Part shown: in pieces, positions 1 through 64,000 of the stretch
Layout of the letters: the number at the start of each line of letters is the position of its first letter
How positions within the stretch are numbered: the first letter of the stretch is position 1
Source: Allomuricauda sp.
Lineage (GTDB): Bacteria > Bacteroidota > Bacteroidia > Flavobacteriales > Flavobacteriaceae
Reading direction: 5' to 3'
DNA length: 64,000 bases
NCBI GenBank assembly: GCA_003712125.1
Contig: RHLF01000002.1
Coordinates: 62,001-126,000, forward strand
Program-made: the position numbers and the translations under genes
The notes under the pieces: model-generated
What the model was told of the DNA's origin: nothing
The model's input: only the letters and a program-made list of their open reading frames with translations
Databases searched by the model: none

Positions 1-33
1 TAGAAAAAACTAAGAATATGATAATTTCTTTGG

Positions 34-819
34 TTAAAGGGATCGCAACAAACCTCCATCAATTGGAATATTGGTGCCATTGATATAGGCAGCATTATCT
101 GAAGCTAAAAAGGCCACTAAATACCCATATTCCTTGGGTAAACCTATCCGGCGGGTCGGCACTTGGTGCTCCATGGCAGCACGAACTTCAGCCTCGCTGA
201 TTCCCATTTTCTCGGCTTTTTTGGCATTTAGCTGGGCGATGCGTTCGGTGTCAAAATAACCCGTTAGTACGCTGTTAACCGTTATGCCGTGCTGGGCCAC
301 ATCTATCGCCAAGCTTTTTGCCCAGGTCACCACTGCAGCTCGAATGGTATTCGATAGGGCCAAATAGTTCAAGGGCTCTTTTACCGATATTGAGGCGACA
401 TTAATAATCCGCCCCCAGTTGTGCTGTTGCATACTTTTTAAGGCCAGTTCTGTTGTGTAAACCACTGATTTGAACAATAAATCGAAACTGGTTTGGTAGT
501 CATCGACCGATTTTTCCAACGCACCCCCAGCCTCAGGACCTTGGGTGTTGTTGACCAGGATATCTACTGAATGGTCCTTAAAGTACCCTGCAATCACTGT
601 TTTGTAGGACTCAAAATCATTAAAATTGACCACCAAGTACCGGTGGTTTTGAGATGCAGAAGTAGCAAGTCCACTAATGACATCCTTCATTTTGTCCTCA
701 CTCCTTGCCATTAAAGTTACACTGGCTCCACTTTTAGCCAATTGTATCGCAATCGCTCTGCCTATGCCTTGGCTACTTCCACCAACCAAGGCTTTTTTTC
801 CTTGAAGTGCTATATTCAT
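34..819 (-). CDS. Atypical short-chain dehydrogenase/reductase (SDR)
   Basis: A 261-residue SDR-fold protein, presumably a cytosolic NAD(P)-dependent oxidoreductase of unknown substrate. The Rossmann glycine motif GGSSQGIG is at residues 13-20, followed by an LVNNTQG strand and a C-terminal NIPIDGG block, all typical of the family. The catalytic set is unusual: Ser143 is present, but where Tyr and Lys are expected (Ser+13 and +17) there are Ser156 and Arg160 in LSNTIRAA. Such SDRs without the Tyr-x3-Lys pair occur in other bacteria, so this is probably not a sequencing error. An upstream in-frame ATG at 843 exists, but 819 fits the fold start and gives a 4-bp ATGA overlap with the cupin gene, implying co-transcription. 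Confidence 0.85.
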   Translation of the reverse strand: MNIALQGKKALVGGSSQGIGRAIAIQLAKSGASVTLMARSEDKMKDVISGLATSASQNHRYLVVNFNDFESYKTVIAGYFKDHSVDILVNNTQGPEAGGALEKSVDDYQTSFDLLFKSVVYTTELALKSMQQHNWGRIINVASISVKEPLNYLALSNTIRAAVVTWAKSLAIDVAQHGITVNSVLTGYFDTERIAQLNAKKAEKMGISEAEVRAAMEHQVPTRRIGLPKEYGYLVAFLASDNAAYINGTNIPIDGGLLRSL

Positions 820-1127
820 TTGTATTCTTCTCGTACAGGACAAAAGATGTCCATTAGTTTACATGGGCTAAGGGCTTTTCCACCGTGGGGAGTGTTCGAA
901 GGAATTATGACAACGTCACCTGGGCGGTACTGTCGTGTTTCTCCGCCAAGGGTAAATTCAAAATGTCCCTCAACCACATGCATTATCTGTTCATGGTGAT
1001 GGTGATGTTCGGGAACCTCGGCACCCTCTTCTACCTCCCAAAAGACCCAGCTCATGGTTTCGGCATGTACCAGTTTGCCATGATAACCCGGCATTATTTC
1101 CCTTGGTTCAATATCTGCTAAATTCAT
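816..1127 (-). CDS. Single-domain cupin protein
   Basis: A 103-residue cupin. The metal-site motif is a run of five histidines in VPEHHHHHEQIMHVVEG, and the second cupin motif is PGDVVIIPSNTPHGG. This is the normal size for a one-domain cupin; members are small metal-dependent isomerases, dioxygenases or sugar binders, and the substrate cannot be told from sequence. The frame stays open to an ATG at 1265, but that start would run into mpl on the other strand, and the cupin fold begins near MNLADIEP, so 1127 is preferred. It is the first gene of a two-gene unit with the SDR, which suggests the two act on the same metabolite. Confidence 0.8.
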   Translation of the reverse strand: MNLADIEPREIMPGYHGKLVHAETMSWVFWEVEEGAEVPEHHHHHEQIMHVVEGHFEFTLGGETRQYRPGDVVIIPSNTPHGGKALSPCKLMDIFCPVREEYK

Positions 1128-1175
1128 AGTTGCGATTTTAGGCTCAAGATAAAAATATTCCTCAAGGGCAATGGC

Positions 1176-1183
1176 TATCTTTG
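1176..1183 (+). promoter_or_regulatory. Promoter -7 box for mpl
   Basis: TATCTTTG is an exact match to the Bacteroidota -7 consensus TAnnTTTG and lies 16 nt before the mpl ATG, giving a very short leader. No clear TTTG is seen at -33. It falls in the 72-bp gap between the divergent cupin and mpl genes. Confidence 0.55.
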
Positions 1184-1199
1184 AAGTGAAAATTTTACT

Positions 1200-2552
1200 A
1201 TGAGAATCCACTTTATCGCTATTGGGGGAAGTGCCATGCACAATTTGGCCCTGGCTCTCGAACATAAGGGCTATCAGATTACGGGAAGCGACGATATTAT
1301 CTATGAACCCTCAAAAGGACGATTGGCTCATAAAGGTTTGTTGCCCGATACGTTTGGATGGTTTCCAGATAAGATTTCTACCGAACTCGATGCCGTGATA
1401 TTAGGGATGCATGCAAAACCAGATAATCCTGAATTGCACAAAGCGCAAGAGTTGGGGATAAAAATTTATTCTTATCCGGAGTTTTTGTACGAACAGTCCA
1501 AATTAAAGACTCGTGTTGTCATTGGGGGCAGTCATGGTAAGACGACCATCACCTCAATGATTCTGCATGTGTTAAATTACAATGCCATTGCCGTAGATTA
1601 TATGGTAGGCGCCCAATTGGAGGGCTTTGATCGAATGGTACATCTGACTCAAGAAAATGAATTTATCGTTTTAGAAGGAGATGAGTACTTGAGCTCTCCA
1701 ATCGATAAAAGACCCAAATTTCACCTATACCAGCCTAATATCGCCTTACTCAGCGGTATTGCTTGGGACCATATTAATGTATTTCCCACATACGATAACT
1801 ATGTGGAACAGTTTCGAATATTTGTAGACGGTATCGTCCAGGGCGGAAGCATTACCTACAATGAGGAAGATGAAGAACTTAAGCGGGTAGTCGAAGCTTC
1901 AGAAAATACCATAAGAAAGTTTCCCTACCGCATTCCAGAACATGTTATTGACAATGGTGTCACCTATCTGGAAACCGAGGATGGGCCGATGCCTTTAGAA
2001 GTTTTTGGAAAGCATAATTTAAGCAATCTGATGGGTGCCAAATGGGTTTGTCAGCAAATGGGAGTTGATGAAACTGATTTCTATGAGGCGATTGCCACTT
2101 TTAAGGGTGCCAGTAAACGAATGGAAAAGTTAGCGGAATCGAAAACGGCTGTAGCCTTTAAAGATTTCGCCCATTCGCCCAGTAAAGTCAAGGCAACTAC
2201 CCAGGCGGTTCGAGAGCAGTATCCAAACCATAAGGTATTGGCGTGTTTGGAGCTTCATACCTATAGCAGTTTGAATGCCACCTTCTTGGAAGAATATAGG
2301 GGTACTATGGATGCAGCTGATGAAGCTGTCGTTTTTTATTCTCCTGAGGCCGTAAAAATTAAGCGATTGGATGAGGTCACCGAAGATCAAATAGCTGCGG
2401 CCTTTAAACGAACTGATTTGAAAATCTTTGCCGACCCCGAGGCATTTCAACGATTTTTATTTACCCAAGATTTTAAAAATACTGCACTGCTACTTATGAG
2501 TTCAGGAAACTACGGTGGTCTTGATTTTGAGCAGCTTGTGGGGCTGCTATAG
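1200..2552 (+). CDS. mpl: UDP-MurNAc:tripeptide ligase Mpl (peptidoglycan recycling)
   Basis: A 450-residue Mur-ligase family protein. It should join recycled L-Ala-D-Glu-meso-DAP tripeptide to UDP-MurNAc with ATP in the cytosol. The N-terminal Rossmann-like start HFIAIGGSAMHNLA is typical of Mpl/MurC. The ATP-binding loop GGSHGKTT is at residues 109-116, and the downstream KDFAHSPSKV and SSGNYGG segments match the Mpl subgroup better than MurC. The length equals that of the usual family. It is preceded by an exact -7 box and followed after 6 bp by a small membrane-protein ORF that may be co-transcribed. Confidence 0.93.
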   Translation: MRIHFIAIGGSAMHNLALALEHKGYQITGSDDIIYEPSKGRLAHKGLLPDTFGWFPDKISTELDAVILGMHAKPDNPELHKAQELGIKIYSYPEFLYEQSKLKTRVVIGGSHGKTTITSMILHVLNYNAIAVDYMVGAQLEGFDRMVHLTQENEFIVLEGDEYLSSPIDKRPKFHLYQPNIALLSGIAWDHINVFPTYDNYVEQFRIFVDGIVQGGSITYNEEDEELKRVVEASENTIRKFPYRIPEHVIDNGVTYLETEDGPMPLEVFGKHNLSNLMGAKWVCQQMGVDETDFYEAIATFKGASKRMEKLAESKTAVAFKDFAHSPSKVKATTQAVREQYPNHKVLACLELHTYSSLNATFLEEYRGTMDAADEAVVFYSPEAVKIKRLDEVTEDQIAAAFKRTDLKIFADPEAFQRFLFTQDFKNTALLLMSSGNYGGLDFEQLVGLL

Positions 2553-2558
2553 GAAATT

Positions 2559-2783
2559 TTGTCAGGTGAAATCTTTTGGAATGCATTTTGCTCGAATACA
2601 GGTGTGAAACTGTTCCTTATCAAACATTTCAACTCGATTGCGAAAGCTACCAAAAGACTTTTTTGGATAGGTGTTGCCTCATTTATGATAGGGGTGTCTA
2701 ATGTGATTATGGAAGAAGATCGAAGTATCCATGATACCCGCATGCAAGTTGAACAAAAAATTGTCGAACCCGAAGAGGAATAA
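2559..2783 (+). CDS. Small predicted membrane protein
   Basis: An ORF of up to 74 codons starting 6 bp after the mpl stop. The first possible start is TTG at 2559; no ATG lies before the predicted membrane segment, so the true start may be another alternative codon near 2590-2610. The product has one hydrophobic segment (LFWIGVASFMIGVSNVIM) preceded by a basic stretch and followed by an acidic tail rich in Glu. Codon use looks coding. The competing minus-strand frame lacks any recognisable feature. I do not recognise the family. Its position suggests co-expression with mpl. Confidence 0.45.
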   Translation: MSGEIFWNAFCSNTGVKLFLIKHFNSIAKATKRLFWIGVASFMIGVSNVIMEEDRSIHDTRMQVEQKIVEPEEE

Positions 2784-2790
2784 TCCCTAG

Positions 2791-3312
2791 CTATTTTTTG
2801 ATTTCATAAAGCAATAATTCTTCGGTGGTATGGGGGAGCATTGTAGTGCCTTTGTTTCGCAGTCCCAGTTTTTCAAGTAATTTTTGGGAGCCTCGGTTAT
2901 CTTTGGTGGTTATTGCACTAAGCTTGGTAATGCCAAAGTCTTGAAAGGCTGCATCAAAGATTCTTTTTGTGGCTTCGAAGGCAAATCCCTTTCCTTCGAA
3001 CTCTGGGAGTAGCGCAAATCCGATATCCAGCCCATCAAGTCCCGCTCGGTCGAATAGTCCACATGTGCCTATTTTATCACCTCCATTTTTTTTGACGATG
3101 GTATAGTTGGAGAAACCCAATTTCTTTTGTTGGGGAATCATTTTGACCTCAATATATTCTTTTGCTTTTGAAACCGAATGAACATTTCTATCACCAATAA
3201 ATTTGATCCATTTGGGAGTATTCATAAGTCGATGAATGAATTTGGCATCATGGATGGAGGTAGGCATAACGACCAGTCTTTCGGTTTCGAAGGATTTAGG
3301 TTTATTGGCCAT
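2791..3312 (-). CDS. GNAT-family N-acetyltransferase
   Basis: A 173-residue acetyltransferase of the RimJ/RimL type. It opens with the characteristic SFETERLVVMPTSIHDAKF pattern, followed by the acetyl-CoA-binding region around FALLPEFEGKGFAFEA and a C-terminal NRGSQKLLEKLGL segment typical of GNAT motif B. The acceptor (protein N-terminus, antibiotic or small amine) cannot be assigned. The ATG at 3312 is chosen over 3372 because the fold begins there and it sits 2 bp after the stop of the DUF1569 gene, which implies a two-gene unit. The gene is convergent with the small ORF after mpl. Confidence 0.85.
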   Translation of the reverse strand: MANKPKSFETERLVVMPTSIHDAKFIHRLMNTPKWIKFIGDRNVHSVSKAKEYIEVKMIPQQKKLGFSNYTIVKKNGGDKIGTCGLFDRAGLDGLDIGFALLPEFEGKGFAFEATKRIFDAAFQDFGITKLSAITTKDNRGSQKLLEKLGLRNKGTTMLPHTTEELLLYEIKK

Positions 3313-3314
3313 GG

Positions 3315-3758
3315 TTAGACCCCAAATTGTCTCAAATGATGGTCCAAATGTTTGTATTCCATTTGACCCCATTGTTGCCGGGTCATTTTACCGAACAAAG
3401 GATGTGGGTTCCATACTTCGCGATCTTTGGATTCATGGCAATCTTTGACCAATTTTTTAAGTTTCGGCATTTCATCTTCAAAACTTTTTTCTTCCCTGGC
3501 AACTAAATTGGGTGCGGTAGGTAAGTTTTTCCGCCATGGTTTGTCATTGTACAGTGATTTTTTAAAGAACCATCGTATCAAAGGGTTTCCACTTACCCCT
3601 CGATCTTCATTTTTTACGGCAACTTTTAGAGGATATTGACAGTGCCAGATCATTTGACCAACCGTCATTTTGCCCCATTGGCCTTTTGATTCTGGTGTTA
3701 ATACTTCCAATCGTTCCATAATTTCATTGTAGGCCGATGTTTCAAAAAGTGATTTCAT
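3315..3758 (-). CDS. DUF1569 / DinB-like protein
   Basis: A 147-residue protein resembling DUF1569, a branch of the DinB-like four-helix bundle fold. Spaced histidines, WHCQYP near the first helix and HLDHHLRQFG at the C-terminus, are in the positions where DinB-type proteins bind a divalent metal. The biochemical role of this family is not established; some DinB-like proteins are thiol-dependent transferases. The start at 3758 (MKSLFETSAYNEI) is chosen rather than 3842 because the longer form would overlap radC on the opposite strand and has no fold-like extension. It is followed directly by the GNAT gene. Confidence 0.7.
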   Translation of the reverse strand: MKSLFETSAYNEIMERLEVLTPESKGQWGKMTVGQMIWHCQYPLKVAVKNEDRGVSGNPLIRWFFKKSLYNDKPWRKNLPTAPNLVAREEKSFEDEMPKLKKLVKDCHESKDREVWNPHPLFGKMTRQQWGQMEYKHLDHHLRQFGV

Positions 3759-3820
3759 TACAAACGTTTTTTCAATCCATTGAAAGTTACGATAAAAAGA
3801 GAAGTGATTATATTTAACAG

Positions 3821-4516
3821 ATGCAAGAAAAGCCGACCTCATTTTCCATAAAACAATGGGCAGATGATGATAAACCTAGGGAGAAACTTCTTCAAAAAGG
3901 AAGGTCGGTATTGTCAGATGCTGAGCTTATCGCCATTTTGATAGGCTCAGGAAGCAGGCAAGAAAGTGCCGTTCAACTTTCAAAACGAATTTTAGCCTCA
4001 GCCGGTAACCTAAATGAGCTGGGCAGGCTTTCGGTACAACAATTAATGATGTTTAAGGGAATTGGTGAAGCCAAAGCAGTAGCAATAGCTGCCGCATTGG
4101 AAATCGGCAGAAGAAGACGGGGAGAGGATGTCAAAGCCATTTCCAAGATTACGGGTAGCCAAGATGCATTTGACCTATTGTTTCCAATATTGGGCGAATT
4201 GCCACATGAAGAGTTTTGGATTGTTTATTTAAACAATTCGAACAAAATCTTGCACAAAGAACAATTAAGTAAGGGCGGAATAACCGGAACTTTAGTGGAT
4301 GTACGCTTGGTTTTGAAACAGGCCTTGGAACATGGGGCAGTAGGCTTGTTGTTGGCCCATAATCATCCCTCTGGGGCCTTACGTCCAAGCAAATCGGACA
4401 TTGAGATAACCCAAAAATTAACAATGGCTGCCGCTGCTTTGGATATAAAGGTACTGGACCATCTGGTTATTACGAATAAAGCCTACTTTAGTTTTGCTGA
4501 TGAACAAATGATTTAG
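3821..4516 (+). CDS. radC: RadC family JAB-domain protein
   Basis: A 231-residue RadC protein with an N-terminal helix-hairpin-helix region (MMFKGIGEAKAVAIAAALE) followed by the C-terminal JAB/MPN domain. The JAMM metal-binding set is intact: His180-Asn181-His182 in HNHPSG and Asp193 in SKSD, with an upstream Glu in PHEEFW. Despite the name, a direct role in recombination repair is unproven; the family is a predicted metal-dependent hydrolase or nuclease. It is the first gene of a run with the deacetylase-fold gene (6-bp gap) and yjjG. Confidence 0.92.
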   Translation: MQEKPTSFSIKQWADDDKPREKLLQKGRSVLSDAELIAILIGSGSRQESAVQLSKRILASAGNLNELGRLSVQQLMMFKGIGEAKAVAIAAALEIGRRRRGEDVKAISKITGSQDAFDLLFPILGELPHEEFWIVYLNNSNKILHKEQLSKGGITGTLVDVRLVLKQALEHGAVGLLLAHNHPSGALRPSKSDIEITQKLTMAAAALDIKVLDHLVITNKAYFSFADEQMI

Positions 4517-4522
4517 GTACGT

Positions 4523-5818
4523 ATGCTGCTCATTTATACCCATAAGATTACTTCACGATTCACCTATACCATGCGGCAACTATGCCAAGGTATTTTGGGT
4601 ATCGAAGTTGTTTTTTCGACAAAGGTCGAAGATTTTATAAAGCATACGGGACCAAAGATCACCTATACGAAGCAACCGCTTCAAAACGAATTTTTTATAA
4701 GGAGTCACGACCTACTTTTTGAGCAGGGAATAAGTGACTTGGATATCAAAATTGGCGATTGGAACGGCACTCCCTGCTTTTTCGAAACAGGTGAGCGAAG
4801 CAGCCTTCCTTTTGACATATTTGCCGCCAGCTTTTTCTTGTTGAGCAGGTATGAAGAGTATATGCCCCATGTTAAAGATGCCCTAGGCAGATTTCCGGCC
4901 AAGGAAAGCCTTGCCTATAAAAATGGATTATTGGAGCTTCCATTGATTGATATGTGGGCCTATCAATTTCAACAAGCTTTAGCAGATCGATTTGATGATA
5001 TTCCAAAACCTAGAAGGAAGTATGCCTTTACGTCCATAATAAATGTGACAACCTCACATAGCTTCGCCTATCGCGGTATGATTCGCAGTTTAGGTGGTTT
5101 TTTCATCGATTTGGGTTCTTTTAGGCTGAAACGGGTGTTTCGCCGGTTAGCGGTTGGGCTTGGAATAAAAAAAGACCCCTATGACAATTTTATGGATTTG
5201 GTGGAAATACATAAAAGACACCCTATCAAAACGATGTTCTTCTTTCAGTTCGCCAAATATTCGACCCATGACAAGAATATTTCACCCAACAATAACAAGT
5301 TCAGATACCTGATCAAATCAGTGGCAGACTATAGCATTGTTTCATTAAGTGCTTCGTTTAAGGCCAATTTGGACAAAGATTTGCTTGTTGAAGAGAAGAA
5401 AAGCCTGGCAAGCCTGATAAATCGACCTATAAAATACTCGCGTTTGCGGTATAACAAGGTAAATATACCGACCACCTATAGAAATTTGATTGAAGCCGAG
5501 TTCACTGATGATTATACCATGGGCTATACCCATGAAATCGGGTTCAGGGCAGGTACCTGTACGCCATTTTATTTTTATGACATCAATCTGGAAGTACAAC
5601 AGCCGCTAAAGGTGCACCCCTTTGCGGTTCATGATTATGCCCTGACTTCCTTTGAAAAAAAGGAACAGGTATTTGAAAAAATAGACACCCTTTACAGAAA
5701 TATTCAAAAAGTTGATGGGCAGCTGGTAACTGTATTTTCCAATGAACTTTTGGGTGAACGCCATAAAATTATTTGGATCGAACTTTACCAAGACCTTTTA
5801 AAACGTTACTATGTTTAA
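4523..5818 (+). CDS. Polysaccharide-deacetylase-fold protein
   Basis: A 431-residue protein of the kind found beside radC in many flavobacteria. The N-terminal part up to about residue 150 (LLSRYEEYMP) is a Bacteroidota-specific domain. The rest resembles the NodB/CE4 polysaccharide deacetylase barrel, including GFRAGTCTPFYFYD near residue 345. The classic CE4 metal motifs are not obvious, so catalytic activity is uncertain and it may be a degenerate or divergent member. No signal peptide is visible, which argues against a secreted enzyme. Its stop overlaps the yjjG start by 8 bp, showing translational coupling. Confidence 0.7.
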   Translation: MLLIYTHKITSRFTYTMRQLCQGILGIEVVFSTKVEDFIKHTGPKITYTKQPLQNEFFIRSHDLLFEQGISDLDIKIGDWNGTPCFFETGERSSLPFDIFAASFFLLSRYEEYMPHVKDALGRFPAKESLAYKNGLLELPLIDMWAYQFQQALADRFDDIPKPRRKYAFTSIINVTTSHSFAYRGMIRSLGGFFIDLGSFRLKRVFRRLAVGLGIKKDPYDNFMDLVEIHKRHPIKTMFFFQFAKYSTHDKNISPNNNKFRYLIKSVADYSIVSLSASFKANLDKDLLVEEKKSLASLINRPIKYSRLRYNKVNIPTTYRNLIEAEFTDDYTMGYTHEIGFRAGTCTPFYFYDINLEVQQPLKVHPFAVHDYALTSFEKKEQVFEKIDTLYRNIQKVDGQLVTVFSNELLGERHKIIWIELYQDLLKRYYV

Positions 5819-6500
5819 AAGTTTGGTCACCGATGTTTTCTTTGATTTGGATCATACCCTTTGGGATTTTGAGAAAAACTCGGCCCTAACCTTCAAAAAA
5901 ATCCTCATTGACCATAAGGTCAATGTTAAGCTTGATGATTTCTTGACGGCCTATGTACCGATAAATCATGCCTATTGGAAATTGTACCGTGATGAAAAAG
6001 TAACCAAACAGGAGCTGCGCTACCAACGATTGCGAAAGACCTTTGATGAAGTAGGGGTTAAAGTAAATGATTTGATTATCGACCAACTTTCCGATGCCTA
6101 CATAGAACATTTGTCATCTTACAATAACCTTTTTCCTTACGCTCAGGAAATTCTGGGGTATTTAAGCCCAAACTACAGACTGCACATCATTACCAACGGC
6201 TTCCAAGAAATTCAAGATAAAAAACTGAAAAAGTCCAATATTTACGGCTATTTTGATCAAATAGTCAACTCAGAACAGGCAGGGGTAAAAAAACCGCACC
6301 CGCAAATTTTTGAAATGGCTTTACAAAAGGCCAAATGCGAGGCAAAAAGCGCCTTGATGATAGGTGATAACCTTGAAGCCGATATTATCGGGGCTCGCGC
6401 AATTGGTTTTCACGCGCTGCATTTTAATTCCAATCAAGAACCAGCGCATGAAATATGTCCGATGATTACCTCTCTTGACGAAATAAAAAGTTTTTTATAG
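5811..6500 (+). CDS. yjjG: YjjG-type HAD nucleotidase
   Basis: A 229-residue haloacid dehalogenase phosphatase. Motif I FFDLDHTLWDF supplies the nucleophile Asp and the general acid Asp two residues later. A helical cap follows, then motif II (IITNGF), the motif III lysine (KKPHPQIF) and motif IV GDNLEADI. The LWDFEKNS start and overall length match the YjjG group, which dephosphorylates pyrimidine nucleoside monophosphates, including non-canonical ones, as a house-cleaning enzyme. It starts inside the 3' end of the preceding gene and is followed by a 56-bp gap. Confidence 0.88.
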   Translation: MFKSLVTDVFFDLDHTLWDFEKNSALTFKKILIDHKVNVKLDDFLTAYVPINHAYWKLYRDEKVTKQELRYQRLRKTFDEVGVKVNDLIIDQLSDAYIEHLSSYNNLFPYAQEILGYLSPNYRLHIITNGFQEIQDKKLKKSNIYGYFDQIVNSEQAGVKKPHPQIFEMALQKAKCEAKSALMIGDNLEADIIGARAIGFHALHFNSNQEPAHEICPMITSLDEIKSFL

Positions 6501-6556
6501 AGTTATAGTAGGGTATAGCAATTCCAGATTGTTAACTAACAAACCAGATTGCAGTC

Positions 6557-7102
6557 ATGAAAAAGTTGACAACCCTATTCTTATTGGCAATGATTATGGC
6601 CCCGGCTATTTCGTGTTCTGAAGAGCAGGATTTCAATCAGATTGACGACCTGAATGTAGTTCCCACATTGGCGACAAGTCTTTTGTATATTGAATCTGAT
6701 GAAGGTACTATTAACCTGGCTGGAACCGGCAATTTTTATTCGCAGGTTTTTACTTTTGAAGCCTTCAATGAACCTTTTATCGCCGATAATGTTTTAGACG
6801 GAACGATTACCTATCAAGTTGAAAACACCACAAGTAAGGAGATTGACATTTTAGTTGAATTTTTGGATGAAGCAGGAAATGTGCTCGATGCAGAAGCCTT
6901 CACAATTCAACCAGAACCAGCACCGTTACTGGAACGCCAGATTGCCTATGGCAATGGGGGAAGAAATTTAGATATTCTAAGAAACACCACCAATATTAGG
7001 GTGGGTGGTCAAAATCAGGGCGATGACACCAGTGTATCTTCGCAGCCCAATCCAAGAATAATTTTAAGATCAAGCGCAGAATTCCGGTTAAGACTACAAT
7101 GA
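6557..7102 (+). CDS. Predicted outer-membrane lipoprotein
   Basis: A 181-residue protein with a signal peptide ending in a lipobox (MAPAISC, Cys20). The mature protein begins CSEEQD, an acidic patch like the lipoprotein export signals that send Bacteroidota lipoproteins to the cell surface. The rest is predicted beta-rich with no motif I recognise. The stop overlaps the next ATG by 4 bp (ATGA), so it is translationally coupled to the DUF5723 gene. It probably works in the outer membrane together with that protein. Confidence 0.75.
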   Translation: MKKLTTLFLLAMIMAPAISCSEEQDFNQIDDLNVVPTLATSLLYIESDEGTINLAGTGNFYSQVFTFEAFNEPFIADNVLDGTITYQVENTTSKEIDILVEFLDEAGNVLDAEAFTIQPEPAPLLERQIAYGNGGRNLDILRNTTNIRVGGQNQGDDTSVSSQPNPRIILRSSAEFRLRLQ

Positions 7103-8550
7103 GAATTAATCTGGCAATTTTAGTAACCGTTCTATTAAGTTCGGTTGGGCTTCGTGCGCAACACAAGCAGCTCTTGTATGATTTTTATGAAATTCCGCAA
7201 TCTTTGATGCAGAATCCAGGAGTAAAAACACCCTACAAATGGCATGCTGGTTTGCCATTGCTTTCAGGAATAGGGTTACAAGCTGGGGCTAGTGGCATCA
7301 GTGTTAATGATCTTTTTGCCAATGATGGTATCGACTTTACAACCAAGGTCAGGGAACGCGCTATCAATGGTTTGAGCCCTCGCGATGAATTCGGTGGTAG
7401 CGGTCAAATAGAAGTCTTTAGTGGTGGTTTCCGTGGAAAAAACCGTCCAAATGACTACTATTCCTTTGGGATGTATGGCGAGGGATATGCCTCGGTTTTT
7501 TGGCCCAGGGATTTGGCTATTTTAGGATTTGAGGGCAATGCCAATAATTTGAACCGCCGATTTGATTTAGGTGATATTACCCTTCAAGGAGAGGCGGTGA
7601 ATGTGTTTCACTTTGGTGTAAATCGAAAAGTAAACAACAAATTGAACCTGGGCTTGCGAGCCAAACTATATTCGAGTGTATTTGAGTTTAAATCGACAAG
7701 AAATAGCGGTTACTTCGTAACTACGCAAGGTCAGAACAATATTTTGGCCAATACCATTGTTGCCGATATAGAGCTGAAAACTTCTGGTGTACAAGAAGCG
7801 CTAGATATTTTAACCGACGACAATATAGCGGCCAGCGAAGAGTTGCCACGTTGGTTGCTGGGCCGTTCCTTTTTTGGTGGAAATTTGGGCCTCGGTGCCG
7901 ATTTTGGCTTTACCTATGAATTCAAGCAAAACTTTTTCGTAACGGGTAGCCTGTTAGATGTCGGTTTTATATACCATAGCAATGGTCTTGAGAATTACAC
8001 CCTTAATGGTGCGGCAACTAATGAGGGAATCGAAATTTTTCTTCCCGAAGACCTCTTCAATGGTAGTAATGACCTTTGGCAAGAATTGGTTGACGATTTG
8101 GAACGGTTGGTTCCTTTTGAGACCAACCAAAAGTCTTATCTCTCGTTAAGGCCAATTAAACTCAATGCATCGGTTCGATACAATTGGGGTGAGCGTGGGC
8201 AAAAAACCGAGGATTGTTATTGCGGCTATTCCACGGTCAATACAACTGACGGTTTTGACTATGTGAATGCGGTTGGGGGGCATTTGTTCATGATCCAAAG
8301 ACCCAAGGGCCCCCAAGCAGCGATAACAGCCTTTTACCAACGTCGACTCGGTAGTGTTTTGGCACTAAAAACTACCTACACGGCAAGTAAATATTCGTTA
8401 ACCAATTTAGGTCTTGGTCTAAGTCTGCAGGCTGGACCGGTAAATTTTTATGTGTTGGCCGATAACCTTCTGGGATACCGTAATATTGCCGCCAGTCACT
8501 ATGCATCTTTCCAATTCGGATTTAATATCATATCTTGGAACGATAATTGA
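7099..8550 (+). CDS. DUF5723 family outer-membrane protein
   Basis: A 483-residue protein with a signal peptide (cleavage likely after LRAQ, near residue 21). It matches in layout the DUF5723 family of Bacteroidota: an early LMQNPG motif, repeated amphipathic beta-strands and a C-terminal segment ending FQFGFNIISW, as expected for a beta-barrel. A small Cys pair (CYCGYSTV) lies near residue 374. The family has no established function. It sits in the middle of a three-gene unit, coupled by ATGA to the lipoprotein upstream and 13 bp before the next gene. Confidence 0.75.
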   Translation: MRINLAILVTVLLSSVGLRAQHKQLLYDFYEIPQSLMQNPGVKTPYKWHAGLPLLSGIGLQAGASGISVNDLFANDGIDFTTKVRERAINGLSPRDEFGGSGQIEVFSGGFRGKNRPNDYYSFGMYGEGYASVFWPRDLAILGFEGNANNLNRRFDLGDITLQGEAVNVFHFGVNRKVNNKLNLGLRAKLYSSVFEFKSTRNSGYFVTTQGQNNILANTIVADIELKTSGVQEALDILTDDNIAASEELPRWLLGRSFFGGNLGLGADFGFTYEFKQNFFVTGSLLDVGFIYHSNGLENYTLNGAATNEGIEIFLPEDLFNGSNDLWQELVDDLERLVPFETNQKSYLSLRPIKLNASVRYNWGERGQKTEDCYCGYSTVNTTDGFDYVNAVGGHLFMIQRPKGPQAAITAFYQRRLGSVLALKTTYTASKYSLTNLGLGLSLQAGPVNFYVLADNLLGYRNIAASHYASFQFGFNIISWNDN

Positions 8551-8563
8551 TTATCGTTTCAAC

Positions 8564-9361
8564 ATGAGACATTTTACAGCAGTTTTGCTTATTTTTTTTG
8601 CGGTCAATATGGGCCTGAATGCACAATTGAACAACTATAAATATATAGTTGTGCCCATAAAATTTCAAGGGTTTAAAAATGACAATCAATTTCGTACGAG
8701 TACGTTGGTAAAATATCTTTTTGCCAATGAAGGCTTTACCACGGTTTATGGCAATGCGATGCCTGACGAATTAAGAAATAACCCTTGTTTGGGTCTTCAA
8801 GCTGAGTTGATCAACGAATCGGGTCTTTTGGCGACCAAAACCCAAATTTCATTGATTGATTGTAACGGAGCGCTGATTATGATGAGCCAAGAGGGAAAGT
8901 CAAAGGTCAAAGAATATGAACAGGCCTATAGAGAGGCCATTTCAGAATCATTTGGGTCTTTCAGGGGCTTGAACTATTCCTATACACCGCCAGAGGATAC
9001 CAAAAGTGACGCGCCCATTACGGTCAGTTTTAAAAATGACGTCAAAACCTTGGAAGAAAATACAAGTTCAGCTGTTGAGACCGCTAAGGAAAAAGTGATG
9101 CCTGAGGCAACCGTGATTTCAGATAATGTCGCTTCCAAAAAACAAAAGGATGTGCTTTATGCCCAACCCATCGAAAACGGCTATCAATTGGTTGATGCCT
9201 CTCCAAAAGTCGTTTATGTCTTGAAAAAGACCTCTGCTCCCGATGTATATTTGGTAAACACAGAGGGCAAGAATGGGATCATCTATAAAAATGAGGGTAA
9301 ATGGTTCATTGAGATGGACGATAAGAATGGAAAAGCCAAAGAGCTGAATATCAAGTTTTAA
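8564..9361 (+). CDS. Secreted protein of unknown function
   Basis: A 265-residue protein with a clear signal peptide (MRHFTAVLLIFFAVNMGLNAQ). The N-terminal half (YKYIVVPIKFQGF to SFGSFRGLNY) is a compact mixed domain conserved in flavobacteria as far as I can recall. A Ser/Thr/Glu-rich linker follows, and the last 70 residues form a small beta domain (YVLKKTSAPDVYLVNTEG). Function unknown. The frame is open upstream to 8450 inside the DUF5723 gene, but the signal peptide fixes the start at 8564. Its TAA interlocks with the stop of rarA on the other strand (TTAA, 9358-9361). Confidence 0.7.
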   Translation: MRHFTAVLLIFFAVNMGLNAQLNNYKYIVVPIKFQGFKNDNQFRTSTLVKYLFANEGFTTVYGNAMPDELRNNPCLGLQAELINESGLLATKTQISLIDCNGALIMMSQEGKSKVKEYEQAYREAISESFGSFRGLNYSYTPPEDTKSDAPITVSFKNDVKTLEENTSSAVETAKEKVMPEATVISDNVASKKQKDVLYAQPIENGYQLVDASPKVVYVLKKTSAPDVYLVNTEGKNGIIYKNEGKWFIEMDDKNGKAKELNIKF

Positions 9362-10635
9362 AACTTGTATTTATCCTTCCATCTTTTTTTTAAGAATTCC
9401 CGAATAGCATTCTCGCGGGGGTTGTTTCCAGGTTCATAAAAAGCAGTTCCTGAAATTTCTTCAGGCAAGAATTCGCTGGCCACAAAATTTTCGGGATGAT
9501 CATGAGCATAGGCATAGTCCTTTCCATAACCCAAATCCTTCATCAATTTGGTAGGTGCGTTCCGAATGGGAAGCGGAACTGATAAATCTCCTGTTTCACG
9601 AACTTTTTGTTGGGCCAGGCCTATAGCCTTATAGCTAGCATTACTTTTAGGCGAGCTGGCCAAATAGGTAGCGCATTGACTTAAAATTATGCGTGCTTCC
9701 GGGTACCCTATTGTGGTAACGGCCTGAAAAGTTGAAGTGGCCAAAACCAAAGCAGTAGGGTTGGCATTACCGATATCTTCAGAGGCAAGAATTACCATTC
9801 TTCGGGCAATAAATTTGACGTCTTCACCGCCCTCAATCATACGCGCAAGCCAATAAACGGCTGCATTCGGGTCGCTGCCCCTGATGGATTTGATGAACGC
9901 TGAAATGATGTCATAGTGCTGTTCACCGGTTTTATCATAAAGTACCGTGTTTTTTTGGACCTTACTCTGAACGAGCGCATCGTTAATGGTTATTGTGCTG
10001 TTATTTTCAGAGTTAACCAGAAGTTCAAAGATGTTCAGTAATTTTCGTCCATCACCTCCGGATAATCGCAACAAGGCCTCGGTCTCCCGTAGTTCAATTT
10101 TTTTTGATTTGAGCACCTCATCTTTTTCCAAAGCCCGATGCAATAGTGCTTCCAAGTCTTCTTTTCCAAAAGGATTCAAAATATATACTTGGCATCGCGA
10201 CAACAAGGCCGGAATAACCTCAAAACTGGGATTTTCGGTAGTGGCCCCGATCAAGGTTACCCATCCTTTTTCAACAGCCCCTAAAAGTGAATCTTGTTGC
10301 GACTTGCTAAATCGATGTATTTCATCAATAAAAAGGATTGGGTTTTTTGTAGTAAAAAGGCCATCGCCCTTTTTTGCTTTTTCGATGACTTCACGAACAT
10401 CTTTTACCCCACTACTAATGGCACTTAGCGTATAAAAAGGACGTTGACTTTCATGGGCAATGATATTGGCCAGAGTTGTCTTTCCAGTCCCTGGGGGTCC
10501 CCAAAAAATCATTGAGGGCACCACTCCGTTTTTAATTTGTGAGGTGAGTGCGCCGTCTTTTCCAACCAAATGACCTTGACTGATGTATTCACTCAGGTCT
10601 TTTGGCCGTATCCGCTCTGCCAAAGGTTCGTTCAT
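9358..10635 (-). CDS. rarA: Replication-associated recombination ATPase RarA
   Basis: A 425-residue AAA+ ATPase of the RarA/MgsA/WRNIP1 group, acting at stalled replication forks. The Walker A loop GPPGTGKTTLA is near residue 46, Walker B ILFIDEIHRF follows, and sensor 1 is GATTENPSFEV. The C-terminal MgsA domain carries IRGSDPNAAVYWLARM and IRNAPTKLMKDLGYG. The start at 10635 (MNEPLAERIRP) is the conserved N-terminus; the frame open to 10674 is not needed. It is divergent from the rhomboid gene, with the space between carrying candidate promoters for both. Confidence 0.95.
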   Translation of the reverse strand: MNEPLAERIRPKDLSEYISQGHLVGKDGALTSQIKNGVVPSMIFWGPPGTGKTTLANIIAHESQRPFYTLSAISSGVKDVREVIEKAKKGDGLFTTKNPILFIDEIHRFSKSQQDSLLGAVEKGWVTLIGATTENPSFEVIPALLSRCQVYILNPFGKEDLEALLHRALEKDEVLKSKKIELRETEALLRLSGGDGRKLLNIFELLVNSENNSTITINDALVQSKVQKNTVLYDKTGEQHYDIISAFIKSIRGSDPNAAVYWLARMIEGGEDVKFIARRMVILASEDIGNANPTALVLATSTFQAVTTIGYPEARIILSQCATYLASSPKSNASYKAIGLAQQKVRETGDLSVPLPIRNAPTKLMKDLGYGKDYAYAHDHPENFVASEFLPEEISGTAFYEPGNNPRENAIREFLKKRWKDKYKF

Positions 10636-10654
10636 GCCATAAATGTAAAACAAA

Positions 10655-10682
10655 TTTGGCACCTTAAATTCCATTATTTTTG
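10655..10682 (+). promoter_or_regulatory. Promoter for the rhomboid gene
   Basis: TTTG at 10655-10658 and an exact -7 box TATTTTTG at 10675-10682, separated by 16 bp (slightly short for the usual 17-23). Transcription would begin near 10690, which favours the ATG at 10708 over that at 10693. The reverse strand holds the weaker TACATTTA (10640-10647) before rarA. Confidence 0.5.
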
Positions 10683-10707
10683 TTGGGGCCGCATGTATTC
10701 GTCAACA

Positions 10708-11439
10708 ATGAAGGAGCAAAATAGTTTCAAGTTTTCAAATTGGGTTTTACTGGTACCCATGGTATCGGTTTTGTTGATATGGGGCGTTTATTGGATCGAA
10801 ATCCGCCTGGGGATTAACCTAAATGATTGGGGCATTTTTCCGCGGAGGATCAGTGGGTTGAAAGGTATATTTTTCAGTCCGTTCATTCACGGTTCCCTAG
10901 AGCATTTGTACAACAATACATTGCCCTTGATCGTGCTCACAGCAGCGTTGTTCTATTTCTATAAGGAAACCGCCTTTCGGGTGCTTTTGATCGGTTTTTT
11001 ACTTTCCGGACTGTTCACATGGCTTATAGGAAGAACCTCCTACCATATTGGGGCCAGTGGTCTAATCTATGTTTTGGCCAGTTTTGTCTTTTTTAAGGGG
11101 ATTTTTGCACGGCATTATAGACTTGTAGCCCTTTCATTGGCTGTTGTCTTTTTGTATGGTGGGTTGATTTGGTATATTTTTCCAATAAAGGATGGGATTT
11201 CTTGGGAAGGCCACCTGTCTGGCTTCTTAACAGGATTGCTTTTGGCGGCAATGACGAAAACCAAGGTGCCCGAAGAACCCAAATACAATTGGGAAAAGGA
11301 AGATTATAGGGAAGAGGAGGACGAGTTTATGAAACATTTTGATGATGAAGGTAATTTTATTGAGAACCTGCCTGAGGATGAAAGTCCCATGAAAATCACC
11401 TATCATTACAAGCGCACCACAAAAAACCGTGACGATTAA
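10708..11439 (+). CDS. Rhomboid-family intramembrane serine protease
   Basis: A 243-residue rhomboid protease. The catalytic dyad is visible as Ser117 in GASGLIY and His169 in EGHLSG, both in predicted membrane helices. An HGSLEHLYNN segment matches the conserved loop with its His and Asn pair. About six hydrophobic segments fill residues 12-185. The C-terminal 60 residues form a hydrophilic, strongly acidic tail likely to be cytosolic. Substrates are unknown. The start could also be 10693. Its TAA interlocks with the rlmB stop (TTAA at 11436-11439). Confidence 0.85.
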   Translation: MKEQNSFKFSNWVLLVPMVSVLLIWGVYWIEIRLGINLNDWGIFPRRISGLKGIFFSPFIHGSLEHLYNNTLPLIVLTAALFYFYKETAFRVLLIGFLLSGLFTWLIGRTSYHIGASGLIYVLASFVFFKGIFARHYRLVALSLAVVFLYGGLIWYIFPIKDGISWEGHLSGFLTGLLLAAMTKTKVPEEPKYNWEKEDYREEEDEFMKHFDDEGNFIENLPEDESPMKITYHYKRTTKNRDD

Positions 11440-12173
11440 GACAAACGTTGCCGTACAACTTCAAAAAGAAAGGCACCGCAGGCAACACTAACGTTCAAGG
11501 AACTTATTTCCCCTTTCATGGGTAATTTGGCACTATGGTCCATCATTTTAAGAATTGAGGGCGAAATACCTTTGTCCTCTGCACCCATGACCAGCGCCAA
11601 AGGACCTGACAAATCAACATCGTAAAGAAGATTTTCTGATTTTTCAGTGGCGCCCAAAAGGGTAACACCAGACGATTGTAAATAAAATAGTGCATCCTTT
11701 AAATGATCTACCTTGGCAATAGGAATATTAAATACCGCACCGGCCGATGTTTTTACCGTATCATTATTAATGGGCGCACTGCCACTTTTAGGAATTACAA
11801 TGGCGTCAACCCCCGAACATTCGGCTGTTCTTATGATTGCGCCAAAATTCCGCACATCGGATACAGCATCCAATAACAGCATTAACGGAGCATCGTTTTT
11901 CGCGATGATTTCCTCGATCAATTCTTCAAAATTTCGAAAGGCGATTGGAGAAATATCGGCCACCGCACCTTGATGGTTATTCTTGGTGAATTTGTTCAGT
12001 TTTTCCAAGGGAACATATGAAATGCTAACCGACATCTTACGTGCGACATATTCCAATTCTTTGAACAGGTCTCCTTGAAGACCTTTTTGAAGATAGATCT
12101 TATTAATAGGGCTATTCGATTGCAAGGCCTCCATTACCGCCCTAATCCCGTAAATCTTAGTGTTTGCTTTCAT
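11436..12173 (-). CDS. rlmB: 23S rRNA 2'-O-ribose methyltransferase RlmB
   Basis: A 245-residue SpoU/TrmH-type methyltransferase. The N-terminal substrate-binding domain begins KIYGIRAVMEAL, and the knotted SPOUT domain contains the three family motifs: SDVRNFGAIIRTAE, LVMGAEDKGIS and LNVSVACGAFLFEVVRQR. It should methylate a guanosine in 23S rRNA (Gm2251 in E. coli) using S-adenosylmethionine. The ATG at 12173 is chosen because an exact -7 promoter box lies just upstream and would put transcription start within a few bases of it. Confidence 0.92.
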   Translation of the reverse strand: MKANTKIYGIRAVMEALQSNSPINKIYLQKGLQGDLFKELEYVARKMSVSISYVPLEKLNKFTKNNHQGAVADISPIAFRNFEELIEEIIAKNDAPLMLLLDAVSDVRNFGAIIRTAECSGVDAIVIPKSGSAPINNDTVKTSAGAVFNIPIAKVDHLKDALFYLQSSGVTLLGATEKSENLLYDVDLSGPLALVMGAEDKGISPSILKMMDHSAKLPMKGEISSLNVSVACGAFLFEVVRQRLS

Positions 12174-12182
12174 AAAGTGCCG

Positions 12183-12190
12183 CAAATGTA
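12183..12190 (-). promoter_or_regulatory. Promoter -7 box for rlmB
   Basis: Read on the minus strand, TACATTTG matches TAnnTTTG exactly and ends 10 nt before the rlmB ATG, so the transcript would have a near-absent leader. It directly abuts the terminator of the preceding gene. Confidence 0.55.
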
Positions 12191-12192
12191 AA

Positions 12193-12219
12193 CAAAAAAC
12201 CCACCTAAATAGGTGGGTT
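12193..12219 (-). terminator. Terminator of the 12245-12976 gene
   Basis: A 10-bp perfect stem AACCCACCTA/TAGGTGGGTT (12198-12207 and 12210-12219) with a 2-nt apex; on the minus strand it is followed by a run of six T. It isolates the secreted-protein gene from rlmB. Confidence 0.8.
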
Positions 12220-12244
12220 ATGTTTTTGGTATTGCGGGATACAA

Positions 12245-12976
12245 TTAACTGTTCAGAAAAGATAAGACTTTCATCAAATCTTGTTCTCCCTTGATTTTAA
12301 GTTTATTTTCCTTGAGAAAAGATGATAAACTAGCCTTTTTATCTTCTGAAATGACATTCAAGACTTTTTTATTGTTGAGTTCCACTTGGTCGATTCTTTT
12401 ACCATCGGGCCCTTCCAAATAATATTCAACAAACTGAATAAACTTTGCTGGTTTGCCCTTCACGAATGAATTTTCCGCTTTTTTGGCTTCCTTGAAAACA
12501 ACGTCGATGTGCTTGTATAATTTATAATCTCCATCAGATAAAAGGGTCAAATACCCATTTTGGGTATTGCCTTGACTATCGACAAAGGTCTTAAAGCTCA
12601 TGCTTTCGCCATTGGCCACAAGTCTGATTTTTTTGTCTTTGCCCAATCCTCGGATTGGTTCTCCCTCTAGGTTCTGTTGCTTTATCTCAATCTCTTCGTT
12701 GTAGGCATTGTAACGGAAGTAAATATTCCCGACCTGCTCATCGCCATAGTATAGCTGACCTTTGCTAAAGGTATTGTCCATATAAGGTGAGCCTTCAATG
12801 GATTCGATTGAATAATCCAACTTTTCCAGCTTGTCACCAATCGCTCCCATAGCATGGTTGTAAAGGCCGTCAGTATTGCCAACATTTGAACTGTATTGGG
12901 CCACTTGCCCCGAAGTTTGTGCTGAAAGGGCATAGCTAAAAAGGGCACACAGTGCCAATAAACCTGTTTTTTTCAT
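12245..12976 (-). CDS. Secreted protein, paralogue family member 1
   Basis: A 243-residue secreted protein with a signal peptide ending SYALSAQ. It belongs with the genes at 13104 and 26193 to one family in this window: all share a G-x-YY-x-(D/E) strand, RY(N/D)AYN(E/D)E(I/V)EI, an NGYL or RGYL strand, a Tyr-Lys-rich segment (YKLYKHIDVVFKEAK), an EYYLE motif and a C-terminal helix with KENKLKI and DLMKVLSFLN. Family function unknown; the spacing of motifs suggests a single beta-rich domain with a helical end. It has its own terminator. No catalytic pattern is visible. Confidence 0.7.
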   Translation of the reverse strand: MKKTGLLALCALFSYALSAQTSGQVAQYSSNVGNTDGLYNHAMGAIGDKLEKLDYSIESIEGSPYMDNTFSKGQLYYGDEQVGNIYFRYNAYNEEIEIKQQNLEGEPIRGLGKDKKIRLVANGESMSFKTFVDSQGNTQNGYLTLLSDGDYKLYKHIDVVFKEAKKAENSFVKGKPAKFIQFVEYYLEGPDGKRIDQVELNNKKVLNVISEDKKASLSSFLKENKLKIKGEQDLMKVLSFLNS

Positions 12977-13051
12977 AATGAATAAATTTTGATTTGTCTT
13001 AAGTTAAAGAAAATAATTGAGATATAGGTACTTCGCCAACAGAGCTTTAAC

Positions 13052-13081
13052 AAAAAAACCCATCCTTGTTACAGATGGGTT
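13052..13081 (-). terminator. Terminator of the 13104-13841 gene
   Basis: Stem AACCCATC/GATGGGTT (13057-13064 and 13074-13081) with a 9-nt loop; on the minus strand it is followed by a run of seven T. It lies in the 127-bp gap between the two tandem paralogues. Confidence 0.8.
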
Positions 13082-13103
13082 TATCTATGCGCTGAAATAC
13101 AGC

Positions 13104-13841
13104 TTATTTGTTTAGAAACGCCAATGCTTTAAAAACATCACTTTCTTTATTGATCTTGATTTTATTCTCTTTTAAATAAAGTTTCAAGGCTTCCCTTTGG
13201 TCAACATCAACAAGTCTAAGTAGTTTTCGATTGCTTAGCTCCAATTCATCAATTCGATTTCTGCCATCCATCTCCAAATAGTATTCGGTAAACTTGGAAA
13301 AACGTGGAGGCGTTGCTTTTACAAAAGAATTCATAGCTTTTTGACCTTGGGTATACTTTACATCGTAACGTTTGTAGAAAGAATACTTGCCATCAACCAA
13401 TTTGGTCAAATACCCGTTTTGGGTCAATCCCTTTTTATCAATAAAGGTGCTAAAGCTAAACGATTTGCCGTCAGCCGTAATCAAATTCACGGCTTTGTCA
13501 CGGGTCAAACCGCGAACCGGTGCCCCATCGAAATCAACATCTTTCACCTCAATTTCTTCGGCGTAGGCATTGTATCTGTAAAATACTGTCGATTGAAACT
13601 CATCCTTGTAATATAATTTACCAGGTAAAAAGTTATCCGTGGTATACGCTGATCCCTGAATGTCGCTATCGCCTAAGGTTCTTTTTTCGTCACCGGATTT
13701 GATATCTCCCAAAAGGTAACCAACCAAGTCATTGTTTGCGCCACCGGCACTCATCTGGTTGTTCGCCAGCTGCCCTGAGGTCTGTGCATTCGCCGATGCG
13801 ATTGATAATACAAAACTGAATAATAGCAAATAATTTCTCAT
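13104..13841 (-). CDS. Secreted protein, paralogue family member 2
   Basis: A 245-residue secreted protein, tandem paralogue of the gene at 12245. The signal peptide ends SIASANAQ, and both mature proteins begin with the same TSGQ(V/L)A sequence. Shared blocks include FRYNAY or FYRYNAYAEEIEVK, QNGYLTKLVDGKYSFYKR, NSFVKATPPRFSKFTEYYLE, LELSNRKLLRLVDVDQ and YLKENKIKINKESDVFKALAFLNK. I do not know a function. The start at 13841 (MRNYLLLF) is preferred over 13865 because it begins the signal peptide and an exact -7 box sits 21 nt upstream. Separate terminators show that the two paralogues are independently transcribed. Confidence 0.7.
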   Translation of the reverse strand: MRNYLLLFSFVLSIASANAQTSGQLANNQMSAGGANNDLVGYLLGDIKSGDEKRTLGDSDIQGSAYTTDNFLPGKLYYKDEFQSTVFYRYNAYAEEIEVKDVDFDGAPVRGLTRDKAVNLITADGKSFSFSTFIDKKGLTQNGYLTKLVDGKYSFYKRYDVKYTQGQKAMNSFVKATPPRFSKFTEYYLEMDGRNRIDELELSNRKLLRLVDVDQREALKLYLKENKIKINKESDVFKALAFLNK

Positions 13842-13862
13842 AACTTCTTTAATAATAGGTCG

Positions 13863-13870
13863 CAAATCTA
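13863..13870 (-). promoter_or_regulatory. Promoter -7 box for paralogue 2
   Basis: On the minus strand TAGATTTG matches TAnnTTTG exactly and lies 21 nt before the ATG at 13841. A TTTG lies 27 bp upstream (13898-13901), farther than usual for the -33 element. Confidence 0.5.
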
Positions 13871-13975
13871 AATAAAATATGCATTGAAATCGAGTTCCAA
13901 AATGTTAATAAAATCGAAAATAGACCATCGGATAAAGACGTCGGTTAAAATGCAGAAACCTTAACAATCTAAATG

Positions 13976-15310
13976 TTAAAATTGTAGCCCAAGGTTAACG
14001 ATGGCCTCAGAATCCCGGTCATAATGGTATCCTCTCCAAAAGAAGCCTTGCGTTGTGTACCGCCAAACCACCTCTCCGGCTTCCGTTACCTCCCAATATC
14101 CAAAATCGCCTTCAGCAATCAATCTATTGCCATTGGGGAGGAGCACAACCCCAGAGACACGTCCGGAGTACAATTCAGGGTCTGTAAAGCTCCATACTTC
14201 TTGCGGTTCGTTGTCAGTCGCTGGGCTTAGTAATAAATTTTCAGGAAGGCGAAATTCATAAGCCGTCGATTGCTCGGCTGAAAAACCATTGGCAAAGACC
14301 AAAATGTTACCTGCTTTTTCTCCAGATAACAGGTTGGGATGATGGTTGCGATCAAATCGTCTAACACCCATGGTGTTGTCATAGGCTTCAGGATTGCCAA
14401 AACGGTATACCAAATCGCCCCCTTTTCCAAAATTTCCACCGGCACCGGTTTGCGCTTCCTCTGAGGTGGTGCTATGGTCAACAACCCATATTTCACTATA
14501 GAAATTGGCACTTATATAAATCAAATCATTTTCGGCATCATAAGCCAGGCCATTGGCGTGGCTTACGTCACCCTCATCATTGGGCACCTCTAAATAATTA
14601 ATATCGATCAACTGTGGATTGTCAGCAACGACACCAAAAGTGGCCTTGGTATCGTCAACATCTTGGATCAAATGATCCCACATGTGCCATTGCCATACAA
14701 TTTCATCGGTCGTCGGGTTGATTTCAAAAACCGCATCATAAATTACTTCGGTATCGGGCGTAAAACCTACTTCGTTACCTTCCTCAACCGTCTTTTTCTC
14801 CCAGGTAAGGAATAAAATGTTGCCATTGGGCAGTAGTTCAGCATCATGGTGGGCAATATGGTCAGCGCTTGAGTATTCATAACTCCAACTAAGCTCCCCG
14901 TTGGGTTGTATCAAGGCCAGAACTCCACCAAAACCACCAAGGGTAATTTCAGGTGTTTCTGATTCCAGATTGGCAAGAAGCTGCCCATTGGGTAAAAGAA
15001 AAACATCATTGCCCAATCGTTTGCCGTTTAGATTCCATTCGTACACCACCGTGGCCGCCTTATCCAGTAAATAAACTCTGTTGGCTGAGGCGTCATTGAC
15101 CAAAATCAAGCCGTCATAGACTTTTTCGGCATCAAATATTTCCAATCCTTCCGCAAGCACCGGGTCATCATCAGTACCGGAAGAACCATCATCGGTTTGA
15201 ATGACATCATCGTCGTTGAAGTTGGTGCCATCGTCATCACCACAAGAAAGCAAAATAGGGACACACAAAAAGAATAACAAAAACCGGTTAAAGCCGTTGT
15301 TGTATTTCAT
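13976..15310 (-). CDS. Arylsulfotransferase (ASST)-like lipoprotein
   Basis: A 444-residue lipoprotein: signal peptide with lipobox (PILLSC) and a mature N-terminus CGDDDGT followed by an Asp-rich linker, which fits surface exposure. The rest reads as a beta-propeller with repeated (L)LPNGN(I/L/R) turns and histidine motifs DHIAHHDAELLPNG, VSHANGLAYD and RNHHPNLL, as in the arylsulfotransferase family. Known ASST enzymes move sulfate from one phenol to another through a His intermediate; whether this one does is unproven. It lies 51 bp after the FG-GAP gene on the same strand and could be co-transcribed with it. Confidence 0.7.
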   Translation of the reverse strand: MKYNNGFNRFLLFFLCVPILLSCGDDDGTNFNDDDVIQTDDGSSGTDDDPVLAEGLEIFDAEKVYDGLILVNDASANRVYLLDKAATVVYEWNLNGKRLGNDVFLLPNGQLLANLESETPEITLGGFGGVLALIQPNGELSWSYEYSSADHIAHHDAELLPNGNILFLTWEKKTVEEGNEVGFTPDTEVIYDAVFEINPTTDEIVWQWHMWDHLIQDVDDTKATFGVVADNPQLIDINYLEVPNDEGDVSHANGLAYDAENDLIYISANFYSEIWVVDHSTTSEEAQTGAGGNFGKGGDLVYRFGNPEAYDNTMGVRRFDRNHHPNLLSGEKAGNILVFANGFSAEQSTAYEFRLPENLLLSPATDNEPQEVWSFTDPELYSGRVSGVVLLPNGNRLIAEGDFGYWEVTEAGEVVWRYTTQGFFWRGYHYDRDSEAIVNLGLQF

Positions 15311-15361
15311 AGCAAATATTTTAGCCAAGATTAGGCCTTTCTAGCTGCGAAAGGTACAAAA

Positions 15362-18300
15362 TCATTTTATTTGCTCATGTATAATGAGCGGCCCATCGTT
15401 CTGAGCGGCGATTAGAAGGGATTTCTTCCCCGATTCCACCCAATCTAAGTCTTTGATGTTTCCGTCAAGGAGAAGGCCTGATTTTAACTCAGGAAGGGTG
15501 TAGTAGCCATCTTTTCCGTTTGAAAGCAGTACCACTCCCGAATAGGCATCCAATCGCGGCGTTTCAACTTCAGTTTCGTAAATGTTTCCAGCCACGACGG
15601 CATCTTCATACCCATCTCCGTTCAGATCCTTGAATATCGCTTTTAAGGTGGGGAATAACTGTGCCTCAATGGGCAAATATCTTTTTACAAATACGCCATC
15701 ACCTTTATTGACTAAAATTAGTGATTGAAATTCGTTCACCTCACCTTCATAGCCCGAGTTGAGCTTTTCACCATAAATATCCACCAGTTTGGCATTGGCA
15801 AATTCGGAATAGGTCTCAAATTTTTGCTGGATAAAGGGCATTTGTTGTGACGAACATTCTCGTCCCCGAACCGGAACATATTCGCCATTGTATTGCTTGC
15901 TCAGTACAATATCAGGTGTGCCGTTGTCATCAAAGTCGTTGGCAAAGACTTTAAATGGTTTTTTTTCGCTGGCTTTAAATTTGATGTTCAGGCCTGCATT
16001 GCCTACAAGATAATCCGGTAGGCCGTCATTGTTGATATCAGTTTCCTGCACGGTAAACCACCATCCCTTGCTTTCAAGGAGTTCTTGATTTTGTAATAGC
16101 GAAAAGGAGCCCTTGTTGTTTGTGAAAAAACCGAGGCCACTCCATTCACCAACGGCTATAAAATCTGTCCATCCATCCGCATTGAAATCTGTCTTGATCA
16201 GCTGGTTAACCATGCCAAAGTTTTCCAAATCAGGGGCTTTGTCTTGGGTTACATTTTGTAATTCGCCTCCTTTGTTTTCCCAAAGGGTGGAAGCAGAAAA
16301 TTGAGGGTAGTTTTGGGGGATAATCCGATTTCCTACCAAAATATCCATATCACCATCCTTGTCAAAATCAAGTACATCAACTGATTTACCACTTTTTGGG
16401 CTCACGCTTAGTGCGCTAATGTCTGCTCTTTGAAATTGGCCCGTACCGTCATTCAAATAAAGACGATCTGCGTAAAGCGACGAATGTTCTGCAAATTCGT
16501 TGCCACCACTCACCACAAAAAGGTCTTGGTCATTATCATTGTCAAAGTCAAAGAAAACAGACTGCATATCCTCGTAGTTTTTGTCATTCACAAAAACGGG
16601 GATGGTTAATTTTCGGAATTTCCCATCATTTTGCTGTAGGAACAACCCACCACTTTGTCCAGAAGCACCACCCACATAAATATCATCAAGTCCGTCACCA
16701 TTTACATCACCTTTGGTGATAAAGGGCCCCAAAGAAGATTGTTTGTAAGGCAGTAGCACTTCTTTTTCAAAATCATCGTAAATATTCTCATTATGGTCAT
16801 AGGCCAAACCTAAAGCTGCGCTTTGTGTTCTGGTAAATAGTGAAGCCGGGCTATTTTGTTTTGGGTTTTCTGGGCTGATGGCATCGGTTTCGTCGAAGCT
16901 AACCAGGGTATTCACGCTGATATTATACTTTTCTTCAATTTTACCACTTGGCCATTTTACTTGAATGGTATCTATTGTTGAGACATTCCCCAATCCAAAA
17001 TGCCCAATATCTTCATGTGATGAACGATAGCCCCTGACTCTTCTTGCTTCTAAAAATTGTGATTTCCCCTGATACCTAATGGTAATTCGTGGGAACGATT
17101 CGGATAACACGCCTTTTGTTTCGACCTTAAGGTAGTTGCCTTTTCCGTTTTCAACAGTTAGGTTTTTGTACAAAAAGCAATTCTCGTCAATATTGTTGAC
17201 CACCAAATCTAAATCGCCATCATTATCAAAATCTGCTTGAGCCGCGCCATTACTAAACGAATAATCTGCAAGCCCCCAGTCTTTTCCCGTCTCATCGAAT
17301 TCTAGGTTGCCCTTATTTTGATACACAATGTTGGGCAACTTTTCCGAGGGCATAGATTCATAAAGTTGCTTTTTAATGGCAAGCGGAACCTGACCTTTGT
17401 ACTTCATTTTCGCTTCGAAAACCCGACGTTGTAAATCGTTGTCGAGCGCATACCTGCGATACCCATTGGTGATGTAAATATCCCTGTCGGTATCATGGTC
17501 AAAATCAGACATAAGTACAGACCAGCTCCAATCGGTATTTGCCATTGAAGTCGCTTGGGCTACATTACTGAATTTGTTGTCATCAAGGTTCAATTGCAAT
17601 GAATTGTACATATACTGGTGATGAAACCCTGCTTTGTTGACTAAATAATCAAATCGGCCAGTGTTCATTGACGCCATTAGGGTTTTAGATCGTATATGGT
17701 CGTTCGCAGCCATATCCAAAACAAAGATATCTTGCCGATTATCATTGTTGATGTCAGCAATGTCCATCCCCATGCCATAAAACGAAATATGGTTGGTGTA
17801 TTCTTTAACCCGATCGGTAAAGGTGCCGTCGTGATTATTGATGAACAGGCCATCAGGAATGTAATAATCACTGGCGATGTAAAAATCAAGCCAGCCATCA
17901 TTATTGATGTCAGAAACACTTACCCCCAAACCAAAAATGGGCCGTTCAACGCCAGCTGCCTTAGTGACATCCACAAACTTTCCGTCGTCATTGCGATACA
18001 AATGCGAACTGTTAAAGTATTTCGATTCCTCATTTTGCGCTACCATTTTGTAGAGGTTAATGGGGTCAAATCCGTAGAGTTCGTTCTCGTTCATGACAAG
18101 ACAGTCTAAATCACCGTCGTTGTCGAAATCAAAAAAAACAGACTGCGTACTGATACCCATGTCAGCAAGGCCATACAACTCAGCCATTTCCTTGAAGGTG
18201 CCATCGCTATTATTGATGTATAAAAGGTTTTTTCTTTGTGCGCGTTGTTTGGGCCCTCCTTGTGAAATATAGATATCAAGCCAACCGTCATTATTGATAT

Positions 18301-18739
18301 CCACGAAGGTTACCCCATTTGACCAACCTTTACCTTGGTTGATGTTCGCAATTTCAGAGGTATTTTCGAAGGCCAGATTGCCCTTATTGAGATACAGTTG
18401 GTTCTCCACCTGATTGCCACAAAAGAATATGTCTTGCAGCCCATCATTATTCAAATCAGCGACACCCACTCCGGCCCCGTTATAGAAGTAATCGTAGTTG
18501 AAGAGATTTTCTAAACTCGCAACATCTTCTTTGATGGTGTTTTCAAAATAAAGTTTACTGTGATTGGGCAGAATCCTTTCGAATATGGGAGTGTTTTTTG
18601 TTGTTGAGGACAAAGTAGAATTGTCTGGAGCTGATGGATCTGCACAGCTCAATATGCTCAGGCAAAGAAATACCAACAGGGTATTGGTTCTAAGATATTT
18701 TTTGAATCCCTGTATAACAATGAATGGGACGAAACTCAT
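15362..18739 (-). CDS. FG-GAP/VCBS repeat lipoprotein with ASPIC/UnbV domain (CRTAC1-like)
   Basis: A 1125-residue lipoprotein (lipobox LSILSC, mature start CADPSAPD). It carries many calcium-loop FG-GAP/VCBS repeats of the type D-(I/F/L)-(N/D)-N-D-G-x-x-D, which should build integrin-like beta-propellers, before and after an ASPIC/UnbV domain at about residues 533-606 (EARRVRGYRSSHED, VKWPSGKIEEKY). Proteins of this type are common next to SusC/SusD genes in Bacteroidota and are thought to bind ligands at the cell surface; no catalytic site is seen. A near-consensus -7 box (TACATTTA, minus strand, 18759-18766) precedes it, and a terminator separates it from the lipoprotein genes upstream. 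Confidence 0.85.
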   Translation of the reverse strand: MSFVPFIVIQGFKKYLRTNTLLVFLCLSILSCADPSAPDNSTLSSTTKNTPIFERILPNHSKLYFENTIKEDVASLENLFNYDYFYNGAGVGVADLNNDGLQDIFFCGNQVENQLYLNKGNLAFENTSEIANINQGKGWSNGVTFVDINNDGWLDIYISQGGPKQRAQRKNLLYINNSDGTFKEMAELYGLADMGISTQSVFFDFDNDGDLDCLVMNENELYGFDPINLYKMVAQNEESKYFNSSHLYRNDDGKFVDVTKAAGVERPIFGLGVSVSDINNDGWLDFYIASDYYIPDGLFINNHDGTFTDRVKEYTNHISFYGMGMDIADINNDNRQDIFVLDMAANDHIRSKTLMASMNTGRFDYLVNKAGFHHQYMYNSLQLNLDDNKFSNVAQATSMANTDWSWSVLMSDFDHDTDRDIYITNGYRRYALDNDLQRRVFEAKMKYKGQVPLAIKKQLYESMPSEKLPNIVYQNKGNLEFDETGKDWGLADYSFSNGAAQADFDNDGDLDLVVNNIDENCFLYKNLTVENGKGNYLKVETKGVLSESFPRITIRYQGKSQFLEARRVRGYRSSHEDIGHFGLGNVSTIDTIQVKWPSGKIEEKYNISVNTLVSFDETDAISPENPKQNSPASLFTRTQSAALGLAYDHNENIYDDFEKEVLLPYKQSSLGPFITKGDVNGDGLDDIYVGGASGQSGGLFLQQNDGKFRKLTIPVFVNDKNYEDMQSVFFDFDNDNDQDLFVVSGGNEFAEHSSLYADRLYLNDGTGQFQRADISALSVSPKSGKSVDVLDFDKDGDMDILVGNRIIPQNYPQFSASTLWENKGGELQNVTQDKAPDLENFGMVNQLIKTDFNADGWTDFIAVGEWSGLGFFTNNKGSFSLLQNQELLESKGWWFTVQETDINNDGLPDYLVGNAGLNIKFKASEKKPFKVFANDFDDNGTPDIVLSKQYNGEYVPVRGRECSSQQMPFIQQKFETYSEFANAKLVDIYGEKLNSGYEGEVNEFQSLILVNKGDGVFVKRYLPIEAQLFPTLKAIFKDLNGDGYEDAVVAGNIYETEVETPRLDAYSGVVLLSNGKDGYYTLPELKSGLLLDGNIKDLDWVESGKKSLLIAAQNDGPLIIHEQIK

Positions 18740-18872
18740 ATATCCAATTTATAGGTGGTAAATGTACTAATTTGGAAAAAGGTAATGGTAGCCTGGCGTG
18801 TTAAAAGGAAAGCTGTTGGAGTAGGGGAAGTGCTATGGAAAAGGCACCTCTAGCGAACACTTCATTCAAAAT

Positions 18873-18905
18873 AAAAAGGCTGTCTCGTTAGAGACAGCCT
18901 TTTTT
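18873..18905 (-). terminator. Strong bidirectional-looking terminator
   Basis: A 14-bp perfect stem AAAAAGGCTGTCTC/GAGACAGCCTTTTT (18873-18886 and 18891-18904) with loop GTTA. On the minus strand it ends the lipoprotein gene at 18925, so the SusC/D transcription unit probably stops here and the FG-GAP gene is transcribed separately. Confidence 0.85.
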
Positions 18906-18924
18906 ATAGAAAAGCTTATTTAGC

Positions 18925-19857
18925 TTAGTCTTTACAAAAATCAATTGCAATCTCACCAGCAGCTGTTCCTGCAGCGATATCTGCAACAGTATTGCCATTA
19001 GGAGTAATAAGTTGGAATGACATCTCACCCCAGAAATCTCCCCTAAAATCGAATACAGCAGCTTCAGTTAGTCCAGCAGGTACATCGAATGTTGCAGTTC
19101 CCGCACTGGCACCATCGGTGCAATCGTAACCGGGTGCTTCGTAAGGTGTACAAAGTCCGATTTCGTAAACGGTACCATCACTCAAAGTGACAACCAAACC
19201 TGGTCCACCACCACCACTGGTAGTAGGTTGCCAGCCGTCTCCATAAGAATCCTGCATCTCTACTGTCCAAGTACCGGCAGTAGGAGGTTTTGGAGGACAA
19301 ACAACAACAGCAGCATAGGCAAAAGGCGAACTAAAATAAGAACCTGTCAAGGTACCTGAGTTGTCCGCTGCCGAATAGCGTCTGCCATCAGCCATTACAA
19401 TTTCGAATCGTACAGTGAACTGGTCAGAACCATCCACATCTGAATCAGCGATAGGTAGAACGCTAATCAATTCTGGAAGTGTAATGGTATACGTAAATCT
19501 TGGTAAACCAAACTCACCAATAGACATGCTTGCAACATCCAATGTTTCAGCCAATACCTCAGCAGTTGAGAGGTCAGTTCCTCCAGCCGCAATTGAGTTA
19601 TCAGCAAAAGCAACCCATACTTCAACGGATTGTGATAATGCACCACTTTCTTGGTCTTGTAGCTCTAGCTCGACCGAGAAATTGGAATCTGCACTACCAA
19701 TTGGAATTTCACTAGAAATTACATTTATAGTCCGCAATATGGCACCACGAGTTTCCTGCTCAACGATTTGATCGAAAACCTTGTCACCCTCTTCACAGCT
19801 CACCAAAACGATGAGGGATGTCAAAACCAAGCTGTAAAGTAATTTGATATTTTTCAT
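18925..19857 (-). CDS. SusC/D-linked lipoprotein A
   Basis: A 310-residue lipoprotein (lipobox VLVSC, Cys21). From the lipidated Cys onward 23 residues are identical to those of lipoprotein B at 19972, and similarity continues to about residue 190 (FSVELE, GEFGLPRFTY, YSAADNSGTLTGSYF). The C-terminal 120 residues differ completely: here there is a WTVEMQDSYGDGW domain with Gly-rich loops. It is in the place where SusE/SusF-type surface glycan-binding lipoproteins usually lie, downstream of SusC/D, so a ligand-binding role is inferred. A 114-bp gap with a hairpin separates it from B. Confidence 0.75.
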   Translation of the reverse strand: MKNIKLLYSLVLTSLIVLVSCEEGDKVFDQIVEQETRGAILRTINVISSEIPIGSADSNFSVELELQDQESGALSQSVEVWVAFADNSIAAGGTDLSTAEVLAETLDVASMSIGEFGLPRFTYTITLPELISVLPIADSDVDGSDQFTVRFEIVMADGRRYSAADNSGTLTGSYFSSPFAYAAVVVCPPKPPTAGTWTVEMQDSYGDGWQPTTSGGGGPGLVVTLSDGTVYEIGLCTPYEAPGYDCTDGASAGTATFDVPAGLTEAAVFDFRGDFWGEMSFQLITPNGNTVADIAAGTAAGEIAIDFCKD

Positions 19858-19931
19858 TTATATCTGTTTATGTTATGGAATCAAATCTATCATGAACACT
19901 GTTCAAATGAGATTTGAAAAACTTATTTCTA

Positions 19932-19957
19932 AAGGGCCCGTTGTTCAACGGGCCCTT
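19932..19957 (-). terminator. Hairpin between lipoproteins A and B
   Basis: A 12-bp perfect stem AAGGGCCCGTTG/CAACGGGCCCTT (19932-19943 and 19946-19957) with a 2-nt apex. The T-run on the minus strand is short, so it may be a partial terminator or a processing/stabilising hairpin that lowers expression of gene A relative to B, SusD and SusC. Confidence 0.6.
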
Positions 19958-19971
19958 GTTTTATAGCTATA

Positions 19972-20925
19972 CTATACCTTGGTTAAGGTAAATGTAACTT
20001 CAACAGGTCCACCACATGTTCCTTCGGTATCTTCCAAGAAGATAATTGTAAGTGAGGAATCATCGGTCGGATCGTATGTAGTAGTGTTCGGTGATGGATT
20101 GTAAATCAACGGAACACCAGCAGTACATTGTAGGCCTTGATCTTGCTCTGGAAGAACAACCACGGCACCACAGATCAAATCAAATTGGAATGTACGGTTA
20201 AACCCTCCAAATTGTGGATAGTTAACAGTCGCAATTTCCCTGATGGTTGTACCTACTTCTGAAATTTCAACATTTCCTTCCGTAAACACACCGCCACTAA
20301 ATACCCCTGGATTCGCTAAGCTCAAGTCAAATGTACCTGAGAAGGAAGCGGTAAGAGGGCAGATCACAGTTGGTGTATACAAAAACGGTGAATTGAAGTA
20401 TGAACCTGTTAGGGTACCTGAGTTATCGGCGGCAGAATACCTTCTGCCATCGCTCAATACCAATTCAAATCGAACAGTAAACTGATCACCACCAGTAATT
20501 TCACTGTCGTTTCTTCCGACAAAAGACAACATATCAGGCAATCCTACCATATACGTGAACCTTGGCAATCCAAATTCACCTACTGAAAAGGTTGAGCTTG
20601 ATACGGTCTCGAAAAGTGACTCGGCTACATTGGTACCAGGACCAATGTCTGCAGTATTATCGAGGAAACCAATATAAACTTCTACATCAGTAACCAAAGT
20701 ACCATTTTCCTGGTCTTGGATTTCCAATTCAACGCTAAAGTTACCTGAAGCGTCACCGATGGGCAGGTCATTTGAAATAAGGTTTGTGGTCCTTAAGATC
20801 GCCCCTCGGGTCTCTTGCTCTACTATTTGGTCGAAGACCTTGTCTCCTTCCTCACAGGCCCCAAGCACTAGCACAATGGCTAGTGCACTTAAGCCCATGA
20901 ATTTGTTCAACATCTTTTTCATCAT
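19972..20925 (-). CDS. SusC/D-linked lipoprotein B
   Basis: A 317-residue lipoprotein (lipobox VLGAC), paralogue of gene A in its first 190 or so residues. The C-terminal region is unrelated to that of A: a beta-rich segment with CGAVVVLPEQDQ, an Asp/Thr-rich linker and a final strand VEVTFTLTKV. The GTG at 20928 also opens the frame, but the ATG at 20925 directly precedes the basic signal-peptide start. It lies 8 bp after the SusD stop, so it is almost surely in the same operon. Likely a surface ligand-binding accessory of the SusC/D transporter; the ligand is unknown. Confidence 0.75.
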   Translation of the reverse strand: MMKKMLNKFMGLSALAIVLVLGACEEGDKVFDQIVEQETRGAILRTTNLISNDLPIGDASGNFSVELEIQDQENGTLVTDVEVYIGFLDNTADIGPGTNVAESLFETVSSSTFSVGEFGLPRFTYMVGLPDMLSFVGRNDSEITGGDQFTVRFELVLSDGRRYSAADNSGTLTGSYFNSPFLYTPTVICPLTASFSGTFDLSLANPGVFSGGVFTEGNVEISEVGTTIREIATVNYPQFGGFNRTFQFDLICGAVVVLPEQDQGLQCTAGVPLIYNPSPNTTTYDPTDDSSLTIIFLEDTEGTCGGPVEVTFTLTKV

Positions 20926-20933
20926 CACAGAAT

Positions 20934-22652
20934 TTAGTTAGCTGGTGGGAATGTCGGGCTAGCCGGATTCGTGTCCCAGAAAACTTGCGTTGTTAAATCC
21001 GTACGCTGTGTAAGGTTAGGATTGTTCAACACCTCGTTCTGTGGCAACAAGTATGTTCTTGGGAATGGTCCTGGATCTGGCTCCCAGTTAGGGAATACAG
21101 TTGTAGGATATCCCGTCTTTCTGTAATAGTTGTATGATTCGAACGCTCCACCATATAGCGTAGTGAAGTATTGCTCAGCAAAGATGTTCTCCTTGTCATC
21201 GCCAGTAGCAGCATCAAAATCAGCTACGATTCCATCGATGTAAGCAGTAACGTCAGCTGCAGAAGGCTCGAACGAAAGGTCAGCTGAACCATCCAATGCA
21301 CCAAAGCTCTGTACTTTAGCAATTGACTTCTCAAGACCTGCACGTAGTGCTGCTGATTTTTCAGCATCTGAAGTTGCCATCTCTCCAATCCAGAAATCCA
21401 CGTAGGAAGAAAGGAAAATAGGTGTGATACCTGCACCTCCACCACCTTGGCCTAGACCAACACCAGGAGCAACATTTACACCCGTAATTGGGTCAACAGC
21501 GTTGAACATGCTATCGTCAAAACGACCAGCTGTTGGGTAAACACCAGGAGCAGCTTTCAAGAATCCGTCTGGTGGTCCACCTTCATCGTTACCATGGCTT
21601 CTTCCCCAGTAACCGTTGTCTACACTACAGTAAACAAATCCGGCATAATGCGGGGGAGGAACGAACAACGAACAAGAAATAGTTTCTTCATTTGGAGGAA
21701 CTGGATTTCCGTTCACATCGTTAGCACCAGGCGTACCATCAGCTTGACGATAGAAATAGTAACGAATTCTAGGATCGTTGTTTTGTAACATCAAATCCAT
21801 CAACCAGTTTGAACGGTAAGGACCTGAACCAGTTGGTGTGTAGGCAGCCTCAAAAATAGGATGCCTGTCACTTGGCTGTAGTTCGCTAGTACCATATCCT
21901 AATTGGAAGTCATCAGCCTCAGAAGAAATATAATCTCCTCCAGCGATAATCGCGTCAAAAGCAGCTTTATTACCAGTGTTTTTGTATGAACGCAAACGCA
22001 TGGTATTGATCACTTTGATCCAAGCAGCGGTATCACCACCATAAAACATATCAGAAGCTCCTTGTAAACCAGGTCCTGAAGCCAATAAAGCCTCTGCTTC
22101 ACTCAACAGTCCAAAAGCGGCATTGTACACATCCTGTCCACTGTCTAAGGTTGGCGCTGGGAACTCAGCAGGGTTACCTGCTTGTGAGAATGCAGCCTCA
22201 CCCAACATATCCACTAACTGGAATAGTGAGTGCGCATACATGATTTTACCCAATGCAATGTGAAAGGAATAATCTGTATCACTCTCTGCATCAATCTGCT
22301 CAAGTGCTTGCAAGTTGGTCTGGATACCTACATTGACAAAGTCACCTGGTGTATTTCCACCAGAACTATAGGTTCTTGACCAAACGCCGTTAAGTTGGTT
22401 ACCTGGAAGGGCGTTGAAATAGTTCCTTCCAAAGAAATATTCAATACGTGTCAATTCTCCAACGTCTTCTGACAAGAAGTGTTGGTTTGATACATAGGCC
22501 AACTGCATTGAGTTCAGCAACAGATTAGGATCTGATTGCGTTGGCGAGAGCTGGTTCGGACTTACGGTCAAGTCCAAATCTGTCGTTTCACAACCGGTAA
22601 AAAGAGCGCCGGCCGCAAAAATCATCGTAATTCTTTTAAATATTCTATTCAT
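20934..22652 (-). CDS. SusD/RagB-family nutrient-binding lipoprotein
   Basis: A 572-residue SusD homologue of the SusD-like_2 type: lipobox ALFTGC (Cys21), then LDLTVSPNQLSPTQSDPNLLLN, which is the usual start of this group, tetratricopeptide-like helices (AHSLFQLVDMLGEAAF, INTMRLRSYKNTGNKAAFDAI) and a C-terminal SYNYYRKTGYPT segment. SusD proteins form the lid of the SusC channel at the cell surface and capture the nutrient. The family covers glycans and also peptides or other molecules. It is placed 23 bp after susC and 8 bp before lipoprotein B. Confidence 0.92.
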   Translation of the reverse strand: MNRIFKRITMIFAAGALFTGCETTDLDLTVSPNQLSPTQSDPNLLLNSMQLAYVSNQHFLSEDVGELTRIEYFFGRNYFNALPGNQLNGVWSRTYSSGGNTPGDFVNVGIQTNLQALEQIDAESDTDYSFHIALGKIMYAHSLFQLVDMLGEAAFSQAGNPAEFPAPTLDSGQDVYNAAFGLLSEAEALLASGPGLQGASDMFYGGDTAAWIKVINTMRLRSYKNTGNKAAFDAIIAGGDYISSEADDFQLGYGTSELQPSDRHPIFEAAYTPTGSGPYRSNWLMDLMLQNNDPRIRYYFYRQADGTPGANDVNGNPVPPNEETISCSLFVPPPHYAGFVYCSVDNGYWGRSHGNDEGGPPDGFLKAAPGVYPTAGRFDDSMFNAVDPITGVNVAPGVGLGQGGGGAGITPIFLSSYVDFWIGEMATSDAEKSAALRAGLEKSIAKVQSFGALDGSADLSFEPSAADVTAYIDGIVADFDAATGDDKENIFAEQYFTTLYGGAFESYNYYRKTGYPTTVFPNWEPDPGPFPRTYLLPQNEVLNNPNLTQRTDLTTQVFWDTNPASPTFPPAN

Positions 22653-22675
22653 GATCTTTTCTTATCAATTTTTAA

Positions 22676-25600
22676 TTAAAATGACGCTTTGATGCTGAAA
22701 CCATATCGTCTAGCACTTGGGCCGTTCAAGAAGTCGAAACCTTGACCGTTACCTACCCCGACACCCTGTACGTTAGGATCGAAGTTCGCACCATCAGGCG
22801 TGTTGTAAGCATCATACCAAAGATTGAATCCTTGTAATGTAAACGTCAAAGAACCGAAAGGAGTTCTGTCTAAGAACTTCTGAGGGAAGCTGTATGCCAA
22901 CGATACTTCCTGCAAACGAATTACAGACGCATCGTAAATTCTTGTTTCGGTTGGACCGAATAACAAGTTGCTAAAGAAATACGTAGAGTTGTTGATCTGC
23001 GTATTGTTTGGCGTACCATCAGCCTTCACACCAGGAAGAACGTAAGTTTGCAAACGATCTTGAGTCTCAACGATAAGACCCCTACCTAGCAAGGTAGCAA
23101 CCGTACTTGAAAGAATGTCACCACCTTTCGTATGGTTGATCTGGAAGTTCAAGTTCCAGTTCTTGTAACGGATGCTGTTGATGAAGTTCATCTGGTAATC
23201 AGCAATCGCATCACCTACGATTGGCACGTTACCGTCAGCATCTTGCTCAGCTACCTGGTAAGAACCAGCAGCATTCACAATAAAGTTACCGGCATCATCT
23301 CTTTGGATCGCTGTACCAACGATAGTACCAAGAGACTCACCTTTGATAGCTGCATTCGAACCTCTAAATAGACCACCACCTACTGCAAGAGAACCAGCGT
23401 AGAAAATCGCATCTTGTTCTTGCTCAGTTACTGTTACGTCATTGGTAAAGAAGTTCACTCTTGAATTCCAGCTGAAGTTTTCACTCTGGAAGATATCAAT
23501 ACCTAAATCAGCTTCGAAACCTTTGTTCTCGATCTCACCAATATTACTCTGAGTAGAGGTAAATCCGGTAGAAGGAGCTAAAGGCTCAGTCACGATCAAG
23601 TCATTGGTTGTCTTGAAGAAATAAGTTGCATCAAGGGAAATTCTGTTTTTCCAGAACTTCGATTCGATACCAAACTCAACTTCTTCCAAAAGCTCAGGTT
23701 TCAAATTAGGATTAGCCCTGAAACCAGCAACCTGGTTGGTAGTGATTGAAGTACCTGCTAGAGGATCGTTAAAGATCTGCGTGTTCTGCTCGGTAAATCC
23801 AACAGTAGGATAAGAAGCAGTAGTGTCAAAGTTTGCAGAAGTACCATAACTAGCTCTTACCTTCAAGAAGTTAATTCCGTTCTCAGACTTAAGTCCTGGG
23901 AAGGCATTGGTAGGCAAGAACGATACACTAGCACCTGGATAGGTGATGTTGTTGTTCGCTCTTTGGAAATTCGATACCCAGTCACGTCTTGCGCTTAGGT
24001 TAAAGAATAAGAAATCATCATAATCCAAAGTTGCCTGAGCTAAAAGACCTACAATGTTTCTTTCTCTTGTAAACTGCAAAGGAGTTTGGTTTTGGAAGTT
24101 AAAGTGTCTCTTAACTCCAAATACAATCTGTCCTGTACTTGAAACCCCGCTTCGGTCGAAAACGTCTGAACGGGCAGTAGCACCAGCAGTAAATGAAAGA
24201 CCCAATTTCTCAGAAAGGTCATAGTTACCATTGATAGAGATAAAGTGGTCCCAAATGGTATTGTTGTTATCATAAGTTTGCAAGAAACCAAATATTGCAG
24301 AGTTAAATGCAACACCACCTCTGTTCGAACTGTTGATGTTTCTTTCGTTGTAGAAATCAAGACCTGTTCTCCAGTTAAGACCTAGGTTCTCGTTGATTTC
24401 ATAATTCGCAGAAAGATTCCAGAAGAACCTGTTCGTTACCTGGTTGTATACAACGTTCTTGGCAGTCCAACGTGGGTTGATGATACTGTTGTTCTGACGA
24501 TAGTAAACGCTACCTCCTGTAATTGGATTCTCGAAAGGAAGCCCCATCAAGTCAACACTAAGAGGTGTAAAGAATACGTTACCATAAATCGAAAGACCAT
24601 CCGTACCGTTACCCCTACTTGAAGCAATCGGAGGAGTTTTCACATCTGACTTAGCGTAGTTCATTGTTCCACGGATAGTGAACTTGTTGCTCAATTTCGC
24701 AACACCACCCAAGGAGATGTTCAACCTGTCAAAAGTGTTTCCTGGAGTAAATCCATCATCGTTATAGTAACCAACGTTGGCGTTAAACGAAGTGTTTCCA
24801 TCCTGAGAAGTTCCTGCTACGTTTACGTTAGTATTGGTAGTGTAACCTGGCTGGAAGAAATTCTCCACTGAATCATAAGGTCTCCAATCGTAACGTGCAC
24901 CGGCGAACTCAGGGAAAGCCTGTGGAATTCCAGTTGCCGCAGAAGCAGTTGAATACGGGTGAGCCAAGGTTCCTTGGTCATCAATAGCTGATTGAGCTCC
25001 CCATCCTGCTGTACCGTCACGGTCAAAGCTAGGCCCCCAGTTACTGAAGAACCATCCAAAAGACTGGTCGAAACCGTTACCGTATTGCTTCTGATAGTTT
25101 GGCAATGAGGCGATTTCGTTGGCGAAGAACGATTGTGTAACCGTAATCTCCGTCTTCTTCGGTCCTGCAGCATTGGCTGCACCTGCTTTAGTAGTTATAA
25201 GGATAACCCCGTTACGTCCCTGCGTACCGTATAGTGTAGCAGCAGAAAGACCCTTAAGAACCTCGATACTCTCGATGTTGTTAGGATCTAAGTCCAAGAA
25301 TCTTGAACTTCCAGTGTTACCAGCAATAAAGCTACCCTGTTGGTTAGTGTCATTACTGAAAGGCACCCCATCAACGATGAACAAGGCTTGGTTGTTACCA
25401 CTGAACGAGTTCAGACCCCTGATCACAACGTTAGTTGCAGAACCAGCGGCACCACCTGCAGCGGTAATCTGTACCCCGGCAGCCTTACCGGCCAAGACCC
25501 TGGCAACGTCACCTTCTGCTCTGTCCTGGATTTCTTCCTGGCCTACAGAGGTAACGGCGTAACCTAGGGCTTTCTTTTCTCTTTTAATACCCTGGGCAGT

Positions 25601-25921
25601 TACGACCACCTCTTCAAGCGCCTGTGCATCCTCTTCCATTTGCACGTTCACCGTACTACCGGCACCGACCGTGCGTCTTTCATCCTTTTGGCCAATGTAG
25701 GAGAAAAGCAGAACCTGCCCCTCACTTGCCGAGATGGCATAGTTACCATCAAAATCTGTTTGTGTACCGCTTGACGTTCCTTCAACAACGATGTTTACAC
25801 CAGGTAGTGGCAAACCATTGCTGTCTGTAACCGTACCTGTAATCGTCTTGTCTTGTGCAAAAGAAAGATGCACAAAGAACGCCAATAACAGCGTTAACAA
25901 TCCATTAAGTTTTGTTCTCAT
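22676..25921 (-). CDS. SusC/RagA-family TonB-linked outer-membrane transporter
   Basis: A 1081-residue outer-membrane importer. In order: signal peptide (to about residue 22), a carboxypeptidase-regulatory-like beta-sandwich (TGTVTDSNGLPLPGVNIVVEGT), a TonB-box region (EEVVVTAQG), the plug domain with the SusC signature (NVVIRGLNSFSGNNQALFIVDGVPF, quoted in two parts here as NVVIRGLNSF and ALFIVDGVPF), and a long beta-barrel ending YGFSIKASF with C-terminal Phe. It imports nutrient caught by SusD using proton-motive force via TonB-ExbBD. Codon choice in sampled stretches is strongly biased to AAC, TAC, TTC and ATC, suggesting very high expression. The upstream 271-bp gap must hold its promoter. 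Confidence 0.95.
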   Translation of the reverse strand: MRTKLNGLLTLLLAFFVHLSFAQDKTITGTVTDSNGLPLPGVNIVVEGTSSGTQTDFDGNYAISASEGQVLLFSYIGQKDERRTVGAGSTVNVQMEEDAQALEEVVVTAQGIKREKKALGYAVTSVGQEEIQDRAEGDVARVLAGKAAGVQITAAGGAAGSATNVVIRGLNSFSGNNQALFIVDGVPFSNDTNQQGSFIAGNTGSSRFLDLDPNNIESIEVLKGLSAATLYGTQGRNGVILITTKAGAANAAGPKKTEITVTQSFFANEIASLPNYQKQYGNGFDQSFGWFFSNWGPSFDRDGTAGWGAQSAIDDQGTLAHPYSTASAATGIPQAFPEFAGARYDWRPYDSVENFFQPGYTTNTNVNVAGTSQDGNTSFNANVGYYNDDGFTPGNTFDRLNISLGGVAKLSNKFTIRGTMNYAKSDVKTPPIASSRGNGTDGLSIYGNVFFTPLSVDLMGLPFENPITGGSVYYRQNNSIINPRWTAKNVVYNQVTNRFFWNLSANYEINENLGLNWRTGLDFYNERNINSSNRGGVAFNSAIFGFLQTYDNNNTIWDHFISINGNYDLSEKLGLSFTAGATARSDVFDRSGVSSTGQIVFGVKRHFNFQNQTPLQFTRERNIVGLLAQATLDYDDFLFFNLSARRDWVSNFQRANNNITYPGASVSFLPTNAFPGLKSENGINFLKVRASYGTSANFDTTASYPTVGFTEQNTQIFNDPLAGTSITTNQVAGFRANPNLKPELLEEVEFGIESKFWKNRISLDATYFFKTTNDLIVTEPLAPSTGFTSTQSNIGEIENKGFEADLGIDIFQSENFSWNSRVNFFTNDVTVTEQEQDAIFYAGSLAVGGGLFRGSNAAIKGESLGTIVGTAIQRDDAGNFIVNAAGSYQVAEQDADGNVPIVGDAIADYQMNFINSIRYKNWNLNFQINHTKGGDILSSTVATLLGRGLIVETQDRLQTYVLPGVKADGTPNNTQINNSTYFFSNLLFGPTETRIYDASVIRLQEVSLAYSFPQKFLDRTPFGSLTFTLQGFNLWYDAYNTPDGANFDPNVQGVGVGNGQGFDFLNGPSARRYGFSIKASF

Positions 25922-26192
25922 TTTTAAATTATTTGAATTAGCTAGCCGCTAAAATCATAATTTCATGTTAATAATCCAAACTAATTTTAATAAAATTTCA
26001 CACTATGATAATATTATTGTCATGTTGATAAATTGCGAATCCTGCATTGATATTGGTGTAATTGGCAACGTATTTTTTTTCATTTTCTTAAAAATCAAAA
26101 ATATCCCGATTTAAAAGGACTTGTTTTTGCGAATGACATGTTCTAAGGAGGGAAAATCCATGTACTTTTAGGTTATATATATATTAAGGTAT
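25922..26192. promoter_or_regulatory. Divergent intergenic region, susC / paralogue 3
   Basis: The longest gap in the window (271 bp), very AT-rich, containing no ORF I can support. On the minus strand two candidate -7 boxes for susC are TTAGTTTG (25977-25984, one mismatch) and TATTTTTG (26096-26103, exact but in low-complexity sequence); neither has a good TTTG at -33. A 10-bp perfect palindrome ATAATATTAT lies at 26008-26017 and might be an operator, though AT-richness makes it weak evidence. The plus-strand promoter for the gene at 26193 is not clear. Confidence 0.35.
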
Positions 26193-26972
26193 ATGTTTCG
26201 TCCTTCATTTTTGTTTTTAACCATGACTATCTTTTTGATGGGTCCCTTGCATGCACAGGGCGAAGGTGGGGTTTTTACCCAATCAAGACTCGCAGCCTTA
26301 AAGACAGGTGAAGGTTCGTTGGGCAATAATCCGGCAGGAATCGAATGGTTCAATGAATTGCGACGGAAAACCGCTGCCCTCGGTCGTGAAAGTGAGGTGA
26401 AATTGGAAGATATTGAAGGTACGGTGTATCTCAATGAGCAGTTTGTTCAGGGCAAAGTATTTTACAATGATGCGTTTTATGAAAGTTTTATGCTGCGGTA
26501 TGATGCGTATAATGATGAGGTAGAAATTCAAAGGGGCAGTTCGAACAGTTTGGAGGCTTTACATAAAAGCCTTGCAATATCCTGTGAAATTTTAGGAGAT
26601 AGATTACGGTATATGGAGTACCTGGGAAAGAAGCAAGAAAGTAGAAGAGGATACCTTATTGTTTTGGTTGAGGGCCAATCGTATTCCTTATATAAAAGGT
26701 ATGCGAAAATTTTTAAAGAAGCTAAGCCCGCCAAAACATCACTGCAGGCATCCTTTCCGCATCGGTTTGTTGATGAAATTGAATACTATTTAAAGCAGGA
26801 GGGTAAAAATCCACGATACCTTAAGTTGAAAAAATCAAGTGTGCTTGAAATGTTAGCCAATGGCCCGAGTGAAAAAATCAAGCATTATATGAAGGCAAAC
26901 AAGATTGATTTGGGTAGCGAAGAACAATTGCTCCAATTGGTTTCGCATGCCAACACCATTTCCTCTCAATAA
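26193..26972 (+). CDS. Secreted protein, paralogue family member 3
   Basis: A 259-residue secreted protein with a signal peptide ending MGPLHAQ. It is the most diverged of three paralogues (others at 12245 and 13104), keeping GTVYLNEQFVQGKVFYND, LRYDAYNDEVEIQ, RGYLIVLVEGQSYSLYKRYAKIFKEAK (spanning two blocks), DEIEYYLKQEG and HYMKANKIDLGSEEQLLQLVSH. It lies head-to-head with susC, so that the SusC/D island has family members on both sides. Function unknown. Confidence 0.7.
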   Translation: MFRPSFLFLTMTIFLMGPLHAQGEGGVFTQSRLAALKTGEGSLGNNPAGIEWFNELRRKTAALGRESEVKLEDIEGTVYLNEQFVQGKVFYNDAFYESFMLRYDAYNDEVEIQRGSSNSLEALHKSLAISCEILGDRLRYMEYLGKKQESRRGYLIVLVEGQSYSLYKRYAKIFKEAKPAKTSLQASFPHRFVDEIEYYLKQEGKNPRYLKLKKSSVLEMLANGPSEKIKHYMKANKIDLGSEEQLLQLVSHANTISSQ

Positions 26973-27057
26973 TACAATTTGGTCGATGTATCGACTTAAC
27001 TTTGTCGCACCTTCTAGGGGTATCTTTTTGCCCAGGTCAAAAAATAATTTTTGACTA

Positions 27058-27088
27058 TTTGAATTATTCTCATTTATCACTACATTTG
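27058..27088 (+). promoter_or_regulatory. rpsL operon promoter
   Basis: A textbook Bacteroidota promoter: TTTG at 27058-27061, a 19-bp spacer, and TACATTTG at 27081-27088. Transcription should start near 27092-27096, at the base of the leader hairpin, about 40 nt before rpsL. Confidence 0.8.
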
Positions 27089-27091
27089 CAG

Positions 27092-27106
27092 CCCTCAAAA
27101 TGAGGG
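27092..27106 (+). promoter_or_regulatory. 5'-terminal hairpin of the rpsL leader
   Basis: Stem CCCTCA/TGAGGG (27092-27097 and 27101-27106) with loop AAA. It begins within a few bases of the expected transcript start. An analogous hairpin follows the promoter before rplC. It may protect the 5' end or take part in growth-rate control. Confidence 0.55.
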
Positions 27107-27131
27107 TTTATTTCATTTATAAAGAAATTTA

Positions 27132-27506
27132 ATGCCAACAATTTCACAATTAGTACGAAAAGGAAGGGCCACAATTACCAAGAAGAGTAAATCGGCTGCT
27201 TTGGATTCGTGCCCACAAAGGAGAGGGGTATGTACCCGTGTGTACACCACTACGCCAAAAAAACCAAACTCAGCCATGCGTAAAGTGGCAAGGGTAAGGT
27301 TGACCAATGGCAAAGAGGTGAATGCATATATTCCTGGTGAGGGCCACAACCTCCAAGAGCACTCGATAGTATTGGTTAGAGGCGGAAGGGTTAAAGATTT
27401 GCCAGGTGTTCGATACCATATTGTGCGAGGCGCACTTGATACAGCAGGTGTTGCCGGACGCACACAACGTAGATCGAAGTACGGTGCAAAACAGCCCAAA
27501 AAGTAA
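27132..27506 (+). CDS. rpsL: Ribosomal protein uS12
   Basis: 124 residues, the normal length. It lines the decoding centre of the 30S subunit. [11 protein letters not shown] and [13 protein letters not shown] carry the two lysines whose mutation confers streptomycin resistance in other bacteria, and both are the sensitive wild-type residue here. First gene of the supercluster, 6 bp before rpsG. Confidence 0.97.
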
Positions 27507-27512
27507 GAAACG

Positions 27513-27989
27513 ATGAGAAAAAGACAAGCAAAGAAAAGACCTTTGTTGCCAGATCCACGGTTTAATGACCAATTGGTAACGAGGTTTGTCAATATGATGA
27601 TGTGGGACGGTAAAAAATCCGTTGCCTTCAAAATCTTCTACGATGCCATAGATATTGTAGAAGAGAAAAAAACAGATGACGAAAAGACAGCGCTTGAAAT
27701 CTGGAAAGATGCGCTTTCAAATGTTATGCCGCACGTTGAGGTTCGTAGCCGAAGGGTTGGTGGTGCGACATTTCAAATTCCCATGCAAATTCGTCCCGAC
27801 AGGAAAATTTCAACGGCCATGAAATGGTTGATCAGTTTTGCTAGAAAGCGAAATGAAAAATCAATGGCCCAAAAGTTGGCTGCTGAAGTATTGGCAGCTG
27901 CCAAGGAGGAAGGTGCTGCCGTTAAGAAACGCGTCGACACGCACAAAATGGCCGAAGCCAATAAAGCATTCTCACACTTCAGATTTTAA
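27513..27989 (+). CDS. rpsG: Ribosomal protein uS7
   Basis: 158 residues with the basic N-terminus [10 protein letters not shown], the core [18 protein letters not shown] and the C-terminal FSHFRF. It nucleates the 30S head and contacts tRNA at the exit site. It is separated from fusA by only 6 bp, as in str operons generally. Confidence 0.97.
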
Positions 27990-27995
27990 TTGACA

Positions 27996-30128
27996 ATGGC
28001 AAGAGATTTAAAATTCACAAGAAATATAGGGATTGCTGCGCATATTGATGCGGGTAAGACAACGACCACCGAACGTGTTCTTTTTTACACAGGTGTGAGT
28101 CACAAGATAGGAGAGGTTCATGACGGAGCCGCTACAATGGACTGGATGGAGCAAGAACAGGAGCGTGGTATTACCATTACTTCTGCTGCAACCACCTGTA
28201 CATGGCAGTTCCCTACTGAGCAAGGGAAACCTACCGCCGATGCCAAAGATTATCACTTTAATATTATTGATACTCCCGGTCACGTAGATTTTACCGTTGA
28301 GGTAAACAGATCGCTACGTGTTTTGGATGGTTTGGTATTCCTATTCAGTGCTGTTGACGGTGTTGAGCCGCAATCTGAAACCAACTGGAGGTTGGCTGAC
28401 AACTACAAAGTACCAAGAATGGGCTTTGTCAATAAAATGGACCGTCAAGGATCTAACTTTCTTGCTGTATGTCAGCAAGTTAGAGATATGTTGAAATCAA
28501 ATGCCGTTCCCATTGTATTGCCTATTGGGGATGAAGCCGATTTTAGAGGTATCGTTGATTTGGTTAAAAATCGGGCGATTGTATGGCATGATGAAAACTT
28601 CGGTTCGACTTTCGATGTTATCGACATTCCTGCTGAAATGGAAGCTGAGGTGAAAGAACACCGTGCTGCTTTGATCGAAGCTGTTGCAGAATACGATGAA
28701 AATTTAATGGAGAAGTTCTTCGAGGATGAGAATTCCATCACCGAAGAGGAAATTCATGCTGCACTTCGCGCTGCAGTTATGGATATGAGCATTATTCCAA
28801 TGGTATGTGGTTCAGCCTTTAAAAATAAAGGTGTTCAGTTCCTATTGGATGCTGTATGTAGGTATTTGCCTTCTCCCCTTGATAAGGACGCCATCGTTGG
28901 TGAAAATCCGGATACAGGAGAAGAAGTATCACGTAAACCTGATCCAAGCGAGCCATTTGCGGCTTTGGCTTTCAAGATTGCTACTGACCCCTTTGTTGGT
29001 AGATTGGCATTCTTTAGAGCGTACTCCGGTAAATTGGATGCGGGATCCTATGTGCTGAACAACCGTTCAGGAAATAAAGAGCGTATTTCTCGTATCTATC
29101 AGATGCACTCCAACAAGCAAAATGCAATTGAAAGCATTTCTGCTGGTGATATTGGTGCAGCGGTAGGATTTAAGGATATAAAAACAGGGGATACCCTATC
29201 ATCAGAAAAGCATCCAATTGTTTTGGAAAGTATGGTTTTTCCAGATCCGGTAATTGGTATTGCTGTTGAGCCTAAGACCAAGGCTGATGTGGATAAATTG
29301 GGGATGTCTTTGGCAAAATTGGCCGAAGAAGATCCAACATTCCAGGTGAAGACCGATGAAGCTTCAGGGCAAACGATCATCTCTGGAATGGGTGAGCTTC
29401 ACTTAGACATCATTGTTGATCGCTTAAGAAGAGAGTTCAAGGTTGAAGTTAATCAAGGACAACCTCAGGTTGAATACAAGGAAGCATTGACGCAATCTGC
29501 CGATCACAGAGAGGTTTACAAGAAGCAGACTGGTGGTCGCGGTAAGTTTGCAGACATTGTGTTTACCATGGAACCAGCAAGCGATGATGCCAAAGCAGGC
29601 TTGGAATTCATTAATGAGATTAAAGGAGGTAACATTCCTAAAGAATATATCCCATCTGTTGAGAAAGGGTTTAAGCAAGCCATGAAAAATGGACCTTTGG
29701 CCGGATTTGAGATGGATTCGATGAAAATCACCTTAAAGGATGGTTCATTCCACCCGGTGGATTCAGATTCGCTATCGTTCGAATTGGCTGCCAAAATAGG
29801 ATACAAGGAGGCTGCGAAAGCTGCTCGAGCTGTATTGATGGAGCCTATTATGAAGTTGGAAGTATTGACGCCAGAGGAAAACATGGGTGATATTGTTGGT
29901 GATTTGAATAGGAGAAGAGGCCAAGTGAACAACATGGACGATAGAGCAGGCTCAAAAGTTGTCAAAGCAGATGTGCCTTTATCGGAGATGTTTGGATATG
30001 TGACAGCCTTGAGGACATTGTCTTCGGGTCGTGCAACGTCAACCATGGAGTTCTCTCACTATGCAGAAACACCGGCTAACATTGCTGAAGAGGTAATAAA
30101 AGCAGCCAAAGGAGTAACAACGGTTTAA
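27996..30128 (+). CDS. fusA: Elongation factor G
   Basis: 710 residues. G1 [14 protein letters not shown]3 DTPGHVDF and G4 NKMD form the GTP-binding domain; domains II-V follow, including [10 protein letters not shown] and the C-terminal [15 protein letters not shown]. It drives ribosomal translocation. The frame opens at a TTG two codons earlier, but ATG at 27996 ([10 protein letters not shown]) is the family start. No tuf gene follows: rpsJ begins 10 bp downstream, joining the str and S10 operons. Confidence 0.97.
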
Positions 30129-30138
30129 ATTTCAGGAG

Positions 30139-30444
30139 ATGAGTCAAAAAATAAGAATAAAGTTAAAGTCTTACGACCACAATTTGGTGGACAAGTCTGC
30201 TGAAAAAATAGTCAAGACAGTTAAGACTACGGGTGCTGTGGTTACCGGTCCAATTCCGTTACCAACACACAAAAAGATATTTACAGTACTGCGTTCACCA
30301 CACGTAAATAAGAAATCAAGAGAGCAATTTCAACTGAGTTCATACAAGCGATTGCTTGATATTTACAGTTCTTCTTCAAAAACTATTGATGCTTTAATGA
30401 AATTAGAGCTTCCAAGTGGTGTAGAAGTCGAAATAAAAGTTTAA
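30139..30444 (+). CDS. rpsJ: Ribosomal protein uS10 / NusE
   Basis: 101 residues, standard length, with [20 protein letters not shown] at the start and [20 protein letters not shown] as the ribosome-binding loop. Also acts as the NusE transcription antitermination factor. Its TAA stop codon forms the first three bases of an exact -7 promoter box (30442-30449), so the end of the gene doubles as a promoter for rplC and beyond. Confidence 0.97.
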
Positions 30445-30449
30445 ATTTG
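30442..30449 (+). promoter_or_regulatory. Internal promoter -7 box overlapping the rpsJ stop
   Basis: TAAATTTG is an exact TAnnTTTG match whose first three bases are the rpsJ stop codon. The bases after it (GCACGCCCT) resemble those after the rpsL box (GCAGCCCT). No convincing TTTG is seen 19 bp upstream, inside rpsJ. Confidence 0.55.
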
Positions 30450-30604
30450 CACGCCCTTTAAAAAAGGGAATTACATGTCCTGAGCTGCGAGCGAAGGAAA
30501 AACGGGAGATAAGAAAAAATATCTGGGTCACAGAATGTTTTCTTTGACCCAATTTTTTTGCCAAGAAATTGGCTTTAATTGAAGAAAAAAGTAAAAATTA
30601 AAAT
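30450..30604 (+). ncRNA. Structured leader before rplC (candidate attenuator)
   Basis: A 155-nt stretch between rpsJ and rplC with no ORF. Hairpin 1, CCCTTT/AAAGGG (30454-30468), would be at the transcript 5' end. AGATA/TATCT (30507-30524) follows. Hairpin 3, GGGTCA/TGACCC (30525-30530 and 30545-30550) with an inner AGAA/TTCT extension, is followed by seven T (30553-30559) and looks like an intrinsic terminator. Hairpin 4, GCCAA-GAAA-TTGGC (30560-30573), has a GNRA tetraloop. This layout suggests control of rplC and downstream genes by attenuation, possibly by a ribosomal protein such as uL4 or uL3; the regulator is inferred. Confidence 0.55.
30525..30559 (+). terminator. Terminator-like hairpin in the rplC leader
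   Basis: Six-base-pair stem GGGTCA/TGACCC continued by AGAA/TTCT across one mismatch, then AA and a run of seven T. It sits upstream of eight or more kilobases of essential genes, so it must be conditional or leaky. Confidence 0.6.
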
Positions 30605-31222
30605 ATGTCTGGGTTAATAGGAAGAAAAATCGGCATGACCAGCATCTTTGACGAAAACGGAAAGAACATTCCGTGTACCGTTATTCAAGCTGGACCATGT
30701 GTGGTTACCCAAGTCAGAACCGAAGAGGTAGACGGGTATAGTGCCCTTCAACTCGGTTTCGATGACAAGGCAGATAATCGTGCCAACAAGGCAGAGCAAG
30801 GTCACTTTAAAAAGGCTGGTTCTGCCCCTAAGAAAAAAGTTGTTGAATTCCGTGATTTTGAAGGTGAATACAAATTGGGCGACACCATTGGTGTTGACCT
30901 TTTTAATGAAGGTGAATTTGTTGATGTCGTTGGCACTTCAAAAGGAAAAGGATTTCAGGGTGTTGTAAAAAGACACGGTTTCGCCGGTGTCGGTCAGGCA
31001 ACTCACGGTCAGCATAACAGATTGCGTGCACCAGGTTCTATTGGTGCGGCTTCTTATCCTGCTCGAGTTTTCAAAGGAATGAAAATGGCTGGCAGAATGG
31101 GAAATGAAAGGGTGACCGTTCAAAACCTTCGTGTTTTGAAAGTAGTACCTGAAAAGAATTTGTTAGTTGTCAAAGGTGCAGTGCCTGGGCACAAAAATGC
31201 TTACGTAACTGTAGAAAAATAA
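30605..31222 (+). CDS. rplC: Ribosomal protein uL3
   Basis: 205 residues. [16 protein letters not shown] at the start and the [15 protein letters not shown] and [15 protein letters not shown] loops that reach towards the peptidyl-transferase centre are intact. It is one of the first proteins to bind 23S rRNA. It is the first gene after the structured leader, 4 bp before rplD. Confidence 0.97.
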
Positions 31223-31226
31223 GCTC

Positions 31227-31856
31227 ATGAAAGTTGCAGTTTTAGACAGTAAAGGAAAAGAAACAGGCAGAAAGGTAGACCTTTCTGACGATGTTTTCGG
31301 TATCGAGCCTAATGAGCACGCCATTTATTTGGACGTCAAGCAGTATTTAGCCCATCAACGTCAAGGAACGCACAAGGCTAAAGAACGTGCTGAAATTAAA
31401 GGAAGTACCCGCAAAATTAAAAAGCAAAAAGGTACAGGAACCGCTAGAGCTGGTAGTATCAAGTCACCAATTTTTAGAGGTGGTGGTAGAATTTTCGGCC
31501 CTAGACCAAAAGATTATACGCAAAAGTTGAACAAGAATGTGAAAAGACTTGCGCGTAAATCGGCCTTAAGCCTAAAATCTAAGGAAAAAGAGCTTTTGGT
31601 TGTTGAAGACTTTGAAATGAAGGCCCCAAAAACACAGGATTTCATTAAGGTCTTGAAATCACTTGGACTAGAAGACAAAAAGTCTCTAGTTGTGTTGGGC
31701 AGCCAAAACGATAATGTGTATTTGTCATCGCGCAATTTGAAAAAATCTGAGGTTGTTAGCAACACAGAATTGAATACCTACAAGATTTTGAATGCAAAAA
31801 GTCTTGTGTTGATGGAAAGCGCGGTAGAGAAAATTCAGTCAAACCTAAGTAAATAA
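31227..31856 (+). CDS. rplD: Ribosomal protein uL4
   Basis: 209 residues. The long loop with KKQKGTGTARAGSIKSPIF lines the exit tunnel. In E. coli this protein represses its own S10 operon by binding the mRNA leader; here the candidate site would be the leader two genes upstream, which is inference only. Confidence 0.97.
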   Translation: MKVAVLDSKGKETGRKVDLSDDVFGIEPNEHAIYLDVKQYLAHQRQGTHKAKERAEIKGSTRKIKKQKGTGTARAGSIKSPIFRGGGRIFGPRPKDYTQKLNKNVKRLARKSALSLKSKEKELLVVEDFEMKAPKTQDFIKVLKSLGLEDKKSLVVLGSQNDNVYLSSRNLKKSEVVSNTELNTYKILNAKSLVLMESAVEKIQSNLSK

Positions 31857-31862
31857 CAGAAA

Positions 31863-32153
31863 ATGGGTGTATTAATTAAACCTATTATTACGGAAAAGAT
31901 GACAGCTGATAGTGAGCTTTTCAATCGCTATGGCTTTTATGTAAATCCCAATGCGAACAAGCTTCAAATTAAGGAAGCCGTTGAGGCTACCTATGGGGTT
32001 TCTGTTGAAAAGGTGAGAACAATGAACTATGGTCCCACCCGTCGCACGAGATATACCAAGACAGGTATACAGCACGGTAAGACCAATGCTTTGAAAAAGG
32101 CTATAGTTGATGTAGCTGAAGGTGATGTAATTGATTTTTACAGTAATCTATAA
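31863..32153 (+). CDS. rplW: Ribosomal protein uL23
   Basis: 96 residues, with [10 protein letters not shown] at the start, [25 protein letters not shown] in the core (family helix and strand), and the basic [10 protein letters not shown] loop. It sits at the tunnel exit, where it docks trigger factor and SRP. 6 bp after rplD, 8 bp before rplB. Confidence 0.96.
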
Positions 32154-32161
32154 AGACTCAA

Positions 32162-32986
32162 ATGTCAGTTAGAAAATTAAAACCAGTAACCCCAGGACAG
32201 CGTTTTAGAGTAGTAAACGGATTTGACGCGATTACTACTGATAAGCCGGAAAAAAGCTTGCTTGCTCCGAAAAAAAGGACCGGGGGTCGAAACAGTCAAG
32301 GAAAAATGACCGTACGCCATCGTGGTGGAGGTCACAAAAGAAGGTATCGTATTATTGATTTTAAAAGGGATAAGCACGGTGTTGCTGCCGAGGTAAAATC
32401 AATCCAATATGATCCAAACCGAAGTGCATTTATTGCTTTGGTTGAGTATAAAGATGGTGAAAAGCGCTATATAATTGCCCCCAACGGCCTTCAAGTGGGC
32501 CAAAAGGTAATGTCTGGTGAAAAGGCAGGACCTGAAATTGGGAATGCAATGGTTTTGAGTCAAATTCCTTTGGGAACCATAATTTCTTGTATTGAACTAA
32601 GACCAGGCCAAGGCGCTGTAATGGCAAGAAGTGCAGGAACCTTTGCACAACTAATGGCAAAGGACGGCAAGTTTGTGACTATCAAACTTCCTTCAGGTGA
32701 AACACGATTGATATTAGCCAATTGTACAGCTACCATTGGTGCAGTTTCCAATTCCGATCATCAATTATTGGTTTCAGGTAAAGCTGGCCGTAGCCGTTGG
32801 TTGGGTAGAAGACCAAGAACTAGACCAGTAGCGATGAACCCTGTTGATCACCCAATGGGTGGTGGTGAAGGAAGGGCTTCAGGAGGTCACCCAAGATCTA
32901 AGAATGGCATTCCGGCAAAAGGATTTAGAACACGTTCGAAGACTAAGGATAGTAACCGATATATTATCGAACGTAGAAAGAAATAA
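32162..32986 (+). CDS. rplB: Ribosomal protein uL2
   Basis: 274 residues. [18 protein letters not shown] and the C-terminal [14 protein letters not shown] carry the family signatures; the His in the latter lies near the peptidyl-transferase centre. Needed for subunit joining. Normal length and no oddities. Confidence 0.97.
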
Positions 32987-32996
32987 TTGATATAAA

Positions 32997-33275
32997 ATGG
33001 CACGATCACTCAAAAAAGGACCGTACGTTCATCATAGTTTAGAGAAAAAAGTCCAGCAAAATGTCGAAAGCGGAAAAAAATCCGTCATTAAGACTTGGTC
33101 AAGGGCTTCAATGATAACCCCTGATTTTGTGGGCCAAACCATTGCAGTGCACAACGGAAGACAATTTGTTCCTGTGTATGTTACTGAAAATATGGTAGGA
33201 CACAAATTGGGTGAATTTTCACCAACACGATCGTTCCGTGGTCATGCAGGTGCAAAAAATAAAGGTAAAAAGTAA
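32997..33275 (+). CDS. rpsS: Ribosomal protein uS19
   Basis: 92 residues beginning [18 protein letters not shown], with the conserved [20 protein letters not shown] strand and [15 protein letters not shown]. Binds 16S rRNA in the 30S head with uS13. 7 bp before rplV. Confidence 0.97.
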
Positions 33276-33282
33276 TTAGGCA

Positions 33283-33699
33283 ATGGGAGTTCGAAAAAGA
33301 AATATGGCTGAACGCCTCAAAGCAGAGAAAAAGGATTTGGCCTTTGCCAAATTGAATAACTGCCCTACATCTCCTCGTAAGATGCGATTGGTCGCCGATT
33401 TGATTCGCGGTAAGCAAGTTGAACCTGCGTTGGCCATCCTTAGATTTAGTCAAAAGGAGGCGTCTAGGAGATTGGAGAAACTTTTACTTTCGGCAATTGC
33501 CAACTGGGAAGCGAAAAATGAGGCAGCAAGTATCGAAGATGCTGACTTGATCATTAAGGAAATAAGGGTTGATGGCGGAACCATGTTGAAACGTCTAAGA
33601 CCTGCTCCCCAAGGGCGTGCGCACAGAATTAGAAAGCGTTCAAACCATGTAACAATGGTATTGGCTGCAAATAACATTAATACAGAAACAACAGCATAA
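33283..33699 (+). CDS. rplV: Ribosomal protein uL22
   Basis: 138 residues, about 25 longer than the E. coli protein owing to a Lys/Arg-rich N-terminal extension ([17 protein letters not shown]) that is usual in Bacteroidota. The core [19 protein letters not shown] and tunnel hairpin [19 protein letters not shown] are complete. The hairpin narrows the exit tunnel and is the site of macrolide-resistance changes in other bacteria. Confidence 0.96.
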
Positions 33700-33703
33700 T
33701 AGT

Positions 33704-34420
33704 ATGGGACAAAAGACCAATCCGATAGGAAATCGTTTGGGAATCATCCGAGGATGGGAATCAAACTGGTATGGTGGAAATGACTATGGCGATAAGCTTG
33801 CTGAAGATGACAAAATTCGCAAGTACATCCATGCTCGTTTGGCAAAAGCCAGTGTCTCACGTGTTATCATTGAGCGTACGCTTAAATTGATAACCATTAC
33901 AATTACCACGGCAAGACCTGGTATTATCATTGGTAAGGGAGGTCAAGAAGTTGACAAGTTGAAGGAAGAGTTGAAAAAGATTACCAATAAGGAGGTTCAG
34001 ATCAATATTCACGAAATCAAAAGGCCAGAGCTTGACGCAAATTTGGTTGCGGCAAGTGTAGCGCGCCAGATCGAGAGTAGAATCTCGTACCGTCGTGCTA
34101 TCAAGATGGCCATTGCCGCAGCAATGCGAATGAATGCCGAAGGGATTAAAATTCAAATTTCTGGTCGTTTGAACGGTGCAGAAATGGCACGCTCGGAGTC
34201 TTACAAAGAAGGAAGAATTCCATTATCGACCTTCCGTGCAGATGTTGACTATGCATTGACTGAGGCCCACACTACCTATGGTAGGTTAGGAGTGAAAGTA
34301 TGGATTATGAAAGGTGAGGTTTATGGTAAGCGAGAGCTTTCCCCACTCGTTGGATTGTCTAAAGGAGGATCTAAGGGAGGAAAGCAAGATGGAGGAAAAA
34401 GACAGCGCCGCAGAAAATAA
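33704..34420 (+). CDS. rpsC: Ribosomal protein uS3
   Basis: 238 residues: [17 protein letters not shown] at the start, a KH domain with [12 protein letters not shown]-type sequence ([17 protein letters not shown]) and the C-terminal [21 protein letters not shown]. Forms the mRNA entry site with uS4 and uS5. The tail is Gly/Lys/Arg-rich. Confidence 0.97.
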
Positions 34421-34442
34421 TAAGTAAAGAAGCGAATTAGAG

Positions 34443-34862
34443 ATGTTACAACCGAAAAGAACAAAATTTCGTAAAGCCCAAAAGGGTCGTATGAAGGGAA
34501 ATTCACAGCGTGGACACCAACTTTCCAATGGAATGTTCGGCATCAAATCGTTGGACTCCCATTTCATTACTTCCCGTCAGATAGAGGCTGCACGTATTGC
34601 AGCGACGCGATATATGAAACGTCAAGGGCAGTTGTGGATCAAAATATTTCCAGATAAGCCAATTACCAAAAAGCCCTTAGAAGTAAGGATGGGTAAAGGT
34701 AAGGGAGCTCCGGAATACTTTGTGGCTGTTGTTAAGCCAGGTAGAGTAATGTTCGAAGTGGCCGGTGTACCGCATGATGTCGCCAAGGAAGCCCTTCGTT
34801 TGGCAGCGCAAAAATTACCAGTGAAGACAAAATTTGTCGTAGCAAGGGATTACGCTGGATAA
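34443..34862 (+). CDS. rplP: Ribosomal protein uL16
   Basis: 139 residues: [35 protein letters not shown] and [18 protein letters not shown] are all family signatures. Assembles late near the A site of the 50S subunit. 15 bp before rpmC. Confidence 0.97.
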
Positions 34863-34877
34863 ATAAACTGATACGAA

Positions 34878-35069
34878 ATGAAACAAGCAGAGATAAAAGA
34901 ACTATCGGTTGAGGAAATTCAGCAAAGATTGGCTGAATTGAAAAAAGAATATGCTGATTTGAAGATGGCCCACGCAGTGACGCCTTTGGAAAATCCAATG
35001 CAGATAAGACAAACAAGAAGAACGGTCGCAAGATTGGCAACTGAGTTAACAAAAAGGGAATTACAATAA
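34878..35069 (+). CDS. rpmC: Ribosomal protein uL29
   Basis: 63 residues forming two predicted helices ([20 protein letters not shown] and [18 protein letters not shown]). Located at the tunnel exit next to uL23. 13 bp before rpsQ. Confidence 0.95.
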
Positions 35070-35082
35070 CGGATTCGGCCTT

Positions 35083-35349
35083 ATGGAAGAAATCACAACA
35101 AGAAATCTAAGAAAAGAAAGGATTGGGGTTGTCACCAGTAACAAAATGGAGAAATCCATTGTAGTATCTGAGGTGAAACGCGTAAAGCACCCTATGTACG
35201 GTAAATTCGTTTTGAAGACCAAAAAGTACGTTGCCCACGATGAAAAGAATGATTGCAACGAAGGCGATACCGTAAGAATAATGGAAACTAGACCTTTGAG
35301 CAAGACTAAGTGCTGGAGGTTGGTTGAAATCCTTGAAAGAGCTAAATAA
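35083..35349 (+). CDS. rpsQ: Ribosomal protein uS17
   Basis: 88 residues: [20 protein letters not shown] then [13 protein letters not shown] and the [16 protein letters not shown] end, typical of uS17. Primary binder of 16S rRNA in the 30S body. Two bases separate it from rplN. Confidence 0.96.
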
Positions 35350-35351
35350 TC

Positions 35352-35720
35352 ATGGTACAACAAGAATCAAGATTAAAAGTGGCGGATAATACAGGTGCTA
35401 AAGAAGTGCTTACGATTCGCGTACTGGGAGGAACAAAAAGAAGATATGCCTCCATTGGGGATAAAATAGTTGTAACTGTAAAGGAAGCGGCTCCAAACGG
35501 CACCATTAAAAAAGGCGCTGTATCTACTGCGGTAGTGGTTCGCACTAAAAAGGAAGTAAGAAGACCAGATGGTTCTTACATTCGATTTGATGACAATGCC
35601 TGTGTATTGTTGAACCCAACTGGTGAGATGCGAGGAACACGTGTTTTCGGACCTGTTGCAAGAGAGCTTCGTGATAAGCAGTATATGAAAATTGTTTCAT
35701 TGGCCCCTGAGGTACTATAA
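35352..35720 (+). CDS. rplN: Ribosomal protein uL14
   Basis: 122 residues, starting [18 protein letters not shown], ending [20 protein letters not shown]. Part of the intersubunit bridge. Start and length match the family exactly. Confidence 0.97.
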
Positions 35721-35730
35721 AATTCTGAAC

Positions 35731-36036
35731 ATGAAGTTGAAGATAAAATCAGGAGATACGGTAACGGTAATCGCAGGAGATCACAAAGGCTCCGAAGGAA
35801 AAGTATTGCGTGTTGACCGTGAAAAGAACAAAGCCATTGTTGAGGGCGTCAATATTGTGAAAAAGCACGAGAAGCCAAGTGCCCAAAACCCACAAGGAGG
35901 TATCACTGAAAAAGAAGCTCCTATCCACATTTCGAACCTTTCGTTGATGGAGAATGGGGAAGCTGTGCGCGTGGGCTATGAAATTAAAGATGGCAAGAAA
36001 GTCAGAGTGTCTAAGAAAACAGGAGAAATTATTTAG
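35731..36036 (+). CDS. rplX: Ribosomal protein uL24
   Basis: 101 residues with the KOW motif [20 protein letters not shown]. An upstream in-frame start at 35692 would overlap rplN by 29 bp and add non-family residues, so 35731 is used. Assembly initiator of the 50S subunit. Confidence 0.96.
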
Positions 36037-36038
36037 TC

Positions 36039-36590
36039 ATGAGTTACATTCCAAGACTGAAGAAAGAATATAATGAGCGTGTAGTAAAGGCACTCTCTGA
36101 TGAATTTGGGTACAACAACGTTATGCAGGTGCCTAAATTGAAAAAGATTGTGGTAAGTCGTGGTGTTGGTGCCGCGGTGGCCGATAAGAAGTTGATCGAT
36201 CATGCGGTTGATGAACTGACCATGATTACCGGTCAGAAAGCCATTGCCACAATGTCTAAAAAGGATGTTGCATCGTTCAAACTTCGTAAGGGTATGCCCA
36301 TTGGTGCAAAAGTGACCCTTCGCGGAGAACGTATGTATGAGTTTTTAGATCGTTTGATTACCAGTGCCCTTCCAAGGGTTCGTGACTTCCAAGGTGTTCG
36401 GGCAACTGGATTTGATGGGAGAGGGAATTATAATTTAGGAGTTACCGAACAAATTATCTTTCCTGAAATCAACATCGATAAAATCAACAGAATTAACGGT
36501 ATGGATATCACTTTCGTGACATCAGCCGAAACAGATAAGGAAGCAAAATCATTGTTAAGCGAATTGGGATTACCCTTTAAAAAGAATTAA
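36039..36590 (+). CDS. rplE: Ribosomal protein uL5
   Basis: 183 residues: [35 protein letters not shown] and [18 protein letters not shown] are family landmarks. Binds 5S rRNA in the central protuberance. Two bases after rplX; one base before rpsN. Confidence 0.97.
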
Positions 36591-36591
36591 C

Positions 36592-36861
36592 ATGGCCAAA
36601 GAATCAATGAAAGCCCGTGAAAGAAAAAGGGCAAAAACGGTAGCAAAATATGCTGAAAAGAGAAAGGCTTTGAAAGAGGCTGGCGACTACGAAGCGTTAC
36701 AAAAACTGCCAAAAAATGCATCCCCGGTTCGTATGCGTAACCGCTGTAAATTGACCGGAAGGCCAAGAGGTTATATGAGAACCTTTGGTATTTCAAGGGT
36801 TACATTCCGAGAAATGGCTAACAAAGGATTGATTCCAGGAGTTAAAAAAGCAAGTTGGTAA
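36592..36861 (+). CDS. rpsN: Ribosomal protein uS14, zinc-free form
   Basis: 89 residues, the longer form of uS14. The zinc-ribbon cysteine pairs of the short form are missing; the only Cys is in [19 protein letters not shown]. This makes it the zinc-independent type. Confidence 0.96.
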
Positions 36862-36881
36862 AAAAATATAAAGAGTAGAAG

Positions 36882-37280
36882 ATGTTAACAGATCCAATAT
36901 CAGATTATTTGACCCGTATTCGCAATGCCAGTAGGGCAGGCCATAGGGTAGTGAATATTCCAGGTTCCAACTTGAAAAGGGAAATGACCAAGATTTTGTT
37001 CGATCAAGGTTATATTTTAAGCTACAAGTTCGAAGAAGATAAGCTTCAAGGAAATATTAAAATTGCCTTGAAATACGACAGATTGACCAAAGAACCGGTT
37101 ATCAAGAAATTGCAAAGGGTAAGTAAACCTGGACTAAGAAAGTATTCAGGTTCACAAGACTATCCAAGAGTCTTGAACGGTTTGGGAATTGCAATTGTTT
37201 CTACATCGCATGGCGTGATGACCAGTAAGCAAGCAGCAAAAGATAATGTGGGTGGCGAAGTACTTTGCTACGTATACTAA
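36882..37280 (+). CDS. rpsH: Ribosomal protein uS8
   Basis: 132 residues: MLTDPISDYLTRIRNASRAG at the start and LGIAIVSTSHGVMTSKQA near the end are diagnostic. In E. coli it represses the spc operon at the uL5 start; no equivalent mRNA site is visible here. Confidence 0.97.
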   Translation: MLTDPISDYLTRIRNASRAGHRVVNIPGSNLKREMTKILFDQGYILSYKFEEDKLQGNIKIALKYDRLTKEPVIKKLQRVSKPGLRKYSGSQDYPRVLNGLGIAIVSTSHGVMTSKQAAKDNVGGEVLCYVY

Positions 37281-37298
37281 AATAAAGAGTTAAAGAAG

Positions 37299-37841
37299 AT
37301 GTCAAGAATAGGCAACAATCCAGTTTCGATTCCAGAAGGAGTTACCGTTGAGGTCAACGATGGTGTAGTTACCGTAAAAGGAAAATTGGGCGAATTGACC
37401 CAAAGTTTCTCTGAGGTGGATATCAAGGTTGAAGAAGGTGAGGTAAATGTAACCAGATCTTCAGAATCAAAAGACCACAAGGCAAAACATGGCCTTTACA
37501 GAGCATTGGTATCAAATATGGTAGAAGGTGTTTCCAAAGGGTTCTCCAAAGAGCTTGAATTGGTTGGGGTAGGTTATCGAGCTTCTAACCAAGGTCAAAA
37601 ATTGGATCTGGCCCTTGGATTTTCACATAACATTGTCATGGATATCGCTCCTGAAGTGAAAATTGAAACAACTTCCGAAAAAGGTAAGAATCCGATAGTG
37701 AAGTTAACCTCACATGACAAACAGTTAGTGGGACAGGTGGCAGCTAAAATCCGATCTTTCCGCAAACCGGAACCCTACAAAGGAAAAGGTATCAAGTTTG
37801 TTGGTGAACAAATTAGAAGAAAAGCAGGTAAATCAGCCTAA
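37299..37841 (+). CDS. rplF: Ribosomal protein uL6
   Basis: 180 residues: [39 protein letters not shown] and the C-terminal [19 protein letters not shown]. Two repeated domains near the GTPase-associated centre. Confidence 0.97.
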
Positions 37842-37852
37842 GAAATAAGATT

Positions 37853-38206
37853 ATGGGACTATCTAAGACTGAAAGAAGATTGCGTATTCGAAAAAGAATC
37901 AGAAAGATTTCATTTGGAACTGATTCAAAGCCTCGTTTGGCCGTTTTTCGAAGCAATAAAGAAATATATGCCCAATTGATTGATGACAACAAGGGCGTAA
38001 CCTTGGCTGCTGCATCCTCAAGGGATAAAGAAATCGATGCCAAAGGAACTGGCGTTGAAGTGGCAAATGCCGTTGGTAAGGCGATTGCTGAAAAAGCTAA
38101 AAAAGCAGGTATTGAAACAGTTGCTTTTGACCGTGGAGGGAACCTTTACCATGGTAGGGTTAAATCTTTGGCAGAAGCGGCACGAGAAGCAGGACTTAAA
38201 TTCTAG
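37853..38206 (+). CDS. rplR: Ribosomal protein uL18
   Basis: 117 residues: [37 protein letters not shown] and the C-terminal [20 protein letters not shown]. Binds 5S rRNA with uL5. Confidence 0.97.
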
Positions 38207-38214
38207 AACAAGAT

Positions 38215-38739
38215 ATGTACGGAAAATACAAAAATGTAGAAATGGTTAAACCAGGTGGTCTAGAATTAAAAGACCGTCTAGTTGGTGTACAAAGGGTGAC
38301 CAAGGTAACCAAAGGTGGTCGTGCATTTGGTTTCTCTGCCATTGTAGTAGTGGGTGATGAGAACGGTGTTGTGGGCCACGGATTAGGCAAATCAAAAGAA
38401 GTTGCCACAGCTATTGCCAAAGCTATTGAAGACGCCAAAAAGAATTTGGTTCGTATTCCTTTGACAAAAGGCACATTGCCTCACGAACAAAAGGGAAAAT
38501 ATGGTGGTGCCCGCGTATACATTCAACCTGCATCACAGGGTACGGGAGTTATCGCCGGTGGCGCTGTAAGAGCGGTACTCGAATCAGTAGGCGTACATGA
38601 TGTACTTTCAAAATCGCAGGGATCCTCGAACCCGCACAATGTGGTGAAGGCCACTTTTGATGCTTTATTGCAGTTGCGTGATGCCAATGTAATTGCCAAG
38701 CAGCGAGGAATCAGTGTAGAAAAAGTTTTTAAAGGATAA
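38215..38739 (+). CDS. rpsE: Ribosomal protein uS5
   Basis: 174 residues: [20 protein letters not shown] (dsRNA-binding-like domain), [11 protein letters not shown] and the C-terminal [16 protein letters not shown]. Helps unwind mRNA at the entry site and keep decoding accurate. Confidence 0.97.
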
Positions 38740-38744
38740 GACAA

Positions 38745-38924
38745 ATGGCCAAAATCAAGGTAAAGCAAGTAAGAAGTGCCATTAAAAGGCCGCAAAATCA
38801 AAAGCGTACATTGGAGGCTTTGGGTTTGCGTAAGATAGGACAAGTAGTTGAGCATGATGACACGCCCAACATCTTGGGAATGATAAACAAAGTAAAACAC
38901 TTGGTTTCCACTGAGGAAGCTTAA
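38745..38924 (+). CDS. rpmD: Ribosomal protein uL30
   Basis: 59 residues, read directly from the DNA between rpsE and rplO. It starts MAKIKVKQVRSAIKRP and includes TLEALGLRKIGQVVEH and MINKVKHLVSTEEA, matching the uL30 ferredoxin-like fold and length. 5 bp after rpsE and 14 bp before rplO. Confidence 0.95.
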   Translation: MAKIKVKQVRSAIKRPQNQKRTLEALGLRKIGQVVEHDDTPNILGMINKVKHLVSTEEA

Positions 38925-38938
38925 ATGATAGCGTAAAG

Positions 38939-39391
38939 ATGGACTTGAATAATTTAAAACCTGCCGAAGGTTCAACACATAGAGCTGGGAAAAGACTGGG
39001 AAGAGGACAAGGATCCGGTAAAGGAGGAACTGCCGCACGAGGTCATAAAGGTGCCAAGTCAAGGTCTGGATATTCAAAAAAGATTGGATTTGAAGGTGGT
39101 CAAATGCCGTTGCAACGACGTGTGCCTAAGTTTGGCTTCACCAATATTAATCGTAAGGAATATCAAGCTATTAACTTGGATAAGCTTCAAACCTTGGTTG
39201 ACAACAAAGTTGTTAAAGATGAAGTAACCTTTGAAACTTTGGTCGAGAACAGATTGGCTCGAAAAAATGAATTGGTCAAGATTTTGGGCAATGGTGAGCT
39301 AAAGGCCAAATTGAAGGTTTCTGCACATAAATTTAGTGCTTCTGCCAAAGCAGCTATTGAGAAAGCTGGTGGTGAAGCCATAACACTATAA
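38939..39391 (+). CDS. rplO: Ribosomal protein uL15
   Basis: 150 residues: MDLNNLKPAEGSTHRAGKRL and the Gly/Lys-rich GRGQGSGKGGTAARGHKG arm that threads into 23S rRNA, followed by FEGGQMPLQRRVPKFGF. 13 bp before secY. Confidence 0.97.
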   Translation: MDLNNLKPAEGSTHRAGKRLGRGQGSGKGGTAARGHKGAKSRSGYSKKIGFEGGQMPLQRRVPKFGFTNINRKEYQAINLDKLQTLVDNKVVKDEVTFETLVENRLARKNELVKILGNGELKAKLKVSAHKFSASAKAAIEKAGGEAITL

Positions 39392-39404
39392 GACCAAATT
39401 TCGG

Positions 39405-40748
39405 ATGAAGAAATTTATTGAGACCATATCAAATATCTGGAAGATCGAAGAGCTAAGGAGACGTATCCTCGTCACCTTGGGTTTGCTAGTTGTATACCGA
39501 TTTGGTGCACAAGTGGTATTGCCAGGTATCGATACATCTCAATTAGCACAGCTCGCAGATAATACAGGTCAGGGAATATTAGGTATTCTAAACGCATTTA
39601 CGGGCGGAGCCTTTGCAAATGCTTCTGTATTTGCCCTTGGAATTATGCCTTACATATCAGCTTCCATTGTGGTTCAGTTGATGAGTATTGCCATTCCTTA
39701 TCTTCAAAAATTGGATAAAGAGGGCGAGAGTGGTCGTAAAACCAAGAATCAGATTACGCGATGGTTGACCATCGCCATTTGTGTAGTTCAGGCACCTGCC
39801 TATTTGTATGGTCTTGAGGCTCTTGGTGTTCCAAATAGTGCATTCGTGCTAGGCAAAGGACTCGACTTCATTGTGCCGGCTGTAGTCATTTTGGTCACAG
39901 GCTGTGTCTTTGCCATGTGGTTGGGTGAGAAGATAACGGACAAAGGTATTGGTAATGGTATCTCATTGTTGATAATGATTGGTATTATAGCAACCATGCC
40001 CCAATCGTTTGTTCAGGAATTTATTTCAAGAACTACGAACAATACCGGTGGACTCATGTTCATTTTGATTGAGGTTATTGTTTGGTTCCTTGTGATTTTG
40101 GCTAGTGTGTTATTGCATATGGCCATTCGCCAAATACCGGTGCAGTATGCGAGACGCAGTGCTTCCGGGGGCTATGAAAAAAATGTTATGGGTGCTAGAC
40201 AATACATTCCATTGAGGTTAAATGCCTCTGGGGTAATGCCCATCATTTTCGCCCAGGCGATCATGTTCGCGCCAAGTTTGATCGGTAGAACATTCAATAG
40301 CACGGCAGTAGGCCAATGGATGGAAGTGCAGTTTGCTGATATTTTTGGATTATGGTATAATGTATTGTTCGCAGTATTGATCATCATTTTTACCTATTTC
40401 TATACAGCTATAACGGTACCAACCAACAAGATGGCTGACGATTTAAAACGAAGTGGTGGTTTTATTCCCGGTATACGTCCTGGTAAGGAAACAGGTGATT
40501 ATTTAGACAAAATTATGTCCCTGATCACATTCCCTGGTTCAATTTTCTTGGCCTTGCTTGCAGTTTTACCTGCAATTGTGGTAAAGTTAATGGACGTTCA
40601 AGCGGGATGGGCGCTATTCTATGGTGGAACCTCACTACTCATTATGGTAGGTGTGGCTATCGATACGGTACAACAAGTAAATTCATATCTGTTGAACAGA
40701 CATTACGATGGTCTGATGAAAACGGGTAAAAATAGAAAAGTAGCATAA
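39405..40748 (+). CDS. secY: Protein translocase subunit SecY
   Basis: 447 residues with ten predicted membrane helices. The first includes LVVYRFGAQVVLPGID, the plug region lies after TGGAFANASVFALGIMPYIS, and the cytosolic loops carry QYARR and GGFIPGIRPGKET needed for SecA and ribosome binding. Main channel for export and membrane insertion. Placement between rplO and infA is the classic spc arrangement. Confidence 0.97.
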   Translation: MKKFIETISNIWKIEELRRRILVTLGLLVVYRFGAQVVLPGIDTSQLAQLADNTGQGILGILNAFTGGAFANASVFALGIMPYISASIVVQLMSIAIPYLQKLDKEGESGRKTKNQITRWLTIAICVVQAPAYLYGLEALGVPNSAFVLGKGLDFIVPAVVILVTGCVFAMWLGEKITDKGIGNGISLLIMIGIIATMPQSFVQEFISRTTNNTGGLMFILIEVIVWFLVILASVLLHMAIRQIPVQYARRSASGGYEKNVMGARQYIPLRLNASGVMPIIFAQAIMFAPSLIGRTFNSTAVGQWMEVQFADIFGLWYNVLFAVLIIIFTYFYTAITVPTNKMADDLKRSGGFIPGIRPGKETGDYLDKIMSLITFPGSIFLALLAVLPAIVVKLMDVQAGWALFYGGTSLLIMVGVAIDTVQQVNSYLLNRHYDGLMKTGKNRKVA

Positions 40749-40751
40749 AGT

Positions 40752-40967
40752 ATGGCAAAACAGCCACCCATAGAACAAGACGGAACGATTATAGAAGCAT
40801 TGTCAAATGCAATGTTTCGTGTTGAATTGGAAAACGGTCACATTGTTACGGCACATATATCAGGAAAGATGCGTATGCATTACATAAAATTGCTTCCTGG
40901 TGACAAGGTAAAACTTGAGATGAGCCCATATGATTTGACCAAGGCAAGAATTACATATAGATACTAA
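40752..40967 (+). CDS. infA: Translation initiation factor IF-1
   Basis: 71 residues forming a single S1/OB fold: [39 protein letters not shown] and [14 protein letters not shown] match IF-1. Binds the ribosomal A site during initiation. 3 bp after secY. Confidence 0.97.
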
Positions 40968-40971
40968 AACG

Positions 40972-41088
40972 ATGAAAGTTAGAGCATCCATAAAAAAAAG
41001 AAGTGCAGACTGCAAAATTGTTCGCAGAAAAGGTAGACTGTACGTAATCAACAAGAAGAATCCTAGATTTAAACAAAGACAAGGGTAA
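40972..41088 (+). CDS. rpmJ: Ribosomal protein bL36, zinc-free form
   Basis: 38 residues, starting [20 protein letters not shown]. The zinc site of typical bL36 (Cys11, Cys14, Cys27, His32) is reduced to Cys14, with Ser11, Asn27 and Arg32 in the other places, so it is the zinc-independent form. 4 bp after infA and 2 bp before rpsM. Confidence 0.95.
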
Positions 41089-41090
41089 TT

Positions 41091-41465
41091 ATGGCAAGAA
41101 TCGCAGGTGTTGACATACCAAAACAAAAGCGTGGGGTAATTTCGCTTACCTATATCTATGGCGTTGGTAAAAGCCGTGCCAAAGATATTTTGGAAACAGC
41201 TGGTGTAAGTGAGGATAAGAAAGTTTCGGATTGGAACGATGATGAAATCGGAAAAATTCGTGATGCTGTATCAGCATTCACCATCGAAGGAGAACTTCGC
41301 TCAGAGACCCAGTTAAACATTAAGCGTCTAATGGATATTGGATGCTATAGAGGCATTCGTCATCGTTCAGGACTTCCTTTGAGAGGACAGCGCACGAAGA
41401 ACAATTCTAGGACACGAAAAGGAAAGCGAAAAACAGTGGCCAACAAGAAAAAGGCAACTAAATAA
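41091..41465 (+). CDS. rpsM: Ribosomal protein uS13
   Basis: 124 residues: [33 protein letters not shown] and the C-terminal [20 protein letters not shown] with a Lys-rich tail. Contacts the P-site tRNA and the 50S bridge. First gene of the alpha-operon part. Confidence 0.97.
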
Positions 41466-41480
41466 TATAGCTAGATTATT

Positions 41481-41885
41481 ATGGCAAAGACTACTGGTAA
41501 AGCAGGTTCAAAGACCTCCAAAAAAAGAAAAGTCATTGTTGATTCAACGGGTGAAGCCCATATTGTTGCATCATTCAATAATATCATTATCTCGTTGACC
41601 AATAAGAACGGAGATGTAATCTCATGGTCATCGGCAGGTAAGATGGGCTTTAGGGGCTCAAAAAAGAACACTCCTTATGCTGCTCAGGTGGCTGCCGAGG
41701 AATGTTCTAAAACCGCCCATGAAGCTGGCCTTAGAAAAGTAAAGGTATTTGTTAAGGGACCAGGTAATGGTCGTGAGTCTGCAATTAGAACCATTCATAA
41801 TTCAGGTATTGAAGTTACTGAAATAGTAGATGTAACACCACTACCGCATAATGGTTGTAGACCTCCAAAAAGAAGAAGAGTTTAA
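41481..41885 (+). CDS. rpsK: Ribosomal protein uS11
   Basis: 134 residues: [40 protein letters not shown] and the C-terminal [17 protein letters not shown]. Forms the 30S platform. It is followed by a 107-bp structured gap before rpsD, the largest gap inside the alpha part. Confidence 0.97.
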
Positions 41886-41992
41886 TTAGTACTAACAATT
41901 TCCCTATAAGTAACGGGAATTCTCAAGAGAGTGCTTGAAGATTATCGAAGGATAAGCCTTAATTCATAATCGCACTTTCAAAAATTTAGAAG
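41886..41992 (+). ncRNA. Structured leader before rpsD
   Basis: A 107-nt non-coding gap with successive potential hairpins: TTCCC/GGGAA (41900-41904, 41915-41919), TCAAG/CTTGA (41923-41927, 41934-41938), and a two-tier stem GATTAT/ATAATC (41940-41945, 41966-41971) enclosing AAGG/CCTT (41948-41951, 41957-41960). uS4 controls its own synthesis through mRNA structures in several bacteria, so a uS4-binding leader is plausible; this is inference. Confidence 0.45.
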
Positions 41993-42598
41993 ATGGCAAG
42001 ATATAAAGGACCAAAAACAAAGATCGCCCGTAAATTTGGCGAAGCAATTTTCGGAGATGACAAATCATTCGAAAAAAAGAACTACCCTCCTGGACAGCAT
42101 GGAAACAACCGTCGCCGAGGTAAAAAATCGGAATATGCTATCCAGTTGATGGAAAAACAAAAAGCAAAATATACCTACGGTATTCTTGAACGACAGTTTA
42201 GAAATCTTTTTGCTGAAGCGAAAAGAAAAGAAGGAGTAACTGGTGAGGTATTGCTACAGTTATGTGAATCTAGATTAGATAACGTGGTTTATAGAATGGG
42301 GATTTCCCCATCTCGACGTGGTGCAAGACAATTGGTCTCCCACCGACACATCACCGTTAATGGCGGTGTGGTAAACATTCCATCATATTCCCTTAAACCA
42401 GGTGATGTTGTTGGGGTACGTGAAAAATCAAAGTCGGTTCAGGCAATTAACGATTCACTTTCGGCAAATAGTAGTGTGTACGAATGGATTACCTGGAACT
42501 CAGATAAGAAAGAAGGTACTTTTGTGACCACTCCTGAGCGTATTCAGATTCCTGAGAACATCAAGGAACAATTAATTGTCGAATTATACTCAAAATAA
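41993..42598 (+). CDS. rpsD: Ribosomal protein uS4
   Basis: 201 residues: [39 protein letters not shown] and the S4 RNA-binding domain [20 protein letters not shown] with [13 protein letters not shown]. First protein to bind 16S rRNA in 30S assembly and a known autoregulator elsewhere. 18 bp before rpoA. Confidence 0.97.
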
Positions 42599-42616
42599 AA
42601 CAACACAGATCCAATT

Positions 42617-43609
42617 ATGGCATTACTTAATTTTCAAAAGCCCGATAAGGTTATAATGATAGACTCGACGGATTTCGAGGGGAAATTTGAATTTCGCCCC
42701 TTGGAGCCCGGTTATGGTCTGACCGTTGGTAACGCATTGCGACGCGTTCTTCTTTCCTCTTTGGAAGGTTTTGCTATCACTTCGGTACGAATTGATGGTG
42801 TTGAACACGAGTTTTCGGTTATCCCTGGTGTTGTTGAAGATGTAACCGAAATCATCTTGAACCTAAAACAAATCCGTTTCAAAAGACAGATTGATGATGT
42901 AGAAAGTGAGACTGTTTCAGTTTCTGTGAGTGGAAAAAACCAATTGACTGCTGGAGATTTTCAAAAGTTCATTTCAGGATACCAAGTATTGAACCCTGAT
43001 TTGGTCATTTGTAATATGGATGCAAAGGTTGCCATCAACCTCGAAGTAATTATCGAAAAAGGCCGCGGTTATGTGCCTGCAGAAGAAAACAAGAAATCAA
43101 ACGCCCCGCTTGGTAGCATTGCGGTTGATTCTGTTTTCACTCCTGTTAAGAATGTAAAATATAGCATTGAAAACTTTAGGGTAGAGCAGAAAACCGATTA
43201 TGAAAAATTGGTTTTTGAAATCGTAACAGATGGCTCGATCCATCCTAAGGATGCCTTAACTGAGGCAGCCAAAGTATTGATTCACCATTTCATGTTGTTC
43301 TCTGACGAGCGCATCACTTTAGAAGCTGATGAGATTGCCCAGACCGAGACTTATGATGAGGAGTCATTGCACATGCGTCAGTTGTTGAAAACCAAATTGG
43401 TTGACATGGATCTTTCTGTACGTGCATTGAATTGCTTGAAAGCTGCCGAGGTTGATACCTTGGGTGATTTGGTTTCCTTCAATAAGAATGACCTGATGAA
43501 GTTTAGAAACTTTGGTAAAAAATCCTTGACTGAGCTCGAAGAATTGGTTATCAACAAAGGACTTCAGTTTGGTATGGACTTGACCAAATACAAACTCGAC
43601 AAAGATTAA
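42617..43609 (+). CDS. rpoA: RNA polymerase alpha subunit
   Basis: 330 residues. The N-terminal domain ([37 protein letters not shown]) makes the dimer that nucleates RNA polymerase. The C-terminal domain near residues 255-320 ([33 protein letters not shown]) binds promoter DNA and activators. Confidence 0.97.
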
Positions 43610-43673
43610 TAATCATAATTTGCTCTCCCAGTTTTAGAATGGGATTTGGTAGCAAGATGATAAGAATAGAAAA

Positions 43674-44177
43674 ATGAGACATAGAAAAAAATTCAATCAC
43701 TTAGGAAGAACAGCTGCACACCGTAAGGCAATGCTTGCGAATATGGCATGTTCCCTTATAGAACACAAGCGCATAAATACTACGGTTGCCAAGGCCAAAG
43801 CTTTGAAGCAATTTGTTGAGCCTTTGATTACAAAGTCCAAAGCGGAGAATAACCAAACCACTGAGAAAGGTACGCACAACCGCCGTGTAGTTTTTAGTAA
43901 GCTTAGAAACAAACATGCGGTAACTGAATTGTTTAGCGCGGTATCAGAAAAAGTGGGTGATCGACCTGGAGGGTATACCCGAATCATCAAATTGGGAAAT
44001 CGATTGGGTGATAATGCTGACATGGCCATGATAGAGTTAGTTGATTTTAACGAACTTTACAATGCCGGTAAGCCCAAAAAGAAATCAACGAGAAGAAGTC
44101 GAAGAGGTGGTGGTAAGGCTAAAGCGGAAGCTGCTCCGGCTGTTGCTGAAACTAAAGTTGATGACTCAGAAGAATAA
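43674..44177 (+). CDS. rplQ: Ribosomal protein bL17 with C-terminal extension
   Basis: 167 residues. The first 120 or so match bL17 ([40 protein letters not shown]). The last 40 residues are an extra tail, first Lys/Arg-rich ([20 protein letters not shown]), then Ala/Glu-rich and acidic; such tails are usual in this phylum. A small TCCCA/TGGGA hairpin lies in the 64-bp gap before it. Last gene of the cluster, followed by a strong terminator. Confidence 0.97.
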
Positions 44178-44201
44178 GATGTTAAATACTATTTGATAAC
44201 C

Positions 44202-44235
44202 AAAAAAGGATACGCCAAAAACGTATCCTTTTTTT
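44202..44235 (+). terminator. Terminator of the ribosomal cluster
   Basis: A 13-bp perfect stem AAAAAAGGATACG/CGTATCCTTTTTT (44202-44214 and 44222-44234) with a 7-nt loop, ending in T. It closes the rpsL-to-rplQ unit 24 bp after rplQ. Confidence 0.9.
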
Positions 44236-44264
44236 ATGTTTTTTTGTAAAATTTTTGTCCTAAT

Positions 44265-45377
44265 ATGAAATATCAAGAAAGAAAAAAAGCACTTGTACTA
44301 TTGGAAGATGGTACTATTTTTTATGGTAAGGCTGTTGGCAATAAAGAGGGCACCGCCTACGGAGAAGTTTGTTTCAATACGGGTATGACGGGCTATCAAG
44401 AGATTTTTACAGATCCCTCTTACTATGGTCAATTGATGGTGACAACAAACGCCCATATTGGCAATTATGGTACCCATGCAGATGAGGTCGAATCCGATTC
44501 CATTAAAATAGCGGGGTTGATTGTCAAAAATTTTAGTTATAACTATTCAAGACCTTCGGCAGACAAAAGTCTTGAAGAGTTTTTAGAGGATAACGGCTTG
44601 TTGGCCATCTCTGATGTTGATACTAGAGCTTTGGTGAGTTACATTAGGGACAATGGCGCCATGAATGCCCTTATTTCTACCCGAGTAGACGATATAGCCG
44701 CCTTAAAGAAGGAACTTAAAGAGGTCCCTAGTATGGAAGGATTGGAATTGGCTTCAAAGGTTTCGGCAAAGGAACCTTACTTCTACGGTGACGAAAAAGC
44801 GGATTTTAAGATCTCTGCCTTAGATATTGGAATAAAGAAGAATATCTTAAGGAACTTGGCAAAACGTGGGGCCTATATCAAAGTTTATCCCTACAATTCT
44901 TCGTATGAAGAAATGACCGATTTTAATCCAGATGCCTATTTCATATCAAACGGACCCGGTGACCCTGAACCCTTAAAGGAAGCCATCAATACCACAAAGG
45001 AGATCCTTAAGACAAACAAGCCTTTATTCGGAATTTGTTTGGGCCATCAGGTACTGGCCTTGGCCAATGGAGTGTCAACCTATAAAATGCATCATGGACA
45101 TCGAGGCATTAACCACCCCATTCTGAATTTGATGACGGGTAAGGGAGAAATCACGTCGCAGAACCATGGTTTTGCCATTAATCGGGAGGAAACCGAGGCC
45201 CATCCAGATTTGGAGGTGACACACACCCATTTAAACGATAATACGGTAGCTGGGATAAAGATGAAGTACAAAAATGTGTTTTCGGTACAATACCATCCTG
45301 AAGCAAGTCCTGGACCACATGATGCAGATTATCTTTTCGATCAGTTTTTTGAAGCCATAAAGGCCAGTGCCAACTAA
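44265..45377 (+). CDS. carA: Carbamoyl-phosphate synthase small chain
   Basis: 370 residues: an N-terminal CPSase small-chain domain (LLEDGTIFYGKAVG, GYQEIFTDPSYYGQ) and a class-I glutamine amidotransferase domain with the nucleophile in FGICLGHQVLA, the HGHRGINHP loop, and the catalytic His and Glu in QYHPEASPGPHD. Supplies ammonia from glutamine to CarB for arginine and pyrimidine synthesis. The large subunit carB is not in the window. Its position after rplQ is common in flavobacteria. Confidence 0.95.
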   Translation: MKYQERKKALVLLEDGTIFYGKAVGNKEGTAYGEVCFNTGMTGYQEIFTDPSYYGQLMVTTNAHIGNYGTHADEVESDSIKIAGLIVKNFSYNYSRPSADKSLEEFLEDNGLLAISDVDTRALVSYIRDNGAMNALISTRVDDIAALKKELKEVPSMEGLELASKVSAKEPYFYGDEKADFKISALDIGIKKNILRNLAKRGAYIKVYPYNSSYEEMTDFNPDAYFISNGPGDPEPLKEAINTTKEILKTNKPLFGICLGHQVLALANGVSTYKMHHGHRGINHPILNLMTGKGEITSQNHGFAINREETEAHPDLEVTHTHLNDNTVAGIKMKYKNVFSVQYHPEASPGPHDADYLFDQFFEAIKASAN

Positions 45378-45417
45378 AACGTTTTAGTTTATTTTTAGGT
45401 TATTTTCAGTTACTTAA

Positions 45418-45443
45418 GGCCGTTTCAGCAAGCTGAAAAGGCC
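45418..45443 (+). terminator. Hairpin after carA
   Basis: GGCC-G-TTTCAGC / GCTGAAA-A-GGCC (45418-45429 and 45432-45443), one mismatch, 2-nt apex, followed by ACCCTTTTG. The T-run is weak; it may terminate carA or lie at the edge of the eno promoter. Confidence 0.4.
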
Positions 45444-45452
45444 ACCCTTTTG

Positions 45453-45460
45453 TATCTTCG
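45453..45460 (+). promoter_or_regulatory. Candidate -7 box for eno
   Basis: TATCTTCG differs at one position from TAnnTTTG and lies 28 nt before the eno ATG. No good TTTG at -33 because that interval is occupied by the hairpin. Confidence 0.35.
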
Positions 45461-45473
45461 TCTAATTATTTGA

Positions 45474-46784
<1,311 letters not shown>

Positions 46785-46801
46785 CGATTATTTAGCATAA
46801 C

Positions 46802-46835
46802 AAAAGCCTTTCTCAAATGAGAAAGGCTTTTTTTT
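46802..46835 (+). terminator. Terminator of eno
   Basis: A 14-bp stem AAAAGCCTTTCTCA/TGAGAAAGGCTTTT (46802-46815 and 46818-46831) with a 2-nt apex and eight T from 46828. Confidence 0.9.
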
Positions 46836-46882
46836 GCGCCCTTAATGCTGTATATTAATCTGACGTAAACAGTGATCCAATT

Positions 46883-48418
46883 ATGAGCAATTTTCTTTTT
46901 GCTGCTGCCGAAAACGATGCCATTCCAAATTGTAAGGCAGGAGGGATGGGTGACGTGGTTCGGGATGTTCCCCGTCAAATTTCTGAAAGAGGTGATAAAA
47001 CACATGTGGTGGTTCCTTCGTACAACCGATTGCACCGAGGAGGTCGATTGAAGGCCACACTCCATTTTGAACTAAGGGGTATGGGGTATGAAGCTGAGCT
47101 TTATGAGGTTGCCCCGAAAAAAGAATTTAAGAATATTCAGCATTATGTAATTCACCATCCTGAAATTGAGGCAGGAGGCATTGCCCATATTTATCACGAT
47201 GACCCTGAAGAGCCTTTTTATACCGATTTCATCAAATATGTTATTTTTTGCACGGCGGTTGCCGAAGCAGTAAAACAGGGGGCATTCGGTAAACTCGATG
47301 TGATTCATTTACATGACTGGCATTCGAGCCTCTTATTGTTTTTGAGGGAATACCACCGAGATTATACAAGTCTTAAGAAAATAAGATTCGTTTACAGCAT
47401 TCATAACTTGGCCATTCAAGGTATTCGACCCTTCGAGAATAATTACTCATCGGTGAAGAATTGGTACCCCAATGTACCCTATGATGAAAAAGGACTGCAA
47501 GATTACAGGTATACAGACTGTATTAACCTTATGGCTGTCGGAATTCGTCTTGCTGATTCGGTACACACGGTATCTCCTTCTTATAAAAAGGACGTAATGC
47601 TTCCCAGTTCACCGCCAGAGTTTATTGGAGGTGAAGGTCTTGAAGGTGATTTAAAACAGGCCAATAAAGAGGGTCGATTGATCGGTATTTTAAACGGCTG
47701 TAATTACAAGAACATCAATGTCGAGGCTCAGGGGCAGATTTATCGAAATACCGTTAAAGCCCTCTTCAACTGGTTGCAAGATGAAGACAAAAAATACAAG
47801 GCCGATTTTTTGGCACATACCGGTGAAAAGATCATGAAATATGTAGGCAATAGACCCAAATTTATTGTCTCGAGTATTGCGCGACTGACCGAACAAAAGT
47901 TTTACTTCTTCAAAAAATCTCCAGAAGCATTCGTTGAGATTCTCAAAAAGCTAAATAAGGTTGAGGGTATTTTTATGTTGTTGGGTACGGGAGCGCCTGA
48001 ATATGAAGAGCTGTTCCGAAAAATAAGTTATGAAAACGAAAACTTCATTTTCACCAACGGGCAATCAGAAAGTTTGATTGATTCGATGTACTTAGAATGC
48101 GACCTATACTTTATGCCCAGTCTTTTTGAACCCTGCGGTATCAGTCAAATGTTGGCCATGCGAAATGGCAATCCTTGTTTGGTACATCATACCGGTGGAC
48201 TTATCGATACGGTCGACCATCTAAAAACAGGCTTCGCCTTTGACGGGAAAACCTATGATGAGAAAATAACAAATATGCTGAAGGCTTTTGATGTGGCTTT
48301 GGACATTTATCAGAACGATAAACCACAATGGAAAAAAATTCAAGCAGCTGCCAAAAGAAAACGTTTCACCTGGGAAAAATCAGTGGACAAGTACTATGAA
48401 CAATTGTACCTGATTTAA
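46883..48418 (+). CDS. Glycogen/starch synthase-type glycosyltransferase (GT5)
   Basis: 511 residues with two Rossmann-like halves of a GT-B fold. The N-terminal donor loop is KAGGMGDVV (Lys18), and the next block HLHDWHSSLL contains the conserved His of the GT5 catalytic domain. The C-terminal half has IARLTEQKF, a glutamate motif in FEPCGISQMLAMRNG and HHTGGLIDTV, all as in glycogen synthase. It should extend alpha-1,4-glucan from ADP- or UDP-glucose, in the cytosol. No other glycogen genes lie nearby, and terminators separate it from eno, so its presence here is not explained by an operon. Confidence 0.85.
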   Translation: MSNFLFAAAENDAIPNCKAGGMGDVVRDVPRQISERGDKTHVVVPSYNRLHRGGRLKATLHFELRGMGYEAELYEVAPKKEFKNIQHYVIHHPEIEAGGIAHIYHDDPEEPFYTDFIKYVIFCTAVAEAVKQGAFGKLDVIHLHDWHSSLLLFLREYHRDYTSLKKIRFVYSIHNLAIQGIRPFENNYSSVKNWYPNVPYDEKGLQDYRYTDCINLMAVGIRLADSVHTVSPSYKKDVMLPSSPPEFIGGEGLEGDLKQANKEGRLIGILNGCNYKNINVEAQGQIYRNTVKALFNWLQDEDKKYKADFLAHTGEKIMKYVGNRPKFIVSSIARLTEQKFYFFKKSPEAFVEILKKLNKVEGIFMLLGTGAPEYEELFRKISYENENFIFTNGQSESLIDSMYLECDLYFMPSLFEPCGISQMLAMRNGNPCLVHHTGGLIDTVDHLKTGFAFDGKTYDEKITNMLKAFDVALDIYQNDKPQWKKIQAAAKRKRFTWEKSVDKYYEQLYLI

Positions 48419-48536
48419 GATTTACAAAGAGGGTTGAAAATTGTTAAGAATAATTCAAATTTGATTGTTTGAATTGTTAAAGCCTTGGCTTTTTCGTAAA
48501 TTTATCATCTTTTCCAAATACTAGTAAAATACATAC

Positions 48537-49820
48537 ATGTCGAACAGCGCTACAATAGAATTTGAAGGCAAAAAATATGAGTTTCCGGTAATAAAAGGAA
48601 CAGAGAATGAACTGGCAATTGATATAAAAGCCCTGCGCGGAACATCGGGTATCGTCACGATTGACCCTGGATATAAAAACACGGGTTCCTGTGAGAGCGC
48701 CATTACATTTTTAGATGGTGAGAAAGGAATTTTGCGTTATCGGGGGTATTCGATAGAAGATTTGGCGGAAAAAGCTGATTTTCTAGAGGTCGCTTACCTA
48801 CTCATCTTCGGAGAGCTTCCAAATAAGGAGCAGCTTGCCAAATTTGACCAAGATATCAAGGCTGAATCGCATGTAGATGAAGAGATGAAAAAGATTTTGG
48901 ATGGCTTTCCAAAGTCGGCGCATCCGATGGGGGTACTTTCTTCCCTGACCAGTGCTTTGGTGGCCTTTAATCCATCTTCTGTTGATGTATCCTCGGAAGA
49001 GGCCATGTACAATTCGATCGTACGCATATTGGCCAAATTTCCAGTATTGGTTGCATGGACCATGCGGAAAAAAATGGGACTTCCCCTAGATTATGGAGAC
49101 GATTCATTGGGTTATGTAGAGAACATTCATAAAATGATGTTCAAACGGCCTAACAAAGAATATCAAAAAGATAAAATTGCCATTGATGCCCTAGATAAGT
49201 TATTGATTTTGCATGCCGACCACGAGCAAAATTGTTCTACTTCGACAGTTCGTATTGTAGGATCGTCACATGCAGGTCTTTTTGCTTCTTTGTCAGCAGG
49301 TATATCTGCACTTTGGGGCCCCTTACATGGTGGTGCAAACCAAGCGGTTCTCGAGATGCTTCGTGCGATTGAGGAAGACGGTGGAGACACCAAAAAATAT
49401 ATGGCCAAGGCCAAGGACAAAAGCGATCCATTTAGACTCATGGGCTTTGGTCACAGGGTGTATAAAAACTTTGACCCCAGGGCACGAATCATCAAAAAGT
49501 CTGCGGATGAGGTGTTGGGTGCCTTAGGTATAGAAGATCCCATTTTGGAAATCGCCAAAGGATTGGAAAAAGAAGCTTTGGAAGATCAATACTTTGTTGA
49601 TCGAAAACTATATCCCAATGTAGATTTTTATTCCGGAATTATTTATCGGGCTCTAGGAATTCCCGTGGATATGTTCACGGTAATGTTCGCTTTGGGCCGG
49701 CTTCCGGGTTGGATTGCGCAATGGCGTGAAATGCGCCTGCGCAAGGAGCCAATTGGACGTCCGAGACAGATTTATATTGGGGAGAACTATCGCGATTTTG
49801 TGGCCCTCAAAAAACGTTAA
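48537..49820 (+). CDS. gltA: Citrate synthase
   Basis: 427 residues. The catalytic triad is in place: His264 in GPLHGGAN, His306 in FGHRVYKNFDPR and Asp363 in VDFYSG. The N-terminal small beta domain (TIEFEGKKYEFPVI) and total length are those of the hexameric, NADH-sensitive type II enzymes. Condenses acetyl-CoA with oxaloacetate at entry to the TCA cycle. It has its own terminator. Confidence 0.96.
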   Translation: MSNSATIEFEGKKYEFPVIKGTENELAIDIKALRGTSGIVTIDPGYKNTGSCESAITFLDGEKGILRYRGYSIEDLAEKADFLEVAYLLIFGELPNKEQLAKFDQDIKAESHVDEEMKKILDGFPKSAHPMGVLSSLTSALVAFNPSSVDVSSEEAMYNSIVRILAKFPVLVAWTMRKKMGLPLDYGDDSLGYVENIHKMMFKRPNKEYQKDKIAIDALDKLLILHADHEQNCSTSTVRIVGSSHAGLFASLSAGISALWGPLHGGANQAVLEMLRAIEEDGGDTKKYMAKAKDKSDPFRLMGFGHRVYKNFDPRARIIKKSADEVLGALGIEDPILEIAKGLEKEALEDQYFVDRKLYPNVDFYSGIIYRALGIPVDMFTVMFALGRLPGWIAQWREMRLRKEPIGRPRQIYIGENYRDFVALKKR

Positions 49821-49842
49821 TTAAAGAATTTGATATAAGTTG

Positions 49843-49873
49843 AAAGTCCGTCTTCTAGTTGGCGGACTTTTTT
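49843..49873 (+). terminator. Terminator of gltA
   Basis: 8-bp stem AAAGTCCG/CGGACTTT (49843-49850 and 49863-49870) with a 12-nt loop and a T-run to 49873. Confidence 0.75.
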
Positions 49874-49890
49874 AATGCCAAACCCATACA

Positions 49891-50805
49891 ATGCTAAAGT
49901 TAAATGTCATAGACGAAACCGCCCCTTTGAAAGCTGTGGTGCTGGGTACAGCAGAAAGCTGCGGACCAATCCCAAAACCTGAGGAGGCCTATGATCCAAA
50001 GTCGCTAGAGCATATTTTAGCAGGCACCTACCCGAAGGAAGCCGATATGACGAAAGAAATGGAGGCGTTTGCAGCAGTTTTTGAAAAACATGGTGTAACG
50101 GTATTCCGACCTTCCGTTTTGGTAAATTGTAACCAGATTTTTTCTAGAGACATTGCCTTTGTTATCGAGGATCGACTATTTCATGCCAATATTCTTCCCG
50201 ATCGGGAAAAGGAATTTCAGGCCATTCAGCACGTAGTCGATCAAATAGACCCAAGCAAAGTGGTCTATCCACCAGAAGAAGTACATATAGAAGGAGGCGA
50301 TGTCATGCCCTGGCACAATTATATTTTTGTGGGCACCTATACAGGGGCCGATTATCCAGACTTTATTACAGCGCGTACAAATAAAGCGGCGGTGGAGTTT
50401 TTACAAGAACAGTTTCCGCATAAGACGGTTAAGGCTTTCGAATTGAGAAAATCCAATACCAAGGCCAAAGAAAATGCATTGCATTTGGATTGTTGTTTTC
50501 AACCTGTTGGAAAAGACAAAGCCATTATTCATAAAAACGGCTTTTTGGTTGAGGAAGAATACCAATGGTTAATTGATTTTTTTGGTCAGGAAAATGTTTT
50601 TGAAATTAACGCTGACGAAATGTACCAAATGTTCAGTAATGTCTTTTCTATCTCGCCAGAGGTGGTTGTATCCGAACAAGGATTCACACGGTTGAACAAT
50701 TGGCTGCGTGACCAAGGCTTTACCGTTGAAGAAATCCCATATGCCGAGATAGCCAAGCAGGAGGGCTTGCTCAGGTGCAGCACCTTACCGTTGGTTCGCG
50801 CCTAG
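49891..50805 (+). CDS. Pentein-fold hydrolase, DDAH/amidinotransferase type
   Basis: 304 residues of the guanidino-group modifying (pentein) superfamily. Visible catalytic elements: SRDIAFVI with the conserved Asp, EEVHIEGGDV with the Glu-Gly-Gly-Asp segment, His198 in ALHLDCCF and the nucleophile Cys296 in LLRCSTLPLVR. This set fits dimethylarginine dimethylaminohydrolase or an arginine deiminase-like hydrolase; an amidinotransferase is also possible. Cytosolic. A second pentein hydrolase lies 0.9 kb downstream on the same strand, suggesting linked arginine/citrulline catabolism. Confidence 0.82.
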   Translation: MLKLNVIDETAPLKAVVLGTAESCGPIPKPEEAYDPKSLEHILAGTYPKEADMTKEMEAFAAVFEKHGVTVFRPSVLVNCNQIFSRDIAFVIEDRLFHANILPDREKEFQAIQHVVDQIDPSKVVYPPEEVHIEGGDVMPWHNYIFVGTYTGADYPDFITARTNKAAVEFLQEQFPHKTVKAFELRKSNTKAKENALHLDCCFQPVGKDKAIIHKNGFLVEEEYQWLIDFFGQENVFEINADEMYQMFSNVFSISPEVVVSEQGFTRLNNWLRDQGFTVEEIPYAEIAKQEGLLRCSTLPLVRA

Positions 50806-50825
50806 TAGCGGCCGCTGGGCTATCC

Positions 50826-51269
50826 TTAAGATTGCTGAAGCTTGTGTAGCGATTTTCTATATTGCTGATAGAAAAAATAGGGCACCACACTGACCGAGAA
50901 AAGAAACAGCCCTCCCATCGCAATTAATCCCGAAACTTCCCTGTCCAAGATTTGACCGGTATAGAGGGCGATAGCCATAATAATTTCGAGTACACTTACA
51001 TAACCTAGGATAAATACAATTTTACGTATCATGGTATTTCTATTTATGGTTAATAAATAATTCAAATCATTTTCAATGGTTTTAAATCCATTGGGTGCGA
51101 TGCGCTCCTTTGCCATTTCAATAGCCTCATCGAAGGGAACCCCATCGTTCAAGTATTCCTCAATAACACAGCCCATATGATCTATTAGATCGTCTTGCAG
51201 CGGAATTCGTACTACACCGGCTTCAAGCAGCTGGCCTTTAATGATGTTTAGTTGCTGAGTGTTGATCAT
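50826..51269 (-). CDS. HAAS-like membrane partner of PadR
   Basis: 147 residues: a cytosolic N-terminal helical domain (LDDLIDHMGCVIEEYL-like, PFDEAIEMAKERI) resembling the HAAS/permease-prefix signalling domain, then two predicted membrane helices at about residues 83-104 and 112-134. Proteins of this kind are often coded just after a PadR regulator, where they are thought to modulate it or be its target. Its start overlaps the PadR stop by 4 bp, so the two are translationally coupled. Exact function unknown. Confidence 0.65.
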   Translation of the reverse strand: MINTQQLNIIKGQLLEAGVVRIPLQDDLIDHMGCVIEEYLNDGVPFDEAIEMAKERIAPNGFKTIENDLNYLLTINRNTMIRKIVFILGYVSVLEIIMAIALYTGQILDREVSGLIAMGGLFLFSVSVVPYFFYQQYRKSLHKLQQS

Positions 51270-51607
51270 GTCGGTAAGGTTATTTTAGGACCAAATAAGG
51301 TCTGTAAGGTGTCTGAAAAGGCCAAAAGCTCGTTCATGGCAGGAACCACTTGTTTTTTTCCATTGGCGGTCAGGCTGTAGTACTTTCGAATTCGATTGCC
51401 AACCCGCGCCGATTCCACAGAAAGGTGCCCTTCCTTGGTTAGGGTATGAAGTGCCGGATATAAGGAACCCTCCTTAACCAATATTTTGTCGTCGGACAGC
51501 TTTTTTATTGTCTGAGCGATTTCATATCCATACATGCGATCATTTTCTGAAAGGAGCTTCAGAATGATGGGTTTTAAAATGCCTTTTAATAGTTCTCTTG
51601 AATACAT
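51266..51607 (-). CDS. PadR-family transcriptional regulator
   Basis: 113 residues with a winged helix-turn-helix: LKPIILKLLSENDRMYGYEI at the start, ILVKEGSLYPALHTLTKEGH in the recognition region, RKYYSLTANGKKQV as the wing, and a short C-terminal dimerisation helix. PadR proteins are usually repressors of their own operon. The ATG at 51607 is chosen since the fold begins there; the frame is open to 51640. A perfect inverted repeat overlaps its promoter. Confidence 0.9.
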   Translation of the reverse strand: MYSRELLKGILKPIILKLLSENDRMYGYEIAQTIKKLSDDKILVKEGSLYPALHTLTKEGHLSVESARVGNRIRKYYSLTANGKKQVVPAMNELLAFSDTLQTLFGPKITLPT

Positions 51608-51611
51608 AGGA

Positions 51612-51637
51612 CAAATATACATCAAATTATGATGTAT
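51612..51637 (-). promoter_or_regulatory. PadR promoter with overlapping palindromic operator
   Basis: On the minus strand TATATTTG (51612-51619) is an exact -7 box. Overlapping it is the inverted repeat ATACATCA-N5-TGATGTAT (51617-51624 and 51630-51637), 8 bp per arm, perfect. The position and the ACAT/ATGT arms suit a PadR-type autoregulatory site. A further ATGTATAT half-site lies at 51647-51654. Confidence 0.6.
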
Positions 51638-51707
51638 CAAAATAAAATGTATATTATTTTTCGAAATTTATCTCGTTTAGAGGTATAATCAACTTTTTCA
51701 AAATCAT

Positions 51708-51715
51708 TAATTTCG
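51708..51715 (+). promoter_or_regulatory. Candidate -7 box for ctlX
   Basis: TAATTTCG, one mismatch from TAnnTTTG, 23 nt before the ctlX ATG. Weak evidence alone, but the same TTCG variant occurs before eno. Confidence 0.3.
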
Positions 51716-51738
51716 CTGGTATAAATTGATAGTGTCGA

Positions 51739-52668
51739 ATGGGTCAAATTACCAACACCATTTTAATGGTTCGTCCAGCCACATTTCGTTCCAATGAAGA
51801 GACGGCCGTAAACAATTATTACCAAAAATCTGGGGGTAATCACCAAGATTTGTTACAAAATGCCCAAGCTGAGTTTGATGCCTTTGTACAAAAACTCCAA
51901 GCCAAATCGGTCAATGTAATTGTGGTTGATGGGGTAGTGGATGATGATACACCAGATGCACACTTCCCTAATAACTGGGTATCGTTTCATGCTGATGGCA
52001 CCGTGGTTTTGTACCCCATGTTTGCTGAGAATAGAAGACGCGAAAGAAGGGAAGAAATTTTGAATGTTCTCGAAGAAAAAGGCTTTCGTATTGATTCTAT
52101 TGTCGACTATACAGCAGCTGAGAATGATGGGTTCTTTTTGGAAGGCACCGGAAGTATTCTTATGGACCGTGTTAATAAAAAGGCCTATTGTGCTATTTCC
52201 CCGAGAGCCGATGAAGAATTGTTTATTGAGTTTTGCGAAGATTTTGAATACACTCCGATAGTATTTACGGCAAATCAATCTGTGGAAAAAGAACGATTGC
52301 CCATTTATCATACCAATGTTATGATGGCTTTGGGCGAAGACTTTGCGGTTATTTGTTTAGACAGTATAGACGACCAAAAGGAACGCAAAAATGTACTAGA
52401 TCATTTAAAGGAAGACGGAAAGGAAATCATATCGATTAGTGAAACCCAAGTTGCGCATTTTGCGGGCAATATGCTCCAGGTGATTGGCGCAAATGAGGAA
52501 CGACTCATGGTAATGAGCTCCGACGCCTACAATAGTTTGACATCAAATCAATTAAAGGCAATTGAAAAACGTTGCCAGGTCGTTCATAGTGATATTGAAC
52601 TCATAGAAACCTGTGGTGGAGGTTCGGCACGTTGTATGATGGCCGAGGTGTTTTTGCCAAAAGCCTAA
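51739..52668 (+). CDS. ctlX: Citrulline utilisation hydrolase CtlX (pentein fold)
   Basis: 309 residues of the pentein superfamily: LMVRPATFRSNEET at the start, the substrate loop HFPNNWVSFH, EGTGSILMDR, His191 in PIYHTNVMMALG and the nucleophile Cys299 in GGGSARCMMAEVF. These match the CtlX group, which hydrolyses citrulline-type ureido compounds. Cytosolic. Paired with the DDAH-like gene upstream, though the PadR pair on the other strand lies between. Its TAA interlocks with the TAG of the DUF5686 gene (52665-52668). Confidence 0.85.
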   Translation: MGQITNTILMVRPATFRSNEETAVNNYYQKSGGNHQDLLQNAQAEFDAFVQKLQAKSVNVIVVDGVVDDDTPDAHFPNNWVSFHADGTVVLYPMFAENRRRERREEILNVLEEKGFRIDSIVDYTAAENDGFFLEGTGSILMDRVNKKAYCAISPRADEELFIEFCEDFEYTPIVFTANQSVEKERLPIYHTNVMMALGEDFAVICLDSIDDQKERKNVLDHLKEDGKEIISISETQVAHFAGNMLQVIGANEERLMVMSSDAYNSLTSNQLKAIEKRCQVVHSDIELIETCGGGSARCMMAEVFLPKA

Positions 52669-54179
52669 TTTTCCGCAGTTACCGTAAACTCTTTAATGGC
52701 CTGATTGGGTTCCATAATATTGTACCCATCCCAAAACTCAGGGTTGTACGCCGGCATGTAGGTTGCCTTTTTACTTTTGTCTTCTTTGTAATTTTCAAAA
52801 GTGGGTTGGTCGATTAGCGTGTTTTCAAAAACAACCAGTTCCCATTTGTTGGTGTTTGCCATTCGAAAATCAATGTTGAGCCGTAGTTCATTCTGCTTGC
52901 GCCGTCCCTTTACATTTTTGTTCTTTTCGATAACATCTAAGGGCCGGTCCATTCGAAACCAACGGCCAAAATTGAAGTCAGCAAATTTCAAATCATATTT
53001 GCCATTTGACAATTTTGCGAACTGCATACTCCCTTTATACAGGGTCTCACGATAGTAAATGCCCAGTAGGCGAAAATTTCTAAGGTTTTTCACATTTTCA
53101 AAATCAATGCGCATTACCCCAAAATCTTCAATATTGATGAATAATCGGCCTTTAAAGTCGGCCTTTCCTTTGGGTTCGAAATCAACCACATAAACCCCGG
53201 TTTCATCAATTTCGGCATAGCCCGCCAGTTCAAATTCATACCGGCGTGTTTTGTCAATGAGATCAAGTTTGGTATCCTCTTGGTAAAAGACCTCACCCAA
53301 TAGCTCATCAAAAATGTGTTTTTGGCCATCTACCAATCCTGAAATCGTATCATTTTTGATTTCTTCCTTGATTGCCTCGGCATCTTCCGCTGTTGCGTTT
53401 TCTTCTTCTAGGTCTTCCAACATTTCTTCAACCTGCACTTTTTCGCTAAAAATTCCTGATTTGATCTTAAGGTAGGAATCAGGTTTTACATTCCTTTTGA
53501 ACATGGTTTCCATACGCTTGCCCAAGTCTTCAAAAGACCCAATGTTCTTTTTGTCATAAAGTTCCGCTGCCTTCAAGACATTGACCTTATAAGCACCCTT
53601 TGTTTTATAGAAATCGCCAAGGGTTTCCGTATAGTGACTCGAACTTCTAGGAATGGCCATGGCAATGCTATCAATTAATTCTTTGTTCAGCTCCTCTATA
53701 GTAGATTTTTCGAAACCAAAATCCACTTTTTGAATGTTGCCAAAAATCGATTGTCTTAAGAAATAACGTTGCTTGATAGGCTGTTTGTTGATGTTTTCGG
53801 GAAGGCGTTCCTTCATTTTTTCAATAATGGCATCAACCCCTAGTTCCTTATCAAAGAGATAAACCCCACTCAGCTCAATGGCCCTTGGTTTCAAATAAAT
53901 CACACTGTCCCGCAATTGTGCTAAACTAAAACCTGTCTTCGAATAGCCCATGCTTGAGATAAAAACCGAATCCAGCATTTGTTCACCTTCCTCGAGGTAA
54001 AAACTAAAAGTACCTTCCTCATTGGTTATGACCCCTCTGTTTTCGCCATATTGAATGGTTGCATAGGGAATTGGCTTTTTAGTTTTGCCATCAAGTAACT
54101 TTGAACTTATGGCTTGGGCTGATGTCACCGAGGTAAGCATCATGAAAACCATACTAAGGGTATAATGTAATCGACTCAT
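52665..54179 (-). CDS. DUF5686-type outer-envelope protein with carboxypeptidase-regulatory-like domain
   Basis: 504 residues. Signal peptide MSRLHYTLSMVFMMLTSVTSAQA, then a carboxypeptidase-regulatory-like beta-sandwich (LLDGKTKKPIPYATIQYGEN, GVITNEEGTFSFYL), and a long C-terminal domain resembling DUF5686 (FLRQSIFGNIQKVDFGF, FKGRLFINIEDFGVMRIDFE). Members occur widely in Bacteroidota envelopes with no known activity. An acidic coiled stretch (EEMLEDLEEENATAEDAEAI) lies in the middle. The start at 54179 is set by the signal peptide. It is the last gene of the minus-strand run from 56635. Confidence 0.75.
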   Translation of the reverse strand: MSRLHYTLSMVFMMLTSVTSAQAISSKLLDGKTKKPIPYATIQYGENRGVITNEEGTFSFYLEEGEQMLDSVFISSMGYSKTGFSLAQLRDSVIYLKPRAIELSGVYLFDKELGVDAIIEKMKERLPENINKQPIKQRYFLRQSIFGNIQKVDFGFEKSTIEELNKELIDSIAMAIPRSSSHYTETLGDFYKTKGAYKVNVLKAAELYDKKNIGSFEDLGKRMETMFKRNVKPDSYLKIKSGIFSEKVQVEEMLEDLEEENATAEDAEAIKEEIKNDTISGLVDGQKHIFDELLGEVFYQEDTKLDLIDKTRRYEFELAGYAEIDETGVYVVDFEPKGKADFKGRLFINIEDFGVMRIDFENVKNLRNFRLLGIYYRETLYKGSMQFAKLSNGKYDLKFADFNFGRWFRMDRPLDVIEKNKNVKGRRKQNELRLNIDFRMANTNKWELVVFENTLIDQPTFENYKEDKSKKATYMPAYNPEFWDGYNIMEPNQAIKEFTVTAEN

Positions 54180-54272
54180 ATAGGTTAGACGTATTTTGAT
54201 TGAAAATGGTTGTCTGTTATAGATGGGTTTGACGAATAATTGTGGAATTTGTTTCAAAACTCGAGCCAAAAA

Positions 54273-55697
54273 TCATGCTTTGGCAATATTTCTGATCATA
54301 CCCCCAAAAATGAAATAATGGAAGGGCAATACGCTATACCAATACAGTCTGCCTCTAAGGCCTTTGGGGCGAAATGTAGCGGTTTGGTGCAATACATTAT
54401 TTTCATCTATTTTAAATTCAAGCCAGGCTTCTCCTGGCAATCGCATTTCAGCAAATAACAAAAGGCGTTTCTTATGCTGGTCGGCTAAAAGTACGCGCCA
54501 AAAATCAAGTGCATCACCCGGAAATATTTTATCGGGGTGGGTGCGCCCCCTACGCAAACCAGGACCGCCATTGAGTTTATCTAAAAACCCCCTTATTTTC
54601 CAAAGCCAACTTCCGTAATACCAACCTGTTTCGCCCCCTATTTTCCAAATGTTGGCAAGTACTTTCTGGGCATTGTCCACCTGAATGCGTTGTTCGTCTT
54701 TCAACACCCCATATTTGGGTACCTGAATGTACTTTTCAAGGTTTTTGTTAAAACTTCCGCTGACCATGCTATCCTTCCAGCTGCTTATTACTAAATTCTG
54801 TTCAATTTTTCTGAACGCCATTTCAATGGCTTGTTTATAAGTGTAGGTTTGAATGCCCAGCAATTGTTGTAGCTCATTGTCCTTGGCCACAACTTCAATC
54901 TTCATACTGTCAACTAAATTTAAGGCTAGTTTGTACGAAGTCGATGTTACAAAATAGAGCCAATAGGAAGAAAGCTTTGGTGTCATAACCGGAACCGTGA
55001 CTATCCAATTTTTGAATCCACGAACTTCAGCATATTGATGCAACATTTCTTTGTAAGTAAGAACGTCAGGTCCTGCAATGTCAAAAGAGTGGTTGTACGT
55101 TTTTTCATGGCCCAAGACCCCCACCAAAAATTCGATGACATTGCGAATGGCAATGGGCTGTGATTTGGTCAACACCCATTTGGGTGTGATCATGAAAGGT
55201 AATTTTTCGCACAGATCACGAATAATTTCAAAGGAAGAACTGCCCGAACCTACAATAATGCCAGCTCTTAACACCGTAAGGCTAAAGCTGCCCTGATAAA
55301 GAATTTTCTCAACGTTCTTTCTTGACCACAGATGTTTTGAGAGATTTTTGTCATTCACGATACCGCTCAAATAAATGACCTGTTTGATATTGGTATGTTT
55401 GACATAGGCGTTAAAATTGTGCGCTGCCCTGGCTTCGAGTTCTCCAAAGTTGGCTGTATTCGCACTCATCAGATGTATTAAAAAATAAGCGGCATCGATT
55501 CCAACGGGTAATTTACGGGCATCCACCTCATTAAGAAAATCGATTTCGATGATTTGAACCCGCTGTTTTGTTTCGGCATCAATAGAGAAACGTGCTTTAT
55601 CCCGAACGGTGCAAATGACCTCATGGCCCAACGCAAGCAATTGCGGTAGCAAGCGCATGCCAATATATCCGTTAGCACCTGTTAACAAGATTTTCAT
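54273..55697 (-). CDS. NAD(P)-binding SDR/epimerase-like protein with DUF2867 domain
   Basis: 474 residues. The N-terminal atypical SDR domain starts with the Rossmann motif LLTGANGYIGMRLLPQL and has IKQVIYLSGIV. From about residue 320 a DUF2867 domain follows (GGETGWYYGSWLWKIRGFLD, GDALDFWRV, ATFRPKGLRGRLYWYS). This fused layout is common in Bacteroidota and actinobacteria; the reaction is unknown. It overlaps the DUF1648 gene by 4 bp, so it is translated from the same mRNA. Confidence 0.83.
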   Translation of the reverse strand: MKILLTGANGYIGMRLLPQLLALGHEVICTVRDKARFSIDAETKQRVQIIEIDFLNEVDARKLPVGIDAAYFLIHLMSANTANFGELEARAAHNFNAYVKHTNIKQVIYLSGIVNDKNLSKHLWSRKNVEKILYQGSFSLTVLRAGIIVGSGSSSFEIIRDLCEKLPFMITPKWVLTKSQPIAIRNVIEFLVGVLGHEKTYNHSFDIAGPDVLTYKEMLHQYAEVRGFKNWIVTVPVMTPKLSSYWLYFVTSTSYKLALNLVDSMKIEVVAKDNELQQLLGIQTYTYKQAIEMAFRKIEQNLVISSWKDSMVSGSFNKNLEKYIQVPKYGVLKDEQRIQVDNAQKVLANIWKIGGETGWYYGSWLWKIRGFLDKLNGGPGLRRGRTHPDKIFPGDALDFWRVLLADQHKKRLLLFAEMRLPGEAWLEFKIDENNVLHQTATFRPKGLRGRLYWYSVLPFHYFIFGGMIRNIAKA

Positions 55698-56206
55698 TCC
55701 TTGGGGACTTTTATCATTTTATAGCTATACCAGAGCGGTAACAAGGTTATGATTGCAATTAGCCCAATGAAGGAAGACCCCAACGATATACCATCATACC
55801 GTAACGCCTTTAAGATGATTTCAAGGGTAATTACCAAAAACATGACGACGATTCCAAAGTTTAACCAAACCATCATTTGAAGTGCCATGCGGTACAATTC
55901 AGGGGCATTCTTTTCTGTAACCTTGGTGGGGTAATTAAAATTCCAGGGTTTCATGTTTTTGATTATCGTTACCATTAAAAGGTAAGTGAGCGCACTTATA
56001 GATGGGGTTAACCACAGGGAAGACCTGCTGCCAAAGCCATCGGCTTCTCCCTTCACATTAAAATGGATGGGTATGGTATCGGGCAACTTAAAATAAAAGG
56101 CAAAAACAAGAATAAAATTAACCATCAACAACAGCCATCCGATTTGGATTATTTTGCGGTCCTTATCTGTTGGCTTAACGTCAATTTTTGGTTGTTTTTT
56201 GAACAC
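55694..56206 (-). CDS. DUF1648 membrane protein
   Basis: 170 residues with about four membrane helices (near residues 25-45, 68-84, 112-135 and 140-160). The DUF1648 signature LPDTIPIHFNVKGEADGFGS lies between the first two. Relatives include SdpI-like immunity proteins and other small membrane proteins of unknown role; nothing here shows immunity activity. 3 bp after the gene at 56210 and overlapping the next by 4 bp. Confidence 0.75.
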   Translation of the reverse strand: MFKKQPKIDVKPTDKDRKIIQIGWLLLMVNFILVFAFYFKLPDTIPIHFNVKGEADGFGSRSSLWLTPSISALTYLLMVTIIKNMKPWNFNYPTKVTEKNAPELYRMALQMMVWLNFGIVVMFLVITLEIILKALRYDGISLGSSFIGLIAIITLLPLWYSYKMIKVPKE

Positions 56207-56209
56207 GGC

Positions 56210-56635
56210 CTATAAATCTTCAATGGAGGTTGGTGTATTATCTGCCTTGTAGCCTAGAAGCTTTTTAAAGAATTTTTGTACTGCCTTGGTGTCTGATTTG
56301 ACCTTGACGTAGTAATTGTCGCGATAGATCGAATAAACCGCCATATCACCCTTGTAAATTGTCAACTTATAATAGGGTATGACCAAGGCATACGATTCCA
56401 ATAGCGACCGAAAACCAACAATGATACCTTTTGGCCGAATTTCAATATTACAGCAATCTGCATTGTTGTCTAAGATCAAGAGGTTTTTGATTTGAATGCT
56501 GGCCTCTGTAATCTGCAATTTGGGCGATCCTATTCCTCCCAACCGAAACCGTTCTTTCAGGGTAAAAGGTTTGCCAACTTCGGCATCAATTTTTTGGGTG
56601 ATTTTTTTGTCAGTGTAAGAGACGTTCAAAAGCAT
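56210..56635 (-). CDS. Conserved hypothetical, PH-like soluble protein
   Basis: 141 residues without signal peptide or membrane helix. Predicted beta-rich: LKERFRLGGIGSPKLQITEA, LLILDNNADCCNIEIRPKGI and the strand pair ESYALVIPYYKLTIYKGDMA, VYSIYRDNYYVKVKSD, ending in a helix. The layout resembles a bacterial pleckstrin-homology-like fold, but that is only a guess. First gene of the minus-strand run ending at 52665. Confidence 0.55.
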   Translation of the reverse strand: MLLNVSYTDKKITQKIDAEVGKPFTLKERFRLGGIGSPKLQITEASIQIKNLLILDNNADCCNIEIRPKGIIVGFRSLLESYALVIPYYKLTIYKGDMAVYSIYRDNYYVKVKSDTKAVQKFFKKLLGYKADNTPTSIEDL

Positions 56636-56701
56636 TGGTTAAAATTAATGAAATGGATGTCCCTCTTTCTTAAAACTTCCCTAAAACAGGGCAAAAAAAC
56701 G

Positions 56702-56709
56702 TAGTTTTG
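56702..56709 (+). promoter_or_regulatory. Promoter -7 box for argS
   Basis: TAGTTTTG matches TAnnTTTG exactly, 21 nt before the argS ATG at 56731. It supports the shorter ArgS start over the one at 56707, which would lie before the transcript start. No clear -33 element. Confidence 0.55.
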
Positions 56710-56730
56710 CCAACTGAAAAAGGCAATTTA

Positions 56731-58509
56731 ATGAAGCTGCAGCAGGATTTAGCGATTAAGGTGAAGGAAGCGGTCAAGTCTGTATATGATGCGGACTTAC
56801 CTTCTGTTGAATTTCAGCCCACACGAAAAGATTTTGAGGGCGATATAACCATGGTGGTATTTCCGATGCTACGCCTTGTAAAAGGGAATCCCGTAGAGAT
56901 TGGGACCAAAATAGGAACCTATCTTCAAGAGACCGTAGATGAAATCTCAAAATTCAACGTGGTCAAAGGTTTTCTAAATCTCGTTGTTGCCGATGGTTTT
57001 TACCTGAATTTTTTCAATGCTATAATTGAAGATAAGAATTTCGGATATCAGGCACCCAACTCAAAGGATGCCGTTATGGTTGAGTATTCGTCTCCCAATA
57101 CCAATAAACCATTACACTTGGGGCATATACGAAACAACTTATTGGGGTATTCCGTTGCCGAAATTTTAAAAGCGGCGGGGCATAAGGTCTATAAGACCCA
57201 AATCATCAATGATCGGGGTATTCATATTTGTAAGAGTATGTTGGCCTGGCAAAAATTTGGTAATGGGGAAACACCGGAATCTTCAGGTTTGAAAGGTGAC
57301 CATTTGGTAGGCAAGTATTATGTGGAATACGATAAAGCCTTTAAGGCGCAAATTGCCCAGCTTCTTGCCGAAGGCAAAACTAAAGCCGAAGCAGAGAAAG
57401 ATGCCCCAATTCTATTGGAAGCCCAAGCGATGCTTCGACAATGGGAAGCAGGTGACGAAGCGGTGGTTGCTTTATGGAAGAAAATGAATGGCTGGGTTTA
57501 CCAAGGATTTGATACGACCTATAAAAATCTTGGTGTCGATTTTGATAAACTCTACTATGAAAGTGATACCTACTTGTTGGGTAGAGATGTGGTCGCGGAT
57601 GGTTTGGATAAAGGGGTGTTCTTTAAAAAAGAAGATGGAAGTGTCTGGATTGACCTGACAGAAGAAGGCCTTGATGAAAAAATTGTGTTGCGTTCAGATG
57701 GCACGGCGGTTTACATGACCCAAGATATTGGTACAGCGATTCAAAGGGTCACTGATTTTTCTGATATCAATGGCATGGTATATACGGTCGGTAATGAACA
57801 GGATTATCATTTCAAAGTACTTTTCCTGATTCTAAAAAAATTGGGCTATTCTTGGGCAGAAAAACTGTACCATCTGAGTTATGGTATGGTAGATTTGCCA
57901 TCTGGTAAAATGAAAAGTCGTGAGGGTACAGTGGTAGATGCTGATGATTTAATAAAGAATATGGAAGACACCGCTGCAGAAATATCCCAAGAATTGGGCA
58001 AGCTGGATGGTTATTCGAAGGCGGAGAAGCAAGAACTTTACCGAACCATTGGTCTAGGGGCCTTAAAATATTATATCCTTAAGGTAGATCCAAAAAAGCG
58101 CATTCTTTTTAACCCTGAAGAATCAGTTGATTTTCAAGGTAATACCGGACCATTTATTCAATATACCTATGCCCGAATACAGTCGATCCTTCGCAAGGCA
58201 GAAATAACGGTTTCGAGGCCAGTGGAAACTTCGTTGGTGCTTCATGAGAAAGAAAAAGAATTGTTGAAGCAGATACAGCTTTTTCCAGAAAAAGTGCTTG
58301 AAGCAGCCGATAGTTATAGCCCAGCCCTAATTGCGAATTATACCTACGATTTGGTCAAGGAATTCAATTCTTTTTACCAACAGGTTTCTATCTTAGGTGA
58401 AACTGATACTGCGAAACGACATTTTAGGGTCCTGCTTTCGAAAAAAGTGGGCGAGGTAATAGGCGATAGTTTTATACTCTTAGGGATAAATGTTCCCGAG
58501 CGTATGTAA
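56731..58509 (+). CDS. argS: Arginyl-tRNA synthetase
   Basis: 592 residues, class I. In order: N-terminal tRNA D-loop recognition domain (QQDLAIKVKEAVKSVYDADL), the HIGH-type motif in PNTNKPLHLGHIRNNLLG, the catalytic insert, the KMSK-type loop as SGKMKSREGTVV, and the C-terminal anticodon-binding DALR domain (SPALIANYTYDLVKEFNSFY). Charges tRNA-Arg. The KMSK loop is changed to KMKSR, as is usual for ArgS, which relies on an upstream Lys. Confidence 0.96.
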   Translation: MKLQQDLAIKVKEAVKSVYDADLPSVEFQPTRKDFEGDITMVVFPMLRLVKGNPVEIGTKIGTYLQETVDEISKFNVVKGFLNLVVADGFYLNFFNAIIEDKNFGYQAPNSKDAVMVEYSSPNTNKPLHLGHIRNNLLGYSVAEILKAAGHKVYKTQIINDRGIHICKSMLAWQKFGNGETPESSGLKGDHLVGKYYVEYDKAFKAQIAQLLAEGKTKAEAEKDAPILLEAQAMLRQWEAGDEAVVALWKKMNGWVYQGFDTTYKNLGVDFDKLYYESDTYLLGRDVVADGLDKGVFFKKEDGSVWIDLTEEGLDEKIVLRSDGTAVYMTQDIGTAIQRVTDFSDINGMVYTVGNEQDYHFKVLFLILKKLGYSWAEKLYHLSYGMVDLPSGKMKSREGTVVDADDLIKNMEDTAAEISQELGKLDGYSKAEKQELYRTIGLGALKYYILKVDPKKRILFNPEESVDFQGNTGPFIQYTYARIQSILRKAEITVSRPVETSLVLHEKEKELLKQIQLFPEKVLEAADSYSPALIANYTYDLVKEFNSFYQQVSILGETDTAKRHFRVLLSKKVGEVIGDSFILLGINVPERM

Positions 58510-58539
58510 AAAAAGACCCTTGCTTTAACAAGGGCCTTT
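58507..58539 (-). terminator. Terminator of the proteorhodopsin gene
   Basis: CCCTTG/CAAGGG core (58517-58522 and 58529-58534) extended by AAAG/CTTT across one mismatch, and on the minus strand followed by a run of seven T. In the plus direction it may also end argS, with a weaker T-run. It reaches the argS stop codon. Confidence 0.8.
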
Positions 58540-58583
58540 CCAGTAACCAACTAAAAATCCAAACTTTTGTCAAAAGTTTACAT

Positions 58584-59324
58584 TTATTTTTCGTCTTGGG
58601 CAGCAACAGCAGCACCATAGACAACCAAACCAAAGCCAATTTTGTTAATGGCATCACCGATGTTGTATATAACATCCATGTTGAGGCCAAGTCCGGCCAA
58701 ACCATCATACCAACCTGGTGTTCCGGCCATATATCCTAAGGGGTAGATTGCCCATCCTACCAATACAAACCAGCATAACATTTTGTGGGCTTTGAGTACC
58801 GACCCTCCTGCTGCGACAGCCAATTTCTTGGCGCTGCCCAACCAGATTTCATAGGCAATATAAAAGTAGGCCAAACCAGATAATAAGCCCCATAAGGCAG
58901 CATTATCGCGGAATACGGCCTCTCCGAAGTACCCGGTTACCAGCATCACTACAGAAGCAGCAATAAGTTTCCACATAAGGGACTTTTTGGCACCCGCCAC
59001 TTTTAGAATCAAGTAAAACTCAACACACATCAACGGTACGGTCAATACCCAGTCGACGTATCTAAAAAATGTTGGAGATTCACCTACCCCTGCCCAATAG
59101 TCGCGCATGTACCAGTAGTGAACAGCGGCGATAAACGTAATAAGTCCAGATACCAGGATCGAAGTTTTCCACTTTCTGTCAAAACTGTTCATTGACAAAA
59201 AGAAAAAGGCCGATGCGGCCATCATGGCCATACAACCTACAAAAAAAGTAAAACCAACATAATCGTCACTAGCGATTTTGGTTACGTCCGCCAAAAGCGG
59301 CAATTTTAATAACAATGAATACAT
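58584..59324 (-). CDS. Proteorhodopsin, green-tuned proton pump type
   Basis: 246 residues with seven predicted membrane helices. Helix C reads RYVDWVLTVPLMCVEF: Asp91 (counter-ion/proton acceptor), Thr95 and Glu102 (donor) make the DTE motif of outward proton pumps. Met99 at the spectral-tuning site (105 in the marine reference protein) predicts green absorption. His69, the usual partner of Asp91, is present. Lys228 in NIGDAINKIGFG is the retinal Schiff-base lysine. It makes a light-driven proton gradient in the inner membrane. Divergent from blh, with an exact -7 box 31 nt upstream and its own terminator. Confidence 0.96.
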   Translation of the reverse strand: MYSLLLKLPLLADVTKIASDDYVGFTFFVGCMAMMAASAFFFLSMNSFDRKWKTSILVSGLITFIAAVHYWYMRDYWAGVGESPTFFRYVDWVLTVPLMCVEFYLILKVAGAKKSLMWKLIAASVVMLVTGYFGEAVFRDNAALWGLLSGLAYFYIAYEIWLGSAKKLAVAAGGSVLKAHKMLCWFVLVGWAIYPLGYMAGTPGWYDGLAGLGLNMDVIYNIGDAINKIGFGLVVYGAAVAAQDEK

Positions 59325-59355
59325 AATATATATGGGTTAATTAGTTTTGTTTAAT

Positions 59356-59363
59356 CAAATGTA
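59356..59363 (-). promoter_or_regulatory. Promoter -7 box for proteorhodopsin
   Basis: On the minus strand TACATTTG matches TAnnTTTG exactly, about 31 nt before the ATG at 59324. A TTG lies 12 nt further upstream, too close for a standard -33. Confidence 0.55.
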
Positions 59364-59391
59364 TAAAAAGTTAAACAAGAAAATGATAAAA

Positions 59392-59419
59392 TTTGTTTAA
59401 AATTTTTGTTATAACTTTA
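59392..59419 (+). promoter_or_regulatory. Candidate promoter for blh
   Basis: TTTG (59392-59395), 16-bp spacer and TAACTTTA (59412-59419, last base off consensus), 24 nt before the blh ATG. Set within very AT-rich sequence, so chance matches are likely. Confidence 0.35.
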
Positions 59420-59443
59420 AACAAAACTTGAAATTTTGTCAAA

Positions 59444-60304
59444 ATGAAAAATTGGGTGCTTCTAGCAACTTTTTTTAGTTTGTGGCTTTCGACACAACTG
59501 TCGGTGGGTTATCAAGACTACTTGGCCTATTTTTTTATTTTGACTTTTGGGGTGTTGCATGGTGCCAATGACATCGTATTGCTCACAAAGCAACACAAGG
59601 ATTTAAAAACCTTTAGAGCCCTTATCCCTTATATACTGGTGATTATAGCAATTACCCTATTATTCTTTTATTCGCAGGCCTTGGTGCTTGGTCTTTTTAT
59701 TCTGATAAGTGGATATCACTTTGGGGAACAGCATTATAAGGACAAGCTTAAAAGCTCCCACTTACTGGCACGTGTGCTTTATACGTTTTATGGGTTGACC
59801 ATCTTGTTCATGATTTTTTATACGAGCATGGGTGAGGTGCAACAGATCATATTTGACCTAAGCGGCTACTATATTGATGCCCTATATATCGAAGTAGGTT
59901 TATTCATAAATATGGTTGGGTTTTTCTGTTCGTTCGCTTTTTTGATAGTTACCAAGGTCTTAAAGGTTGAACTAGTGAAGGAACTGTTCATGTTTCTGGT
60001 ATTTTTTATTGTTTTTAAGGTCGCTTCCTTGCTCTGGGCCTTTGCCATCTATTTTATTCTTTGGCACAGTATACCTTCATTAAATGATCAAATGGAGGTT
60101 TTATACGGAAGTTCGAAACCGAAATACTTGCTCAACTATTTGAAGACTTCTTGGATATATTGGACGGTGAGTGTATTGGGGCTTCTTATACTCTATCTTC
60201 TATTGAGGAACGAAATTGATTATTTCATCACTGTTGTCTTATATGTGCTTGCTGCCATTACGTTTCCACATGTCATTGTGATGTCCAAGTTGGACAAGGG
60301 CTAG
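59444..60304 (+). CDS. blh: Blh, beta-carotene 15,15'-dioxygenase
   Basis: 286 residues, largely membrane-embedded. The conserved histidines expected to hold the catalytic iron are visible: His39 in GVLHGANDI, His92 and His97 in GYHFGEQHY, His208 in LWHSIPSLND and His276 in TFPHVIV. Blh cleaves beta-carotene into two retinal molecules, the chromophore of the adjacent divergent proteorhodopsin. No carotenoid biosynthesis genes (crt) are in the window. Its TAG interlocks with the stop of the TonB receptor gene (CTAG, 60301-60304). Confidence 0.94.
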   Translation: MKNWVLLATFFSLWLSTQLSVGYQDYLAYFFILTFGVLHGANDIVLLTKQHKDLKTFRALIPYILVIIAITLLFFYSQALVLGLFILISGYHFGEQHYKDKLKSSHLLARVLYTFYGLTILFMIFYTSMGEVQQIIFDLSGYYIDALYIEVGLFINMVGFFCSFAFLIVTKVLKVELVKELFMFLVFFIVFKVASLLWAFAIYFILWHSIPSLNDQMEVLYGSSKPKYLLNYLKTSWIYWTVSVLGLLILYLLLRNEIDYFITVVLYVLAAITFPHVIVMSKLDKG

Positions 60305-62862
60305 AAGCTTATCCTGAAACTAAGGTTGGGTGTAAACCCCAATGAAAAATTATCAACTTGTTCAATTTCATTGTCGTCGTTGACCCTATAATAACGATTC
60401 AAAACATTCTTTCGATTGGTCAGGTTCAGCAAGGAAACTCCGGCAGTGGCCTTTACCCTTCGGCTTAAATCAAAGCCATAGGTTGCGGAAGCATCGGCTC
60501 GAAAATATCCGGGAAGGCGGCTGCTATTGGGTGCTTCATAATTTATTTGATTGGGGAAGACATTGACATTTAAAGGGGTGTCGTCTTGGGGTTCGGTATA
60601 GGGCTTTCCCGATCGATAATTAACACCAATGCCCAATTTTAAGTTTTTGATGTCATAAGTACTGGCCAAAGTCAATGTGTGCCGCACATCCAAATTATTG
60701 GGAAAGGTACTGGGCACAACCGCATCAAAGGTATAGTCATTCTTATTGTAGGTATAACTTAGCCAAGTACTGTAATTGCCCCCTATTTTGTTGATTAGAA
60801 ATTCAAGTCCGGTTACCTTATAGCTTCCTATTTCACCGGCAAACTGGTTCTCATTTTGAAATCCTTGCGTTCGGGTACTAATGCCCTCAACCTGTTTGTA
60901 AAACCCTTCCAAACCGATGTACAAGGAATTTTTCGAATAATTTAACCCAACGGAACCCTGCTTACTCTCTGTGATGGGGAGGGCACTGCCATCTGAAAGA
61001 ATCCATCGGCGTTTTTCGACACCTAAAAAGTTTTGTTCCAAGTCGATCACCTGGTTGGTATATTGGCTCTTATATTCACCCAAAATTTGGGCCCTCACAT
61101 AATTTGCCAATCGAAAATTTATGTTGATACGTGGCTCCAAGACCAATTCATCAAAAGTCCCCAAATTCATAATATAGTTGGCCCGAAGCCCAGCAGAAGC
61201 AATAAATTTATCTTCAGCGGTGCGATAGGCAACCTCGGTGTATGGTGCAAAATTGCGAACGACATCTTTGATTTCGCTCTGAAAGGGTGGCCGAGTGACA
61301 TCTGATGCATTGGTAATTCCTGTTTCAATAAATTGAAAACCGTTGCTCCAACTTAGCCGATCAAGTATTTTGTAGCGGATGTCCAGCTTGAGGGCATTCT
61401 CCTCAATCGTATTTTGTTGAAACAAAATTTGTCTTTGATCAGCCGAAACGCTTTGGGCGTCCAAATTGTATTTGGTGTAATACACGTTGAGATGAGAGGA
61501 AAACTGGTCTGTCCACTGGTTTTGCGATTGTAACCCTATCGATATATTGGTTTGATCGATCAAGCTTTGGGTGGTGAGATCCGTGGCCACTTCGGTTTCC
61601 TTAAAGAGCAGGTCATTATCAATACCCATAAAGCTCAAACGCAGTTTATGGTCATCGTTGATATCATATAAGAACTTACCAGAGATATCATAGAAAAAGA
61701 AGGTGGTTTCTTGATCAAACTGCCGATCTACAGATTGGTTTTGCTGGTTGGTCACCTCACTATCTTGAAAGGCCCGATCCTCAAAACTGTCATAAATAGG
61801 GGTGTTCAAAAAGTCGGTTGTGGATCTACGTGCTGAAAACTGAAATGCCAGGCGGTCATTTATGGGAAACTGCCCGTACACATCACCACTAATAAGGTTA
61901 AAGCCCGCTCCCCCAAAAAATAGCCCATCAATATCATTCTTTGTTTCCATGCTGATGACACTGCTGACACCATCACCGTACTGGGCCGGGGTACCATTTT
62001 TGTAGACCGATACTTTATCGGTCAAATAGGGGTTAAAGGCGGATATAAGTCCAAAAAAATGTCCGGATTGATACATTTTAATGCCATTCCACAGTATTAA
62101 GTTTTGATCGTTGGTCCCACCACGAACATTGATGTCGGAAACGGTTTCATCAATGCTCTTAATGCCGGGCAAGGCTTGAATGGTCTGTAGCACGTCGGGT
62201 TCAATAAGACCAGGTAGAATGCCCAAGGCACCTGTATTTAAGGTGACACTGGCATCATCTTCCTTTACAATTCCAGCGGTCAAGAACTCATAAACGATGA
62301 CTTCTTCCAATTTTTCATAATTCTGTGCAAGAAGTATAACCGGGCAGTCGTCTTTACCGATAAGGTTTTCGACAGGAATGTATTTTGTGATATAGCCCAA
62401 ATAGCGAATTTTCAGCGAGGCATTTCGGGGTATGCGCTGCATTTTGAAGGTTCCGTAAATATCAGTGACGACAGCTACTTCGCCTCCTAAAACCTCAATG
62501 GTCGCCCCCGGAACCGTGTTTTCGGCAAAATTGTCAAGTACTTTGCCACATATATCCACCAAGGAGGTTTTGACCAAAGAATAGTACCGATCGTTCAGGC
62601 GTTCTATTTTGATTTGGGTCTGGGCTTCCAGTTCCTCAAGAATTTGCGCTAAATCAGTGGCTTGGGGTAGGGTGATTTGAACGTCGTTCAAATCTTCGTC
62701 CACATAGGAAAATTTGATATTGAACTGTTGCTCAAGTGCTGCCAAATAGGGCTTCAACCCCTTTAAGGGTGATTCCTGTGCTGAACAAATGGTAGTGGAA
62801 ATGAGCAGGAGAAGTAATCCCACCCAAACTACGATTGAAGTACTACGGTGTGTTCTCAGCAT
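60301..62862 (-). CDS. TonB-dependent receptor with STN signalling domain
   Basis: 853 residues. After the signal peptide (ending STTICSAQ) an STN-type domain (FNIKFSYVDEDLNDVQITLP, LEELEAQTQIKIERL) occupies about residues 30-85; this is the domain that talks to FecR-type anti-sigma factors. A carboxypeptidase-regulatory-like domain (VPGATIEVLGGEVAVVTDIY), a plug (IKSIDETVSDINVRGGTNDQ) and a beta-barrel with terminal Phe (PNLSFRISF) follow. Likely a siderophore or nutrient importer that also senses its ligand. Its start overlaps the FecR gene; ATG at 62862 is preferred to 62880. Confidence 0.88.
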   Translation of the reverse strand: MLRTHRSTSIVVWVGLLLLLISTTICSAQESPLKGLKPYLAALEQQFNIKFSYVDEDLNDVQITLPQATDLAQILEELEAQTQIKIERLNDRYYSLVKTSLVDICGKVLDNFAENTVPGATIEVLGGEVAVVTDIYGTFKMQRIPRNASLKIRYLGYITKYIPVENLIGKDDCPVILLAQNYEKLEEVIVYEFLTAGIVKEDDASVTLNTGALGILPGLIEPDVLQTIQALPGIKSIDETVSDINVRGGTNDQNLILWNGIKMYQSGHFFGLISAFNPYLTDKVSVYKNGTPAQYGDGVSSVISMETKNDIDGLFFGGAGFNLISGDVYGQFPINDRLAFQFSARRSTTDFLNTPIYDSFEDRAFQDSEVTNQQNQSVDRQFDQETTFFFYDISGKFLYDINDDHKLRLSFMGIDNDLLFKETEVATDLTTQSLIDQTNISIGLQSQNQWTDQFSSHLNVYYTKYNLDAQSVSADQRQILFQQNTIEENALKLDIRYKILDRLSWSNGFQFIETGITNASDVTRPPFQSEIKDVVRNFAPYTEVAYRTAEDKFIASAGLRANYIMNLGTFDELVLEPRININFRLANYVRAQILGEYKSQYTNQVIDLEQNFLGVEKRRWILSDGSALPITESKQGSVGLNYSKNSLYIGLEGFYKQVEGISTRTQGFQNENQFAGEIGSYKVTGLEFLINKIGGNYSTWLSYTYNKNDYTFDAVVPSTFPNNLDVRHTLTLASTYDIKNLKLGIGVNYRSGKPYTEPQDDTPLNVNVFPNQINYEAPNSSRLPGYFRADASATYGFDLSRRVKATAGVSLLNLTNRKNVLNRYYRVNDDNEIEQVDNFSLGFTPNLSFRISF

Positions 62863-63754
62863 AGAAAAGCACATTATCATCCCCTAATTTATAACGAATT
62901 TGAGAAGGGGTGCTTATACTTTCTAACGCTAAATTGATGTCGGTGTTGCTGAAAGTTCCAGTAAATAATTGCTCCACGTCAATATTTTCGGTCTTAACGA
63001 CCTTATTGTACTGTCTCTCGAATTCGGCCAATACATATTTTAATGGAATGCTTTTAAAAGAGCTCTCGTTGGTTATCCAAGAGGGCTGTGTAGCGGTGAT
63101 GCCTTGTGAACCGACAATTTCGCCATTGATTGCCACAAATGAGGAACCGGCCGGTAGTTTTTGTTCTGAATTATTGTAGCTAACACTTACCAAACCTTCA
63201 TAGCAGGTAACTTCAAAGAAACCGTTTCTGTTTTCCACATTAAATTGAGTGCCCAAAACAGTTACGGTGCCATTTTCAGTCAGAACAGCGAACTTTTTGC
63301 CTTTGGCTACCTTAAAGAAAGCCTCACCTTCAAGCCTCACCTCACGATTTTTACCCCAGTTCTTTTCGCTAAAACTAACTTCTGAATCGGCATTCAAGAT
63401 GATTTCAGAACTGTCAGGAAGCGTTACCTCTGAACGTTCGGCTAAATCTGTGGTAAAAGTTTCATTTAGGGTGCTCAAATAGAAGTAAGAACCCGCTATC
63501 ATGACCGCAACCACGGCAGCTACGCGCAAGAATTGTTTGAATGGACGTAAGGGAACAACCTTGGGTTCGTTACCCATTTGATTGCCCTTAAAGGTGTCCC
63601 AAGCTAGGTCAACATCAAATTCAGGGGCTTCCATTTTGTTGGAAGCCTCAAGAATTCTCTGGTACGAAGCATATTCGGCAGACTTTTTAAAAGTTGCCAA
63701 CTCCTCCTCAGAGAGTTCATTGTTGAGCCATTTTGCTAAATAATTCTCTTGCAT
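62843..63754 (-). CDS. FecR-family anti-sigma factor
   Basis: 303 residues. N-terminal cytosolic anti-sigma part (LAKWLNNELSEEELATFKKS), one membrane helix at about residues 75-95, a periplasmic FecR domain (LPDSSEIILNADSEVSFSEK, VRLEGEAFFKVAKGKKFAVL, VLGTQFNVE) and a C-terminal DUF4974 domain (IPLKYVLAEFERQYNKVV) that should bind the receptor's STN domain. It would hold the ECF sigma factor upstream inactive until the receptor is occupied. Overlaps the receptor gene by 20 bp. Confidence 0.92.
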   Translation of the reverse strand: MQENYLAKWLNNELSEEELATFKKSAEYASYQRILEASNKMEAPEFDVDLAWDTFKGNQMGNEPKVVPLRPFKQFLRVAAVVAVMIAGSYFYLSTLNETFTTDLAERSEVTLPDSSEIILNADSEVSFSEKNWGKNREVRLEGEAFFKVAKGKKFAVLTENGTVTVLGTQFNVENRNGFFEVTCYEGLVSVSYNNSEQKLPAGSSFVAINGEIVGSQGITATQPSWITNESSFKSIPLKYVLAEFERQYNKVVKTENIDVEQLFTGTFSNTDINLALESISTPSQIRYKLGDDNVLFYAENTP

Positions 63755-63820
63755 TTTTTTATGCTTTACAGGGGTATAACAATCTACATAAATAAAACCC
63801 TACCTAAAATCCCATTTTTT

Positions 63821-64000
63821 TTAAATGCCATCAATTTGTTCCCGCAGCGTCTTTAGCGCCAAATGCATTCGCTTTTCAATGGCCTTGACACTTACACCTT
63901 CCATATCTGCTATTTCGGCATACTTTTTACCATCGATACGATTCAACAAAAAAGTAGTGCGCTGGTTTTCGGGTAAGGCATTAAGGGCGTCATCCAGTTT
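63821..64000 (-). CDS. ECF sigma-70 factor, C-terminal part (cut by window end)
   Basis: The last 59 codons of an ECF sigma factor read on the minus strand. Region 4 is plain: LDDALNALPENQRTTFLLNR, then the helix-turn-helix YAEIADMEGVSVKAIEKRM and LALKTLREQI. The N-terminal region 2 lies beyond base 64000. It is the regulator of the FecR/TonB receptor set, with FecR starting 66 bp downstream. Confidence 0.88.
   Translation of the reverse strand, partial: KLDDALNALPENQRTTFLLNRIDGKKYAEIADMEGVSVKAIEKRMHLALKTLREQIDGI

Follow-up and report, generated by a model that had tools for sequence, protein, structure and literature searches.

The window analysed here is a 64,000-nucleotide stretch of an Allomuricauda sp. 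contig in which two adjacent lipoprotein genes, A and B, lie behind a SusC-SusD pair; the gene order along the one strand is SusC, SusD and then B and A. The features referred to below are, in window positions:

22676-25921, minus strand: SusC/RagA homologue (TIGR04056), proposed partner
20934-22652, minus strand: SusD homologue (Pfam SusD-like_2), proposed partner
19972-20928, minus strand: lipoprotein B, with an N-domain as in A and a class 2 C-terminal module
20788-20856, minus strand: B, 23-residue block (mature residues 1-23)
20383-20439, minus strand: B, second segment YSAADNSGTLTGSYFNSPF; pLDDT below 50 over mature residues 143-156
19975-20358, minus strand: B, C-terminal module, class 2 (33 of 87 C-terminal parts)
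18925-19857, minus strand: lipoprotein A, 310 amino acids, with signal peptide, lipobox Cys21, N-domain and class 1 C-terminal module (GDGW type)
19729-19797, minus strand: A, 23-residue block (mature residues 1-23)
19747-19779, minus strand: A, locus-matched core, residues 27-37, VFDQIVEQETR (mature residues 7-17)
19321-19377, minus strand: A, second segment YSAADNSGTLTGSYFSSPF, residues 161-179; pLDDT below 50 over mature residues 145-157
18928-19296, minus strand: A, C-terminal module, class 1 (50 of 87 C-terminal parts)

The open reading frame listing starts B at a GTG (20928), and ATG codons are present at 20925 and 20922. Neither A nor B had a match close to cut-off in Pfam or NCBIfam, and a third homologue of their N-domain is encoded in the source genome behind a second SusC-SusD pair. 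B and A are separated by a strong terminator-like hairpin (19932-19957; fold z -3.96, minus strand), which a consensus scan placed on the plus strand, and a second one lies downstream of A (18873-18904, z -6.89); given these hairpins, A may be transcribed apart from SusCD-B. On its other side, SusC is divergent from rpsL-rpsG-fusA (22676-30128). Three look-alike proteins of about 250 residues are also found around the locus (12245-12976 and 13104-13865, minus strand; 26193-26972, plus strand), the first two matching one query and the third being alike by eye.

From the lipidated cysteine onwards A and B have the same 23 residues, CEEGDKVFDQIVEQETRGAILRT, the 24th being the first to differ (I in A, T in B). 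A codon-by-codon comparison (A from 19797 down to 19729, B from 20856 down to 20788) confirmed the count of the first-pass annotation, with six codons identical and 17 synonymous. Local codon usage would give 10.0 identical codons among the 23, so the silent sites look saturated, and the annotation's proposal that the duplication is old is supported. The annotation understated the homology, however, in limiting the similarity to this block. Blastp aligned A and B over 193 residues (114 identical, 59%; E 4e-79), a likeness which, judged from the alignment, is far beyond chance; what the two proteins have in common is part of the signal peptide and an N-domain of about 170 residues, within which a second identical run, DGRRYSAADNSGTLTGSYF, occurs near residues 157-175. 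Because the similarity continues in this way, the block reads as the opening of a shared N-terminal domain and not as an isolated conserved peptide.

The family was sampled by a search in which 115 of 397 genomes matched at E 1e-8; a second search, centred on another genome (G112), returned the same matching genomes and loci. Regions were fetched for part of the matching genomes, selected for a high place in the list and for tandem copies, and the resulting alignment holds 88 proteins from 74 loci. The second G112 copy (L065, whose block letters equal those of L064) and the partial L071 were left out of both the alignment and the pair counts, and L033, in which an N-domain match was absent at the cut-off used, is also outside the 88. 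That these genes are linked to SusC/SusD, as the annotation had proposed, held for 77 of the 88 proteins, A and B included, which lie behind SusD on the same strand (for one of the 77 SusC is cut off); the other 11 comprise four on short contigs that end first and seven orphans. Among the neighbouring genes, rpsL was within the fetched stretch at 31 of the 64 loci with SusC, and relatives of two minus-strand genes downstream of A, encoding an arylsulfotransferase-like protein (13976-15328) and a large FG-GAP/UnbV-ASPIC protein (15362-18739), were present at 21 and 31 of the 74 loci, respectively. Two N-domain matches within single open frames of about 450 residues were seen in one genome (L010/L018, G029) and in hits from G122 and G420.

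When the block was looked for across these other SusC/D-linked lipoproteins, the idea of strict conservation under extreme selection had to be rejected. The lipobox cysteine is present in 88 of 88 proteins and D25 in 67 of 88, acidic residues following the cysteine in A and B, and four positions of the block are near invariant (G38 in 88, L41 in 83, R42 in 84 and T43 in 83). However, mean conservation was 2.75 bits over the block (residues 21-43) and 2.26 bits over residues 27-37, as against 2.29 bits over residues 44-155. Of 148 windows with a width of 23 columns, 25 scored higher than the block. No more than 23 to 49% of 75 sequences agree on the commonest residue at positions 30 and 32-36. 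The core, residues 27-37, thus varies no less than the remainder of the domain, and the signal, as we read these alignments, is co-variation of both copies within one locus and not invariance.

This co-variation was followed in 12 tandem pairs, ten of which could be placed behind a common SusCD (the contigs of G429 and G431 end before reaching one); in one pair (G011) an arylsulfotransferase-like gene separates the two copies. Over residues 27-37 mean identity was 0.84 within a pair compared with 0.46 between orthologues and 0.46 in crosswise comparisons. In the source genome, for example, both A and B read DQIVEQETRG, and in G003 both read DEIQANVQRG. All 66 quartets of two pairs grouped by locus in this segment. 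Since many pairs are alike elsewhere too, we restricted the analysis to the 21 of 66 quartets in which the remaining domain groups the orthologues, the other 45 being uninformative, and found that: (i) residues 27-37 grouped by locus in 21 of these 21; (ii) of the 160 windows, each 11 columns wide, the ones that begin at residues 25-33 were alone in reaching 21 of 21, the best window beyond residue 43 giving 12 of 21; (iii) for the six pairs that combine a class 1 and a class 2 protein, residues 27-37 grouped by locus in 15 of 15 quartets and the rest of the domain in 0 of 15; and (iv) among the 720 possible reassignments of B to A copies in these six pairs, the observed identity was reached by the true assignment alone. 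The matching of protein letters by locus, and its confinement to particular segments, is a direct observation. A second segment, residues 161-179, behaves similarly, though less cleanly than the first: over residues 161-170 the informative quartets gave 12 by locus, one against and eight ties, and the quartets from the six class 1/class 2 pairs nine by locus, one against and five ties.

How far copies may be called orthologous was judged from a tree built on residues 44-155 and 180-190. It places together the second-gene copies of G003, the source genome, G112 and G375 (97/91) and the first-gene copies of G003, L030, the source genome and G375 (99/97); the second copies of L030 and G134 pair, the two copies of G428 are sisters (88/89), and G246 and G011 stand apart from the others. 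The first-gene and second-gene labels need four changes each on this tree, so orthology by position is secure for only some pairs. Among the three closest congeners, only position 33 is informative within residues 27-37; it is matched in two (A/A and S/S) and mismatched in the third (V in A, D in B).

The segments also relate to the importer encoded beside them. In the source genome, G003 and G112, the tandem pairs have identities of 0.91 over residues 27-37, 0.93 over residues 161-170 and 0.56 over residues 44-155, whereas comparison with the copy beside the second SusCD of the same genome (six comparisons) gave 0.26, 0.17 and 0.42; the two SusC proteins in each of these genomes are 0.61-0.63 identical. 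In G076, with two SusC proteins 0.50 identical, the values were 0.09 for residues 27-37 and 0.20 for residues 161-170, and in G103, with two adjacent units whose SusC proteins are 0.90 identical, they were 0.64 and 1.00. Adding these two genomes brings the mean for residues 27-37 to 0.28 over eight comparisons, G103 (0.64) being the exception. Copies beside a clearly different SusCD therefore carry other letters in the same cell, and since segment identity is low at SusC identities of 0.50-0.63 and high at 0.90, the pattern tracks the likeness of SusC and not the cell. Consistent with this, over 63 SusC-SusD-lipoprotein triples residues 27-37 gave a partial r of 0.28 with SusC distance and 0.04 with that of their own protein. 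This preference for SusC has an interval only just clear of zero in residues 27-37 (difference 0.23, bootstrap 0.01 to 0.46), is larger in residues 171-179 (0.37, 0.10 to 0.59), with residues 21-26 behaving likewise, and spans zero in residues 161-170 (0.11, -0.07 to 0.33); residues 44-58, 81-100 and 180-190 go in the opposite direction to 27-37. SusC and SusD distances are themselves correlated (r 0.91), which makes the two candidate partners inseparable, and a column scan of SusC and SusD for partner residues gave scores no higher than those of the control regions 44-58 and 116-130.

Some copies without an adjacent importer resemble, in the segments, a copy that has one. Three orphans match an SusCD-linked copy (L077/L078, L079/L080 and L136/L081) at 0.64-0.73 and 1.00 in the two segments compared with 0.44-0.52 elsewhere; in three others (L137, L138 and L139) such a match was absent (0.27-0.45 and 0.40). 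At E 1e-8 the SusD proteins of this type numbered one in G144, one in G338 and two in G230. In the last of these genomes two copies, one behind SusCD and the other with no SusCD in the fetched stretch, have N-domains that are identical in the compared regions (L081/L082).

We think it likely that residues 27-37 and 161-179 contact the SusC/SusD of their own locus, and that lipoproteins using that SusCD consequently keep the same letters. The annotation had suggested a docking peptide for SusC/SusD or for an export machine. Docking to the locus's own SusCD is the best explanation for locus-matched letters in residues 27-37, while a shared, cell-wide export machine is disfavoured for this segment because copies beside a second SusCD differ there in three genomes. 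Other explanations of the match have some evidence on their side, and we consider each of them improbable.

The first is that the two neighbouring genes exchange DNA by local gene conversion, which would keep their blocks alike and make the match an effect of DNA copying. The genes are indeed adjacent and similar, and identical residues share codons more often than expected over residues 44-155 (366 of 796 compared with 324.8 in the twelve pairs) and 156-179 (130 of 271 compared with 102.3). Within the block itself, however, same codons stand at the level that codon usage predicts (73 of 160 compared with 72.9 for eight pairs; 110 of 245 compared with 102.6 for all twelve), which argues that recent conversion does not account for the match; in four congeners, moreover, the two copies of a pair had a same-codon fraction of 0.44 over residues 21-43, and for orthologues of the three closest species the fraction was 0.68. 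Recent gene conversion, which the annotation had singled out as contrary evidence, is therefore without a signal in the block as a whole, but residues 27-37 of the four congeners do show an excess (21 of 40 compared with 14.8 expected, z 2.09), as do those of G112 (6 of 8 compared with 3.6). In the congeners' segment same codons are also raised crosswise (34 of 60) and between orthologues (43 of 60). A separate count for residues 156-179 (87 of 176 compared with 71.1) was likewise accompanied by raised values in orthologous and crosswise comparisons, and on these counts conversion appears less clearly excluded for the second segment than for the block. For distant pairs, a conversion event could also have predated the saturation of silent sites.

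A second explanation, to which we give about as little credence, is that the block does no more than signal surface export (an LES), to be recognised by one machine serving the whole cell. The published LES consensus is QKDDE at +2 to +6 in C. canimorsus, and SDDFE has been derived from F. johnsoniae SusD homologues. Positions +2 to +6 of A and B read E-E-G-D-K, mostly charged and different from that consensus, although the E-E-G-D of +2 to +5 is mostly acidic as the consensus is, and residues 22-26 may still be this known export signal. The LES ends at +6, however, and the windows able to split the loci in every one of the 21 quartets have their first residue between +5 and +13, around a core at +7 to +17; a signal read by one machine also sits poorly with a core identity of just 0.26 for copies beside the second SusCD in three genomes.

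The third, with similarly poor prospects, is that A and B touch each other through the segments, in a hetero-oligomer, and do not use them to contact SusCD. Matched tandem partners taken alone would give the same picture, and single copies could self-associate. Against this, 10 of 67 copies directly behind SusD have a second copy next in the fetched region, yet over 63 loci the distances of SusC account for the segment better than those of the protein that carries it. A structural segment that hardly changes, under ordinary strong purifying selection, is very improbable as an explanation unless the sampled pairs are untypical: some positions of the block hardly vary (G38, L41, R42 and T43), but conservation of the core does not exceed that of the remaining domain, and identity in the core is far lower between orthologues of the 12 genomes (0.46) than between same-locus paralogues (0.84).

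Structure predictions can be set beside docking to the locus's own SusCD. AF2 models of mature A and B, made from shallow alignments of 7 and 6 sequences, have a mean pLDDT of 71.1 and 68.3, and the N-domain is a beta-sandwich in both. pLDDT falls below 50 over mature residues 1-16 and 145-157 of A (also 191-197 and 218-226) and over 1-16 and 143-156 of B (also 70-73 and 181-194), and the first two stretches in each protein overlap the two locus-matched segments. Locus-matched segments without structure of their own are what one would expect if they fold upon binding a partner, a reading weakened by the shallow alignments. The best fold comparisons, to complement C3 (Z 9.1, rmsd 3.4 over 116 aligned residues; Z 9.2, rmsd 3.2 over 118), are generic, and Foldseek matches of A (transglutaminase, RbmA, complement C3 and others; query TM 0.21 to 0.35 among the 50 matches listed) were set aside as generic beta-sandwiches. 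Searched against solved chains at E up to 10, the N-domain profile gave nothing but a chance myosin match (E 1.1).

Behind the N-domain the two proteins part company, as the annotation had stated. A relation between their C-terminal parts (123 residues in A, 128 in B) was undetected by blastp (best E 1.7) and by profile-profile comparison (probability 1%; one comparison gave E 0.055 over 25 columns). The annotation's picture of swapped end domains is borne out across the family, in which the C-terminal parts fall into three classes (50, 33 and 4 of 87 proteins) with no links detected between them; in all 12 pairs the first gene belongs to class 2, and the second is class 1 in six, class 2 in three and class 3 in three. 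Such a distribution fits end domains being exchanged while the dock stays constant. The module of B, for which a Pfam match was absent, resembles in its class 2 model the C-terminal domains of 3n91, 3nqk and 4qni at a level near the usual background (Z 8.6, 7.2 and 7.2 over 113, 109 and 115 residues). All three are Bacteroides proteins, one of them titled an auxiliary nutrient binding protein, and the likeness to class 2 is weak. The C-terminal domains of 3n91 and 3nqk are of the DUF4361 type. That of 4qni has been labelled DUF4361 (PMC11216935).

The nearest named relatives of the locus, Muricauda among them, are Flavobacteriaceae, the family to which F. johnsoniae also belongs. In the SusCDE system of F. 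johnsoniae (Fjoh_0403-0405), made up as here of SusC, SusD and a surface lipoprotein, SusE is described as 'structurally unrelated' and co-purifies through SusC (PMC12611786), which shows that a lipoprotein encoded beside SusCD can co-purify with it. F. johnsoniae has a single SusE and the window two lipoproteins, the comparison with Fjoh_0405 being one of layout; the parts of that account drawn on here do not describe docking segments (PMC12611786). The nearest solved relative of the window SusC is BT_2264 (5fq6_B, E 8.8e-81), and the window SusD matches the BT_2263/BT_2264 SusCD of B. thetaiotaomicron (5fq6) at E 3e-6.

There is precedent for an Ig-like N-terminal domain resting on SusC. In the levan utilisome of B. 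thetaiotaomicron, the Ig-like N-terminal domains of the SGBP sit on the SusC lip and touch loop 1, with the C-terminal domain pointing outward (PMC7618045). This is a glycan system, likened to A and B by layout, and duplicated copies with matched tails do not figure in the parts of that paper used here (PMC7618045). The DUF1735 lipoproteins of polysaccharide utilisation loci are similar to A and B in having an Ig-like N-domain, varying C-terminal domains and the susE position (PMC11216935). Pfam DUF1735 had no match at E up to 1 in nine of nine N-domains or in full-length A and B, and a spacer role has been proposed for that domain (PMC11216935), whereas the evidence from A and B points to locus-specific docking. 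For the proposed contact itself, the precedent is BamH of the F. johnsoniae BAM complex, in which the groove of an outer-membrane barrel receives the lipidated N-terminal tail (PMC12611786); this barrel, BamG, is FadL-like and has another function, and no kinship of BamH to A and B is implied. Among the open-licence papers listed, judged by their titles and the starts of their abstracts, we found no description of matched docking segments of this kind.

Our working model is that A and B would be accessory surface lipoproteins, in the SusE position, of one SusCD outer-membrane importer. The acidic stretch after the lipidated cysteine would probably serve surface export and would be followed in order by an 11-residue tail (residues 27-37), the Ig-like beta-sandwich and an exchangeable C-terminal module. 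The tail, together with the loop at the end of the sandwich (residues 161-179), would be unstructured until bound to the SusC/SusD of its own locus. If the segments bind in this way, any lipoprotein using that SusCD must keep the same letters; as the importer changes both copies would change in parallel, and parallel change would leave identical protein over saturated silent sites. We infer from the sequences that the segments physically bind SusC or SusD, that A and B would share, and hence compete for, one site, and that ligands would be captured by the C-terminal modules.

Bacteroidota often have several SusCD importers and many surface lipoproteins. It is possible, and we put it forward more tentatively than the contact itself, that tail and loop form an address tag that pairs lipoproteins with one SusCD among several in the cell, unrelated sensor or capture modules being exchangeable and orphans docking in trans on that importer. 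If these ideas are correct, a SusE-position domain of the type now called a spacer (DUF1735; PMC11216935) may be worth inspecting for a docking role, and A and B may compete for one site per SusC. A short locus-matched segment would then provide a readable rule for the pairing of lipoproteins with importers, orphan lipoproteins could be assigned to importers from the letters of their segments, and matched proteins on scrambled codons would be an evolutionary signature for which other loci could be scanned.
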